Positions 1-37,933 of a stretch of DNA of 37,933 nucleotides are shown piece by piece. A program made the position numbers and the translations under genes. The notes under the pieces were generated by a model. That model made no database searches. It was not told where the DNA came from and saw only the letters and a program-made list of their open reading frames with translations. The stretch is from a virus. How positions within the stretch are numbered: the stretch's first letter is position 1; each line of letters opens with the position of its first letter. The DNA is taken from IMG/VR virus record IMGVR_UViG_3300015360_001429, positions 1 to 37,933 of that record. The stretch is one strand, 5' to 3'.

Positions 1-91
1 TGGCGTGATGCGCGTGGGCCTCGTCGCGCTGGAAGCGCAGCGTGTCGATGATGGCCTGGATGTTGAGCTGTTCGGGGGAGAGAGGTTCCAT
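1..91 (-). CDS. Partial CDS, N-terminus of a hypothetical protein
   Basis: Reading leftward from an ATG at 91, thirty codons stay open to the window edge. The peptide starts MEPLSPEQLNIQAII and continues as a polar, helix-forming stretch rich in Asp, Arg and His. The ATG overlaps the stop of the upstream gene as ATGA, the same coupling used at many junctions in this window, which supports a real start. Too little is visible to assign a family. It continues the structural or lysis part of the leftward transcript. Confidence 0.6.
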   Translation of the reverse strand, partial: MEPLSPEQLNIQAIIDTLRFQRDEAHAHHA

Positions 92-786
92 CAGGCGGCA
101 CTCACAAAGTTGGTCCAACCCGTGGTGCCGTTGGTGTTCACATACATGCGGTCGGCTACGCCGGAGCCGTCCGAGCGGATGTACAGCGAGCCCTGCGCCG
201 CCGACAAAGTTGGGACACCGGAACCGAAGAAAACGCCGAGGTTGGCGGTCGTGCCCAACTGAATGCCGCTGCCCGTGGTTCCACCTGCTGGCGTAGCAAC
301 CGCCGCCGCCACGGTCAACTTTGTCAGGCTGCCCCGGAACGCCAAAGCATTCGCCACGTAAAAGTCCATGGACGTAGCGCCGTTGTACTCGATGAAACCG
401 GTGGCGCTTGCGGTGTTCTGGAACAGGATTGCCACAGCAGCAGTACTGCTGAAGATGCGTAGCGGGGTGCCGGTACCAGAAAACGTCGCGCGGAGCGCCC
501 CAAACGATAGGCCGTTGGTCGTCGTGGCCCCTGTCAATGCTGGCGTCGTGGTGTCCCCGTCGGGGAGACGGAGAACGCCTGTGAACGGTTGGTTCGTCCC
601 GTCGAGTCGGGCGTACGTCGCATCCCCGCCGCTCGGCGTCACGATCAGCCGCCCGTTCACGTCCAGCCGCAGCGGGTACTGCTGCCCGTCAATCAGGGTC
701 GGGGCCGCCGCCGTGTACAGCCCCATCGCGGTGAACGGGTTCTGCGCCGGCGGAAACTTCGGTCGTGGCGTGTTGAAATCCGTCAT
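91..786 (-). CDS. Putative phage fibre or virion surface protein, 231 aa
   Basis: I do not recognise a family. The protein is low in Cys and rich in Thr, Gly, Ala and Ser, and has the beta-rich look of phage tail-fibre or decoration proteins. The second half alternates short hydrophobic strands with Gly-Thr turns and ends in a segment reading YIRSDGSG then YVNTNGTTGWTNF. That kind of C-terminal motif is common in phage fibre and tail-collar proteins. An early module, GQQYPLRLDVNG near residues 34-45, resembles a module in the next gene upstream, GQGYPFRMTRDG. Start: ATG at 786 with AGGGTGA upstream, four bases after the previous stop. Role inferred from composition and place at the distal end of the virion operon. 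Confidence 0.55.
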   Translation of the reverse strand: MTDFNTPRPKFPPAQNPFTAMGLYTAAAPTLIDGQQYPLRLDVNGRLIVTPSGGDATYARLDGTNQPFTGVLRLPDGDTTTPALTGATTTNGLSFGALRATFSGTGTPLRIFSSTAAVAILFQNTASATGFIEYNGATSMDFYVANALAFRGSLTKLTVAAAVATPAGGTTGSGIQLGTTANLGVFFGSGVPTLSAAQGSLYIRSDGSGVADRMYVNTNGTTGWTNFVSAA

Positions 787-790
787 GTCG

Positions 791-1078
791 TCACCCTGTT
801 ACAAGATTGCCGCTGGCATCGCAGCGCACCACGTCCATTGTACTGTCCGCGAGGGTCGGCGCGGTCGCCACATACCCCGCCTGCACCGACGCTACTGCCC
901 CGCCCGGCGCCCGGGTCTCCGACGCTACAGCGCCCACTGTTCCGGTGAATCCGGCGGTCTGCACCGCCCCGTCGCGGGTCATCCGGAACGGATAACCCTG
1001 CCCGGCGTTCAGTACCGGGGTCGTCCCGACACAGGCCCCGGTGAGCAGCAGCGGGTTGACATAGACTGGGTTCGGCAT
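791..1078 (-). CDS. Small hypothetical virion-associated protein, 95 aa
   Basis: Unrecognised 95-residue protein, rich in Ala, Thr, Val and Gly. It carries the short module GQGYPFRMTRDG, which looks like GQQYPLRLDVNG in the gene downstream, so the two may share a small beta domain. There is no signal peptide or membrane segment. The start is well supported: GGAGG lies five bases before the ATG at 1078, overlapping the end of the upstream gene. It may be a small fibre or decoration protein cotranscribed with its neighbours; the function is inference from context only. Confidence 0.6.
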   Translation of the reverse strand: MPNPVYVNPLLLTGACVGTTPVLNAGQGYPFRMTRDGAVQTAGFTGTVGAVASETRAPGGAVASVQAGYVATAPTLADSTMDVVRCDASGNLVTG

Positions 1079-1080
1079 CG

Positions 1081-1392
1081 CTACCTCCGGTGCAGGCCGA
1101 CGATCGCCAGCGACAGCAGAGCGAAGCCGCCCTGCAACCAGAGCTGGTGCAGCGACGGCTCTTGGATGATGAGCGCGAGGGCGAAGTTCAGGCTTAGCGC
1201 CACGATGGGCATCAGGTGCCCGGCCAGGGCGACGCTGCGTTGCGACAGGACCTTGAGCAGCAGGCCCAGCAGTTCAACCGCCTTGACCTCGACGACCTCC
1301 TGCCGCGCCGGAGCGGGCGGGGCTGGCGGCGCGCTGGGCAGCGACAGCGCCGACTCGACTTCCTCCTGACGGACCACTTCGAGCCGTGACAT
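1081..1392 (-). CDS. Holin-like small membrane protein, 103 aa
   Basis: The frame is open further upstream, but the ATG at 1392 has a good GGGAG ribosome site and gives a 103-residue product starting MSRLEVVRQEEVE. After a Pro/Ala-rich cytosolic-looking linker (about residues 20-32) there are two hydrophobic segments, roughly residues 55-78 (LMPIVALSLNFALALII) and 82-100 (LWLQGGFALLSLAIVGL). The protein ends in a short basic tail, HRR. Small size, two membrane spans and a charged C-terminus fit class II phage holins, which form the membrane lesion that releases endolysin. No endolysin is visible in this window, so a different small membrane protein remains possible. Confidence 0.5.
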   Translation of the reverse strand: MSRLEVVRQEEVESALSLPSAPPAPPAPARQEVVEVKAVELLGLLLKVLSQRSVALAGHLMPIVALSLNFALALIIQEPSLHQLWLQGGFALLSLAIVGLHRR

Positions 1393-1402
1393 GCGATTCT
1401 CC

Positions 1403-1684
1403 CTAGAAGTTCGGCTTGCTTCCGCCGTCAATGACCGCGAACTTCGGACGGTCGTCCTTGGGCGGCGGCAGTTTCTTGATGGTAGCATAGTAATTGGTCA
1501 GCGCCTTCAGGGCATCGACCGTCTCGTCCAGGGGCAACGGCCGGGCGACTTCCCTGCCGTTGACAATGGTGGGGGCCGGGCACAGCACGGCGTCGGCGAC
1601 CAGCAGCGCGACCTGCTCCATCTTGTCTTTCAGCGTGCCGTCCGCGATTGTGTCCGGCGCGGAGACCTTACGGGTTTTCGCCAT
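1403..1684 (-). CDS. Hypothetical small protein, 93 aa
   Basis: A soluble, mostly helical 93-residue protein with no family I recognise. It opens with a Lys/Arg-rich stretch and has a middle segment reading LPLDETVDALKALTNYYATI. It ends in a Pro/Lys/Asp-rich tail. Its start at 1684 has a strong GGAGGG site and overlaps the end of the large upstream gene by 17 bases, so translation is probably coupled. Its position between the internal virion genes and the holin candidate suggests a late-expressed accessory protein. A small-terminase role was considered, but I see no helix-turn-helix. Confidence 0.55.
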   Translation of the reverse strand: MAKTRKVSAPDTIADGTLKDKMEQVALLVADAVLCPAPTIVNGREVARPLPLDETVDALKALTNYYATIKKLPPPKDDRPKFAVIDGGSKPNF

Positions 1685-4544
1685 CGTCGCCCTCCACCGC
1701 AGTGAGCCCGGCGTTCAGCAGGTAACCGTGCAACTGGCGGATCGCGGTGGCGCGCTCCCGCGGCGTCTTGGCCTGCGTGAGCAGCGTCCGCATCAGGCCG
1801 TAATTGTCGGTCGAGTCGGTGGCGGCGCGGCGCAGCAGGTCGGCGACCGTGGTGATATTCATGGTGCTCAGCATCTTGCGGGCGGCACTGGAGCCGATCC
1901 CCGCCCAGACCAGCGACTGCCCGCCGGTCACCCCGGCCGCCTGTGCGCCGCCGTATGAGCCGGTCAGCCTGGCGAGGACGTCCATCAGCATGCTGGACGA
2001 GCCCGTTATCCGGTCGGCACTCTCCTTGTTCTTCATCGCCGTCTCGATGGTCATGCCGCGGGTGAGCAACTCGCGCATCCGCGTCGCGGTGGCCCCATCG
2101 ACGATGCCGTTCTTCTGCATGACCTGCATGACTGACGGCAGGCCGCGCCCCGGCGGGTTCTCCAGCGCGGCGCTGTAGCGATAGAACGAGAACGTATCGC
2201 CCTCGGCCGCCTCCTTCCGGGCGTAGTCGAACACGGCGGATTGCAACCCCTGTTTGGTGGCGGGGTCGCGGCCGGCAAACCGCGCCAGGGTCGCCAGGCT
2301 GCGGGGCGGATTGCCCGACGCGACGGCCTGCGCCACCGCCAGGGTCGGGTCCGCAAAGCCGGACAGCCGGGCGAACGCGGTGACGTTCTTGTCGGCCAGC
2401 AGCGGGTTGATGACCTTCATCCGTTCTGACAACGCCTTGGTGGCCTGCGCCGCCGAGGTGGCGGTCTTCAGCTCTTCGGCGACCTGCGGGAACCGCGCCA
2501 GGGTCTCGCTGTGCGTCTTAACGAAGCGTAGCAGTTTCGTCGGATTGACCACCCCGTCGGTTACGGTCTCCGAGGCCATCGTGCGGAGAAAGTTTTCCTC
2601 CGCCTGTTGAAACGCCTTGGCGTTCTCCTTGGCGGCGGCGGTACCTTCTTCGCCGAGCTGCGCCGCCCCTTTCGCGCCGGGGAAGTTGACCGCCTCATCG
2701 AGCTGTCTGGTGCGCAGCGCCCCGGCCTCGCGGCCCCCGGCGAAAGCGCGCGACAGCAGCAGCTCCGGCGCGAGGTTATCGCCGCCCTGACGGCTCGTGC
2801 GGGTGGCGTCACGGGCGAATGAGCGGGTGAACACGTCGTTGAGTTCGCGCGACCATGTCCGCGCCGCGTCGTAGGCCGGTTTGCCCGCACCGTAGGCGTC
2901 GAAGTCTTCGAGGATGGCGCCAGCCATGTTGCTGTACCTCCGGGCGTTGATGAAGTCGCCGCCGGCGTTGGCGATGCGGGCGTCGCCGAGATAGTCCGAG
3001 CGCAGCGCGCGCAGTAATTTCATCTTGTCACCGCCGTCGTTGTCTTCCAGCCGCGCGACGGTGGCGGTGAGGCGGTCGACCAGAATCTTGGTGCTAAAGG
3101 TGCCTTCGTTTGTCGGCACCATATCGGCGACCGTCTCATTCCACTTCCGGATGAAGTTGGGGGTCGGGATCGCGATGTCCGACGGCAGCGCGCCCCACAA
3201 GTCCGCCTCGACCTTGCGCGACGCCTTCAGCGCCTCCTGGACTGAGGCGGACGCCTGCACGCTAAGCTCCGACCGCGTCATGCGGTCCGCGGGCGCGACC
3301 AGCGCCATCGCCTCCTGCGCGGTCCGCTCGGCGTCATCCAGCCGCTTTTGCAGCAGGGTGTTGAAATACCGGGTCCGCAACTCGGCGGCGTGCTGGAGCA
3401 CCTGCGGGTCGCTGCTCCCCGCCATCTTGTCCAGCGCGCCCTCGATGACCTCGCGGGCCTGCCGGCCGGCGATCTCTACGTCGGTGGAGAACTTGCGGTT
3501 CTCCCTGCCAAGGAAGTTCTCCAGCGTCATCAAGGTGCGGCTGCCGGTCCTCTGCCCGGCGGTCGTGGCGACGCCGGGGATGTCGGCCTTGGCCAGTATA
3601 TCGACCAACTGCTGCGGGTCCTCGCCGTAGGTTGCCAGGTTCTTTTCCAGTTCCGCCCCGGCGCGGCGCGTCTGCGCGCTCTGGCGCGGGTCCACCGCGC
3701 TCAACGCCCGGCCGGCCGCGCCCTTAAGCGAGGGGGCGAAATGGATCAGCACGCTGCCTGGGTTGATGAGGCCGGCGGCACCCTCGGCGAGCGCCCGATG
3801 CAACGGTTCGTCGGGGGACATCGACTCCGAAATGAAAGCGGCTTCGCTGGAGTACAGACCGCGTCCCGACTCGGCCGCCGCGAAGCCGAGTGGATGCGCC
3901 CGGGCGGATTCTCCGATACCGGTAATCGCGCGGCCGACTGGCCCTGCGGCTTTGACTACCGGCAGCGCCGCCGCAAACGGTGTCGGGGCGATAGACGAGC
4001 CGAAGGTGTCGCCGGCCACATAAGCCGCTCGCGCGTCCGGAGCCATCTCGTTATAGTCGGCGCCGCCAAGTTTCTTCGACACCTCCTGGGCCGCTTCTCC
4101 GGCCTTGTAGCCCGCATAACTACCGCCCAGCACGCCGAGCGCGCCGCCCGCGATGGCGCCCAACGGGCCGAGAAACGGCGCGCCCAACGCGGCGCCTATC
4201 TTGCCACCGGCGATGGCCCCGCCGATCATTGGCGCGGTCTTGGTCGCGCCCGCCACCGCGCCGGTCGCCGCCTGACTCATAAAACCCTTGGTGTTCTTCA
4301 GCCCGGCCAGTTCCGCCACGATGTCGTTGTCCGTCAGGCCCGCCGCCCGCGCCGCCTTGACATCGTAGTTCTTCTTCCCGCCGAGGAAGTCGGCGATCTC
4401 GTTGAGCGGGACCTCGGCCTTCAGCGCGGCGTTGATGTCGTACTCCATCCTGGGTTCCGGCGCGGGTGCGAAGGTGCGGTCCCCCGCTTGGCGCGGCACA
4501 CCGGTCAGCGACTCCGGCAGTTCGAGGGTGTCGGCCTCGCTCAT
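1668..4544 (-). CDS. Large internal virion / DNA-ejection-type protein, 958 aa
   Basis: Residues about 34-85 hold two short helical modules (PLNEIADFLGG and LTDNDIVAELAG), the kind of peptide repeat seen in large phage internal proteins. Residues about 92-150 form a long Gly/Ala glycine-zipper stretch, for example IGGAIAGGKIGAALGAPFLG, which could insert in a membrane. The remaining 800 residues are charged and predicted helical. Podovirus internal virion proteins leave the capsid during infection and form a conduit through the envelope; size, glycine zipper, helical body and the two similar neighbours upstream fit that role. No lysozyme or protease motif was seen. The start overlaps the previous stop as ATGA. 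A tape-measure protein is the main alternative. Confidence 0.6.
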   Translation of the reverse strand: MSEADTLELPESLTGVPRQAGDRTFAPAPEPRMEYDINAALKAEVPLNEIADFLGGKKNYDVKAARAAGLTDNDIVAELAGLKNTKGFMSQAATGAVAGATKTAPMIGGAIAGGKIGAALGAPFLGPLGAIAGGALGVLGGSYAGYKAGEAAQEVSKKLGGADYNEMAPDARAAYVAGDTFGSSIAPTPFAAALPVVKAAGPVGRAITGIGESARAHPLGFAAAESGRGLYSSEAAFISESMSPDEPLHRALAEGAAGLINPGSVLIHFAPSLKGAAGRALSAVDPRQSAQTRRAGAELEKNLATYGEDPQQLVDILAKADIPGVATTAGQRTGSRTLMTLENFLGRENRKFSTDVEIAGRQAREVIEGALDKMAGSSDPQVLQHAAELRTRYFNTLLQKRLDDAERTAQEAMALVAPADRMTRSELSVQASASVQEALKASRKVEADLWGALPSDIAIPTPNFIRKWNETVADMVPTNEGTFSTKILVDRLTATVARLEDNDGGDKMKLLRALRSDYLGDARIANAGGDFINARRYSNMAGAILEDFDAYGAGKPAYDAARTWSRELNDVFTRSFARDATRTSRQGGDNLAPELLLSRAFAGGREAGALRTRQLDEAVNFPGAKGAAQLGEEGTAAAKENAKAFQQAEENFLRTMASETVTDGVVNPTKLLRFVKTHSETLARFPQVAEELKTATSAAQATKALSERMKVINPLLADKNVTAFARLSGFADPTLAVAQAVASGNPPRSLATLARFAGRDPATKQGLQSAVFDYARKEAAEGDTFSFYRYSAALENPPGRGLPSVMQVMQKNGIVDGATATRMRELLTRGMTIETAMKNKESADRITGSSSMLMDVLARLTGSYGGAQAAGVTGGQSLVWAGIGSSAARKMLSTMNITTVADLLRRAATDSTDNYGLMRTLLTQAKTPRERATAIRQLHGYLLNAGLTAVEGDDGENP

Positions 4545-6781
4545 TTCTTGGCCCGATAAAAGTCAGCCGCGTTGGCCTTGGGACCTTTAGCACGCATCGA
4601 GTACTCCCCGATGACCGTCTCGTAGTCGGCCGCCACCCCGAGCAGCGCCTGCCGCTTCACCCGGGCGTCGGTGACCTGCTTCTGGGTCGCCTTCTCCGGC
4701 GCCGCGATAATCGCTTTTGTCTGATCGACCTGCCGCATGATGTTCAGATAGGTCTGGTTAAATTTGTCGAGCGCCTCGGGGTCGCCGCTGAAAAACTTCG
4801 CCGGGGACACCGTCAGCGACTCATTGAGCTTCAACTGATAGTTCGACGGCTTGCCCCCGACCTCGTTTTGCAGCAGGGACATGGTGCGCTTTTGCAGGTC
4901 GTTCAGCGCGATGGTGGCCTTCTGCATCTCGGGGAACGGGGCAACCCCGCCGAACGCGCCGATAATCGTATTGACGTGGCCGCCGAGATACGAGGCCGCG
5001 CCGGTGGCCTCGGTCAGGTCGGTGTTCGCCGTTGGCATAATCGACCTGACACCGGCCTGTTGCGCTTCGGTCTGGGGGGCGGCGGACGCGGTCGGGGCCG
5101 CTACAGTGGGGGCAGCGTCCGGAGCCGCCGGGGCGGACGCAGCACCCGGCCCAATTGCGGGCGCGACCGGGGCGGCGGCGGGCGCACCCGGCGCGCCGGG
5201 GAACGTCGGCATCTGGGAAAATCCCTTCGTCGGGTCCCATTTCGCCTCGGGAGCCTTGGACGCCGTACTGCGCGTCGAGTTCACATAGCGCCATATTTCG
5301 GCAACTTGCCGCGGTGTCAATTCGGTCTGGTTGGTTTCCTCCAGTTTCTGCTGCTTGATCGTATCGAAAAGCTGGTTGGACCGTGCGTCGATCGCGCCCT
5401 GGGTGGAGAACGCGCCTGCCGCCTTCTGCTGCAACTCGATCATCTCGGCGGCCGACAGTTCCGGCGCATGGCCCGGCGTCGCCAGCCGCTCCCGCGCCAA
5501 CGTATCGAAAACGTCCTTTTGGCTTCTCCACTTGGTATCCGCCGCACCGGCCCCATGCCGGTCCAGTTCGACAAACTTCTTCTGCGTCTCATCTGGCGTC
5601 GGCGGCCGGCCGTTCTCGGCGGCGAACGCCGCCTTCCAGCTATTCAGCAGCGAAACCTTCTCCGCGTCCCACGTCGGGTTGGTGGCGCGGTACGAACGCT
5701 CGACTTCTTCCCGGATAGCGCGCTCGCCGGCGGTATCGAGCGGTGGCTTGCCCTCGGCGGCCAGCGCGTCGTTGGTCTCTCTCACCGCCTTGGCGACGTC
5801 GTCTATCTTCTGCCGCTCGCGCATCGCGGCACCGCTCATCGCCCCGCCGCGCGACCCCAGCCCGTAGCGGTTGGCGTTCAGTTCCCGCAGGAAGTTCTGT
5901 TCCTCCGGCAGGTCCATCGGCGGCTCGCCGGCCTTGAAGCGCCGCGCGTTCTCGCGCGCCATCATCACCCCGGGGTCGTCCATCGCCTGCTGCTGGCGCA
6001 GAAAGAACTCGTCCATCTTCAGGCGGCGGTCCTGGTAGTTGTTCACCGCCGCGGTCTGGTCGGTCAGCATGCCATGCCAGATTTGCGCGTCGCCGGTTCG
6101 CAGCGCCGCCAGCATCTGGTCGTCCTTGGTCGCCAGGGCGGTCAGCTCGATCTGTTTCATCAGCCCGGCCTCATCGCCGGAGAACTTGTCCTGCGTCAGC
6201 TTGTAGGCGTCGGTGCGCCACTTCATCAGGTCTTCGAGGTGCTTGGACTGGTTGCGCCACTGGTCGACGTTCAGCTTGTAGTCCTCGATGTTGCGGCTGT
6301 GCATCGCCTCCATCGCCCCGGCCGCCGCGTCCAGGGAGGCGGTGAGCGGCCGGCGGGTCAACATGCCGCCCATGATGCCCAGCGCCGTAGCGAACGAGCC
6401 GAAGTTCTGCAACGGATTGTCGGAAGTGTAGGTCGGCGCGTCCCTGGGCTTGAACGCGGTGAGATCGGGCGGCTGCGGTCGGTCCTGCTGCAACTGGGTG
6501 TAGCGGTCCACCAGCGGCTTGCGTGCTTCGCGCGCGGTCTCGATGTTGCGGGTCGCCGCGGCGCTCTGGTCCAACGCTGCCTGCGACGCCGCCGTCGCCC
6601 CGGCGCGGGTCGTGGCCAATTGACCCGGGCTGTACGGCGCGCCGCCGGCCGGAGCCGCGCCCAGCGCCGTCCCGGCAAGATCGACCTTCAGGTCGTCGTT
6701 GGCCGGGGCCGCGGGTACGACAGCCGGAGGACCGTCGGGATCGACCTCGACATCCGCCTCGGTGGGTTGTGCCGACGCCAC
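4541..6781 (-). CDS. Internal virion / ejection-type protein, 746 aa
   Basis: Large soluble protein, mostly helical, rich in Gln, Ala, Lys and Glu. A long charged central region (about 190-450) looks coiled-coil-like, with runs such as RDRRLKMDEFFLRQQQ-type helices. A low-complexity Pro/Ala linker (about 525-580) separates it from a C-terminal helical domain. It starts with GTG at 6781 directly after the upstream stop, with AGG about nine bases before it. It overlaps the next gene as ATGA. With its neighbours on both sides it forms a three-gene block of the size and order typical of podovirus internal core proteins. No enzyme motif is visible, so the assignment rests on context and composition. 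Confidence 0.55.
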   Translation of the reverse strand: MASAQPTEADVEVDPDGPPAVVPAAPANDDLKVDLAGTALGAAPAGGAPYSPGQLATTRAGATAASQAALDQSAAATRNIETAREARKPLVDRYTQLQQDRPQPPDLTAFKPRDAPTYTSDNPLQNFGSFATALGIMGGMLTRRPLTASLDAAAGAMEAMHSRNIEDYKLNVDQWRNQSKHLEDLMKWRTDAYKLTQDKFSGDEAGLMKQIELTALATKDDQMLAALRTGDAQIWHGMLTDQTAAVNNYQDRRLKMDEFFLRQQQAMDDPGVMMARENARRFKAGEPPMDLPEEQNFLRELNANRYGLGSRGGAMSGAAMRERQKIDDVAKAVRETNDALAAEGKPPLDTAGERAIREEVERSYRATNPTWDAEKVSLLNSWKAAFAAENGRPPTPDETQKKFVELDRHGAGAADTKWRSQKDVFDTLARERLATPGHAPELSAAEMIELQQKAAGAFSTQGAIDARSNQLFDTIKQQKLEETNQTELTPRQVAEIWRYVNSTRSTASKAPEAKWDPTKGFSQMPTFPGAPGAPAAAPVAPAIGPGAASAPAAPDAAPTVAAPTASAAPQTEAQQAGVRSIMPTANTDLTEATGAASYLGGHVNTIIGAFGGVAPFPEMQKATIALNDLQKRTMSLLQNEVGGKPSNYQLKLNESLTVSPAKFFSGDPEALDKFNQTYLNIMRQVDQTKAIIAAPEKATQKQVTDARVKRQALLGVAADYETVIGEYSMRAKGPKANAADFYRAKK

Positions 6782-7873
6782 TTAGGCGGCCTGACGCGCG
6801 GTGCCGCCGGCCGCAGCCGCCGCGAACCGGGTGATCGAGTTGGCCAGCGCGCGGTCGTCCTGCATCGCCTGCCTCAATACCTCGCCGTAGAGACGGCTGG
6901 ACAATTGCGTATCGGCGAAGCCGGCCTGCGCCAGTTGCGAGCCAACGGTGAAGCCCTTGATCTGCGCCTGGTTGGCGGCGTTCTGGAGTGCCTGCTGCTC
7001 CATGGTGGAGCCGGACAGGCCCATGCCGGCGAACTGCTGGCGGATTTGCGCCTGCGCCGCCTTGGTCGCGGCGTCGATGGTGGCCTGCGCCCCGGCCGGC
7101 AGCACCCCCTTGTCGAGGGCATCCTGGCGGGCCTGCCCCCGGGCGTCGATACGGTCGGCGCGGGCCAGCATGTCGGCCTGCAACTTGTTGGCGTCCGGGC
7201 CCTTGGGTGCGCCGAACGCCTGATAGGCCAGCGCCCCGGCGGGCAGGAGAATATTGGCGTTGTTGCCGAGCACCTTGCCCGCGCCGCCGATGGACGGGTC
7301 GGCCATGAAGTTATCGACACTGGTTGGAGCCCCGCCGGCCGGCGCAGCGCCGACCGCCGTCCGCGCCGCCGCGCCGGGGACATCCTGCAAATTGATCGGC
7401 ATCTCGGTCGGGGCAAAGTCCGCGCCGTAGGCGGTGCCGGTGGCGCTGCTGGCAGCGTTGTCAAGCATCGCCGTCTCGCCGAAGGGGTCGTAGACATCGC
7501 CCGGCGCGCCGATGCCACCGGGAGTGCCGAGAGCCGCCGGGGCCGCGTCCAGGGCGGCGGAGAACGGGGCCGCGCCGTCACTGGCCAGCACCGGGTCCAG
7601 CCCGTGGCCGACACCGAAGGTCGAGGTCCCGGGGCCGCCCTTGGACGTGCCGAAGCCGTCGAACAGCTTGGACACGCCGGCGGAGGCGTCGCTGAACGCC
7701 GAGGTCAGCCCGGTGCCGGCCTCGTCGAACGCGGTGCCGGCGAAGTCTGCCGCGCCGCCTAACGCGGTGCCGGCGAAGTCTGCCGCGCCGTCGAACGCCC
7801 CGGACACGGCGTCGCCGGCGTCCCCAAGAAAGCCACCCAGCCGGGCAAGAAGTTCTTCGAAGCCAAACGGCAT
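6782..7873 (-). CDS. Internal virion protein with N-terminal Gly/Ala repeats, 363 aa
   Basis: The first 75 residues are an amphipathic Gly/Ala/Asp/Phe repeat region with a duplicated 11-residue unit (GGAADFAGTAL, then a near copy); the DNA repeat is perfect over 30 bases. The centre is Pro/Ala-rich. The last 140 residues form a helical domain with RADRIDARGQARQDALDKG and a Met/Gln-rich segment (FAGMGLSGSTMEQQALQNA). That C-terminal pattern is typical of small podovirus internal or ejection proteins encoded before the larger ones. The start ATG at 7873 follows GGAGG in the upstream spacer. Role inferred; the fold cannot be confirmed by eye. Confidence 0.55.
   Translation of the reverse strand: MPFGFEELLARLGGFLGDAGDAVSGAFDGAADFAGTALGGAADFAGTAFDEAGTGLTSAFSDASAGVSKLFDGFGTSKGGPGTSTFGVGHGLDPVLASDGAAPFSAALDAAPAALGTPGGIGAPGDVYDPFGETAMLDNAASSATGTAYGADFAPTEMPINLQDVPGAAARTAVGAAPAGGAPTSVDNFMADPSIGGAGKVLGNNANILLPAGALAYQAFGAPKGPDANKLQADMLARADRIDARGQARQDALDKGVLPAGAQATIDAATKAAQAQIRQQFAGMGLSGSTMEQQALQNAANQAQIKGFTVGSQLAQAGFADTQLSSRLYGEVLRQAMQDDRALANSITRFAAAAAGGTARQAA
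7728..7790 (-). repeat. 30-base direct repeat inside a virion gene, period 33
   Basis: The same 30 bases (starting AACGCGGTGCCGGCGAAG) are present at 7728-7757 and 7761-7790, three bases apart. They encode the duplicated 11-residue Gly/Ala/Phe unit near the N-terminus of the 363-residue internal protein. The period is a multiple of three, so the frame is kept. It is a recent in-frame duplication by the look of its perfect identity. Confidence 0.85.
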
Positions 7874-7883
7874 GGTGGGCCTC

Positions 7884-8447
7884 CTACGGACCGCGCTGGG
7901 TCATCTCGACACTATACAGGGATTCCTTCTTGACTTTGTAGCCTTTTTGCAGGTTGTTCATCGCCGGCTGGACATGCAGCATGGCGGCGTCACTGTCGAG
8001 ATTGAACAGGAAGCGCCGCGCCCCGATGGACGCCGCCCAGTCCTCGGCGAAGCGGTACAGCAGCGTCGCCTCGTCGTTGTTCGGCGCGCGGGAGCGCACG
8101 AAATCCTCGGCCACTTTCAGCCCGTCGCGGCGGTCCCGTGCGGCCACGAACAGCCCGGCGACCATCGAGGTTCGCACCAGCAGGCTGCGCGGGTCGGTCA
8201 TGGCGGCGCGGATGTCGGCGACGGTGTGGTCGTCGGACATGTCCGGCCACGCCTTGCGCAGCGTCGGCAGCAGCCACGACAGCAGGTCGTCCATCTCGGA
8301 GAGCTGCGGACGCCAGACCTTCGGCGCGATGACCGCGGCCGCCTGCGCCATGTGCGGCAGTTTCCACGGAATCGGTTCCTCGACCGGCGGCGCGGCCGGG
8401 CCGGGGTCGTTCCGCTTGATGGTTAACGCCGGTGATTGCTGCGCCAT
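7884..8447 (-). CDS. Possible GNAT-like protein in the virion operon, 187 aa
   Basis: The frame is open far upstream, but an ATG at 8447 with TGAGG eight bases before it gives a 187-residue product starting MAQQSPALTIKRNDP and overlaps no neighbour. The second half has a strand LLVRTSMVAGLFVAARD, a helix LKVAEDFVRS, then GARRFLFNLDSD, AMLHVQPAMNNLQKGYK and a closing strand SLYSVEM. That order (strand, helix, strand, helix ending in a Gly-Tyr turn, strand) is like the C-terminal half of GNAT acetyltransferases, and GNAT-like proteins occur among podovirus internal virion genes. The acetyl-CoA loop (R/Q-x-x-G-x-G/A) is not clear, so it may be an inactive relative or unrelated. Confidence 0.45.
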   Translation of the reverse strand: MAQQSPALTIKRNDPGPAAPPVEEPIPWKLPHMAQAAAVIAPKVWRPQLSEMDDLLSWLLPTLRKAWPDMSDDHTVADIRAAMTDPRSLLVRTSMVAGLFVAARDRRDGLKVAEDFVRSRAPNNDEATLLYRFAEDWAASIGARRFLFNLDSDAAMLHVQPAMNNLQKGYKVKKESLYSVEMTQRGP

Positions 8448-8455
8448 GAAGTGCC

Positions 8456-8788
8456 TCAGATGTTGAGAATCAAATTGGCCTTGTAGTGCTCCTGGACGTG
8501 AATCTGTACCCACGCCTCCAGGCCGCGCTCGTCGTTGAAGTCGATGCCGGTAAGGTCCAGCCCGGCGATGCCCAGCACGCCGTTCATCTGGTTGTGCATG
8601 GCCTGGTGCCGCCGCGCCCAGCCCGGCACGTCGCCCGACGGGATCGGGTTGACGACGAAGCGTTCGAGGGTCGGGCCGCCCTGTAGGCGGATGGCGTCGA
8701 TGATGTGGAGATGCTCGGCGTCGTTGTTGAACGCAAACTGGTCCCGCGACGGGTTGTTGCGCGGGATGTTGAACAGGGCGGCGAGCAT
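8456..8788 (-). CDS. Hypothetical virion-operon protein, 110 aa
   Basis: Small soluble protein starting MLAALFNIPRNNPSRDQF. The middle has NPIPSGDVPGWARRHQAMH followed by a hydrophobic turn and the acidic segment LDLTGIDFNDERGLEAW. It ends in a basic and hydrophobic tail, HYKANLILNI. I recognise no family. It starts with ATG overlapping the previous stop as ATGA, and its position between two probable internal or connector genes makes a small virion protein or assembly factor most likely. No membrane segment or signal peptide. Confidence 0.55.
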   Translation of the reverse strand: MLAALFNIPRNNPSRDQFAFNNDAEHLHIIDAIRLQGGPTLERFVVNPIPSGDVPGWARRHQAMHNQMNGVLGIAGLDLTGIDFNDERGLEAWVQIHVQEHYKANLILNI

Positions 8789-9783
8789 CAGGCCAGCCCT
8801 GCCCTGCGCACGATGTCGTCGATCCCGGTGCCAAAGTTGCTGTCCGGCGCGGACGCCGGGGTCGCGCCGGCCACCAGTGAAGACCCGACCGGCTGCGCCA
8901 CCCGCTGCTGGCGGGTGGCGAGCGGCGAGTTGGGGATGCCCGCCAGATCGATAGCGTCGCCGCCGAACACGCCGTCACCCCCGGCCTCACCGCCCGCCGG
9001 GGCCATAGCCGGTGCGTCGCCTTCATTATCGCGGATGGCGGTATACCCCGCACTGGCCAAACCGCCAATGGTCGGTAGGCTCGGTAGGCCGGTGCCGGGA
9101 AAGAGGTTGGATATGTCGGCAATGGCGCTGTAGACCCCGAAGGGGGGTACCGCATAGCTCAGCGCACGGCCCAGCGCCGACCCCGCAAGTTCAGCGAAGC
9201 GCCTGCCAGGGTTGTGTGTGATGTCGTCAATTTCCCGGTCAAGGAAGCCGATGCCCGTGTTGCTCCACCCCGAGTATCCATCCGTGCTGGAGGTCTGGTC
9301 GATGCGGCCCATGCCGCCCTCGATCATGCCGCGGTTGCTCTCGGCCGTCGAACCGCCGGGGTCGCCGAACGCCGCAGAGGCGTCGCTCTGGCTCTCGCCG
9401 TTGTCCGCCCGCGCGTCGCTCTCGCCGTTGTCCGCCGGCATGTCACTGGCGTTGTCAGTGCTGACGCTCTCGACCGTCGGACCGCCGGCGTCGCCGAACG
9501 CATCCGCTGCGCCATAGACCCCCTCGGAGCCGTACATCCCGCCACCGTCGGCGTCGAAGAACTCCGGCAGGCCGGTTGTCGGGTTCTTCTTGTTGTAGCG
9601 GTTGCCGACGGTGAACCGTTGCGGCCGCAAATTGGCCCCCCGGAACAGTTCCTTCAGCAGCTTTTTCGACCGGGCGTCCAGTCGCTCGACGGGGAACACC
9701 ACGTCGCCTGGGGTGACATGGGCCAGAATAACGTCGCCGCTGCGCCCCATGCGCGCCGCCTGGGCGAGGACGGGGTGCGTCAT
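8788..9783 (-). CDS. Hypothetical virion protein with acidic Ser/Asp repeats, 331 aa
   Basis: The open frame extends to 9996, but the ATG at 9783 overlaps the upstream stop as ATGA and fits the pattern of the operon. The N-terminal 70 residues look folded (GDVILAHVTPGDVVFPVERL, then KKLLKELFRGANLRPQRF). Residues about 80-155 are a low-complexity acidic region with repeated AFGDxGGxTxES and ADNGES units. A hydrophobic Gly-rich segment follows (LAGSALGRALSYAVPPFGVY), then another Gly/Ala tail. The mix of a folded head, disordered acidic repeats and a membrane-active-looking segment suits an internal or ejection protein. No enzymatic motif is seen. Confidence 0.55.
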   Translation of the reverse strand: MTHPVLAQAARMGRSGDVILAHVTPGDVVFPVERLDARSKKLLKELFRGANLRPQRFTVGNRYNKKNPTTGLPEFFDADGGGMYGSEGVYGAADAFGDAGGPTVESVSTDNASDMPADNGESDARADNGESQSDASAAFGDPGGSTAESNRGMIEGGMGRIDQTSSTDGYSGWSNTGIGFLDREIDDITHNPGRRFAELAGSALGRALSYAVPPFGVYSAIADISNLFPGTGLPSLPTIGGLASAGYTAIRDNEGDAPAMAPAGGEAGGDGVFGGDAIDLAGIPNSPLATRQQRVAQPVGSSLVAGATPASAPDSNFGTGIDDIVRRAGLA

Positions 9784-11204
9784 TCGGCGGCCTGCGCCAT
9801 GGGCTCGGCCATCTGCGGTATGGTGGCCTGCATGACCTGCGACAGCGCACCCTCGAACTGGTGGCCCCCGGTGTGTTTCAGCGGCACGTCGGCGCAGACG
9901 TGGATGGCGCCGCCGAGTTTCGTCCAGCGGCGGCAGAAGGCGAAGTCCTCGCCGAAGCGGCGGCCGTGCTCCAGCATCGGCTGGTACACCGCCCACTCGG
10001 TCTCACCGGTCTCACCGGTATAGGTCAGGTCGGGGTACGCCTCGACCATGCGCAGCGCCATCGCCTTAGTGATGAGCATGAACGCCGCGCCGACTTCGTT
10101 GACCTCCATGGTGAGCGAGTCCGGGTCGAACTGGAGTTCCAGCGGGTTGCCGCGTTCGTCGGTGCGGTTGGCGGCGAACTGGAGCGGGTAGCGTTTCTTC
10201 GGGCCGGCCACCGCCACGGCGTCCTTGTTGGCGTAGAACAAGCGGATGACGGCGGCGATGTCCCAGCCCATGTCGTCGTCGATCGACAGCATGTGCGTGC
10301 AGGACGAGCGGACGAAGGCGGCGAACAGTTTGGCGCGGGCGAGATCGACCTCGGCGAGGTACTGCTGCTTGACCCACATGACGTCGGCGCCCCACGCCGA
10401 CAGCGCCTGCGTCGTGGCGTACAGGCTCTCCATATAGGTGCCCTCATAGGTGCCGGACCCCGAGGGGGTGGCGATCATCAGCTTGACACCCTTGAAGTCG
10501 TAACCGATCTGGCGAACGCCCCTGGCGGTCTTCAGCGCCTCGATGCGGGCCACGACATGGTGCATCCCGCTGGCCTGCCACTCGACGTACCATGCCTCGT
10601 CGTGCTTCCACAGGCCCGACTGGCGGTCCATGGTCGGGCCGATGACACCCCCCAGCGACTCGTGGAGGTGGCGCACCATGACCTGCATGTTGACGATCCA
10701 GCAGCCGGTGGCGCGGCCCAGGTTCTCCCAAACGTCGTCGTGGAAGACGTGGTCGAGACCGTCGGGGAACAGCCAGCCGACCGCGCGCAGCAGGTCGCCG
10801 CTCCACACCGCCGCGCCGTGGATGCGGGCCTGCCGGATGTCGGCGTTGGCCTGCCAGCCGTCGTTGCTGCTGACCACGTTGTAACCGTTCAGGCCGGTGA
10901 TGAGCGTGGTATCCCACTTCGATACACTGGGCAGCAGGTCGTCGGAGACCAGCCCGACCCACGCAAGGTCCTTGGTCTCATCCCACATGGCGCGGACGGC
11001 GTTGCCGTAACCGCTGCTCTCGATGACCTTGAAGCGCCAGCCGGGCGGCAGCAGCCGGGTTATCTCCGCGTAGGCGGCCCCGTGCCTGACGTTGTCGTCC
11101 TTGTCAACGACAATGGTTCCGGGTGTGGAAGTGCCCATTTCCCGGGCGGCGTTGACAAACCGCCGCAGGTTCTCCGGTCGTCCGCGGCTTGGCAAAATCC
11201 ACAT
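9780..11204 (-). CDS. Two-domain glycosyltransferase-like protein, 474 aa
   Basis: Two GT-A-like halves seem fused. The first (about 1-220) opens WILPSRGRPENLRRFVNAA, a typical start of family 2-like transferases, has an acidic pair in GLVSDDLLP (about 88-89, a DxD candidate) and a later FHDDVWE. The second (about 236-474) opens VKLMIATPSGSGTYEGTYM, has a clear SIDDDMGWD metal-binding candidate near 308-315, and GEDFAFCRRW before a final KHTGGH. Such proteins transfer sugars from nucleotide donors. The ATG at 11204 has GTGAGGG seven bases before it. It lies inside the virion gene block, so virion glycosylation is possible; a host-glycan target is equally open. The acceptor cannot be predicted. 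Confidence 0.7.
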   Translation of the reverse strand: MWILPSRGRPENLRRFVNAAREMGTSTPGTIVVDKDDNVRHGAAYAEITRLLPPGWRFKVIESSGYGNAVRAMWDETKDLAWVGLVSDDLLPSVSKWDTTLITGLNGYNVVSSNDGWQANADIRQARIHGAAVWSGDLLRAVGWLFPDGLDHVFHDDVWENLGRATGCWIVNMQVMVRHLHESLGGVIGPTMDRQSGLWKHDEAWYVEWQASGMHHVVARIEALKTARGVRQIGYDFKGVKLMIATPSGSGTYEGTYMESLYATTQALSAWGADVMWVKQQYLAEVDLARAKLFAAFVRSSCTHMLSIDDDMGWDIAAVIRLFYANKDAVAVAGPKKRYPLQFAANRTDERGNPLELQFDPDSLTMEVNEVGAAFMLITKAMALRMVEAYPDLTYTGETGETEWAVYQPMLEHGRRFGEDFAFCRRWTKLGGAIHVCADVPLKHTGGHQFEGALSQVMQATIPQMAEPMAQAAE

Positions 11205-11296
11205 CGGCAGCCCTCACGTTTTCGGTTGGAAGCTAGCCCGCCAGCGCCTTAGCCCAGAATCAAGGACTGTAGCTTTAAACCCGAACATTGTCACCT

Positions 11297-12052
11297 CTAG
11301 GGGTTGACGTAATAGCCGCGCACGTTCAGCGACCAGCTCGCCACCGCGATTGCCGTATTAATGTGGGTCGACTTGTGCGGGATCGCCGGCGTCGCACCGC
11401 TTGTCGTGTTGATGTTGATATTGGTCGCGTCGGCGTAAACGACGTAGGACGTGGCGCCGCCGCCGATCGGCCCCGATTCTCCGGTCTGGACCTCGTCGCC
11501 CAGGGCGTACCCGGCGTCGCCAGCGAGACACTTCAGGAAGACCCCGAACACTGTCGGGGCGCCTGCCAACCCGTGCGCCGTTGTCTGGGTGGCGCCCAGC
11601 GTGTAAGGATTCATGGTGCAGAGTGAGCCTGCGGTCAGGGTGCCCGCGGCGGTCGGCGCCGTCGCCAGGACCGACCCCAGCAGTTGAAACCCGCCATTGC
11701 CGCTGTTCAGAGCAGAATTGTACGCCATGAACTGGAGGACGCCGGCCGGGATCGTGCTGGCGCCGGCCTGTACTGAGGGCGATCCCTGAATGTAGACGTT
11801 GACGGACGGCAGGCCACTGACCTGCGCCGTAACTGCCCCCGTCGAAGCCCCGGCTGGAACAAAGGCCACCAGCAGGTGGTTGAAATAAGCCGAGATCGTG
11901 GGACCGCCGGTCCCGGGCGTCAGCGCGATGCTGTTGGTCCCCACCGCGGTGCAGGAGACGGTCCCGAGCGCCGCCACGGCGGCGAAGGTCTGGTCCAGTT
12001 CGACCATCTGCGGGGCGGTCCGAGTGGCGAAAGGGGTGTTTGGCAGCGCCAT
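11297..12052 (-). CDS. Putative virion structural protein, 251 aa
   Basis: Ala/Thr/Gly/Ser-rich protein with many short beta strands, starting MALPNTPFATRTAPQMVELD. Features include VGTNSIALTPGTGGPTISAY, a central PAGASTGAVTAQVSGLPSVN and a C-terminal strand SWSLNVRGYYVN. The low charge and beta repeats resemble phage tail-fibre, tail-needle or decoration proteins. It follows the joining-protein genes by one base and is followed by a 92-base spacer, the longest gap in this part of the operon, where I see no convincing hairpin terminator. Assignment is from composition and neighbourhood. Confidence 0.55.
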   Translation of the reverse strand: MALPNTPFATRTAPQMVELDQTFAAVAALGTVSCTAVGTNSIALTPGTGGPTISAYFNHLLVAFVPAGASTGAVTAQVSGLPSVNVYIQGSPSVQAGASTIPAGVLQFMAYNSALNSGNGGFQLLGSVLATAPTAAGTLTAGSLCTMNPYTLGATQTTAHGLAGAPTVFGVFLKCLAGDAGYALGDEVQTGESGPIGGGATSYVVYADATNININTTSGATPAIPHKSTHINTAIAVASWSLNVRGYYVNP

Positions 12053-12053
12053 G

Positions 12054-14147
12054 TCATAGTCTCCAATCGTAGGGGCGCTGCGCCGTGAGGGCCAGCGACA
12101 GCAGGGTGACGTCCATCGCGTTGGTGGTCAGGGTCGTGCCAAGGAGCGATCCCGAATTCTCGATCTCGTTGATAAAGGTGACAATGCCGAGGGTTTGCCA
12201 GGTGACCGTGGCGCCGCCGGTCGCGGTCCACACCGCCGGAACCCCCCCGGTGGCGGACCACGTCGCCGAGAAGACGTTGGTGATCGACTTCGGTATCGAG
12301 CGGAACTCGCTGTCGGCGGTAACGGTGAAGGCCACGGCGTCATTGGCTTTAGACTCGAACATGCCCAACACGTTCTGCACCCGCTTGATCGCCAGGTAGG
12401 ACGGCTGGTCCCAGAAGCGCGACTGCACCGTCTTGGTAATGAGATTGGACGGCTGGTTGAACAGTTTGTAGAGGCTGACCCCGTCCGACCCCCACGCTGT
12501 CAGCACCGAGTCGATCTCCTGCGCGGCGATGCGGGTGATGTCAACGCTCTGGCTGGCGGTAAACCACGCCTTGCCATCCCAACACAGCAGCTTGTTGGTC
12601 TGCACCCCGGTCACCTGGTCGATGATCGGCAGCAGCATCACGTAGACGTGGATGCCGAACATGAGGCACACCGCCGCCGAGGGCAACAGGCCGCCATAGG
12701 ACGGTGGCGAGCCGGTCGCCGGCACCGTCGTATAGACGCCATCGAGGTTAGCGCTGACCTTCTGCACCGCGCCGCCATACAGCGCATGCACGCCGAAAGT
12801 GTTACCGAACGGCACCGCGCGGCCGAACACCTGCACGCTGTCAGGCCACGGACTGCCGATCTGCGGGTCGATATTCTGGTTCGAGAACGTCGTCACCCCG
12901 TTGTTGGTCTGCACCCCGGAGATTGTGTTCACCGAGGAATCGCCTATGAGATACAGGAACCCGTTAGTCTGTTTCATGGCGTGATAGCCGACCCGCGTAA
13001 ACGAGTCGGTAGCGACGAACGCGCCGGCCCCGTTCGCGGGGTCGAAGTCCGCAGGGTCACCGGGCCCGCTGAACTGGATAAGGCTCTTAACCGGCGGCGT
13101 GCTCGGCGCGGCGCCGTTGCCGATCCAGACCCGCTTGGAAAAGGTCTCGACGCAGGTGCCCTGCACCCCGAACGGCATCAGGGTTAGTTCCGCCACGGCA
13201 ATGGCGCTGTTCGGGTCCGAGAACAGCACGGTTGGCCGGGTCAGGTAGCCCTGCCCCTGGTTGGAGATCGAGACGCCGGTGACGCCGCCGCTGACCGCCG
13301 TCACCGCCACGGTAGCCCCGACCCCGCCGCCGCCGATGACCGTTGCTACGGTCTGCGCGCCGTAACCCGAGCCGTTGTTGGCCATCGAGATACCGACCAA
13401 GTGGCCCCCGGCAATGGAGGTCGAGGCGATGGCGGTGCTCGGCCCCCCGCCGCCGGAGAAGGCGATGAACGCCGCGTCGGTCGCAGTGTAGCCCGAGCCC
13501 GGGGTGGCAACGAATATCTGACTGACCGAACCGCCGGACGCGACGGTCGCGGTAAACGTCGCCCCGGTACCGGTGCCCCCCGTCGCCACCATGGTTGGCG
13601 GGCCGGTATAGCCGTTTCCCGAGTCCAGCAGGGTGACCTGCGGCCCGACCGTGCCGGCGCGGTAGAACGCCACGCCGTCATAGAGGAAATAGCCGTTAGT
13701 CTGCGGCGCCACCATGATGACGTATTGTGAGCCCCACTGTGCAACGCCGATCTGCGCGGCGGGGGTGACGATGGTGCCCGGCGGCGCGATGGAAGTCCGC
13801 GCCATGGTCGTGGTGTTGTGCTGGATGATCGAGCCGTCGCCCTGGAAGATGAACGCCGACGGGGTATCGGCGATGTTGCCAAAGGCGAAGTAGGCGATGC
13901 TGCCGGAACCCGAGCTGCGGGTGAATTGCGGCGCCGAGACGTTATACATGGTCTGTAGGTTGTTTTTGCCCAGCGGGATGAAATTGTCCATGATCGCGGC
14001 TTCGTCGTCGCGAATCGCCGGCCGCGCCGCCTTGGTGTTCAAGGTCGAGTAGCCCTCGAACGTCAGCATGTCGAAGTTGCCGGGCAGACCCGGGGCGCGA
14101 GTCGGTGAAGCCGGCAACGACTGGTTGGTTTGGCCCTGGTCGTTCAT
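12054..14147 (-). CDS. Head-tail stabilisation/hub-like structural protein with GxGY repeats, 697 aa
   Basis: The N-terminus has GYSTLNTKAARPAIRDDEAA followed by IMDNFIPLGKNNLQTMY, which resembles the opening of P22 gp10-type packaged-DNA stabilisation proteins and related short-tail hub proteins. The body has many WQ/SQY and YFLYDG-like strands consistent with a beta-propeller. Between about residues 178 and 320 there are four tandem repeats of the form GxGYtxxPtxxxxGGGGxGA (for example GNGYTGPPTMVATGGTGTGA), an insertion not expected in a plain gp10. The next two genes upstream carry the same repeat type. The start directly follows the upstream TAG. I am fairly sure of a neck or tail structural role, less so of the exact homolog. 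Confidence 0.6.
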   Translation of the reverse strand: MNDQGQTNQSLPASPTRAPGLPGNFDMLTFEGYSTLNTKAARPAIRDDEAAIMDNFIPLGKNNLQTMYNVSAPQFTRSSGSGSIAYFAFGNIADTPSAFIFQGDGSIIQHNTTTMARTSIAPPGTIVTPAAQIGVAQWGSQYVIMVAPQTNGYFLYDGVAFYRAGTVGPQVTLLDSGNGYTGPPTMVATGGTGTGATFTATVASGGSVSQIFVATPGSGYTATDAAFIAFSGGGGPSTAIASTSIAGGHLVGISMANNGSGYGAQTVATVIGGGGVGATVAVTAVSGGVTGVSISNQGQGYLTRPTVLFSDPNSAIAVAELTLMPFGVQGTCVETFSKRVWIGNGAAPSTPPVKSLIQFSGPGDPADFDPANGAGAFVATDSFTRVGYHAMKQTNGFLYLIGDSSVNTISGVQTNNGVTTFSNQNIDPQIGSPWPDSVQVFGRAVPFGNTFGVHALYGGAVQKVSANLDGVYTTVPATGSPPSYGGLLPSAAVCLMFGIHVYVMLLPIIDQVTGVQTNKLLCWDGKAWFTASQSVDITRIAAQEIDSVLTAWGSDGVSLYKLFNQPSNLITKTVQSRFWDQPSYLAIKRVQNVLGMFESKANDAVAFTVTADSEFRSIPKSITNVFSATWSATGGVPAVWTATGGATVTWQTLGIVTFINEIENSGSLLGTTLTTNAMDVTLLSLALTAQRPYDWRL

Positions 14148-15092
14148 CTAGCGACCGTAGCCTGGAGTTCTTCCATACCAGTTGTTGACCCCGCCCGGCG
14201 AGACGTTGGCGCGATACTGCTTGAGGAACTTCTCAAACTCGGCGTTCATCCGGTCGGCATCGGCGAACCGCTGCTTGCCGGAGAACGCGAGGTAAGCGGC
14301 GAAATACTTCACCGCGTCCGTCCACGGCGGCGGGATCGCTTCGACATCGGCATCCGTCACCAGCGGCATCGGCAGACAGGAAGTGTCCCACTCCATCTGA
14401 TAATTAGCGCCGGGCACCGGATACATCATCACGGTGCCGAACGCGCCCTGCTCATTCTGACACCAGATGTTCGGGACGTACTGAAACTGGAAAGCGAAGC
14501 TGCGACTGAGCGCCTGATACTTGCCCAGCGACTCCTTCTGTAGGGTGAACCGTGCCGAGGCGTACAACAACGAGATGCCGTGCACCGAGTAGACCGACTG
14601 CACGCCAGAGCCCGACAGCGCCACAATGCCGTTAATATCGCGGAATCGGTAGGTCTCCTGCCCTACGACGGTGACGTTAATGCCCGAGACGACCGCCTGC
14701 ACCCGCGCGCCGGAGCCGGAGCCGGACAGCGTCACCACCGGCGAAAAATAGCCGTCGCCAGCCGACTGCACTGTGATCGTGGTGAGCGCCGTGCCGCTAT
14801 TCACCGTCGCCGTGGCCTGGGCGCCGAGGGGCGTCGGCGGAATGCCGGAAGGGAAGTCGGGCGCGGCAACGATGACCGTTGGCGTCGAGTATCCTGAGCC
14901 GCCGGACAGCACCGTGAACGATGTGATCGGGCCCGAGATCGGCGTCAGCCGCCGGATGCACTGGGTCCGCAGCGCGATCTGGGTCCGCGCCTCGTTGATA
15001 TAGGCAGTTAGATCAGTGTTGGAGTAGAGGTTCTGCGCCGTCCCGGTGCCGAGCAGCCGCTGCAACGAAGTCAGATACGCCGCCAAGGCCAT
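14148..15092 (-). CDS. Head-tail adaptor-like protein with GxGY repeats, 314 aa
   Basis: The first 50 residues form helices with LTAYINEARTQIALRTQC, a pattern common in small helical adaptor (connector) proteins that dock under the portal. Residues about 55-135 hold two to three GxGY repeat units (GGSGYSTPTVIVAAP, then AGDGYFSPVVTLSGSGSGA). The remainder returns to a mixed fold (FQFQYVPNIWCQNEQGAFG, MYPVPGANYQMEWD) and ends with helices SGKQRFADADRMNAEFEKFL. The helical ends separated by a beta-repeat insertion suggest an adaptor carrying a decoration. It lies between the capsid-region genes and the hub gene, where adaptors are usually found. Start ATG at 15092. Confidence 0.55.
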   Translation of the reverse strand: MALAAYLTSLQRLLGTGTAQNLYSNTDLTAYINEARTQIALRTQCIRRLTPISGPITSFTVLSGGSGYSTPTVIVAAPDFPSGIPPTPLGAQATATVNSGTALTTITVQSAGDGYFSPVVTLSGSGSGARVQAVVSGINVTVVGQETYRFRDINGIVALSGSGVQSVYSVHGISLLYASARFTLQKESLGKYQALSRSFAFQFQYVPNIWCQNEQGAFGTVMMYPVPGANYQMEWDTSCLPMPLVTDADVEAIPPPWTDAVKYFAAYLAFSGKQRFADADRMNAEFEKFLKQYRANVSPGGVNNWYGRTPGYGR

Positions 15093-15129
15093 CAGAATCT
15101 CCCATGGCTATGGCGGCGTCTCGGCCGCA

Positions 15130-16311
15130 TTACGCCGGCGTGATGATCACCGTATCGGACACGAAGCCCAGCGTCGCCGCGCCGGTCGCGACCGTAGCGC
15201 CCTGGGGGAGGAACAGCAAGCCCGGGGTGTCGGTGAAGATACCGCCGTCGATAAGGCCGGAATTTGCCGTCGCCGACACGGCGAAAGTACCTGCCGGAGA
15301 ACCGTCGAACATCGCCTGCCGTGGCGAGATGAAGGCCGCGGCCATCGAGGTGTTGTTGGTCTGGCCGCCGACCCCGGAGGTCCTGGTGAACAACGAGCCG
15401 GCGAAGGTCATTACACCGCCGAGGCCCGTACCGTAGCCTGAACCGCCCGTCGTGACCGTGTAGTTGACCATGGTGCGCGGCACGACCGCCGTGAGAGTCG
15501 CGCCGGAGCCACCGCCGCCCGAAACCGTGAGGGCTGGAGCCACGGTGAGCGGGTTGTTGCCTGGGTTGGTGACGAAGACCGCAGTGATCTGGCCGACGCC
15601 CGAGAGCGCCGCCGTGACCCCGGCCGGGCGATAGCCGGCCACGCCGTTGACCTGGTTCTGGTCGAGCGGCTGGGGGATGACGGTGACCAGTGGCGCGCCG
15701 GTGTAGCCGGCGCCGGGGTTGACGATGGTGAAGGTGGCGATCTGGCCGCCCGAGATGGTGCAGACCGCCGTGGCCGGGACGCCGGGGGCCGGCGGCGCCG
15801 CGATGTTGATGATCGGCGGGACCGAGTAGCCCGCGCCCGAGCCGCCGGCCACGGTCAGCAGACCGGCCGAGGACAGGACCGTGGTGATGTTAAGCTGGCC
15901 GACCGCGCCGCCGACGACGGCCTGGAACGTCGCGCCGCCGATGCTGGCGGCGACGGTCGGGGCCGAGGTGTAGCCGGTGCCGCCAGAACCGATGTTCACC
16001 GCAAGGACGAAGCCCAGCGGGTTGTAGAGGCGATAGTTGGTGCCGTCGCTGGAACACGACGTGGCGTCCGAGTTCGGGTCGGCGGTGCCGGCCGAGACCC
16101 AGGTGTTGGTCACCGGGTCGAGGAACTGGAGCATGCTGTAGGTGCCCAGCACGATATTCCACGTTCCGGCCGGGACCAGTACCGAACCGCCCGGTGGCAG
16201 GGAGATGCGGTTGGTCGCCGAGACCTGCGGCGAGCCGTTGATCTGGACGGGGTAGAGCGCCTGCGGCGAGGGAAGACCTACGCCGGCGCCACCAATGGTG
16301 TTCAAGCCCAT
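15130..16311 (-). CDS. GxGY-repeat virion protein, possible decoration protein, 393 aa
   Basis: After an N-terminal beta domain (residues 1-110, with VLVPAGTWNIVLGTYSMLQF and an aspartate/asparagine-containing loop), about 200 residues are made of repeats such as GSGGTGYTSAPTVAAS, GAGYSVPPIINIAAP, GAGYTGAPLVTVIPQ and GSGYGTGLGGVM. The C-terminal 60 residues close with beta strands (GLLFLPQGATVATGA). It is encoded directly after the major capsid gene in transcription order, a usual place for decoration or head-closure proteins. It has almost no Cys or charged clusters. The repeat links it to the next two proteins. Host-surface or capsid-surface decoration is an inference. Confidence 0.6.
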   Translation of the reverse strand: MGLNTIGGAGVGLPSPQALYPVQINGSPQVSATNRISLPPGGSVLVPAGTWNIVLGTYSMLQFLDPVTNTWVSAGTADPNSDATSCSSDGTNYRLYNPLGFVLAVNIGSGGTGYTSAPTVAASIGGATFQAVVGGAVGQLNITTVLSSAGLLTVAGGSGAGYSVPPIINIAAPPAPGVPATAVCTISGGQIATFTIVNPGAGYTGAPLVTVIPQPLDQNQVNGVAGYRPAGVTAALSGVGQITAVFVTNPGNNPLTVAPALTVSGGGGSGATLTAVVPRTMVNYTVTTGGSGYGTGLGGVMTFAGSLFTRTSGVGGQTNNTSMAAAFISPRQAMFDGSPAGTFAVSATANSGLIDGGIFTDTPGLLFLPQGATVATGAATLGFVSDTVIITPA

Positions 16312-16335
16312 GAGACTTCTCCTTGCGTGGCCAGG

Positions 16336-17370
16336 CTAGATAACCTGTCCGGTAATGCCGGTGACGATGGCGTTGGCGAGCGGCTTGGTCGTCAGAATCT
16401 GGTAGCCGACGATCATCACGCCGATCTGGGCGATCTGCATCAGCGGGATCGACGAGTAGAAGCCGCTGAAAGCGAAGGGCGCGTCGGAACTCAGGTACAT
16501 CGAGGTATACTTGGTGTTGACCATGAACGCGGTGCCCTTGGGGCACCAGTGATCCATGAAGAACGGCACGCCGTTGATGACGAGGTTCGGGAACGAGGAG
16601 CGGACAGGGGTGTCCATGTCGCCGACTTCACCGGGGCTCATGCGAATCTGCTCAATGCCGATGAACTGGGTGTTCAGGGTGGCGTAGTCGCTCGGGCTCA
16701 TCACCACGAAGTCGGGGCACTCGCCGCCGGCGTTGTCGGTCGCCATAATGAGGTAGGTCGCCCAGGTGGCGCGGGTGTTGATCGCGCCGACGTTGGAGTA
16801 GACCTGACCCTGCCAGAACGAGTTGACGCCGACGTTGCGGTTGATGCCGCCGTAATTCGCCACCGTGGTTCCGTTGTCGAAGCCGTCAATGAAGCTGGAC
16901 GGCATCTGCGGGTTGGCGGTGTTGTTGGTGAAGATCGCCGAACCCATCATCTGGGCGGTGACCGCGAACACGTCGTTCATGCGCACGTCGAGGATCGGGA
17001 TAATATCCTCGGTCGCCTGCAACAGCGACTCGCCGAGCACCAGCGGCACCGGGACGGTGAAGTAGGCGGTGTTGAACGCGAAGTTCTGCACGCCGGGGAG
17101 GACCGACGGCTTGTTGAACGAGCCGGAGTAACCGGTCCAGGCGCCCTGCACCATCGACTGGCCCTGCACCGGGCCGGTAATCTGGTTCATGCCGCCGGCG
17201 GACTTCTGCGCGTTGCCCATCAGCATCATCAGGGTCGGTGTTGCGTAGTAGAGCTGCACCGTAACGCGCGGGATGAACGCGCGCCGGGTCAGCGCGGTGA
17301 GTTCGTTGAAAATGCCCGCGGTGTTACCGCTGGACGAGGGTACGACGCCGGTGCCGCCGAGAACTGCCAT
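16336..17370 (-). CDS. Major capsid protein (HK97-fold candidate), 344 aa
   Basis: This follows the scaffold gene and has an ideal ribosome site, AGGAGA seven bases before the ATG at 17370, as expected for the most abundant virion protein. The sequence has the look of phage major capsid proteins. There is an early arm, then LMMLMGNAQKSAGGMNQI, a long acidic helix region (LLQATEDIIPILDVRMNDVF), and PDFVVMSPSDYATLNTQFIG, the typical probe before the A-domain. It ends with strands FMVNTKYTSMYLSSDAPFAF and LAIIGYQ-like hydrophobic strands near the C-terminus. Length 344 is normal for the family. No separate protease gene lies upstream, so maturation cleavage is not implied. Confidence 0.82.
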   Translation of the reverse strand: MAVLGGTGVVPSSSGNTAGIFNELTALTRRAFIPRVTVQLYYATPTLMMLMGNAQKSAGGMNQITGPVQGQSMVQGAWTGYSGSFNKPSVLPGVQNFAFNTAYFTVPVPLVLGESLLQATEDIIPILDVRMNDVFAVTAQMMGSAIFTNNTANPQMPSSFIDGFDNGTTVANYGGINRNVGVNSFWQGQVYSNVGAINTRATWATYLIMATDNAGGECPDFVVMSPSDYATLNTQFIGIEQIRMSPGEVGDMDTPVRSSFPNLVINGVPFFMDHWCPKGTAFMVNTKYTSMYLSSDAPFAFSGFYSSIPLMQIAQIGVMIVGYQILTTKPLANAIVTGITGQVI

Positions 17371-17395
17371 GATCGGTTTCTCCTAGTTGGTCCGG

Positions 17396-18022
17396 CTACG
17401 CCGTGTGACGCTGCCCGCCACGCATCTCGCGCAGGGTGCTGTTGATCTGCTTGGCGACAAACTGCCTGGCGCCGGTCATCTTGCGGCCGCCAAGCAGCAG
17501 CAGTTTGTGGTCCTCATCGCCCGCGTCGGGCGCCGCCATGTTCCAGTTACGGTCGTAAGCGGACGGCTCGGCGACGGACTCGCGAGCGCGGTTGTCGCGG
17601 GCGTAGAGCGCCTCGGCGGCGTCGTAATCGGCGATGCCGCGGGTCTCCATCTGCTTCTCGATCGCCTCGATCTTCTCGGTCGAGTAGCCGCGCTGGCGCA
17701 GCAGATTCCGGCCGCTCTCGATCTGCGCGCCGAAACGGGCGTCGCGGGCGGACTTCTCGCGGGCGGCCTCGTCGTCGGTCAGGCGCGTCTCCAGCGCCGA
17801 CAGCCTCTCGACCATCGGGGTCAGTTCATTCTTGGCGGCCTCGGCGGCAACCAGCTCGGGAATGTGGGTGTCCGGGAAGGCTTCCTTGACGATCTTCTGG
17901 ACGGCCAGGCGCGAGCCCGGCTTGGCCGCCAGCTTATCCAGTAGCGCCTTGGATGGGCGGGCAGCGTTAAGCTCGGCCTGCAACCGCTCGTATTCGTTGG
18001 CATCGACTTCGATCAGGGCCAT
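17396..18022 (-). CDS. Scaffolding protein candidate, 208 aa
   Basis: Highly charged, helical protein placed directly before the capsid gene, as scaffolds usually are. From MALIEVDANEYERLQAELN on it shows heptad-like helices (ELTPMVERLSALETRLTDDE) with Lys/Arg and Glu alternation, and an acidic-then-basic C-terminus (KQINSTLREMRGG), the kind of tail that binds capsid subunits. An upstream ATG at 18046 exists in frame, but I prefer the one at 18022: it has AAGGGTG about nine bases before it and begins one base after the stop of the small upstream gene. No catalytic Ser-His-Lys protease pattern is visible, so a fused prohead protease is unlikely. Confidence 0.7.
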   Translation of the reverse strand: MALIEVDANEYERLQAELNAARPSKALLDKLAAKPGSRLAVQKIVKEAFPDTHIPELVAAEAAKNELTPMVERLSALETRLTDDEAAREKSARDARFGAQIESGRNLLRQRGYSTEKIEAIEKQMETRGIADYDAAEALYARDNRARESVAEPSAYDRNWNMAAPDAGDEDHKLLLLGGRKMTGARQFVAKQINSTLREMRGGQRHTA

Positions 18023-18023
18023 C

Positions 18024-18188
18024 TCAAACACCCTTCGTATGAACAATGGTGTTCGAGTTCTTGCCGGTGTCGGCGCGGGCCAACTGGCTCTTGCGGGCGC
18101 CGAGGTCCGACTTGTCGAAGTCGATGCGGACGATGTTCTCCGGCGACTTCTTCGGAAGGCTCTTGGTGCTGTTGTGGAAAATGTCCAT
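18024..18188 (-). CDS. Small basic protein, 54 aa
   Basis: A short gene missed by length cut-offs. From ATG at 18188 it reads MDIFHNSTKSLPKKSPENIV and continues polar and basic (KSDLGARKSQLARADTGKN) to a TGA at 18024-18026. A strong GAGG site sits seven bases before the start, and the stop is one base before the scaffold start, so the three genes around it are packed like an operon. It has eleven Lys/Arg residues in 54 and no hydrophobic core, so it is probably an unstructured or nucleic-acid-contacting peptide. Function unknown; a small assembly or capsid-stabilising peptide is possible. Confidence 0.65.
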   Translation of the reverse strand: MDIFHNSTKSLPKKSPENIVRIDFDKSDLGARKSQLARADTGKNSNTIVHTKGV

Positions 18189-18197
18189 GGAATTACC

Positions 18198-18614
18198 TCA
18201 CGCTGCCATTGGTTGCGGTTGGGGTGGTGCGCCCCCCGGCGCGGCGCTGCGGGCTTTGAGCGCGGCGATCATCGGGGCCTGCTGGGCCTGGCCTTCCATC
18301 AGCGACTTCATCGCTGCCGGCATCGATTGGCCCTGCTCGTCGCCCGGCATAATCGTTTTGGAGAGCGGCTTAAGCGCGGAGAGGATGGCCTGACCCTGCT
18401 CGGAGTCGGAGCCGGCCAGAGAGAGCGCCTTTTCCAGAAGCTGGACGGCGATGGCCATGAATTGCTTGGCGCCGGCTTCGTTGCCGCGATTGGGGGTTGG
18501 CATCGACGCGCCGCCCGATCCGCCCGGCGCCGGCATGCCCGGCGGCGAAGCATTGCCGACTTGCGGCAATGGTGCGTTGGGCGATTGGCCCGGTGCGGCG
18601 GGAAGTGCAGCCAT
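18198..18614 (-). CDS. Hypothetical Pro/Gln/Met-rich protein, 138 aa
   Basis: The first of the leftward head genes after the divergent region. Residues 1-45 and 105-138 are low-complexity Pro/Gly/Ala/Gln tails; in between is one helical segment (AKQFMAIAVQLLEKALSLAG then GQAILSALKPLSKTI). This layout of a short helical core with disordered ends is common for small phage head-assembly proteins. The start ATG at 18614 has no clear Shine-Dalgarno, only CCTAG before it, so expression may depend on a promoter in the adjacent spacer. No family recognised. Confidence 0.55.
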   Translation of the reverse strand: MAALPAAPGQSPNAPLPQVGNASPPGMPAPGGSGGASMPTPNRGNEAGAKQFMAIAVQLLEKALSLAGSDSEQGQAILSALKPLSKTIMPGDEQGQSMPAAMKSLMEGQAQQAPMIAALKARSAAPGGAPPQPQPMAA

Positions 18615-18782
18615 CTAGGTTTCGGTCCCCAAAACCGGAGAAGTTCCGGTCCAGAGCCACCTTGCGGTTAAAATTCCCGATTGAGCCATAGGCAATAACC
18701 GGTTAAATTAGGAAGAATTCGGGAGTTCGAGGGCGAATTAGGGAGTCCGAGGCATAGCCGGGAACTTATTCATGGGTTTTTT
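18615..18782. promoter_or_regulatory. Divergent spacer with hairpin, palindrome and direct repeats
   Basis: This 168-base gap separates the leftward head genes from the rightward cassette and is visibly less GC-rich. It holds a hairpin at 18634-18650 (ACCGGA, 5-base loop, TCCGGT) and a perfect 10-base palindrome TAACCGGTTA at 18696-18705. Two near-identical 19-base direct repeats lie 20 bases apart at 18715-18733 and 18735-18753 (core GGGAGTYCGAGG). On the plus strand TTGAGC (18681) and TAAATT (18704), 17 bases apart, could be a weak -35/-10 pair for the cassette. The palindrome overlaps that -10 region, so repressor binding is plausible. Motifs are seen; promoter and operator roles are inferred. 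Confidence 0.45.
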
Positions 18783-18962
18783 GTGAACAAAGGCGCATGG
18801 TTGACCGTCAAAGATGTCGCGGTACGACTTGCGACGACCCCTCGCACGCTGTCTGTATGGCGCGAAGGCGGCAAGGGTCCGTCGTATTTCCGCATCGGCG
18901 GCGCGGTGCGCTACCGCGAGGACGAGTTGGAAGCCTGGATCGAGGCACAGAGGGGCAAATGA
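18783..18962 (+). CDS. Excisionase/MerR-like HTH DNA-binding protein, 59 aa
   Basis: A short rightward gene starting with GTG at 18783. Almost the whole protein is one winged-helix domain: WLTVKDVAVRLATTPRTLSV is the first helix pair and recognition helix, FRIGGAVRYREDELEAWIEA the wing and last helix. This matches the HTH_17/excisionase pattern (start 'Lt..eva..L..s..tv..w', then 'G..rf...el..wl'). Such proteins act as phage Xis, or as small transcription regulators. No integrase is visible, so a regulator of this cassette and of the divergent head operon is the better guess. The stop overlaps the next start as ATGA. The GTG has no strong ribosome site, so the precise start is uncertain. Confidence 0.75.
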   Translation: MNKGAWLTVKDVAVRLATTPRTLSVWREGGKGPSYFRIGGAVRYREDELEAWIEAQRGK

Positions 18963-19702
18963 ACGCCGAGCGCATCCTCGATGACCTCCACTGGCGCGGG
19001 CTGGCGCTCACCGGCGCCATGCCCCATGCAAACGAGTTCACCGCCCACCTGAAGACCTGTCCGGTATTCCCCGGTCATGTCATCGCGCAGGGCGACGGTG
19101 TCGCGCGCAACTGGGAGGGGGCGCTCGACCGCGAAGTCCTGTCGCATCGCATGGCGGACGTGCTGGCGGCGCCACACTTCTTCGACTTCGCGGTAAAGTT
19201 CACCCCCGCCATCGCGCGGTTCTTCGGCGAGCCGCCGGTCATGTACTCGTTCAACGCCTTCTGGACCCGCCCGGGACCGACCCTGCCCGACGTGAACATC
19301 CAGCAATGGCACCGTGACCGCGACGACCGCAAGTTCGTCGCCCTGTTCATGTACGGAACCGACGTGGCGAGCGACGAACAGGGGCCGCATCTCTACGTTA
19401 CCGGATCGCACAAGACCTATGACGACGGCAACCGGCCCCCGGTGTCGTTCGAAGAGGTGCAGCGGGTGAGCGGTATCGCCGGCACGACGTTCCTCGAATG
19501 TCCGCGCGGCCTGCACATGGGTATCAAACCGGTCGACGGCGAACGCTTGCTGGCCTGGGCGCGCTGGGGTGTGTCGGAGAAACCTCGTTCCTACTTATGG
19601 GACAAGCTGGAGCCGGTCGCGGCGTCGTCGCTTGCGCTGACGGGTGAGTATTCCGACGACGTGAAGACTTCGACACGGCTGACGGTGGACTGGGGCGCAT
19701 GA
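18959..19702 (+). CDS. PhyH-like Fe(II)/2-oxoglutarate dioxygenase, 247 aa
   Basis: Resembles phytanoyl-CoA dioxygenase-like enzymes, which hydroxylate or otherwise oxidise small molecules using Fe(II), O2 and 2-oxoglutarate. The metal triad is readable: H118 and D120 in QQWHRDRDD, and H186 in RGLHMGIKP, followed by basic residues R196 and R202 that could bind 2-oxoglutarate. The jelly-roll strands MYSFNAFWTRPG and HLYVTGSHKTY flank the first part of the site. At 247 residues it is a normal length for the short members. It is coupled to both neighbours by ATGA overlaps and precedes four glycosyltransferases, so a sugar or glycolipid substrate is plausible. The start at 18959, not the earlier in-frame ATG at 18797, avoids overlap with the HTH gene. 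Confidence 0.75.
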   Translation: MNAERILDDLHWRGLALTGAMPHANEFTAHLKTCPVFPGHVIAQGDGVARNWEGALDREVLSHRMADVLAAPHFFDFAVKFTPAIARFFGEPPVMYSFNAFWTRPGPTLPDVNIQQWHRDRDDRKFVALFMYGTDVASDEQGPHLYVTGSHKTYDDGNRPPVSFEEVQRVSGIAGTTFLECPRGLHMGIKPVDGERLLAWARWGVSEKPRSYLWDKLEPVAASSLALTGEYSDDVKTSTRLTVDWGA

Positions 19703-20586
19703 AAATACTGGCGTTGCGGCCAATGGATATGACGACTCAGCCCGTTATGGGCGGCCTCGAATCGCTTGAACGGCACGACATCACGACCGTCGTCTACAAC
19801 CACCTGCCCAGTATCGACGGCGGTTTTCTTGACGCGGTCGATAATGTCCGGCCCGACGTGGTGCTGTATCTCGGCAACAACGACCCGCGCCTGATGGCGT
19901 CGAACCGCACTTTCCAGAAGATGCGGAAGCTGGCGAAGACCGTGCTGCTGGCGTTCGATGCCTCCGACGCGACATGGACCCCGGTGCTGGAGTCCTACCG
20001 CAACGAAGAATGTTTCAGCCTGACGGTGAACATCGACGGCAACGATAACTGGCCGAAAGGTTCTCGGGACTATACGGCCCTCACCCCAACAGACCCGCGA
20101 CCTTACCGAGATCAAACACATCTTGGCGAACGCCCCGTCCGTTTCGGGTTCGCTGGCGGATACTCATCCCCTTCCCGCGCTGAAATCGTCAATTACCTCC
20201 GCGCGGAAGCTGGCCTTGTCGTCCCGAAACGCGACGAAGTTTACGGCTCCTATCGCGCCTACGCCCGCTTCATGGCTTCCTGTCAGTTCGTCCTCAACGT
20301 CCCCTTCTCCGGCTCCGACAACGCCAAGCAGGTCAAGGGGCGGGTGATCGAGGCCGGCATGGCTGGCTGTGTGCTGCTGGAAATGACCGGCGCCGCGACC
20401 GAGAACTGGTTCGACTCCGCCCTCGACTATGCCCGCTACACGTCGAAGGAACACATCCTCGACCTGCTGGCGGAGTTGCAGCACTTCCCCGGGGCCGCCG
20501 ACATGCTGGCGACGAATCTCTACACCCAGGTCCGTAAAAACCACGCCCCAGAGGTGTTCTGGGCAAAACTGTTCGGGAGCCTCTAA
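19699..20586 (+). CDS. CgeB-like GT-B glycosyltransferase, paralog 1 of 4, 295 aa
   Basis: N-terminal Rossmann-like half with RPDVVLYLGNNDPRL (about 51-65) and DASDATWTPVLESYRNEECF (about 87-106). The C-terminal half has FGFAGGYSSPSRAE and the donor-site stretch KGRVIEAGMAGCVLLE (213-228), with E218 in the place of the conserved Glu of GT4/CgeB-type (DUF3880-like) transferases. These enzymes move a sugar from a nucleotide donor to a glycan or protein. It is shorter than bacterial GT4 enzymes (about 350-400) and lacks a signal peptide, so it should act in the cytosol. The ATG overlaps the previous stop (ATGA). Donor and acceptor are unknown. Confidence 0.72.
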   Translation: MKILALRPMDMTTQPVMGGLESLERHDITTVVYNHLPSIDGGFLDAVDNVRPDVVLYLGNNDPRLMASNRTFQKMRKLAKTVLLAFDASDATWTPVLESYRNEECFSLTVNIDGNDNWPKGSRDYTALTPTDPRPYRDQTHLGERPVRFGFAGGYSSPSRAEIVNYLRAEAGLVVPKRDEVYGSYRAYARFMASCQFVLNVPFSGSDNAKQVKGRVIEAGMAGCVLLEMTGAATENWFDSALDYARYTSKEHILDLLAELQHFPGAADMLATNLYTQVRKNHAPEVFWAKLFGSL

Positions 20587-21639
20587 GTGAAAATTCTTGT
20601 CCTCACGACCTCGACCAACAACGTAAATACGTTCGTCGGCAGCCTCGCCTGCGTGCCGAACGTCGAAGTGTCGATCCTGAACTACGACCAGAAGTATCAC
20701 CAGGCGGTCAACACGGTGTTCCAGAACAACCCCCAGGCGCTGGCGCAGTATCAGCAGCAGGGCGTCGTGCCACACATCAAGCGCGACGACGCGGCGATGG
20801 ACGACGAGATGCTGATGGAGGCAAAGCTCGGCAAGCCCGACCTGATCGTCTACATCTCGGCGTGGCAGGGCGCGTTCGTCCCCCTCAACGACACCTTGGG
20901 CGAGTTGAACCAGATCGCCCCGGTTGTCCACTTCCTCTGCGACGCGGCAGACCCGCCATGGTGGCCCCAGCTCAAGGAGTTCGAGCGCCGCAACCAGTTC
21001 TCGCTGACGGTAGCGATCGACGGCGCGGAAGTGTGGCCCGGGTCGCCAGACCGGTCCGCATGGCTGGCAATGCTAAATCCCCGTGAAGAAGTCTGGTGTG
21101 TGTCAAAAGCTCTCACCCGGCTCACCCCCATTGACACCCGCGCTTTCGCGCGGGACAACGGCCTGTCGTTCGCGGAGCGCCCCTACGCCATCGGCTATGC
21201 CGGCAACGCCGGAACCCACACCCGCAACGCCATCGTCAAGCGGCTCTCGGCGGTGCGCGGGTTCGAGCATCGTCCGCGCGACCAGCACCCGCAATCCTAC
21301 GGCCAGTTCGTCGACTTCCTCCAGAACACCCGCATCGCGGTGTCGGTGCCGTTCACCGGCTCGGGCGCCGCGCGGCACGTCAAGGGGCGCGTGCTGGAGG
21401 CCGGGTTTGCCGGTTGCGCCCTGATGGAGTGGAAGAACTCGGCAACAGCGAAGTGGTTCACCCCGCGCCATGAATATTTTGAATATGAGAGCGTCGAGGA
21501 ATGCGCGTTCTACGCGGAGTGGCTGGCGACTCAGCCGAAACTTTGCCGCGACATGGCGGCCGCGCTGAACAGGAAAGTATGGGACGAGCATCGACCCGAG
21601 GTGTTCTGGGACAGTGTGTTTGCGGCGGTGGGGAAGTGA
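20587..21639 (+). CDS. CgeB-like GT-B glycosyltransferase, paralog 2 of 4, 350 aa
   Basis: Starts with GTG immediately after the previous stop. It shares the family landmarks: KPDLIVYISAWQGAF, FLCDAADPPWWPQLKEFERR, FSLTVAIDGAEVWPG, then IGYAGNAGTHTRNAIVKRL and the donor motif HVKGRVLEAGFAGCALME. It is about 50 residues longer than paralogs 1 and 4. Part comes from an N-terminal loop (about 43-68, Gln/Asn/Ala-rich). Another part is a roughly 20-residue segment (NPREEVWCVSKALTR) between AIDG and the LTPIDTRAF stretch, where the others have only a short linker. The same nucleotide-sugar transfer role is expected, possibly with another acceptor. Confidence 0.7.
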   Translation: MKILVLTTSTNNVNTFVGSLACVPNVEVSILNYDQKYHQAVNTVFQNNPQALAQYQQQGVVPHIKRDDAAMDDEMLMEAKLGKPDLIVYISAWQGAFVPLNDTLGELNQIAPVVHFLCDAADPPWWPQLKEFERRNQFSLTVAIDGAEVWPGSPDRSAWLAMLNPREEVWCVSKALTRLTPIDTRAFARDNGLSFAERPYAIGYAGNAGTHTRNAIVKRLSAVRGFEHRPRDQHPQSYGQFVDFLQNTRIAVSVPFTGSGAARHVKGRVLEAGFAGCALMEWKNSATAKWFTPRHEYFEYESVEECAFYAEWLATQPKLCRDMAAALNRKVWDEHRPEVFWDSVFAAVGK

Positions 21640-22553
21640 AAACCAAAATCCTCTGGATTTGTTTCGACTATAACTCGGCGGAACCCTGGTGGGACAGCTT
21701 GCTCGAACTCAACGAGTACGAGGTCGAGATTTTCCACTACAACCGCATTGTGCCGTCCGACAGCGCGATCCTCGACGCGGCCGACCGTTTCAACCCGGAC
21801 ATCGTGATCTACACCGGCACGGCGGGCGGTCCCGAACTGCCCAGCCCCAAGACCCTGGCGCGGCTACGCGCCAAGTACGGCCGCTCGGTGTTCCTCTCCG
21901 GCGACGTTGGCGACCCCCCGTGGTGGCCGTACATCGACGAATACCGGCAACACAAGTGCTTCGATCTCTACGTCAACTTCGACGGTAACGATAACTGGCC
22001 GAAGCAGGGTTCTGACTACACCGCACTGTCGCCCATCGCCCCCTCGTTCTTCAAGGGCGGGGCGCGGCCGCACGTCGAGCGTGGTATCGAGTTCGGGTTC
22101 TGCGGCACCTACGCCCGCGACAATCCGCAGGACCCGCGCCGGCTGGTGCTCGACCCCCTACGGCGCCGCATGGGGCTGGCGATGAAGCCGTGGAGCCCCG
22201 TATACCGAACCTACCACTCGGTCGGCGAGTTCCTCTGTAACGTCAAACTGACCGTCAACATGCCGTGGTCGGGGTCCGGGCAGGTCACCCAGGTCAAGGC
22301 CCGGGTATTCGAGGCCGGGCTGGCCGGGTGCTGTTTGCTCGACCACATGGACTCGCAGGCTCGGCACTGGTACGCCGCAGGGGAGGACTACGAGGTGTAC
22401 GAGAGCCCGGAGGACGCTGTCGAGAAAGCGAGGCGCTTACTCGCCGAGCCGGAGCGGATGCAGGAGATGGCGACGAAATTGCGGAAGGCGGTGCACGCGC
22501 GGCCGGCGCGGGACTTCTGGAAGAAGATCGTCGATACGGTGCTGAAGTCGTGA
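21636..22553 (+). CDS. CgeB-like GT-B glycosyltransferase, paralog 3 of 4, 305 aa
   Basis: The open frame begins at 21501, but the GTG at 21636 overlaps the upstream stop as GTGA and aligns with the starts of the paralogs (MKTKILWICFDYNSAEPWW). Landmarks: NPDIVIYTGTAGGPELPS, GDVGDPPWWPYIDEYRQ, FDGNDNWPKQGSDYTALSP, FGFCGTYARDNPQDPRR, QVKARVFEAGLAGCCLLD. The Pro-Trp-Trp-Pro loop is shared with paralog 2 and the NDNWPK loop with paralog 1, so the array has mixed ancestry or diverged stepwise. It is a predicted cytosolic sugar transferase, cotranscribed with the other three. Confidence 0.7.
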   Translation: MKTKILWICFDYNSAEPWWDSLLELNEYEVEIFHYNRIVPSDSAILDAADRFNPDIVIYTGTAGGPELPSPKTLARLRAKYGRSVFLSGDVGDPPWWPYIDEYRQHKCFDLYVNFDGNDNWPKQGSDYTALSPIAPSFFKGGARPHVERGIEFGFCGTYARDNPQDPRRLVLDPLRRRMGLAMKPWSPVYRTYHSVGEFLCNVKLTVNMPWSGSGQVTQVKARVFEAGLAGCCLLDHMDSQARHWYAAGEDYEVYESPEDAVEKARRLLAEPERMQEMATKLRKAVHARPARDFWKKIVDTVLKS

Positions 22554-23455
22554 AATTGCTTTGGCTTACGCCTTCGGACATGCTTACCGCTTGGGCGCAT
22601 GGGTCGATTGACTGCCTGGGCGAACATGAGGTTTCCTACTGTTGGTACGACAAGGTCGGCGTCCCGGTCGACGGCCCGATGCTCGACGCCGCCAACCGCG
22701 AACGCCCCGACGTTATCGTGTATATCGGGCAGGCCGGCGGCCCGTTCTGCGCCTCGCCCTCGACCTTCAAGCGACTGCGCCAGATCGCTCCGACCGTTCA
22801 CCTGAACTTCGACGCGGCGGACTCCGGCTGGGACGACTTGCTGAAAGAGTACCGCGACAAGGAGTGCTTCACGCTCACCATCGGCACCGACGGCCCTGCC
22901 TCGGGCCCGGTGGACTGGGAGTCCTACCATCCGGTCGACCCCCGCTTCTACGACAACGGCGCGCCGGAGCGCCGCCGCCCGATCCCGCTGGGAACCTGTG
23001 GCGGCTTCCCCTACGGTCTCCGGCGCGAGGTCATGGAGCATCTGAAAGCCAAGTCCGGCCTGTACATTAAGCCGCGCGAAGAGATTTACGGCTCCTATCG
23101 GCGATACGCCGATTTCCTGATGTCGTGCGAGGTCGCGGTCGACTGCGCCCTGTCGGCCGGCGGGCACAGCGGCAAGGGGCCCTACATCCGCACCCTCAAG
23201 ACCCGCGCGATCGAGGTTGGCCTAGCCGGCGCCTGCCTACTGGAACTGCGCGGGTGTGCCCTGAAGCGGTGGGCCGTTGAAGACGTGGACTACGCGACCT
23301 ACGAGACACCGGAAGAAGCTGCGGACGTTTATTCGACGCTGAAGGCGAACCCGGACAAGGCGCGGGACATGGGGCTGCGGTTGCAGAAGATCGTCCGCGA
23401 GACGATGAACCCCAGACTATTCTGGGACGCGGCATTTCAGAGGTGCGGGCTGTGA
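22550..23455 (+). CDS. CgeB-like GT-B glycosyltransferase, paralog 4 of 4, 301 aa
   Basis: The GTG at 22550 overlaps the previous stop as GTGA; the longer upstream extension would lie inside paralog 3 and is rejected. It reads MKLLWLTPSDMLTAWAHGS and shows RPDVIVYIGQAGGPFCAS, FDAADSGWDDLLKEYRDKEC, GTDGPASGPVDW, GTCGGFPYGLRREVMEHL, then KTRAIEVGLAGACLLE. A short insertion (SAGGHSGKGPYIRT) precedes the donor motif and replaces the SGSG loop of the others. It is the most diverged of the four in this loop, which in GT4 enzymes lies near the sugar donor, so a different donor sugar is plausible. Confidence 0.7.
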   Translation: MKLLWLTPSDMLTAWAHGSIDCLGEHEVSYCWYDKVGVPVDGPMLDAANRERPDVIVYIGQAGGPFCASPSTFKRLRQIAPTVHLNFDAADSGWDDLLKEYRDKECFTLTIGTDGPASGPVDWESYHPVDPRFYDNGAPERRRPIPLGTCGGFPYGLRREVMEHLKAKSGLYIKPREEIYGSYRRYADFLMSCEVAVDCALSAGGHSGKGPYIRTLKTRAIEVGLAGACLLELRGCALKRWAVEDVDYATYETPEEAADVYSTLKANPDKARDMGLRLQKIVRETMNPRLFWDAAFQRCGL

Positions 23456-24360
23456 ACAAGGACTCACGCATTCTTGTCACCGGCCACCTGGGGTTTGTCG
23501 GTATAAACCTCTGCCGCCGCCTGCTGCGCGACAAGCCCAATGTTCATGTGGCGCCCGCCGACTTCACCTTGCAGAACACCGGAGATGCCGTATGGGAGAC
23601 GCACAAGCCCACCCATGTCTTCCACCTCGCCGCCCAGGTGTTCGGTCTCGGCGGCAACATACAGAACCAGGCCGAGGGGTTTCGCCGCAATACCCTCATC
23701 AACACTAACGTCATCGACGCCTGTGTCCGGCACGGGGTCGAAAAGATCGTGGCGATGGGCACTGTCGCGATGTACCCGGCGAGCGTACCGAACAACCATT
23801 TTTGCGAGTCCGACCTCTGGAACGGCCCCGTTCACGATTCCGAGTGGGGCTACGCCAACGCCAAGCGGGGCATGCTGGCCTATCTCGAAGCCTGCCGGGT
23901 CAGCTACGGCCTGAAGTACGTATGCCCTATCGCCACCAATTTGTACGGCCCCCACGACCGGTTCAACGCCGCTACCGGGCACGTCATCCCGTCCCTGATT
24001 CGCAAGTTCTACGAGGCGAAGCGGGGCGGGACCGAGGTGCTGGTCTGGGGCGACGGTTCGCAAACCCGCGACTTCCTTCATGTCGACGACGTGGTGAAGG
24101 GCCTGATCAACTGCATGACGAACGACCTGGAGCCGGTCATCAACCTGGTCTCCGGGCGCAGCCGGACCATCCGTGACGCGGTGTCTATCTTGGAGCGACA
24201 CACCGGGGTCAAAGCGGTCTACGACCCCTCGAAGCCATCGGGGCAGTTGCAGCGGTCCTACAAGGCGGGGCTGGTTCACGCGCCGATCCAGTTGGAAACT
24301 GGGCTGATCGGCACCTACGACTGGTACGCAGCGAATGAGGGCGTGGCGCGAAAGGTGTAG
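23452..24360 (+). CDS. Extended SDR, GDP-fucose synthase / NDP-sugar epimerase-like, 302 aa
   Basis: The NAD(P)-binding motif TGHLGFVG (10-17, Gly at 11, 14 and 17) opens the protein. T104 in AMGTVAMYPAS with Y134 and K138 in GYANAKRGM form the SDR catalytic set (S/T, YxxxK). The arrangement YP...E..L..GP...Y..AK is like GDP-L-fucose synthase (3,5-epimerase/4-reductase) and UDP-sugar epimerases. A substrate-binding segment LVWGDGSQTRDFLHVDDVV is present. A usual length is about 310. The GTG at 23452 makes a GTGA overlap; another GTG at 23443 is possible. It probably supplies or converts a nucleotide sugar for the four transferases upstream. The precise sugar is unknown. Confidence 0.72.
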   Translation: MNKDSRILVTGHLGFVGINLCRRLLRDKPNVHVAPADFTLQNTGDAVWETHKPTHVFHLAAQVFGLGGNIQNQAEGFRRNTLINTNVIDACVRHGVEKIVAMGTVAMYPASVPNNHFCESDLWNGPVHDSEWGYANAKRGMLAYLEACRVSYGLKYVCPIATNLYGPHDRFNAATGHVIPSLIRKFYEAKRGGTEVLVWGDGSQTRDFLHVDDVVKGLINCMTNDLEPVINLVSGRSRTIRDAVSILERHTGVKAVYDPSKPSGQLQRSYKAGLVHAPIQLETGLIGTYDWYAANEGVARKV

Positions 24361-24473
24361 GTGCCGGTCGCGGCAGCAGGAAGCTAATCTGCCCACCGGC
24401 GGACGGGGTTTTTCACAACCGAGGCACTCACCGTCTAATCCTCGTCGGAGTGTGTCGCCCCCCGCTGCGGTCT

Positions 24474-26177
24474 CTACTTCTTCTTCGCCTGCAACTTCGC
24501 CCATTCCTCGGGGTTGGTCTGCTTCAACTGCTCGCTCTGGGCGGCGGCTGCGGCCTGCCGGGTGCGGAGGTTCTCCTTCCACCGCTCGCCCTCGGGCATG
24601 TTCATGGCGTCGATCAGCTCCTCGGGGCCGATAGCGCCGGTCTTGGCGAGGAAGCCGACCTTCTGCATGTTGTCCTCTTCGTAGATCGGCGACGACGAGT
24701 GACTGTCGACGGTGATCTGGCGGTCGGCCGGCAAGTTGATGAGCTTGAACACGGACGGCTTGTCGCCCGCGGTGGTGTAATCCCGCGGGTCCTTGGCGAT
24801 CTTCAACTCCATCGCGAGGTTGCCCAGGTCCGCCGCCTGCCGCTCCACAATCAGGGCGCGGTCGCGCATCCGCGGGCTGGCGTTCCGCATCAGAGTCTGC
24901 GTTTGGCTGTCGGAGCGCACCCCGGGCATCACCTCGCCGGACAGGGCCGGGGTGAATCCGCTGACCTCGTCCATAAAACTCAGAATTTGCTTGATGTCGG
25001 CGAACGCCTCTTTCGGCACCTCCGGCGTCAGGTCCTTAACGTCCGAACCGGCTTCGAGGCCGAGATAACCAGACTGCCGGAACTGGTCGTACATGTCCTC
25101 GGTTATGCCCATACCGCCGACGAACGCCAGCAGCCGGTCGTACTGGAGACCCATGATCTTCTTCAGGTCCTCCAGCCGGTCTTTGAGCATGTGTTGCAGC
25201 TTAAGCAGGTCCGCCATCTCGGTGCGGCCCCAGAAATAGCCCTCAAACTCGTTCGGCTGAATCAGAGTGTAGGGATGCCGCCCGGGCACGTTGTCCTCCG
25301 GCCGCGCCGGCAGGAACATATTGCTGCGCTTGGTCGTCGGCGCAATGAGAATGTCGGGCGCGACCATCTGGATTGTCGTCCAGTCCGAAGTCTCGTCGTT
25401 CCGCACCCACAGCTCGTGGAACGCCATCAGCTTCGACGCGACCTCGGGGGCCAGCACGCCGCCGCCGGGGTCGGCCGCGAGCGACACTATGCCGCCGGTC
25501 GTCGTGGAGTACGGCATCTCGGTCTGCACGCTGGGGGCCGAGTGGGCGATCAGGACCTGATGGAAATAGCCTAGTTCGCTGTCGATGACCCCGTCGCCCG
25601 AACCGGCATAGTCCCGCGCCCTCTTGAACATATCCATCGCGTTGGGCAGGTGCGAAATCCGCCGCCACAACTCAGTCGGGGTGATCCAGTTGGTCTCGCA
25701 CATCGCCTCCTGCGCGTGCAGACCGATCTTGTTCTCCTGGTAGACCCCGAACTGCCACGGCATCACGAGGTTGCAGCCGAGGCCCTGCGCGCCCCATGCC
25801 AGCTTTGGTATCGCGGCGCCGTAGGTCAGGGCGATATCGACGCCGCGCGCGAAGGTCAGGTCGATCTTGTGACGGGAGAAGTCGCGAGTCAGCAGCTTGG
25901 CCGACATCTCCATCATCGCGAGGGTGTCGCGCGGGTAGGTATTGTCGGCGTCCATGAAGAAGCGAAGATTGGTCGGCGAGAACAGGTATGACGCCATGCG
26001 GTCGACACAGTGATTCAGCCGGTTCAGAATCGCCGTGTTGCCGTCCGGCGAGCCGTTGTAGCGCCAGGTCCGCAGCGACCGCGCCATGTTGGAGCGGGCC
26101 GACACGGTGTTGCGGCACTCCTGAATCCGCGCCTCAGCCCACTCCGGCAGCAGCGCGTCGGAGTCAGGTAGTATCAT
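24474..26177 (-). CDS. Portal protein candidate, 567 aa
   Basis: The portal ring at the capsid vertex threads DNA and docks the terminase. Length, charge and place (after terminase, before head genes in transcription order) fit. Seen: LNRLNHCVDRMASYLFSPTN near the N-terminus, MPWQFGVYQENKIGLHAQEA, PYTLIQPNEFEGYFWGRTEM (the clip/stem region commonly begins with a Pro-rich strand like this), long helices DLLKLQHMLKDRLEDLKKIM, and a Gln/Lys-rich C-terminal tail. This arrangement resembles podovirus head-to-tail connectors. Its first codons (MILPD) were copied into the gene upstream during a tandem duplication. The start at 26177 overlaps that gene by 14 bases. A 113-base spacer with no convincing terminator hairpin separates it from the convergent SDR gene. 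Confidence 0.75.
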   Translation of the reverse strand: MILPDSDALLPEWAEARIQECRNTVSARSNMARSLRTWRYNGSPDGNTAILNRLNHCVDRMASYLFSPTNLRFFMDADNTYPRDTLAMMEMSAKLLTRDFSRHKIDLTFARGVDIALTYGAAIPKLAWGAQGLGCNLVMPWQFGVYQENKIGLHAQEAMCETNWITPTELWRRISHLPNAMDMFKRARDYAGSGDGVIDSELGYFHQVLIAHSAPSVQTEMPYSTTTGGIVSLAADPGGGVLAPEVASKLMAFHELWVRNDETSDWTTIQMVAPDILIAPTTKRSNMFLPARPEDNVPGRHPYTLIQPNEFEGYFWGRTEMADLLKLQHMLKDRLEDLKKIMGLQYDRLLAFVGGMGITEDMYDQFRQSGYLGLEAGSDVKDLTPEVPKEAFADIKQILSFMDEVSGFTPALSGEVMPGVRSDSQTQTLMRNASPRMRDRALIVERQAADLGNLAMELKIAKDPRDYTTAGDKPSVFKLINLPADRQITVDSHSSSPIYEEDNMQKVGFLAKTGAIGPEELIDAMNMPEGERWKENLRTRQAAAAAQSEQLKQTNPEEWAKLQAKKK

Positions 26178-26847
26178 CGCCCGCCCCCACCGAAACCGCC
26201 ACTTTAGGCGCCGTCGACATCTGCGGCGACTGGCCGCGCTGGATGGCCCGCAGTGCCAGATTATCGCCCTGCGCAGCGCCGGGCCCGGTGTTGGCTAGTT
26301 TCACCGTGGCCAGCGTCACCTCGCTGTAGTGGGAGTTCTTCTCGTGGTTCTGGGAGCGCATTGCCTCGGCGGTCTGCGACACCAGATTGTTCACCGGCAT
26401 GGCGGCGGTTTCGCCGATCTTCACGTCGTCGCGCATGTTGGTAATCTCCAGGCTGGGGTCACCGGCGGCCGCGGCCCGCGCTGCCGAAGTTTCCTCGAAG
26501 TCAGGTAGTATCATCGCACACCCCCACCGAAACCGCCAGACATGCCCGCCACTTTAGGCGCCGTCGGCACCCGCGGCGACCGGCTGCCCTGGATGGCCCG
26601 CAGTGCCGGATTATCGCCCTGCCCGGCGCTGAGCCCGGTGTTGGCTAGTTTCACCGTGGCCTGCATCGACTCGCTGTAGTAGGCGTTCTTCTCGTGGTTA
26701 TGGGAGCGCATTGCCTCGGCGGTCTGCGACACCAGATTGTTCACCGGCATGGCGGCGGTTTCGCCGATCTTCACGTTGTCGCGCATGTTGGTAATCTTCA
26801 GGCTGGGGTCACCGGCGGCCGCGGCCCGCGCTGCCGAAGTTTCCTCG
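26163..26847. repeat. Tandem duplication, two copies of about 340 bp
   Basis: Copy A at about 26163-26496 and copy B at about 26500-26847 align throughout, with period 337 on the left and 350 on the right because copy B contains 13 extra bases after GAAACCGCC. In the aligned 100 coding codons I count 20 base differences (about 93 percent identity). The unit spans the C-terminal region of the zinc-ribbon gene up to the first codons of the portal gene, so duplication created a new start for copy A. Eighteen amino acids differ and only one substitution is clearly synonymous. Confidence 0.85.
26164..26514 (-). CDS. Chimeric duplicate of the upstream gene's C-terminal region, 116 aa
   Basis: The protein begins with MILPDF, the first codons of the portal gene, then continues EETSAARAAAAGDPSLEITN, a diverged copy of residues from the C-terminal part of the upstream zinc-ribbon protein. 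The matching 100 residues differ at 18 positions. The zinc ribbon itself is not duplicated. A 13-base indel near the end shifts the frame, so the last residues (VSVGAGDDTT) differ from those of the parent (GMSGGFGGGVR) and the stop moves into the portal start. It keeps an intact frame with the parent's ATGA coupling. Function unknown; the retained segment is probably a helical virion or assembly module. Confidence 0.7.
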   Translation of the reverse strand: MILPDFEETSAARAAAAGDPSLEITNMRDDVKIGETAAMPVNNLVSQTAEAMRSQNHEKNSHYSEVTLATVKLANTGPGAAQGDNLALRAIQRGQSPQMSTAPKVAVSVGAGDDTT

Positions 26848-27047
26848 GTTTGCCGCCACATCTGATCGACCGAGCGGGCCGCCACGGAGCCGCCGATGTT
26901 GAAACCCTCGGGCACCTTGGCCGGGTCGGTCCCGACGAAAACCCCGCAGGACGGACAATAATCCGGCGCTTTCTCGGCAACTGACAGGATGCACTTGAAC
27001 TCGTGCCGGCAATCCGGGCAGCGGAAGGTCATTTTATAGGCCATCAT
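26511..27047 (-). CDS. Zinc-ribbon protein with helical C-terminal region, 178 aa
   Basis: Residues 9-35 form a zinc ribbon: FRCPDCRHEFKC then YCPSCGVF, giving two CxxC pairs about 20 residues apart. The rest (about 60-178) is a soluble, helix-rich region with AMPVNNLVSQTAEAMRSHNH and a Gly-rich end. Zinc ribbons in phage often mediate protein or nucleic-acid contacts. It sits between terminase and portal, so a packaging or portal-assembly helper is a reasonable guess. Two adjacent ATGs (27047 and 27044) compete; GAGG is better spaced for the second. Its C-terminal part is the source of the tandem copy just downstream. Confidence 0.65.
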   Translation of the reverse strand: MMAYKMTFRCPDCRHEFKCILSVAEKAPDYCPSCGVFVGTDPAKVPEGFNIGGSVAARSVDQMWRQTEETSAARAAAAGDPSLKITNMRDNVKIGETAAMPVNNLVSQTAEAMRSHNHEKNAYYSESMQATVKLANTGLSAGQGDNPALRAIQGSRSPRVPTAPKVAGMSGGFGGGVR

Positions 27048-27050
27048 GCC

Positions 27051-30000
27051 TCACCAGTTCCACCGGTTACCCCGCCGCGCCGACCGCGCCGACTCGACCC
27101 GCTCGCGGCGCTGCCGCTGGAAAAAGTCCTTGACAACGCTGCCGCTGAACATGGCTTGGTAATCGTCCGCCGTCAAGGTTCGGCGTTTCGCCTCGTTCTC
27201 GCGGCTGCGCTCCTGCACGATGAGCCGCTTACGCTCGCCTTCTTCCCAGGCCCGCACCGCCAGCGCCATGGCCATCACCCGGTCGTCCTTGGCGGTGCCC
27301 TCGCCGCCGATGCTGTCGCCACGCCGGACCACCGTCCGCATCTCTTCCAGCAGGTCGATGGACCGGATATTCAACTGCCCGACATGAAAAAAGTCCCGCT
27401 CCCGCTCCAAAATGTGGATTTTATTCTTCGGCGTAGTTTTCCAGTGGACCGTCGTCGGGGTGCGGTTCAGCTTGTCGCCCGAGACGTTCAGGAAGTGCCG
27501 GACGTTGGTGAAGATGTTCTTCACCCCGCGCTCGCCGTTGTCATGGTCGAACTGGTTCATCCGGGCGGCGAACTCCAGCTCGCGGATGGCGTTCAACACT
27601 GCCTCGCCAGGACCGTTCAGTTCCAGCAGCAGCCGGACTCCCGTGCCGCCTTCGCCCGCGTAAGCGCCAGCGAGGTGGGCCAGCACCCAGGCGAACTGGT
27701 AGGTCGTGATATTGGGGTCGCAGAACTCGCCGACCTGGTCGACCCCGTCCGAGTAGCAGCGCAGTATCTGAGCAACGTGGCGGTCGGAGGTCGGACCCGA
27801 GCCATAGGCGGGGTCGGCCCCGATGGCATAGACACCCGAGGGGTCGGGGTCCTCCCAGATGCGGAGGTGGGCGTGCCGCGCCGACCGCGCCGGCTCAATG
27901 ATCGTCGCGGTGAAGTCGTCGCCCAGGTGGTAGCGGTAGCCGGTCATCGGGTAGGTCAGCGCCGCCTTGGTGGCGAGGGTCAGGCGATCCGACGGGAAGA
28001 ACTTGCTCCCCGTCATTAGGAAAGCCTCGTCTTCGGTGTTGTGCGTCAAAACACCGTTGGCGTCGAACATGTGATGCTCGGCCACGCTGACATTGTAGAC
28101 TGGGGCGATATCCCGCTGCTCGACCCTGGCCACAGTGTCTTCCAGCGCAAGTGGGACACGGCGGCTCGAATAGCGTTTCCGACCCGTGAGTCGTGTCGAA
28201 CTGCGCGCTATCTTGCGCGCTCCGACAAACCCGATCTGTTTATTGAACGCGATGCCTTCCTCGCTGCGCAACTGTAACTCGTTGGCGGTGTAGCTATGCT
28301 TGCGCGAGACGCCCTTTTCGACATAGGTCGTGCGCGCCAGCCGCGAGGTCCGACGGCAGGTCACGCCAAACCCTAAAAGCAATATCTGGACGTCTTCAAG
28401 AAACTTCGGCCATTTGGAAAACAGAACTACGCGCTCGCCACCGTAGCCGTTGAAACCGTCAGCCTCGAAAAGTCCCCGCAAGAACTCACGCACGACGTGC
28501 TTTGGGGAGCGCCAAATAAATTCGGGCACATGCACGTTCCGCATAGTTTTTACGGTGTCGTTCCGTGCGAGACCCATCTTGCGAAACGTCTCGACGACTA
28601 GACGGCTTCCGCTGCGTACCTCCTCGCAACCCCCCTTAATTCGGGTTGGAACTTCGACGCCGAAAATGGTTTCTACGAGGCGCCTAACTTCGTTTACGAC
28701 ATCCTGGTCCTTCCTGTCGCAGGCTATCGACAGAACACCTGCGCCACCTTTCTTCCCCGCGCCCTGCAAAGAACCGTCGCCCATGTAAAAACCGACAAGC
28801 CGCGCCATATCGGGCGTGATCGGCACGGCGCATTCAATCGACCCTTCGTTCCAGCGGAATACATACTCCTTGGCAGCGAAGCGTGGCGGTTGCAGCCGCA
28901 CTCGCTGGTCGGCGCAGTCCTTCAGATCGACAAAAGAACCGTCTGTTTTCGCTACGGGGTGGTTGCCTGTCCCGACGAATCGGTACCCCAGAGCCGTCGT
29001 CATTTCGTAGGTCTGGGCTACGCCCGTCTGGCCGGCGGATGTAATAGCGCCAAGACTGCCGACGTAGCCGGGCAAAGCCTCCTCGATGGGTATAATTCCG
29101 TGGTCAGTGCCTACTCGTGTGCCGGCAACAACGCACCACGGCAGCTCTTGTAGGTTTATCTCGGCTCCAGTCGACGCCTCGACCTCGCGGAACGAACCGT
29201 CCATCTTCGGTTCGGTCTGGTGCCGGTACCACGCCAGTTGCTCCATCGTGACGGCGAAACCGTAGCGCTCCTGCACCTCCTTGATCTTGGCCTTCTCGTT
29301 TTCGTCAGGCGCGGCCGACCCGTACCGCTCGAACAGCAGAGAGCCGCGGGGATAGGAGTATGATTCCTTGGCCCACCAACCGATGAAGATTGCCCGCTTG
29401 GTCAGCGTGTCCGCCTTGGCCGCCTCCCACAGCGTGTGAAAGATGTTGAATCCGCGAGCCGTGCTTTCCCAGATGTAGAGCCGGTTCGGGTGGGTGTGCG
29501 ACAGCGAACGCTCGAACGACTTCAAGCCCTCGATGTCCACCCACGACGAGATTTCGGTGCAGCCCGCCGCCGCGATGCCACGCGAGCGGCCGAGCCCGCC
29601 AGACCCCCTGCTCTTCTTGATACCGGCGACAAAGAACGAGATGCGCGAGCCGTTCTCGAACTCCATGAAGTCGCGGTTGTCGCCACCCTGTTTCAGGGCG
29701 ATGGTGTGGGTCTCCGGCAGGCGTTCGAGGAACTGCTGGATTTCGGCCCGGGCGTCGCGACGGTTGGAGTCGGTATCGTAGACCAGGGCGATCTTCATGC
29801 CCTCGTTGACATAGGCCCAGAACACGATGAGACAGCGGACGATGGTCGACAGGCCAAGCTGGCGGGCCTTCAGCACTGTGAACGAGCGGATGTCCTTCTC
29901 CAGCCCGTCGAACACTTCGGTCAGGAAGCGGCGCTGCGCGGTGTAAAGCGGCAGAGTCTTGAAGCCCTCCCACTCCTTCGAGGCGATCTGAACGTGCTGT

Positions 30001-30071
30001 AGGAAATCGTGAAACAGAACCTTGAACTGCTCGGTCTTGTCCTTGTTCCAGCCGCCGGACAGGGGGGTCAT
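27051..30071 (-). CDS. Terminase large subunit with intein, 1006 aa (640 aa after splicing)
   Basis: This is the ATP-driven DNA packaging motor and headful nuclease. ATPase: a deviant Walker A, ARQLGLST (69-76), and a Walker B/catalytic Glu candidate at E173 in GCTEISSW. Nuclease (RuvC-like): D753 in GADPAYGSG, E817 in LLLELNGPG and D929/D930 in KDDRVMA. An intein occupies residues 313-678 and is described separately. Joining residues 312 and 679 gives ELPW-TEDEAFLMTGSKFF, the conserved EEAF-type linker between the two domains. The 640-residue spliced product is normal for the family. The ATG overlaps the previous stop as ATGA. The small terminase is not recognised nearby. Confidence 0.9.
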   Translation of the reverse strand: MTPLSGGWNKDKTEQFKVLFHDFLQHVQIASKEWEGFKTLPLYTAQRRFLTEVFDGLEKDIRSFTVLKARQLGLSTIVRCLIVFWAYVNEGMKIALVYDTDSNRRDARAEIQQFLERLPETHTIALKQGGDNRDFMEFENGSRISFFVAGIKKSRGSGGLGRSRGIAAAGCTEISSWVDIEGLKSFERSLSHTHPNRLYIWESTARGFNIFHTLWEAAKADTLTKRAIFIGWWAKESYSYPRGSLLFERYGSAAPDENEKAKIKEVQERYGFAVTMEQLAWYRHQTEPKMDGSFREVEASTGAEINLQELPWCVVAGTRVGTDHGIIPIEEALPGYVGSLGAITSAGQTGVAQTYEMTTALGYRFVGTGNHPVAKTDGSFVDLKDCADQRVRLQPPRFAAKEYVFRWNEGSIECAVPITPDMARLVGFYMGDGSLQGAGKKGGAGVLSIACDRKDQDVVNEVRRLVETIFGVEVPTRIKGGCEEVRSGSRLVVETFRKMGLARNDTVKTMRNVHVPEFIWRSPKHVVREFLRGLFEADGFNGYGGERVVLFSKWPKFLEDVQILLLGFGVTCRRTSRLARTTYVEKGVSRKHSYTANELQLRSEEGIAFNKQIGFVGARKIARSSTRLTGRKRYSSRRVPLALEDTVARVEQRDIAPVYNVSVAEHHMFDANGVLTHNTEDEAFLMTGSKFFPSDRLTLATKAALTYPMTGYRYHLGDDFTATIIEPARSARHAHLRIWEDPDPSGVYAIGADPAYGSGPTSDRHVAQILRCYSDGVDQVGEFCDPNITTYQFAWVLAHLAGAYAGEGGTGVRLLLELNGPGEAVLNAIRELEFAARMNQFDHDNGERGVKNIFTNVRHFLNVSGDKLNRTPTTVHWKTTPKNKIHILERERDFFHVGQLNIRSIDLLEEMRTVVRRGDSIGGEGTAKDDRVMAMALAVRAWEEGERKRLIVQERSRENEAKRRTLTADDYQAMFSGSVVKDFFQRQRRERVESARSARRGNRWNW
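28038..29135 (-). mobile_element. Intein with LAGLIDADG endonuclease, 366 aa, in TerL
   Basis: It starts at Cys (residue 313 of the host protein) with CVVAGTRVGTDHGIIPIEEA and ends at VLTHN before Thr679, so a class 1 intein with C1, a TxxH motif (TGNHPV, H371), a terminal HN and a Thr +1 nucleophile. Two dodecapeptide motifs mark a single-chain LAGLIDADG homing endonuclease: LVGFYMGDGS (D432) and LRGLFEADGF (D538). Catalytic splicing and endonuclease residues all look intact. Sampled lines inside are about 47-60 percent G+C against about 68 in the flanking terminase, a sign of separate ancestry. It splices itself out; its endonuclease could drive spread between terminase genes. Confidence 0.92.
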
Positions 30072-30307
30072 CGACGCGGCATGCTCACGCCGCCCGGGAA
30101 CGACGAGTCCTTGACCGCCATCAGCTTGTCGCGGACGAGGGTGACAAACGACTTCTCGTCGCTCTTGGTGTCGAGCAGCACGATTTCCACCGGGGCGTCA
30201 TCGGTCGGGCCGACGATCAGCGCAAAACCGCCGAGGTTCTGTCCCGGCAACGCCTCCATCAGCTTGCGGTGCTTGTCGAGCAACGCGATGATGCCCTCGG
30301 TCTTCAT
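30068..30307 (-). CDS. Hypothetical protein, 79 aa
   Basis: A short soluble protein starting MKTEGIIALLDKHRKLMEAL. It then shows strands FALIVGPTDDAPVEIVLLD and a helix EKSFVTLVRDKLMAVKD, an alpha-beta-alpha pattern. It ends overlapping the terminase start as ATGA. Small genes just before the large terminase are often small terminase subunits, but those usually have an N-terminal helix-turn-helix, and none is clear here. I recognise no family. Cotranscription with terminase is nearly certain from the spacing. Confidence 0.55.
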   Translation of the reverse strand: MKTEGIIALLDKHRKLMEALPGQNLGGFALIVGPTDDAPVEIVLLDTKSDEKSFVTLVRDKLMAVKDSSFPGGVSMPRR

Positions 30308-30516
30308 GCCTCGCGCGCCCCGACCTTGAACCGCGCCGCCCCCATTTTGTTGGTCACCCGCTGGCCGACCGGATGGGCGCGCAGTTCGTAGATGGTGAAC
30401 GGCGCCATGCCGAGGGTGCAGGCCTCCGTCTCCGCTTCGCCCGCCGCGGCGTGCAGTTCCGTCCGTTGGTCCTTCTGGTCCTGGCAGAAGAACCGCTTCT
30501 CGGGGAAGCCGGTCAT
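30304..30516 (-). CDS. Hypothetical protein, 70 aa
   Basis: A 70-residue polar protein, MTGFPEKRFFCQDQKDQRTE, with an acidic Ala/Glu stretch and a C-terminal half with TIYELRAHPVGQRVTNKMG. No motif is recognised. It is coupled to both neighbours by ATGA overlaps (at 30516 with the upstream gene and at 30307 with the downstream one), which supports it as a real gene despite its size. An AGGGG run lies about twelve bases before the start. It may be an accessory packaging protein; that is only a guess from position. Confidence 0.5.
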   Translation of the reverse strand: MTGFPEKRFFCQDQKDQRTELHAAAGEAETEACTLGMAPFTIYELRAHPVGQRVTNKMGAARFKVGAREA

Positions 30517-30836
30517 ACCAGTCGCGGCCCCTGCGGCAGCATCACACCCGACGGGTTCTGGGCGGCCTGCTGGATTTTGGCGTTGGCGCGGGCTACGGCC
30601 ACAGACATCTCGACGTCGCCACCCATGGCGATGTTGAAGTCAATGACCGATACACAGGTAATGTCGGAGGTGCTCAGGGTGACCTGCCGACTGAAGTCAT
30701 CCATGATTTCCACCGACGCCTGGCTTCTGGCCTCCTTGATCTTGTCGTAGACCGCCTTGGCGTTCTTGAACGAGCGGAACTGGAGATTGAACTCGTGGCG
30801 GTCGAAGACGATTTTTACTGCGGCGATCTCGGTCAT
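30513..30836 (-). CDS. Hypothetical protein between sugar and packaging genes, 107 aa
   Basis: An open frame runs further upstream inside the GHMP kinase gene, but the ATG at 30836, one base after that gene's stop with GAGGGG before it, gives a clean 107-residue product. It is mixed alpha/beta: VKIVFDRHEFNLQF, KNAKAVYDKIKEARSQ, then SDITCVSVIDFNIAM and an Ala/Gln helix with a Pro-rich tail. It does not look like a sugar enzyme and may be the first gene of the packaging group. Function unknown. Confidence 0.55.
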   Translation of the reverse strand: MTEIAAVKIVFDRHEFNLQFRSFKNAKAVYDKIKEARSQASVEIMDDFSRQVTLSTSDITCVSVIDFNIAMGGDVEMSVAVARANAKIQQAAQNPSGVMLPQGPRLV

Positions 30837-30837
30837 G

Positions 30838-31830
30838 TCATAGCCCCTCGGGTTCGTACAGCACGACGGTGGAGCCCGGCGCACCGATCCTGAATTGCAC
30901 CTCGACCAGTTTGTCGAGGCGGTTGCGCACCGCGTCCTGCCGCTCCGGCGGGACAAAGAATAGCATAAACCCTCCCCCGCCGGCACCCAGGAGTTTGCCG
31001 CCCAGCGCGCCGGCCGAGACGGCGGCGGCGTAGATGTCGTCGATCTCGGGGGTGGAGACACCCCTGGACAGGGACTTCTTGGCTCGCCATGCGTCGTCCA
31101 GCATTGGCCCCATGCGGTCCACGGGGCCGTCGTCGGAGACGAGGGCGCCGGCCATCCGCGCGAGGCAGGCGCTATCTTTCACCGCCTGCACGTTGTCGCC
31201 GAGGTTCTTAATGACGTCGCCGGCGATGTCGGTAGCGTTGCGGCTGAACCCGGTGAAGAACAGCATCAGGTGGTCCTGCAACTCCTGCTGCCGGGCCCTG
31301 GCGATCACGACGGGCTGCACGTCGTAGCTATGGTCCGGGTGGAACAATATTCGGTTGAACCCGCCATGTGCCGCCCAGACCTGGTCCTGGCTGCCGACAT
31401 TCTCCCCCAGGCGGTCGCGCTCAATGTGGATCGCCGTCTCGACCAGTCGCTGGTTGACGATGCGGGCGCCTTTCAGCGCCAGCAGGGCGTTGATGAGCCC
31501 CACGACGAACGACGAACTGGAGCCGAGGCCCGACCGCGCGGGGAGGTCGCCGTCGTGGTGCATCTCAATGCCGCATCCGGGGTCGCACAACAGCATAGTC
31601 TCGCGCACAGCGGGGTGCTGCACCTCGGGGAAGTTTCGCACCAGCTCCGTCTTGGAGTAGACAATGCGGTGCTTGTAGGCGAAAAACGGCGGCAACCGGC
31701 GCAGATGTATCCAGCAATAGCGGTTAACGGCGAATCCGAACACCTCGCCACCGTGCCTCTCGAAGTGAGCGGGGTAGTCGGAGCCGCCCCCGAACAACGA
31801 CACCCGATAGGGGGTGCGGGTGATAATCAT
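30838..31830 (-). CDS. hddA: GHMP kinase, D-glycero-D-manno-heptose 7-phosphate kinase-like (HddA), 330 aa
   Basis: HddA phosphorylates heptose 7-phosphate at C1 in the GDP-heptose branch. Seen here: the family opening TPYRVSLFGGGSDYPAHF, the ATP-binding GHMP motif LPARSGLGSSSSF (96-108) and the C-terminal LLGAGGGGFMLFF motif. The heptose and fucose kinase-like subgroup shares the GGGSDxP motif near the N-terminus. Length is normal. An in-frame ATG lies seven codons upstream at 31851, but the one at 31830 overlaps the HddC stop as ATGA. It is encoded next to HddC and GmhA, which strengthens the heptose assignment. The fucose kinase side of the family is the alternative. Confidence 0.75.
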   Translation of the reverse strand: MIITRTPYRVSLFGGGSDYPAHFERHGGEVFGFAVNRYCWIHLRRLPPFFAYKHRIVYSKTELVRNFPEVQHPAVRETMLLCDPGCGIEMHHDGDLPARSGLGSSSSFVVGLINALLALKGARIVNQRLVETAIHIERDRLGENVGSQDQVWAAHGGFNRILFHPDHSYDVQPVVIARARQQELQDHLMLFFTGFSRNATDIAGDVIKNLGDNVQAVKDSACLARMAGALVSDDGPVDRMGPMLDDAWRAKKSLSRGVSTPEIDDIYAAAVSAGALGGKLLGAGGGGFMLFFVPPERQDAVRNRLDKLVEVQFRIGAPGSTVVLYEPEGL

Positions 31831-32447
31831 GCCGCGTGCTCCAAAACCCACCGGACGGACCGTGCGTAGGCATCCGGCGTGCCGATGTCGAAGTAAGACC
31901 CGCGTCTCGTGTCGCGTCGGCGGTCGACGAGATTGAGGTACGGCGGCAAGTCCCTCTCGCCGCTATCGGTCAGGTGCGCGATCCCGGATCGCGACAGCAG
32001 GGTGAAGCCGCTCGGAAACACCCCGCTGTTCAGTGAATCGGCGTGGAGCATCAGGCTGCAATAGTCGGTGTTGAATCGCTCGACGAAGTCCGCGAACTCC
32101 GGGCAGTCGATCAGGGTGTCGCCGTTGCAGACCAGCACGGGGTCGGAGGTCAGGAACCTGCGCGCCGACCGTATCGCCCCGACGGTCCCAGTCGGCTCGG
32201 CCTCGACAGACACGATCACCGGCCACTTAGAGGCCCAATCCAGTATGGCGTCGGCGCCGTGCGCGGTGCAGAGAATGACCTTTTTGGCGCCGTGCCGCTG
32301 GGTCAGAAAGCGCAGCAGGTACTCAATAAACGGGCGTCCGTTCACCGGGGCGAGGCACTTCGGTGTGCTCCCCAGCACCGGGGCGATGCGGGTGCCCAGC
32401 CCGCCGCACAGGATCGCAACGTCGATGTTGGCGAGGCAGAGGCTCAC
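31827..32447 (-). CDS. hddC: Nucleotidyltransferase, heptose 1-phosphate guanylyltransferase-like (HddC), 206 aa
   Basis: HddC transfers GMP to D-glycero-alpha-D-manno-heptose 1-phosphate to form the activated sugar. The signature AILCGGLGTRIAPVLGSTPK (11-30) followed by CLAPVNGRPFIEYLL is the nucleotide-binding loop; D110 in LVCNGDTLID is the metal-binding Asp; YFDIGTPDAY near 185-195 is the closing motif of the small family. Length 206 is slightly short (about 220-230 usual) but no domain is lost. ATGA overlaps at both ends. Sequence alone cannot exclude another sugar 1-phosphate; the HddA and GmhA neighbours favour heptose. Confidence 0.75.
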   Translation of the reverse strand: MSLCLANIDVAILCGGLGTRIAPVLGSTPKCLAPVNGRPFIEYLLRFLTQRHGAKKVILCTAHGADAILDWASKWPVIVSVEAEPTGTVGAIRSARRFLTSDPVLVCNGDTLIDCPEFADFVERFNTDYCSLMLHADSLNSGVFPSGFTLLSRSGIAHLTDSGERDLPPYLNLVDRRRDTRRGSYFDIGTPDAYARSVRWVLEHAA

Positions 32448-33910
32448 GTAATCTCCCCCGTCAGCAACTTCCGCTTCAGCTTGTACTGCACCATCTCCTT
32501 GACGTGGTGGAGGGTCTCGGGACCGAACTTCTTCAGAACCATGTCGCGGTAGGCGGCGGCGGTGAAGTAGCGGGTGAACGCGGCGTCGCGGAAGGCGAGG
32601 ACCTGTTTCGCGGTAAGATGCTCGGTATCGAGCGGCCGGCAGTCGGAATTGTGTTGGCTATATCCGGCCCAGGTCTCCGGCAGGGTCCAGCCCTCGGCAA
32701 GCGCCTGGTCATAAAGGGCGCTGCCGGGGTACGCCATGCAACAATAAAAATTTGCGAACGATGTGTTGAGTTCCAGCGCGAGGGCGAGCGTTTCACCCAT
32801 CGACTCTAGGTCGTCGGTCAAAAGACCGAATATGAAGTTAGAAATCACGTTGATTCCTGCGGCCTCGATAGCCCGGACGACGTTGACGATGTCGTTATCG
32901 TTTTTCAGGGCCTTGTGCGCCGCCGCACGCACGCGCGCAGAGCCGCTTTCGATGCCCAAAGCAAACCAATTAAAGCCCGCCGCCCTAAACATGGGCAGCA
33001 TATCTGGCTTCACAGTGTCCGTTCGGGCGTAGCACCACGATGAAATTTTAGCGCCCAGGCCACTTGCGATAAGACCTTCGCAGATCGCCGTGCAGTGCTT
33101 CCGGTTCAGAACGAAAAGTTCGTCCGTGAACTTGAATGTTTCGACGCCGTAGACCTCGTTCAACATGACCATTTCGGCAACGACTGCTTCCGGCGACCGC
33201 ATACGGTAGGCGTTGGTGTGCTGAAAAACATTAATCATGCAGAAGTTACATTTGTAGCTGCACCCAAGCGATGTGTGGATCGCCGCGTACGGTTGGCGCT
33301 TGGAAAGATCGTCGAACCGCTGCCAGTTATGACTCCGGAACTTGTCCATGGGTAGCAGATGCCACGCGTTGCCGTGCAGGTCCTTGTCCATGTCCAGCGG
33401 CTTGGCGAGCGGGTTTTGCCGGATCGCATCGCCCTCGCGCCAGACAAGCCCGGGGATGGTTTCGGGCATCATGCCGTTCAATAGGCCCTCGATCGATACC
33501 GGGCCCTCGCCGTCGACAACATAATCCACCGCTTCCTCGCGCAAAGTGCGAACCGGCAGCGCCGAGGGGTGGTTTCCGGTCATCACGACAAGCTGCTCGG
33601 GATTGGCGGCCTTCAGCGCCCGACAGAACTCGCCGGCCCCCATCATCTGCTGGGACGACGCACTAGGCTGGTGGCCCCCGACGACGACGACGACGATAGC
33701 GGCGTCTTTGCCGGCCGCAATTTTAGCGGCCGACACCGGGTTCAGGTGTTCGACTTCGGCGTCAAGTATTTCGACTGTGAAGCCCCGGTCCAAAAGATAA
33801 CCCGCGATCAAGCGGCACCACAACGGTTGCTCTACCGCGACGAGTTTATCGCCGAGGGGGCCAAAAATCCCGTGAATAGCGTTTGGGTGGACAAGGAGGA
33901 CGTCGATCAT
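32444..33910 (-). CDS. Cobalamin-binding radical SAM enzyme, 488 aa
   Basis: The N-terminal domain looks like a B12-binding Rossmann fold (VLLVHPNAIHGIFGPL, then VVVVGGHQPSAS and VMTGNHPSALPVRTLRE). The radical SAM core has the cluster motif GCSYKCNFC (C217, C221, C224), a GIESGS motif and ELFVLNRKHC. This family (class B type) does methyl transfers at inert carbons, ring contractions and other radical steps. The C-terminal 100 residues are less typical. I chose ATG at 33910 over the TTG-initiated extension to 33952. The 59 bases before the SDR gene are otherwise empty. Parts of the gene are near 48 percent G+C, unlike its neighbours. It may install a methyl branch on the sugar; the substrate is unknown. 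Confidence 0.75.
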   Translation of the reverse strand: MIDVLLVHPNAIHGIFGPLGDKLVAVEQPLWCRLIAGYLLDRGFTVEILDAEVEHLNPVSAAKIAAGKDAAIVVVVVGGHQPSASSQQMMGAGEFCRALKAANPEQLVVMTGNHPSALPVRTLREEAVDYVVDGEGPVSIEGLLNGMMPETIPGLVWREGDAIRQNPLAKPLDMDKDLHGNAWHLLPMDKFRSHNWQRFDDLSKRQPYAAIHTSLGCSYKCNFCMINVFQHTNAYRMRSPEAVVAEMVMLNEVYGVETFKFTDELFVLNRKHCTAICEGLIASGLGAKISSWCYARTDTVKPDMLPMFRAAGFNWFALGIESGSARVRAAAHKALKNDNDIVNVVRAIEAAGINVISNFIFGLLTDDLESMGETLALALELNTSFANFYCCMAYPGSALYDQALAEGWTLPETWAGYSQHNSDCRPLDTEHLTAKQVLAFRDAAFTRYFTAAAYRDMVLKKFGPETLHHVKEMVQYKLKRKLLTGEIT

Positions 33911-33969
33911 GTGCGAGGCTCTTTCCACGAGTTTCCGCTCCGAATATTCCAAATCCGCCCACGCCGCAC

Positions 33970-34908
33970 TCAGGCATTGGCGTACCGCCGCGTTTTGAGG
34001 GTGTTGAACAGCTTTTTCAGTTCAACAATGCCGTCGTCAAGCGACTTGTGCGGTCGCCAGCCGGTTTTTTCGATCTTTTCGTTGCTGACGATGTAGTCGC
34101 GCTTGTCCGGGTCCTCACCGATGGGCGATTCGACCCAGGTAAAGTCGGAAATGTGCTTCTTGATGACCTCGCACAGCTCGATCTTCGACAAATTCGCGCT
34201 GGACAGGCCGACATTGAAGGCATTGCCGCGCATTTTCTCGAAATTGTCGATGGAATGGACAAAAGCGTTCGCAACATCGGCGATATGGATGAAATTCCGC
34301 TTGAAATGACCCTCGAACAGCACGATAGCGCGGTCGGTCAGCGCCCGAAGCACGAACTCGTTGACCAAAAGGTCCTGGCGCATGCGCGGACTGGCCCCGA
34401 ACACCGTCGCCAGGCGCAAACTGATCGAATTTTTCCGCAGCAGCACGACTTCCTCGGCTAAGACCTTCGATTTACCATACGAGGTCAGCGGACGCAGCGG
34501 CGATTCCTCGGTACACATCTCCCCGGGCGCGCCGATCCCATACCCGGAGTTGGTCGTGGGCGTGACGATGCGCTGCTGCACGCTGGCGCGGCTGCACAAC
34601 TGCCCGATCGCGTTGTAATTGGTGCTCCAGGTCGCAGTGTAGTCGGCCATACAGGCGGACGCGCCCACAATCGCCGCCAGCGGGACGATATAGTCGGCGC
34701 ACCTAAGCAGCGGCAGCAGCACGTCGTCGTCGCGGCAGTCGCCCCTGAACACCTCGAAGTCAGGATTGGCGCAGCAGGCGGCGAGGCTGTTCTCCCCGTG
34801 CATAAAATTGTCGAGCGCCAGCACCTTGTAGCCGCAGGACAGCAGGCGGGGGACGAGGACAGAGCCGAGATAGCCGGCGGCGCCGGTCACTAAAACAGTT
34901 GCGGTCAC
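33970..34908 (-). CDS. Extended SDR, NDP-sugar epimerase/reductase-like, 312 aa
   Basis: The dinucleotide motif VTGAAGYLGS (G9, G12, G15) and catalytic Y144 and K148 in TSYGKSKVL are intact. The Ser/Thr region reads TPTTNSGYGIG, without the Thr-Asp-Glu seen in 4,6-dehydratases, so an epimerase or ketoreductase is more likely than a dehydratase. RNFIHIADVANAFVHSI is the substrate/cofactor segment typical of NDP-sugar SDRs. GTG at 34908 has a strong GGAGG site and overlaps the previous stop as GTGA. It may reduce the 4-keto intermediate made after the DegT-like dehydratase. Its 3' half is less GC-rich than its neighbours. Confidence 0.78.
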   Translation of the reverse strand: MTATVLVTGAAGYLGSVLVPRLLSCGYKVLALDNFMHGENSLAACCANPDFEVFRGDCRDDDVLLPLLRCADYIVPLAAIVGASACMADYTATWSTNYNAIGQLCSRASVQQRIVTPTTNSGYGIGAPGEMCTEESPLRPLTSYGKSKVLAEEVVLLRKNSISLRLATVFGASPRMRQDLLVNEFVLRALTDRAIVLFEGHFKRNFIHIADVANAFVHSIDNFEKMRGNAFNVGLSSANLSKIELCEVIKKHISDFTWVESPIGEDPDKRDYIVSNEKIEKTGWRPHKSLDDGIVELKKLFNTLKTRRYANA

Positions 34909-36023
34909 AAAGTCCTCCGCATGACGCCCGCCGCCTTCTCGATCTCCGGCAGCATCGGGTACGGCGCGTTGCCGAGGAACAGGCCGCAGACGTGCAGCAT
35001 GTCGGCATGCGGCGTCGGGTTGGCCTCGCGCCACTTCCGCCCGTAGCGGTGCAGCGTGAAGCTGCCTCCCGTCGGTGGCCGGCAGTCGATGCCCTCGGCG
35101 CGCAAGGCCAGCGCCAGTCGGGCCCGCAGCGCGTGACTCTCGACCCGAAAGTTCAGGCCAAACGGGGAGACCACGCCGTTACGGCGGGGAAACTCAACCG
35201 CCAGCCCGTAGGTCGCGGCAACGAAGTTGTTGAGGTTCTGCTCGCGGTGACGGCGGAACCCCTCCAGCTTCTTCAACTGCTCGCGCGAGATCGCGGCGTG
35301 CAGCTCCAGCCCGCGGACATTATAGCCGAACAGGCGAAAGTCGTACTCGCGGTCGAAGCCCTCGGGGCGGCTGTAGCGGGTCATGCCATGGTCCCTGAGC
35401 ATCCGCAACAACCCGTTCAACTCGTCGCTGTCGGTCAGCACCATGCCGCCCTCGATGCCAGAGAGCTGGTGGCTGTGGAAGAACGAGAACGTACTCATGT
35501 CGGCAAACGTGCCCGCGAGCCGCTTCTCGCCCAGGGAGCCGACCCATGCGCCGAGGCTTTCACAGCAGTCGTCGATCCAGTAGCGCGGGCGCCGCCGCTC
35601 GTGCTGGAGGTAGTAGCAGGGATTGCCCAGCACCGGCACGGTGACCAGCAGGTCGCAGCCGTCCTCAACCGACGCCGGGGCGTTCCAGGTGTCGTCGCTG
35701 TCGAGGATGTGGAGGCTGAGACCGTGCTGCGCGAGGGGCGCGTAGGTGGTGGCCCAGGCCAGCGCGGGGACGTCCACCCCGTCGCCGGGGCGCAGCGGGT
35801 TGTCTTTAAGGTGGGTCAGCGCGGCGACCGCGATCAAATTGGCGGATGAGCCAGAATTCACATAGACGCCGTGCTTGCGGCCGTGGTGTTCCGCGAACTC
35901 AAGCTCGAACGCGGCGACCTCGGGGCCCTGGGTGTAGAAGCCGCTGGCATGAACCCGGGCGATGGCGGCCTGTTCCTCGGGACCCCACGCGGAATAGGCG
36001 GTGGGGTGGGCGTACTTAGCCAT
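34905..36023 (-). CDS. DegT-fold PLP enzyme with Lys-to-His change, ColD-like 3-dehydratase, 372 aa
   Basis: Overall DegT/DnrJ/EryC1 sugar aminotransferase fold: VNSGSSANLIAVAAL (phosphate loop), WIDDCCESLGA (D152, PLP pyridine N) and DMSTFSFFHSH with EGGMVLTDSDEL after it. In aminotransferases the catalytic Lys lies six residues before the Glu of EGG; here that position is H185. The same substitution defines ColD (GDP-4-keto-6-deoxymannose 3-dehydratase) and E1 of 3,6-dideoxyhexose synthesis, which use PMP and remove the 3-OH instead of transaminating. It probably makes a 3-deoxy sugar. Length is normal. The start at 36023 overlaps the end of the isomerase gene by eight bases. Confidence 0.8.
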   Translation of the reverse strand: MAKYAHPTAYSAWGPEEQAAIARVHASGFYTQGPEVAAFELEFAEHHGRKHGVYVNSGSSANLIAVAALTHLKDNPLRPGDGVDVPALAWATTYAPLAQHGLSLHILDSDDTWNAPASVEDGCDLLVTVPVLGNPCYYLQHERRRPRYWIDDCCESLGAWVGSLGEKRLAGTFADMSTFSFFHSHQLSGIEGGMVLTDSDELNGLLRMLRDHGMTRYSRPEGFDREYDFRLFGYNVRGLELHAAISREQLKKLEGFRRHREQNLNNFVAATYGLAVEFPRRNGVVSPFGLNFRVESHALRARLALALRAEGIDCRPPTGGSFTLHRYGRKWREANPTPHADMLHVCGLFLGNAPYPMLPEIEKAAGVMRRTL

Positions 36024-36603
36024 CGCGCAGGCTCCGGTCGATACAGTCGGCGAAATGGTGCAGCACGACCATGTGGGCCTGCTGGATCAGTGGGGTTGCG
36101 GCGCTGGGGATGCGGATTTCGAGGGCCGCACGCGCCCCGAAAGCCCCGGGCCGCACAATCCCAGCGGCTCCGGTCAGGGCGATGCCGGTTAACCCCTTGT
36201 CCGCCGCCGCTGACAGCGCCTCCTGCACGTTCGGCGATTTTCCCGAGGCGGTCAGCACGACAAGAACGCCACCGAATTCGCCGTGGGCTTCGACCTGCCG
36301 CCCAAACACGCCGCTGAACTGGTCGTCGTTCGACCACGCGGTGAGAAACACCGGGTCGGCGGGAAGCGCTATGGCCTTTACCGGGCGCCGCACTTTGCCG
36401 CCGTAGCGACCGGTCAGTTCCGCGACGAAGTGCATAGCGTCGGCCGCGCTGCCGCCGTTGCCACAGACCAGTATCGGCTTGCGGGCGCGGGCGGCGGCCA
36501 CAAGGAATTCGGCCGCCGTCGCTATTGTGGCGCCAAGGCCAGGAGCGTCGTGCATCTGCTTGAGCACGAACTCTGAGTCGGCGAGATGCTGGCGCCATTT
36601 CAT
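36016..36603 (-). CDS. gmhA: Phosphoheptose isomerase GmhA, 195 aa
   Basis: GmhA converts sedoheptulose 7-phosphate to D-glycero-D-manno-heptose 7-phosphate, the entry step to heptose nucleotides. The SIS domain is clear: VCGNGGSAADAMHFVAELTG (phosphate loop, with H58 and E62 of the metal site), VVLTASGKSPNV (second phosphate loop) and IQQAHMVVLHHFADCID (Q174 and H182, completing the zinc ligands). The size matches bacterial GmhA (about 190). HddA and HddC are encoded downstream in the same transcript, so the GDP route is implied. The GmhB phosphatase step is not seen in this window. Start ATG at 36603. Confidence 0.88.
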   Translation of the reverse strand: MKWRQHLADSEFVLKQMHDAPGLGATIATAAEFLVAAARARKPILVCGNGGSAADAMHFVAELTGRYGGKVRRPVKAIALPADPVFLTAWSNDDQFSGVFGRQVEAHGEFGGVLVVLTASGKSPNVQEALSAAADKGLTGIALTGAAGIVRPGAFGARAALEIRIPSAATPLIQQAHMVVLHHFADCIDRSLRDG

Positions 36604-37122
36604 CTAATAAGCTCCGCTGTACTCGACCAGCACGGTCGATCCGTTGTGGGCGAGGGCGCGACGGTAGGCGGGCACAATGTCCCCGGCGGTGGGGAGGCGC
36701 TCAATCCGCACCGTCTTGAGCATGATCTTAAGCGCCCCGCGGAAGTCGCCGAGGTGTTGCGGTCCGGGGTCCATCGGGGTAGCGGTGGGAACCGCGACGC
36801 GGATGATGACCCGGGGGCGATAGTCGGAGTAGAGCGGCAATTTGTCGAGGTGGTTGACCAGCGCGTCGGTCGCGCACAGCAGGAAGTTCATGCGCGGAAA
36901 AACGCAGACCGGCAGGCAACCGGCGAGGGCCATGCCGGTTGCCATCGACAATTGCGTATTCTCGAAGACCGGAAGTTCGAGAAGGGTCGCAGGGTCGAGG
37001 TGGCGGAAGGTCTGGCTCATGCCGGTGCCGTCGCAAGCAACCGACTGCCCCATGAACACGGGGTTTGGCTGCGCGGCGCAGAGCGACATGGCGTCTTTCA
37101 GGGCGGCGATGTAAGCGGACAT
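36604..37122 (-). CDS. TPP enzyme Pyr-domain subunit (E1-beta-like), 172 aa
   Basis: Resembles the pyrimidine-binding domain of transketolase and 2-oxoacid dehydrogenase E1-beta. ELPVFENTQLSMATGMALAG contains E54, in the place of the Glu that activates the cofactor. CVFPRMNFLLCATDALVNHL and GPQHLGDF (the PQHS-like segment) follow. The usual C-terminal transketolase domain is absent, so it is half the length of E1-beta (about 325-340). It overlaps the PP-domain gene by one base (TGATG), which argues for coupled, stoichiometric production of a heterodimer or tetramer. The start at 37122 is preferred over an upstream in-frame ATG that lies inside the other gene. Confidence 0.78.
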   Translation of the reverse strand: MSAYIAALKDAMSLCAAQPNPVFMGQSVACDGTGMSQTFRHLDPATLLELPVFENTQLSMATGMALAGCLPVCVFPRMNFLLCATDALVNHLDKLPLYSDYRPRVIIRVAVPTATPMDPGPQHLGDFRGALKIMLKTVRIERLPTAGDIVPAYRRALAHNGSTVLVEYSGAY

Positions 37123-37730
37123 CAGAACTCCACGCGCTTGCCGGCGCCGGCATGGGGCCACCTGGCGGAGAGGTCGTATTTGTACCGGATGGGCGCCGGA
37201 AATCGGTCATCCACACCCGCGCTGGCCCAAACGTTCTGGGTGTCGGTCAGCACCGACCGGCCATTGTCCTCGATGACCACCTGGAGCGGCAATCCATGAC
37301 CATGAGCATACGACGCCGCTTCCCAGTGCGCGCCGGTCTCGGCGGTCATGTCACCGACGAAACACCACACCTTCGCGCCCGACGGTTTCCGTTTCTCCGC
37401 CCAGGCGAGGCCCAGCGCGATGGGAATCGCGCCGCCGACGATGGCGGACGACACGATCCGGTGCTCAGGGAAACAGAGGGTTATGCTGCGACCGCTGCGA
37501 ACCGCCTGGCGCAACTCGTCCTCGGGGACGCCCTTCAGAAGACAGTGGTAGTGCGAACGCCACGAGACGCAGAGCCAGTCCTGCGGCTGAACGCCCTGGA
37601 AAATGTCGATCAACTGCTGCTCGTTGCCGTGGGAGAGGTGAACCGGGTGCGGGATTTCCCCAGCGTTGAAAGCGGAAGCTATGCTTTCCTCGAAAGCCCG
37701 CAACGAATCCACCGTATGATTTGTAATCAT
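37122..37730 (-). CDS. TPP enzyme PP-domain subunit (E1-alpha-like), 202 aa
   Basis: Resembles the pyrophosphate-binding domain of 2-oxoacid dehydrogenase E1-alpha. VHLSHGNEQQLIDIF and HYHCLLKGVPEDEL match the family's opening, and CFVGDMTAETGAHWEAASY with VIEDN about 30 residues after GD (G126, D127, N156) is the diphosphate/Mg motif. It is far shorter than E1-alpha (about 320-400). With the adjacent Pyr-domain gene it makes a minimal two-subunit TPP enzyme. Such enzymes form or cleave C-C bonds beside a carbonyl, for example decarboxylation of a 2-oxoacid followed by acyl transfer. ATG at 37730. Confidence 0.78.
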   Translation of the reverse strand: MITNHTVDSLRAFEESIASAFNAGEIPHPVHLSHGNEQQLIDIFQGVQPQDWLCVSWRSHYHCLLKGVPEDELRQAVRSGRSITLCFPEHRIVSSAIVGGAIPIALGLAWAEKRKPSGAKVWCFVGDMTAETGAHWEAASYAHGHGLPLQVVIEDNGRSVLTDTQNVWASAGVDDRFPAPIRYKYDLSARWPHAGAGKRVEF

Positions 37731-37835
37731 TTATGATTCCGCATGTACGTTACGATGGCTTCGAGTTCGTGCAGTTCGGGCGTCTTGCGCGTAGCGCCGT
37801 TTTGCCTCCAGTGCGATTTCTTGCGGCGAACTCAT
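37731..37835 (-). pseudogene. Possible small gene with frameshift, about 34 codons
   Basis: From ATG at 37835 one frame reads MSSPQEIALEAKRRYAQ with a coding look, then becomes odd before TAA at 37731-37733. In another frame the same end of the interval reads GATRKTPELHELEAIV and YMRNHK to a TGA that overlaps the E1-alpha-like start as ATGA. A single frameshift would join the two coding-looking halves into one small protein. This could be a broken gene, a programmed frameshift or a sequence error; I cannot tell. No recognised family. Confidence 0.3.
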
Positions 37836-37836
37836 G

Positions 37837-37869
37837 CGACATCTTTCAAAATTCGACATCTTTCAAAAT
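37837..37869. repeat. 16-base direct repeat, period 17
   Basis: CGACATCTTTCAAAAT occurs at 37837-37852 and again at 37854-37869, with one base between copies. It overlaps the end of the partial gene and lies just ahead of the small frame-disrupted gene. AT-rich direct repeats before an operon can be regulator sites, but a tandem slip duplication within coding sequence is equally consistent. Confidence 0.8.
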
Positions 37870-37932
37870 GTGTCGTTTCGCCCGCTCCAGAAGAAGCACG
37901 ATTTCTGCCAGGCTGTCGGTGCTGCTGCTGAC
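37846..37932 (-). CDS. Partial CDS, C-terminus of an unknown gene
   Basis: At the right edge one leftward frame is open from the window end to TGA at 37846-37848 and gives VSSSTDSLAEIVLLLERAKR followed by HILKDVEF. This looks like the charged helical C-terminus of a real protein. The gene begins outside the window, so its identity cannot be given. It is oriented like the sugar operon and may be its previous member. Its last codons lie in the direct repeat described here. Confidence 0.5.
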   Translation of the reverse strand, partial: VSSSTDSLAEIVLLLERAKRHILKDVEF

Positions 37933-37933
37933 A

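Follow-up and report, generated by a model that had tools for sequence, protein, structure and literature searches.

Introduction

Accessory (moron) loci that lie within lytic genes, or antisense to them, are known from prophages (PMC7067206), and such loci are also the subject of Cumby et al. (2012), as far as that work is cited in PMC7067206. Glycosyltransferases, nucleotide-sugar enzymes and PhyH-type (pfam05721) oxygenases have been described together in one genome, that of cyanophage S-SCSM1 (PMC9602691). A search of open-access text gave no description of a conserved cargo slot that lies between portal and head genes and has an antisense HTH gene, nor of a co-clustered enzyme set comprising glycosyltransferases, an SDR, an oxygenase, and radical SAM, DegT and TPP enzymes.

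Here we analysed the 37,933-base IMG/VR virus record IMGVR_UViG_3300015360_001429 (the whole of which is called the window below). It is probably a partial genome, with relatives reaching 57-67 kb. We consider it likely that its rightward genes form an antisense accessory operon in a conserved portal/head cargo slot of an uncultured phage lineage with genomes near 60 kb, a slot loaded here with glycan enzymes.

Results

Layout of the antisense cassette

A gene model based on in-frame hexamers and trained on core genes of relatives called 34 leftward and 7 rightward genes in the window, and the rightward ones occupied exactly 18783-24360. All seven had positive coding scores (24 to 168). Their junctions were ATGA/GTGA overlaps or zero-gap (18959-18962, 19699-19702, 20586/20587, 21636-21639, 22550-22553 and 23452-23455). 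The cassette sits exactly between the portal gene and the head/scaffold/capsid genes, opposing its leftward neighbours; portal and capsid were assigned by homology to genes bearing these annotations in two environmental phage records (MW202753 and MW202825). A preliminary description of this DNA had placed seven coupled plus-strand genes between portal and head genes, and its coordinates, strand, count and gene types were confirmed. The arrangement recurs in contigs of other metagenomes and is thus not an assembly artefact. The features are as follows.

16336-17370, minus strand: major capsid gene (homology to environmental phage records)
17396-18046, minus strand: scaffold-like gene upstream of the major capsid gene (position and conservation)
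18198-18614, minus strand: conserved small head-region protein, one slot border (most relatives have a homologue at this position)
18615-18782, no strand: divergent spacer of 168 bp, presumed promoter/operator region (sequence)
18783-18962, plus strand: HTH_17 protein of 59 aa, first operon gene (PF12728, 49.7 bits, cut-off 27)
18959-19702, plus strand: PhyH-like Fe(II)/2-oxoglutarate oxygenase (sub-threshold PhyH match, 18.6 bits, cut-off 22; invariant motif)
19699-20586, plus strand: glycosyltransferase GT1 (PF13524, 38.7 bits, cut-off 25)
20587-21639, plus strand: glycosyltransferase GT2 (PF13524, 34.8 bits, cut-off 25)
21636-22553, plus strand: glycosyltransferase GT3 (PF13524, 54.9 bits, cut-off 25)
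22550-23455, plus strand: glycosyltransferase GT4 (PF13524, 23.5 bits, just below the cut-off of 25)
23452-24360, plus strand: SDR, nearest to the Fcl/WcaG type, last operon gene (Epimerase, 161.9 bits)
24361-24473, no strand: convergent spacer of 113 bp (sequence)
24474-26177, minus strand: portal gene, the other slot border (tblastn to the portal proteins of MW202753 and MW202825)
30838-37730, minus strand: probable partner module (best NCBIfam names, conservation and co-clustering)

The reverse-strand ORFs annotated at the slot in MW202753 and MW202825 looked spurious, being short and having no recognisable features. Just upstream of the portal gene of the window, near-identical protein stretches occur in two adjoining leftward genes (26164-26514 and 26511-27047), a recent partial duplication. 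The gene for the terminase large subunit (27051-30071) carries an in-frame, intein-like insert with a LAGLIDADG domain (residues ~312-679); terminase matches in relatives are interrupted at these residues, usually resuming within a few bases.

The portal-head slot across relatives

About 175 loci encoding a homologue of the capsid or portal protein were recovered from IMG/VR by profile scans. The portal-capsid gap was 1.35-1.6 kb in close relatives versus 7.1 kb in the window, and the site was empty in L004, L005, L088-L093, L101, L120, L150, L164, L167 and L168, whose capsids are 65-74% identical. Two further genotypes have an orthologous glycan cassette at the same site: L084/L085, two contigs that seem to belong to a single virus, and L086. 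Their portal and capsid proteins are 49-53% and 72-76% identical, respectively, to those of the window. In these genotypes the HTH, oxygenase and glycosyltransferase genes are antisense, the SDR gene is flipped to the portal strand, and glycosyltransferase copies are partial, fused or duplicated. These results indicated that the glycan set is orthologous but rearranging.

An antisense HTH gene of the same type was present in 65 of 88 distinct slots, and it was antisense in every one of the 65; the 88 include the window and were deduplicated by exact portal DNA only, with near-copies remaining. According to ad hoc gene calls, the HTH gene stood alone in 19 of these slots and was accompanied by further antisense ORFs in about 46, nearly all of them between the HTH gene and the 3' end of the portal gene. 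The cargo included an unknown family of 112-139 residues (27 members), KTSC-type small proteins (10), TPR/GT9-like glycosyltransferases (L006 and L007), a TPR/methyltransferase giant (L176) and a D12-methyltransferase-like protein (L109), among others. The slot therefore occurs in three states: empty, with an antisense HTH gene only, or with the HTH gene and varied antisense cargo.

The cargo module proposed in the preliminary description is supported by relatives in which the same position is empty, holds different cargo or carries the orthologous cassette in rearranged form, and the cassette is no fixture of all relatives, as close ones are without it. The same account had the cassette splitting an otherwise conserved gene order. 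The seven genes do interrupt the leftward order, but, with the HTH gene in 65 of 88 slots, an antisense interruption is the norm in this lineage and not a one-off split. For the same reason, and because the cargo varies, the HTH gene is the resident of the slot, and the glycan genes are one of several loads. On the portal tree, the presence and absence of the HTH gene require at least five gains or losses. The glycan set requires one change, which is consistent with a single acquisition, the three cassette rows not being resolved as a supported clade.

Other arrangements were seen in the wider set. In a distant relative, the slot is filled by ~4.3 kb of cargo on the sense strand (L041:4360-8700), so forward cargo is accepted too. 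In three loci (L011:1376-3085, L012:3360-5069 and L013:6604-8244), the portal gene runs opposite to the terminase and capsid genes and stands between the terminase and head genes. A conserved micro-ORF with a Shine-Dalgarno sequence, coding for 10-19 residues of which at least 45% are Arg/Lys, was found in 64 of 88 slots (e.g. MARTRKSHRGKRK and MDIRERRKSHRKGRK) and is absent from the window. It lies on the portal strand between the antisense HTH gene and the homologue of 18198-18614, as in L007 (~8486-8527), L130 and L004; the opposite strand gave 0 of 88, and 25 similar matches occurred in 930 kb elsewhere. The product may be a DNA-binding peptide resembling protamines or phiX174 J. The k-mers enriched in the spacers of relatives, considered as an operator, proved to be this micro-ORF.

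Lifestyle and host

No match to Phage_integrase (tyrosine integrase) was found in the window, in L084, L085 and L086, or in most long relatives; an integrase was present in three members of the wider lineage. Among 84,980 species genomes there was no clear prophage, and portal relatives were found only in five MAG contigs of mixed phyla. These data bear on a classical lysogenic-conversion moron, which would be transcribed from the prophage to alter the surface of the host and exclude superinfecting phages. In its layout, an antisense, regulator-led locus within lytic genes, the cassette matches published prophage accessory loci (PMC7067206), and the three integrase-bearing members also speak for this explanation. 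The integrase and prophage searches argue against it, as does the cassette itself, which lacks genes for membrane proteins such as a GtrA-like flippase, and we regard it as rather unlikely. With no integrase in the window or its cassette-bearing kin, the lysogenic form of a moron is unproven, and the absence is not decisive because the window is a partial genome. A lysogeny role of the cassette is possible but unsupported.

Enzymes of the cassette

The cargo of the proposed accessory operon consists of glycosyltransferases, an oxygenase and an SDR. Three of the four glycosyltransferases passed the cut-off of PF13524 (Glyco_trans_1_2), which GT4 missed narrowly. All four are paralogues, 30-34% identical to GT3 (34% for GT4). 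Orthologues of GT2 in L084 and L086 are 53-55% identical, and orthologues of GT4 are 54-62% identical. The structure predicted for GT3 has a GT-B fold (pLDDT 86) and resembles GT4-type enzymes such as PimA, its best match (Z 21.7), and HepE; the fold is also that of T4 alpha-glucosyltransferase (AGT; Z 19.9). GT3 matched none of 50,697 phage records, and a PDB sequence search with the glycosyltransferase profile gave none. Only two weak partial matches were obtained in 299 genomes from the order of one candidate host MAG. No 19-residue window exceeded 1.6 on the Kyte-Doolittle scale in any of the seven cassette proteins, and the predicted enzymes look soluble.

The PhyH match of the oxygenase was below the cut-off. 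Its HxD...H iron motif is kept, and H118-R-D120...H186...R196 was invariant in three homologues. Searches for a TET/JBP family match (E up to 0.1), for a PDB sequence match with the oxygenase profile and for a match among the 50,697 phage records were all negative. Scans of viral contigs with a single oxygenase or portal protein gave no match, and alignment queries were needed. The AlphaFold model had low confidence (pLDDT 35.5), and no fold claim rests on it. The oxygenase recurs next to the same glycosyltransferase family in unrelated phages. L188 (1433-3146) has an oxygenase of 35% identity in the neighbourhood of a glycosyltransferase-like gene, and the terminase-like gene of that phage is unrelated.

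The SDR matched the Epimerase family clearly, and its best PDB matches were GDP-L-fucose synthases. Y134-x3-K138 and H177 are conserved in three homologues. The score for the NCBIfam equivalog NF047922 was far under the cut-off (174.9 versus 500 bits), and Ala occupies the position that we take to correspond to the active-site Cys109 of E. coli Fcl. It is therefore plausible that the SDR acts as a reductase on another GDP-deoxysugar.

A second, leftward sugar module

The best names for the genes at 30838-37730 were HddA-like kinase, HddC-like nucleotidyltransferase (guanylyltransferase), B12/radical-SAM, SDR, DegT aminotransferase, GmhA-like isomerase and a split TPP enzyme. All were below the NCBIfam equivalog cut-offs, so the heptose assignment is taken as a lead only. 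Five of these genes are present in L086 (54-59% identity). In unrelated phages reached through the glycosyltransferase profile, the same glycosyltransferase family stands beside radical-SAM, DegT, TPP, HddA-like, Fcl-like SDR or oxygenase genes, and some of these clusters lie among portal/capsid, tail or tape-measure genes; several phages have the family without the oxygenase. These co-clusters link the cassette to 30838-37730 by gene neighbourhood, from which we infer that the two may cooperate biochemically. The cassette had been described as a self-contained glycan cargo module. Exchangeable cargo it is, but its HTH gene belongs to the slot and its partner sugar genes probably lie at 30838-37730, so that the cassette is probably not self-contained.

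The enzyme set also bears on DNA hypermodification, in which the oxygenase would oxidise a base and the glycosyltransferases would add sugars to it, allowing evasion of host nucleases. The oxygenase does adjoin glycosyltransferases, and the GT3 model matches T4 AGT. However, the oxygenase has a weak PhyH match and yielded no TET/JBP match, the glycosyltransferase family also occurs without it, and oligosaccharide synthesis is the better fit for four glycosyltransferases accompanied by an Fcl-like SDR and a sugar-nucleotide module. This explanation is improbable.

The HTH protein, the spacers and control

The HTH protein of the proposed accessory operon matched HTH_17 well above the cut-off and has an excisionase/MerR-like fold. 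In the divergent spacer, a 20-bp direct tandem repeat was found near 18715-18754 (14 of 16 positions matched, equalled in 1 of 300 shuffles), and no sigma-70 consensus was detected in 18615-18782. A search across relatives revealed no shared operator repeat, and strong direct repeats were present in only 2 of 55 spacers. As no relative was found to share the repeat, its role is a guess. A terminator-like hairpin with a T-run lies on the cassette strand at 24388-24413, such sites in this region being no more frequent than in shuffles. Late leftward transcription would oppose the cassette, and a separate timing of the cassette is therefore likely. The HTH protein, whose gene is first in the operon, probably autoregulates a promoter in the 168-bp divergent spacer, and the cargo would be expressed at times when late transcription from the opposite strand does not prevail.

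The HTH protein could instead be an excisionase (recombination directionality factor), with the slot as a mobile element that excises and inserts. Its best PHROG is indeed 'excisionase and transcriptional regulator'. The score for the NCBIfam excisionase domain is nevertheless under the cut-off (25.7 versus 28.8), the slot cargo scanned contained no recombinase, and the HTH gene is fixed at one site throughout the lineage, often alone, which makes this proposal very improbable. A core virion function merely encoded backwards is hardly credible: related genotypes do keep orthologous cassettes at the same site, but the cassette is entirely missing from close relatives, contradicting a lineage-wide core role, and gene order and orientation inside it change.

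Discussion

Our preferred reading is the antisense accessory operon in a portal/head cargo slot. In the mechanism that we propose, the SDR and the oxygenase would finish or modify an activated sugar, supplied at least partly by the heptose/amino-sugar-like module at 30838-37730 and otherwise by the host. The four glycosyltransferases would then add sugars stepwise, from GDP- or similar sugars, to give a short glycan. The acceptor would most likely be a virion protein or the envelope glycan of the infected cell; we favour particle and envelope about equally and place DNA last. Such a glycan may change receptor recognition, protection or superinfection.

A broader version is offered tentatively, as a possibility that we would not rank as likely. 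A large, mostly integrase-negative uncultured lineage would keep an antisense 'cargo bay' whose permanent HTH protein controls whatever recombines in, and in the window the bay and the second module would together build a new, phage-specified glycan for the phage's own particle. If these readings are true, an antisense HTH gene behind the portal gene would be a simple landmark for exchangeable cargo in many uncultured phages, and moron-like architecture would not be tied to detectable lysogeny genes. The recurring phage set of PF13524 glycosyltransferases, Fcl-like SDR, PhyH-like oxygenase, radical SAM, DegT and TPP enzyme would then point to a probably undescribed glycan.

The locus resembles several known systems in part. 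Like prophage morons, it is an extra, independently oriented unit in a conserved gene order and is absent from close relatives; unlike them, it lies in a window with no detected lysogeny genes, has a conserved resident antisense HTH gene in 65 of 88 slots and carries multi-step glycan cargo. Gtr serotype-conversion cassettes have membrane flippase/glycosyltransferase proteins, whereas the window cassette encodes no strongly hydrophobic segment. GDP-L-fucose synthase (Fcl/WcaG) shares the SDR fold with the window SDR and provides its best-scoring solved structures. The GDP-D-glycero-D-manno-heptose pathway (GmhA-HddA-HddC) gives the best NCBIfam names for three genes of the leftward module, but that module has no identified GmhB phosphatase and has extra radical-SAM, DegT and TPP enzymes. 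Cyanophage S-SCSM1, like the window, combines glycosyltransferases, nucleotide-sugar enzymes and PhyH-type oxygenases in one phage; unlike S-SCSM1, the window has four paralogous PF13524 glycosyltransferases in a single antisense operon between portal and head genes, and a second module elsewhere.

Follow-up and report, generated by a model that had tools for sequence, protein, structure and literature searches.

Close to one end of a 37.9-kb IMG/VR virus record (the window, that is, the whole 37,933-nucleotide stretch analysed here), two very short genes, PP and Pyr, resemble the halves of a TPP-dependent enzyme and raise the question of what reaction so small an enzyme could serve in a virus. 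They head an eight-gene operon, in the order PP, Pyr, GmhA-like, DegT, SDR, B12-radical SAM, HddC-like and HddA-like (Table 1), in which most genes overlap and the others nearly touch. This agrees with a sequence-only reading of the DNA, which had described a minimal split TPP enzyme within a nucleotide-sugar operon. As the contig stops 203 nt upstream of PP, the operon may extend further. We consider it marginally probable that PP and Pyr form a TPP-dependent heteromeric carboligase, which would add a C2 (or similar) branch to a GDP-4-keto-3-deoxy-heptose.

Table 1. Positions in the window of the operon genes and of the residues discussed in the text.
Feature	Position	Strand	Evidence
PP-domain subunit, E1-alpha-like, 202 aa	37122..37730	-	Pfam E1_dh 4e-10; PHROG 34187; conserved in 112 sequences
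Diphosphate motif G126-D127-M128 of PP	37347..37355	-	G and M 112/112; D 100, E 8, G 4
N156, diphosphate motif of PP	37263..37265	-	112/112
Pyr-domain subunit, E1-beta-like without Transketolase_C, 172 aa, ATG start	36604..37122	-	AlphaFold2 pLDDT 96.2; Z 22.8 to E1-beta
Activating glutamate E54 of Pyr	36961..36963	-	109/109
GmhA-like SIS isomerase (sedoheptulose-7-phosphate isomerase type)	36016..36603	-	Pfam SIS_2; gmhA profile 136 bits, below equivalog cut-off
DegT-fold 3-dehydrase, ColD/RfbH type	34905..36023	-	best PDB match ColD/WbdK 9e-55
His185 at catalytic Lys position of the DegT-fold protein	35469..35471	-	77/77 scored sequences over 60 bits, window included
SDR, Cj1427-like GDP-heptose C4-dehydrogenase	33970..34908	-	PDB 6vo6, 349 bits, full length
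B12-binding radical SAM protein	32444..33952	-	Pfam B12-binding, Radical_SAM; nearest structure AprD4
HddC-like nucleotidyltransferase	31827..32447	-	NF049965 71 bits, best NCBIfam model, below cut-off
HddA-like GHMP kinase	30838..31851	-	NF049969 136 bits, best NCBIfam model, below cut-off

The two reading frames are exactly as first described, with 202 and 172 residues and a one-base overlap, the junction TGATG sharing one base between the PP stop and the Pyr start; PP also starts with ATG. Among 112 aligned PP and 109 aligned Pyr sequences, G126 and N156 of the proposed diphosphate motif are invariant and D127 is kept in 100 of 112. As a correction, the motif itself reads GDM rather than GDG in every aligned split member; the fused cyanophage form has GDG. 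The glutamate E54, named earlier as the activating residue, is invariant in Pyr, as are Q122 and H123 (each 109/109). The E1_dh match of PP lies above the Pfam cut-off, and Pyr as a single sequence matches Transket_pyr at 9e-6, just below it. A Pfam search returned Transketolase_C for neither ORF, which bears out the claim that the third transketolase domain is missing. The best NCBIfam models were PDH E1-alpha and E1-beta, respectively, at scores far below their equivalog cut-offs. PP almost invariably terminates at one particular Phe (0.99 of the sequences), indicating that its shortness belongs to the family and does not result from truncation. Close to this C-terminus lies a conserved WPHxGxG motif, the His of which (H193) is invariant, and the TYRYxGHSxSDP region of E1-alpha is absent from PP. 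In E1p, H271-alpha and H128-beta were proposed to aid acyl transfer to lipoate (PMC2663715), and H193 of PP is conjectured to replace H271-alpha.

The AlphaFold2 model of Pyr found its best fold matches in the E1-beta chains of PDH and BCKDH (Z 22.8, 1.9 A, 168 of 172 residues), with DXS and transketolase ranking lower (Z ~17-19). Since Pyr covers only residues ~1-177 of E1-beta, the model presents it as an E1-beta cut off after the Pyr domain. In a PP-domain tree, made with a quick method from a short alignment, the split and fused members formed one clade of their own (97% SH-aLRT), apart from PDH E1-alpha, a larger Pelagibacter E1 pair and the transketolases. As in the alpha/beta type of the E1 superfamily, the pair combines an E1_dh match in PP, an E1-beta fold in Pyr, the TPP motif and the activating Glu, but it lacks the C-terminal Transketolase_C domain of the beta subunit. 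Neither extra E1 domains nor an E2/E3-like gene were found with it in the window, which makes a lipoamide-linked dehydrogenase complex of the PDH/BCKDH type unlikely; the GHSxSD loop that E1-alpha employs with lipoamide is likewise missing from PP. Membership of the transketolases was not supported, because their Transketolase_N, Pyr and C architecture is not present and they occupy separate branches of the PP tree. The pair also differs from the YerE-like enzymes of the DC superfamily, as it consists of two short chains in which Pfam finds no TPP_enzyme_M middle domain. Pyr also gave a marginal hit (E 0.07) to an adenine phosphopsicosyltransferase chain, which was put down to chance.

Two-subunit TPP decarboxylases of the AzcB/AzcC and ComDE types share the minimal PP and Pyr build without a third domain, a size that is common to such enzymes, and AzcB/AzcC chains (~166-170 aa) are among the fold matches of Pyr. 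The phage pair could accordingly act on its own as a decarboxylase of 2-oxo acids, in the manner of ComDE/phosphonopyruvate decarboxylases or AzcB/AzcC, and release an aldehyde or comparable building block that goes into some other decoration. However, those enzymes act on other substrates and are not the best sequence or fold match, E1-beta chains being ahead of them; neither a PEP mutase nor a sulfonate gene turned up in the operon, and its Cj1427-like and ColD-like members indicate a keto-sugar acceptor, so that this explanation appears rather improbable. A ComDE/phosphonopyruvate decarboxylase profile was found for neither subunit (NCBIfam, E<=0.01), and a search of three genomes with a sulfopyruvate decarboxylase profile gave nothing over the cut-off. 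The earlier view that the sequences look E1-like is borne out by the E1_dh match of PP and the predicted fold of Pyr.

The neighbouring genes point to the acceptor. The DegT-fold protein, which also matches RfbH, carries His in place of the catalytic Lys, as do all 77 sequences scored above 60 bits in the first set of loci, and a wider count of viral PP loci gave 67 His and four Lys at this position. A viral scan seeded with the DegT protein of the window retrieved no relatives, its seed patterns being too specific. An aminotransferase identity was therefore ruled out, and the combination of DegT fold and Lys-to-His replacement is that of the ColD/RfbH 3-dehydrases, which take the C3 hydroxyl off 4-keto sugars. 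Residues 3-309 of the SDR align to PDB 6vo6, which we take to be Cj1427, and by sequence the GDP-heptose C4-dehydrogenase of C. jejuni is the closest counterpart. By inspection, the SDR starts at a GTG overlapping the degT stop. The B12-radical SAM gene likely starts at the ATG at 33910, and an ATG at 31830 in the HddA-like ORF would give an ATGA overlap with hddC. Judged by their similarities, the GmhA-, HddA- and HddC-like genes would supply GDP-heptose; neither GmhB nor an obvious branch reductase was found in the window. With a Cj1427-like C4-dehydrogenase and a ColD-like C3-dehydrase as neighbours, action of the pair on a 4-keto sugar is better supported.

Previous studies showed that Cj1427 and the HS:5 C3-dehydratase yield GDP-4-keto-3-deoxy-heptose in vitro (PMC10680097). 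C. jejuni thus resembles the window in having a C4-dehydrogenase, a C3-dehydratase and GDP-heptose genes (GmhA/HddA/HddC), while its intermediates are epimerised and reduced rather than branched, with no mention of a TPP enzyme (PMC10680097, PMC10440746). The branching logic is known from YerE, which uses pyruvate and CDP-3,6-dideoxy-4-keto-glucose in yersiniose synthesis (PMC12247030). In yersiniose, erwiniose and caryophyllose synthesis, as proposed here, an RfbH/ColD-type dehydrase makes a 4-keto-3-deoxy sugar and TPP-dependent branching follows; unlike the phage pair, YerE is a single-chain flavoprotein of the acetohydroxyacid-synthase type in the decarboxylase superfamily.

It had been suggested from the sequence that acting on a nucleotide sugar would be a new role for this architecture, which does not hold, because the E1-like alpha/beta heterodimers AviB1/AviB2, Pau11/Pau12 and KbDH-alpha/beta ('aKADH2') have already been assigned the addition of pyruvate-derived C2 branches to keto sugars (PMC12247030, PMC4425429). 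Such heterodimers were assigned YerE-type chemistry in the avilamycin, paulomycin, aldgamycin and kibdelomycin systems, and for KbDH this assignment is supported in vitro by its action on sugar analogues that carry a ketone. Like the aKADH2 members, aldgamycin's included, the phage pair is a two-gene E1-alpha/E1-beta-like TPP enzyme amid deoxy-keto-sugar genes. However, Pau11 and Pau12 have 325 and 345 aa against 202 and 172 aa without a third domain, and the aKADH2 enzymes serve hexose- or pentose-derived sugars in antibiotic clusters, whereas the phage pair stands among heptose genes. What seems new is therefore the minimal size without the third domain, the GDP-heptose context and the occurrence in phages. 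From the chemistry of YerE and of the E1-like heterodimers in these other systems, the pair is proposed to branch GDP-4-keto-3-deoxy-heptose.

A scan of viral contigs with PP gave 176 relatives, the best 80 of which were kept, and a cellular scan with one genome per species gave 23, from Pelagibacteraceae, Prochlorococcus, Bacteroidota, Verrucomicrobiota, candidate phyla and an archaeon. Pyr is also present at 79 of these best 80 viral loci and at 21 of the 23 cellular ones, so the pairing is not due to chance. Across 87 non-redundant PP loci, a dehydrase occurs in 61, an SDR in 56 and one or both in 75, a B12-radical SAM protein in 45 and a heptose-making gene in 41. Among viral PP loci that reach 16 kb, 50/60 carry the dehydrase and 40/60 the SDR, compared with 0/23 for each in control nucleotide-sugar loci, which were picked by a generic viral nucleotide-sugar epimerase, are biased to cyanophages and, like the PP loci, are not independent, so that p-values for this comparison serve as a rough guide only. 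The order PP-Pyr-DegT-SDR-rSAM recurs in seven loci (L002, L003, L005, L006, L007, L024 and L056), whose best-matching proteins are mostly ~50-59% identical to those of the window. An L-2-hydroxyglutarate oxidase gene, present in 5/87 loci (500 bits for the L012 copy, where the cut-off is 299), would recycle the by-product of Cj1427. A conserved protein of 133-144 aa (ERKYLPTLSELIDRLSI...) with no Pfam match accompanies 28/87 TPP-pair loci, for instance at L038:922-1320 and L067:6892-7323. In the Pelagibacteraceae locus L089 (3024-9125), an AHAS-like TPP enzyme, a radical SAM gene and a larger E1-like pair (279 and 305 aa, with C domain) precede the minimal pair, placing three TPP enzymes within one surface-sugar cluster.

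Both SDR and dehydrase are missing from 12/87 non-redundant loci, five of which have GmhA-type genes beside the pair. In these five (L029, L054, L065, L066 and L076), PP is immediately preceded by GmhA, and most of them also carry genes resembling heptose kinases and adenylyltransferases, together with a radical SAM protein that is not of the B12 type. A radical SAM protein of ~380 aa, which has no close family, follows the TPP pair at L054:6959-8110 and at the equivalent places in L029, L076 and L102. Since GmhA-like genes adjoin the pair in the window as well as in these five viral loci, and the fused cyanophage forms sit with heptose-kinase-like and adenylyltransferase-like genes, the pair could instead be a minimal transketolase-like or decarboxylating ketol transferase, using for example ribose 5-phosphate and hydroxypyruvate, which would make sedoheptulose 7-phosphate for GmhA and the heptose pathway. 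Against such a role, sequence and fold are nearer to E1 and the tree branches are separate, a heptose-making gene is not nearby in 46/87 loci, and hosts already make sedoheptulose 7-phosphate. The pair is also not a constant companion of the gene set around it: among loci of at least 16 kb it is held by 21/34 of those with the SDR, and 11/24 of those with SDR, HddA and dehydrase have no TPP pair within reach, suggesting that it provides an optional step beside the GDP-keto-heptose pathway. Optional presence fits a branching role better than sedoheptulose 7-phosphate supply, and we regard the latter as unlikely, although less so than a stand-alone decarboxylase.

In cyanophages S-SM2 and P-TIM68, PP and Pyr are fused in one chain (PHROG 34187, 'transketolase central region-containing protein'). 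This fusion is support for joint action of the two subunits, and the analysis covered 20 viral loci that carry relatives of the fused form. The fused protein shares homologous PP and Pyr domains, phage carriage and adjoining heptose genes with the pair, while it is a single chain of ~394-414 aa (AlphaFold2 pLDDT 75, moderate) with its own diphosphate motif, and its loci are without a Cj1427-like SDR and almost never have a ColD-like dehydrase. Its neighbours are a Zn-alcohol dehydrogenase gene and heptose-kinase-like genes. The case for one role across the family is thus weakened by the fused relatives and by the one split subgroup without keto-sugar genes. Besides these exceptions, the much larger size of the known branching heterodimers, the GmhA, HddA and HddC calls below curated cut-offs, and the failure to find GmhB or an obvious branch reductase in the window speak against branching. 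Where SDR and dehydrase are missing, the ketone may be made by another enzyme, or the reaction may be different.

For the window, the pair is E1-like and probably directed at a keto sugar. In the proposed branching reaction, PP (through GDM...N) and Pyr would jointly bind TPP, E54 of Pyr would activate the cofactor, and the heteromer would decarboxylate a 2-oxo acid, most likely pyruvate. The acyl-anion equivalent would then be transferred to the 4-keto carbon of GDP-4-keto-3-deoxy-heptose, giving a GDP-3-deoxy-heptose branched at C4, which the B12 radical SAM enzyme would perhaps alter further before the phage's glycosyltransferases take it up. The same branching could run with another acceptor or donor depending on lineage, such as a keto sugar derived from ADP-heptose or from a hexose, or a 2-oxo acid with a longer chain, as contexts vary between SDR with dehydrase, HldA/HldC with radical SAM, and Zn-alcohol dehydrogenase, and the donor differs among YerE-like enzymes (PMC12247030); the HddA/HddC-like and Cj1427-like genes favour GDP-heptose in the window, and we give these other substrates the least credence. 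Extending the GDP-heptose branching to the family, widespread phage and bacterial minimal E1-like heterodimers without the third domain may make C-branched GDP-3-deoxy-heptoses, a generalization that we consider slightly less likely than not. Literature searches found no description of the phage TPP-pair family, and we know of no activity for any member of the minimal PP/Pyr family.

The minus strand of the window also encodes a terminase with an intein and structural genes. The terminase large subunit ORF (1006 aa, 27051-30071, minus strand) has an in-frame intein-like insert containing a LAGLIDADG domain (Pfam 1e-13). Two adjacent ORFs at 26164-27047 (minus strand) have a near-identical stretch in common (EETSAARAAAAGDPSL.ITNMRD.VKIGETAAMPVNNLVSQTAEAMRS), and two ORFs start with MILPD, which looks like a recent partial gene duplication beside a portal-like gene. 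On the plus strand, two tandem Glyco_trans_1_2 proteins with a weak PhyH-like gene before them lie at 19699-21639, and a GT-like gene (PHROG 14945) is found amid structural genes at 9780-11204 (minus strand). These glycosyltransferase-like genes could use the branched product.

If the proposed role is true, the pair would come close to a minimal natural TPP enzyme for C-C bond formation, which would help define which parts of E1 are needed and could find use as a biocatalyst. It would also give a testable function to many uncharacterised phage and Pelagibacter genes annotated as 'transketolase-like', 'E1' or 'aminotransferase'. Viruses would then build branched higher sugars, and phages would carry their own pathway to an unusual branched heptose, presumably for remodelling of host surface glycans or for virion decoration.
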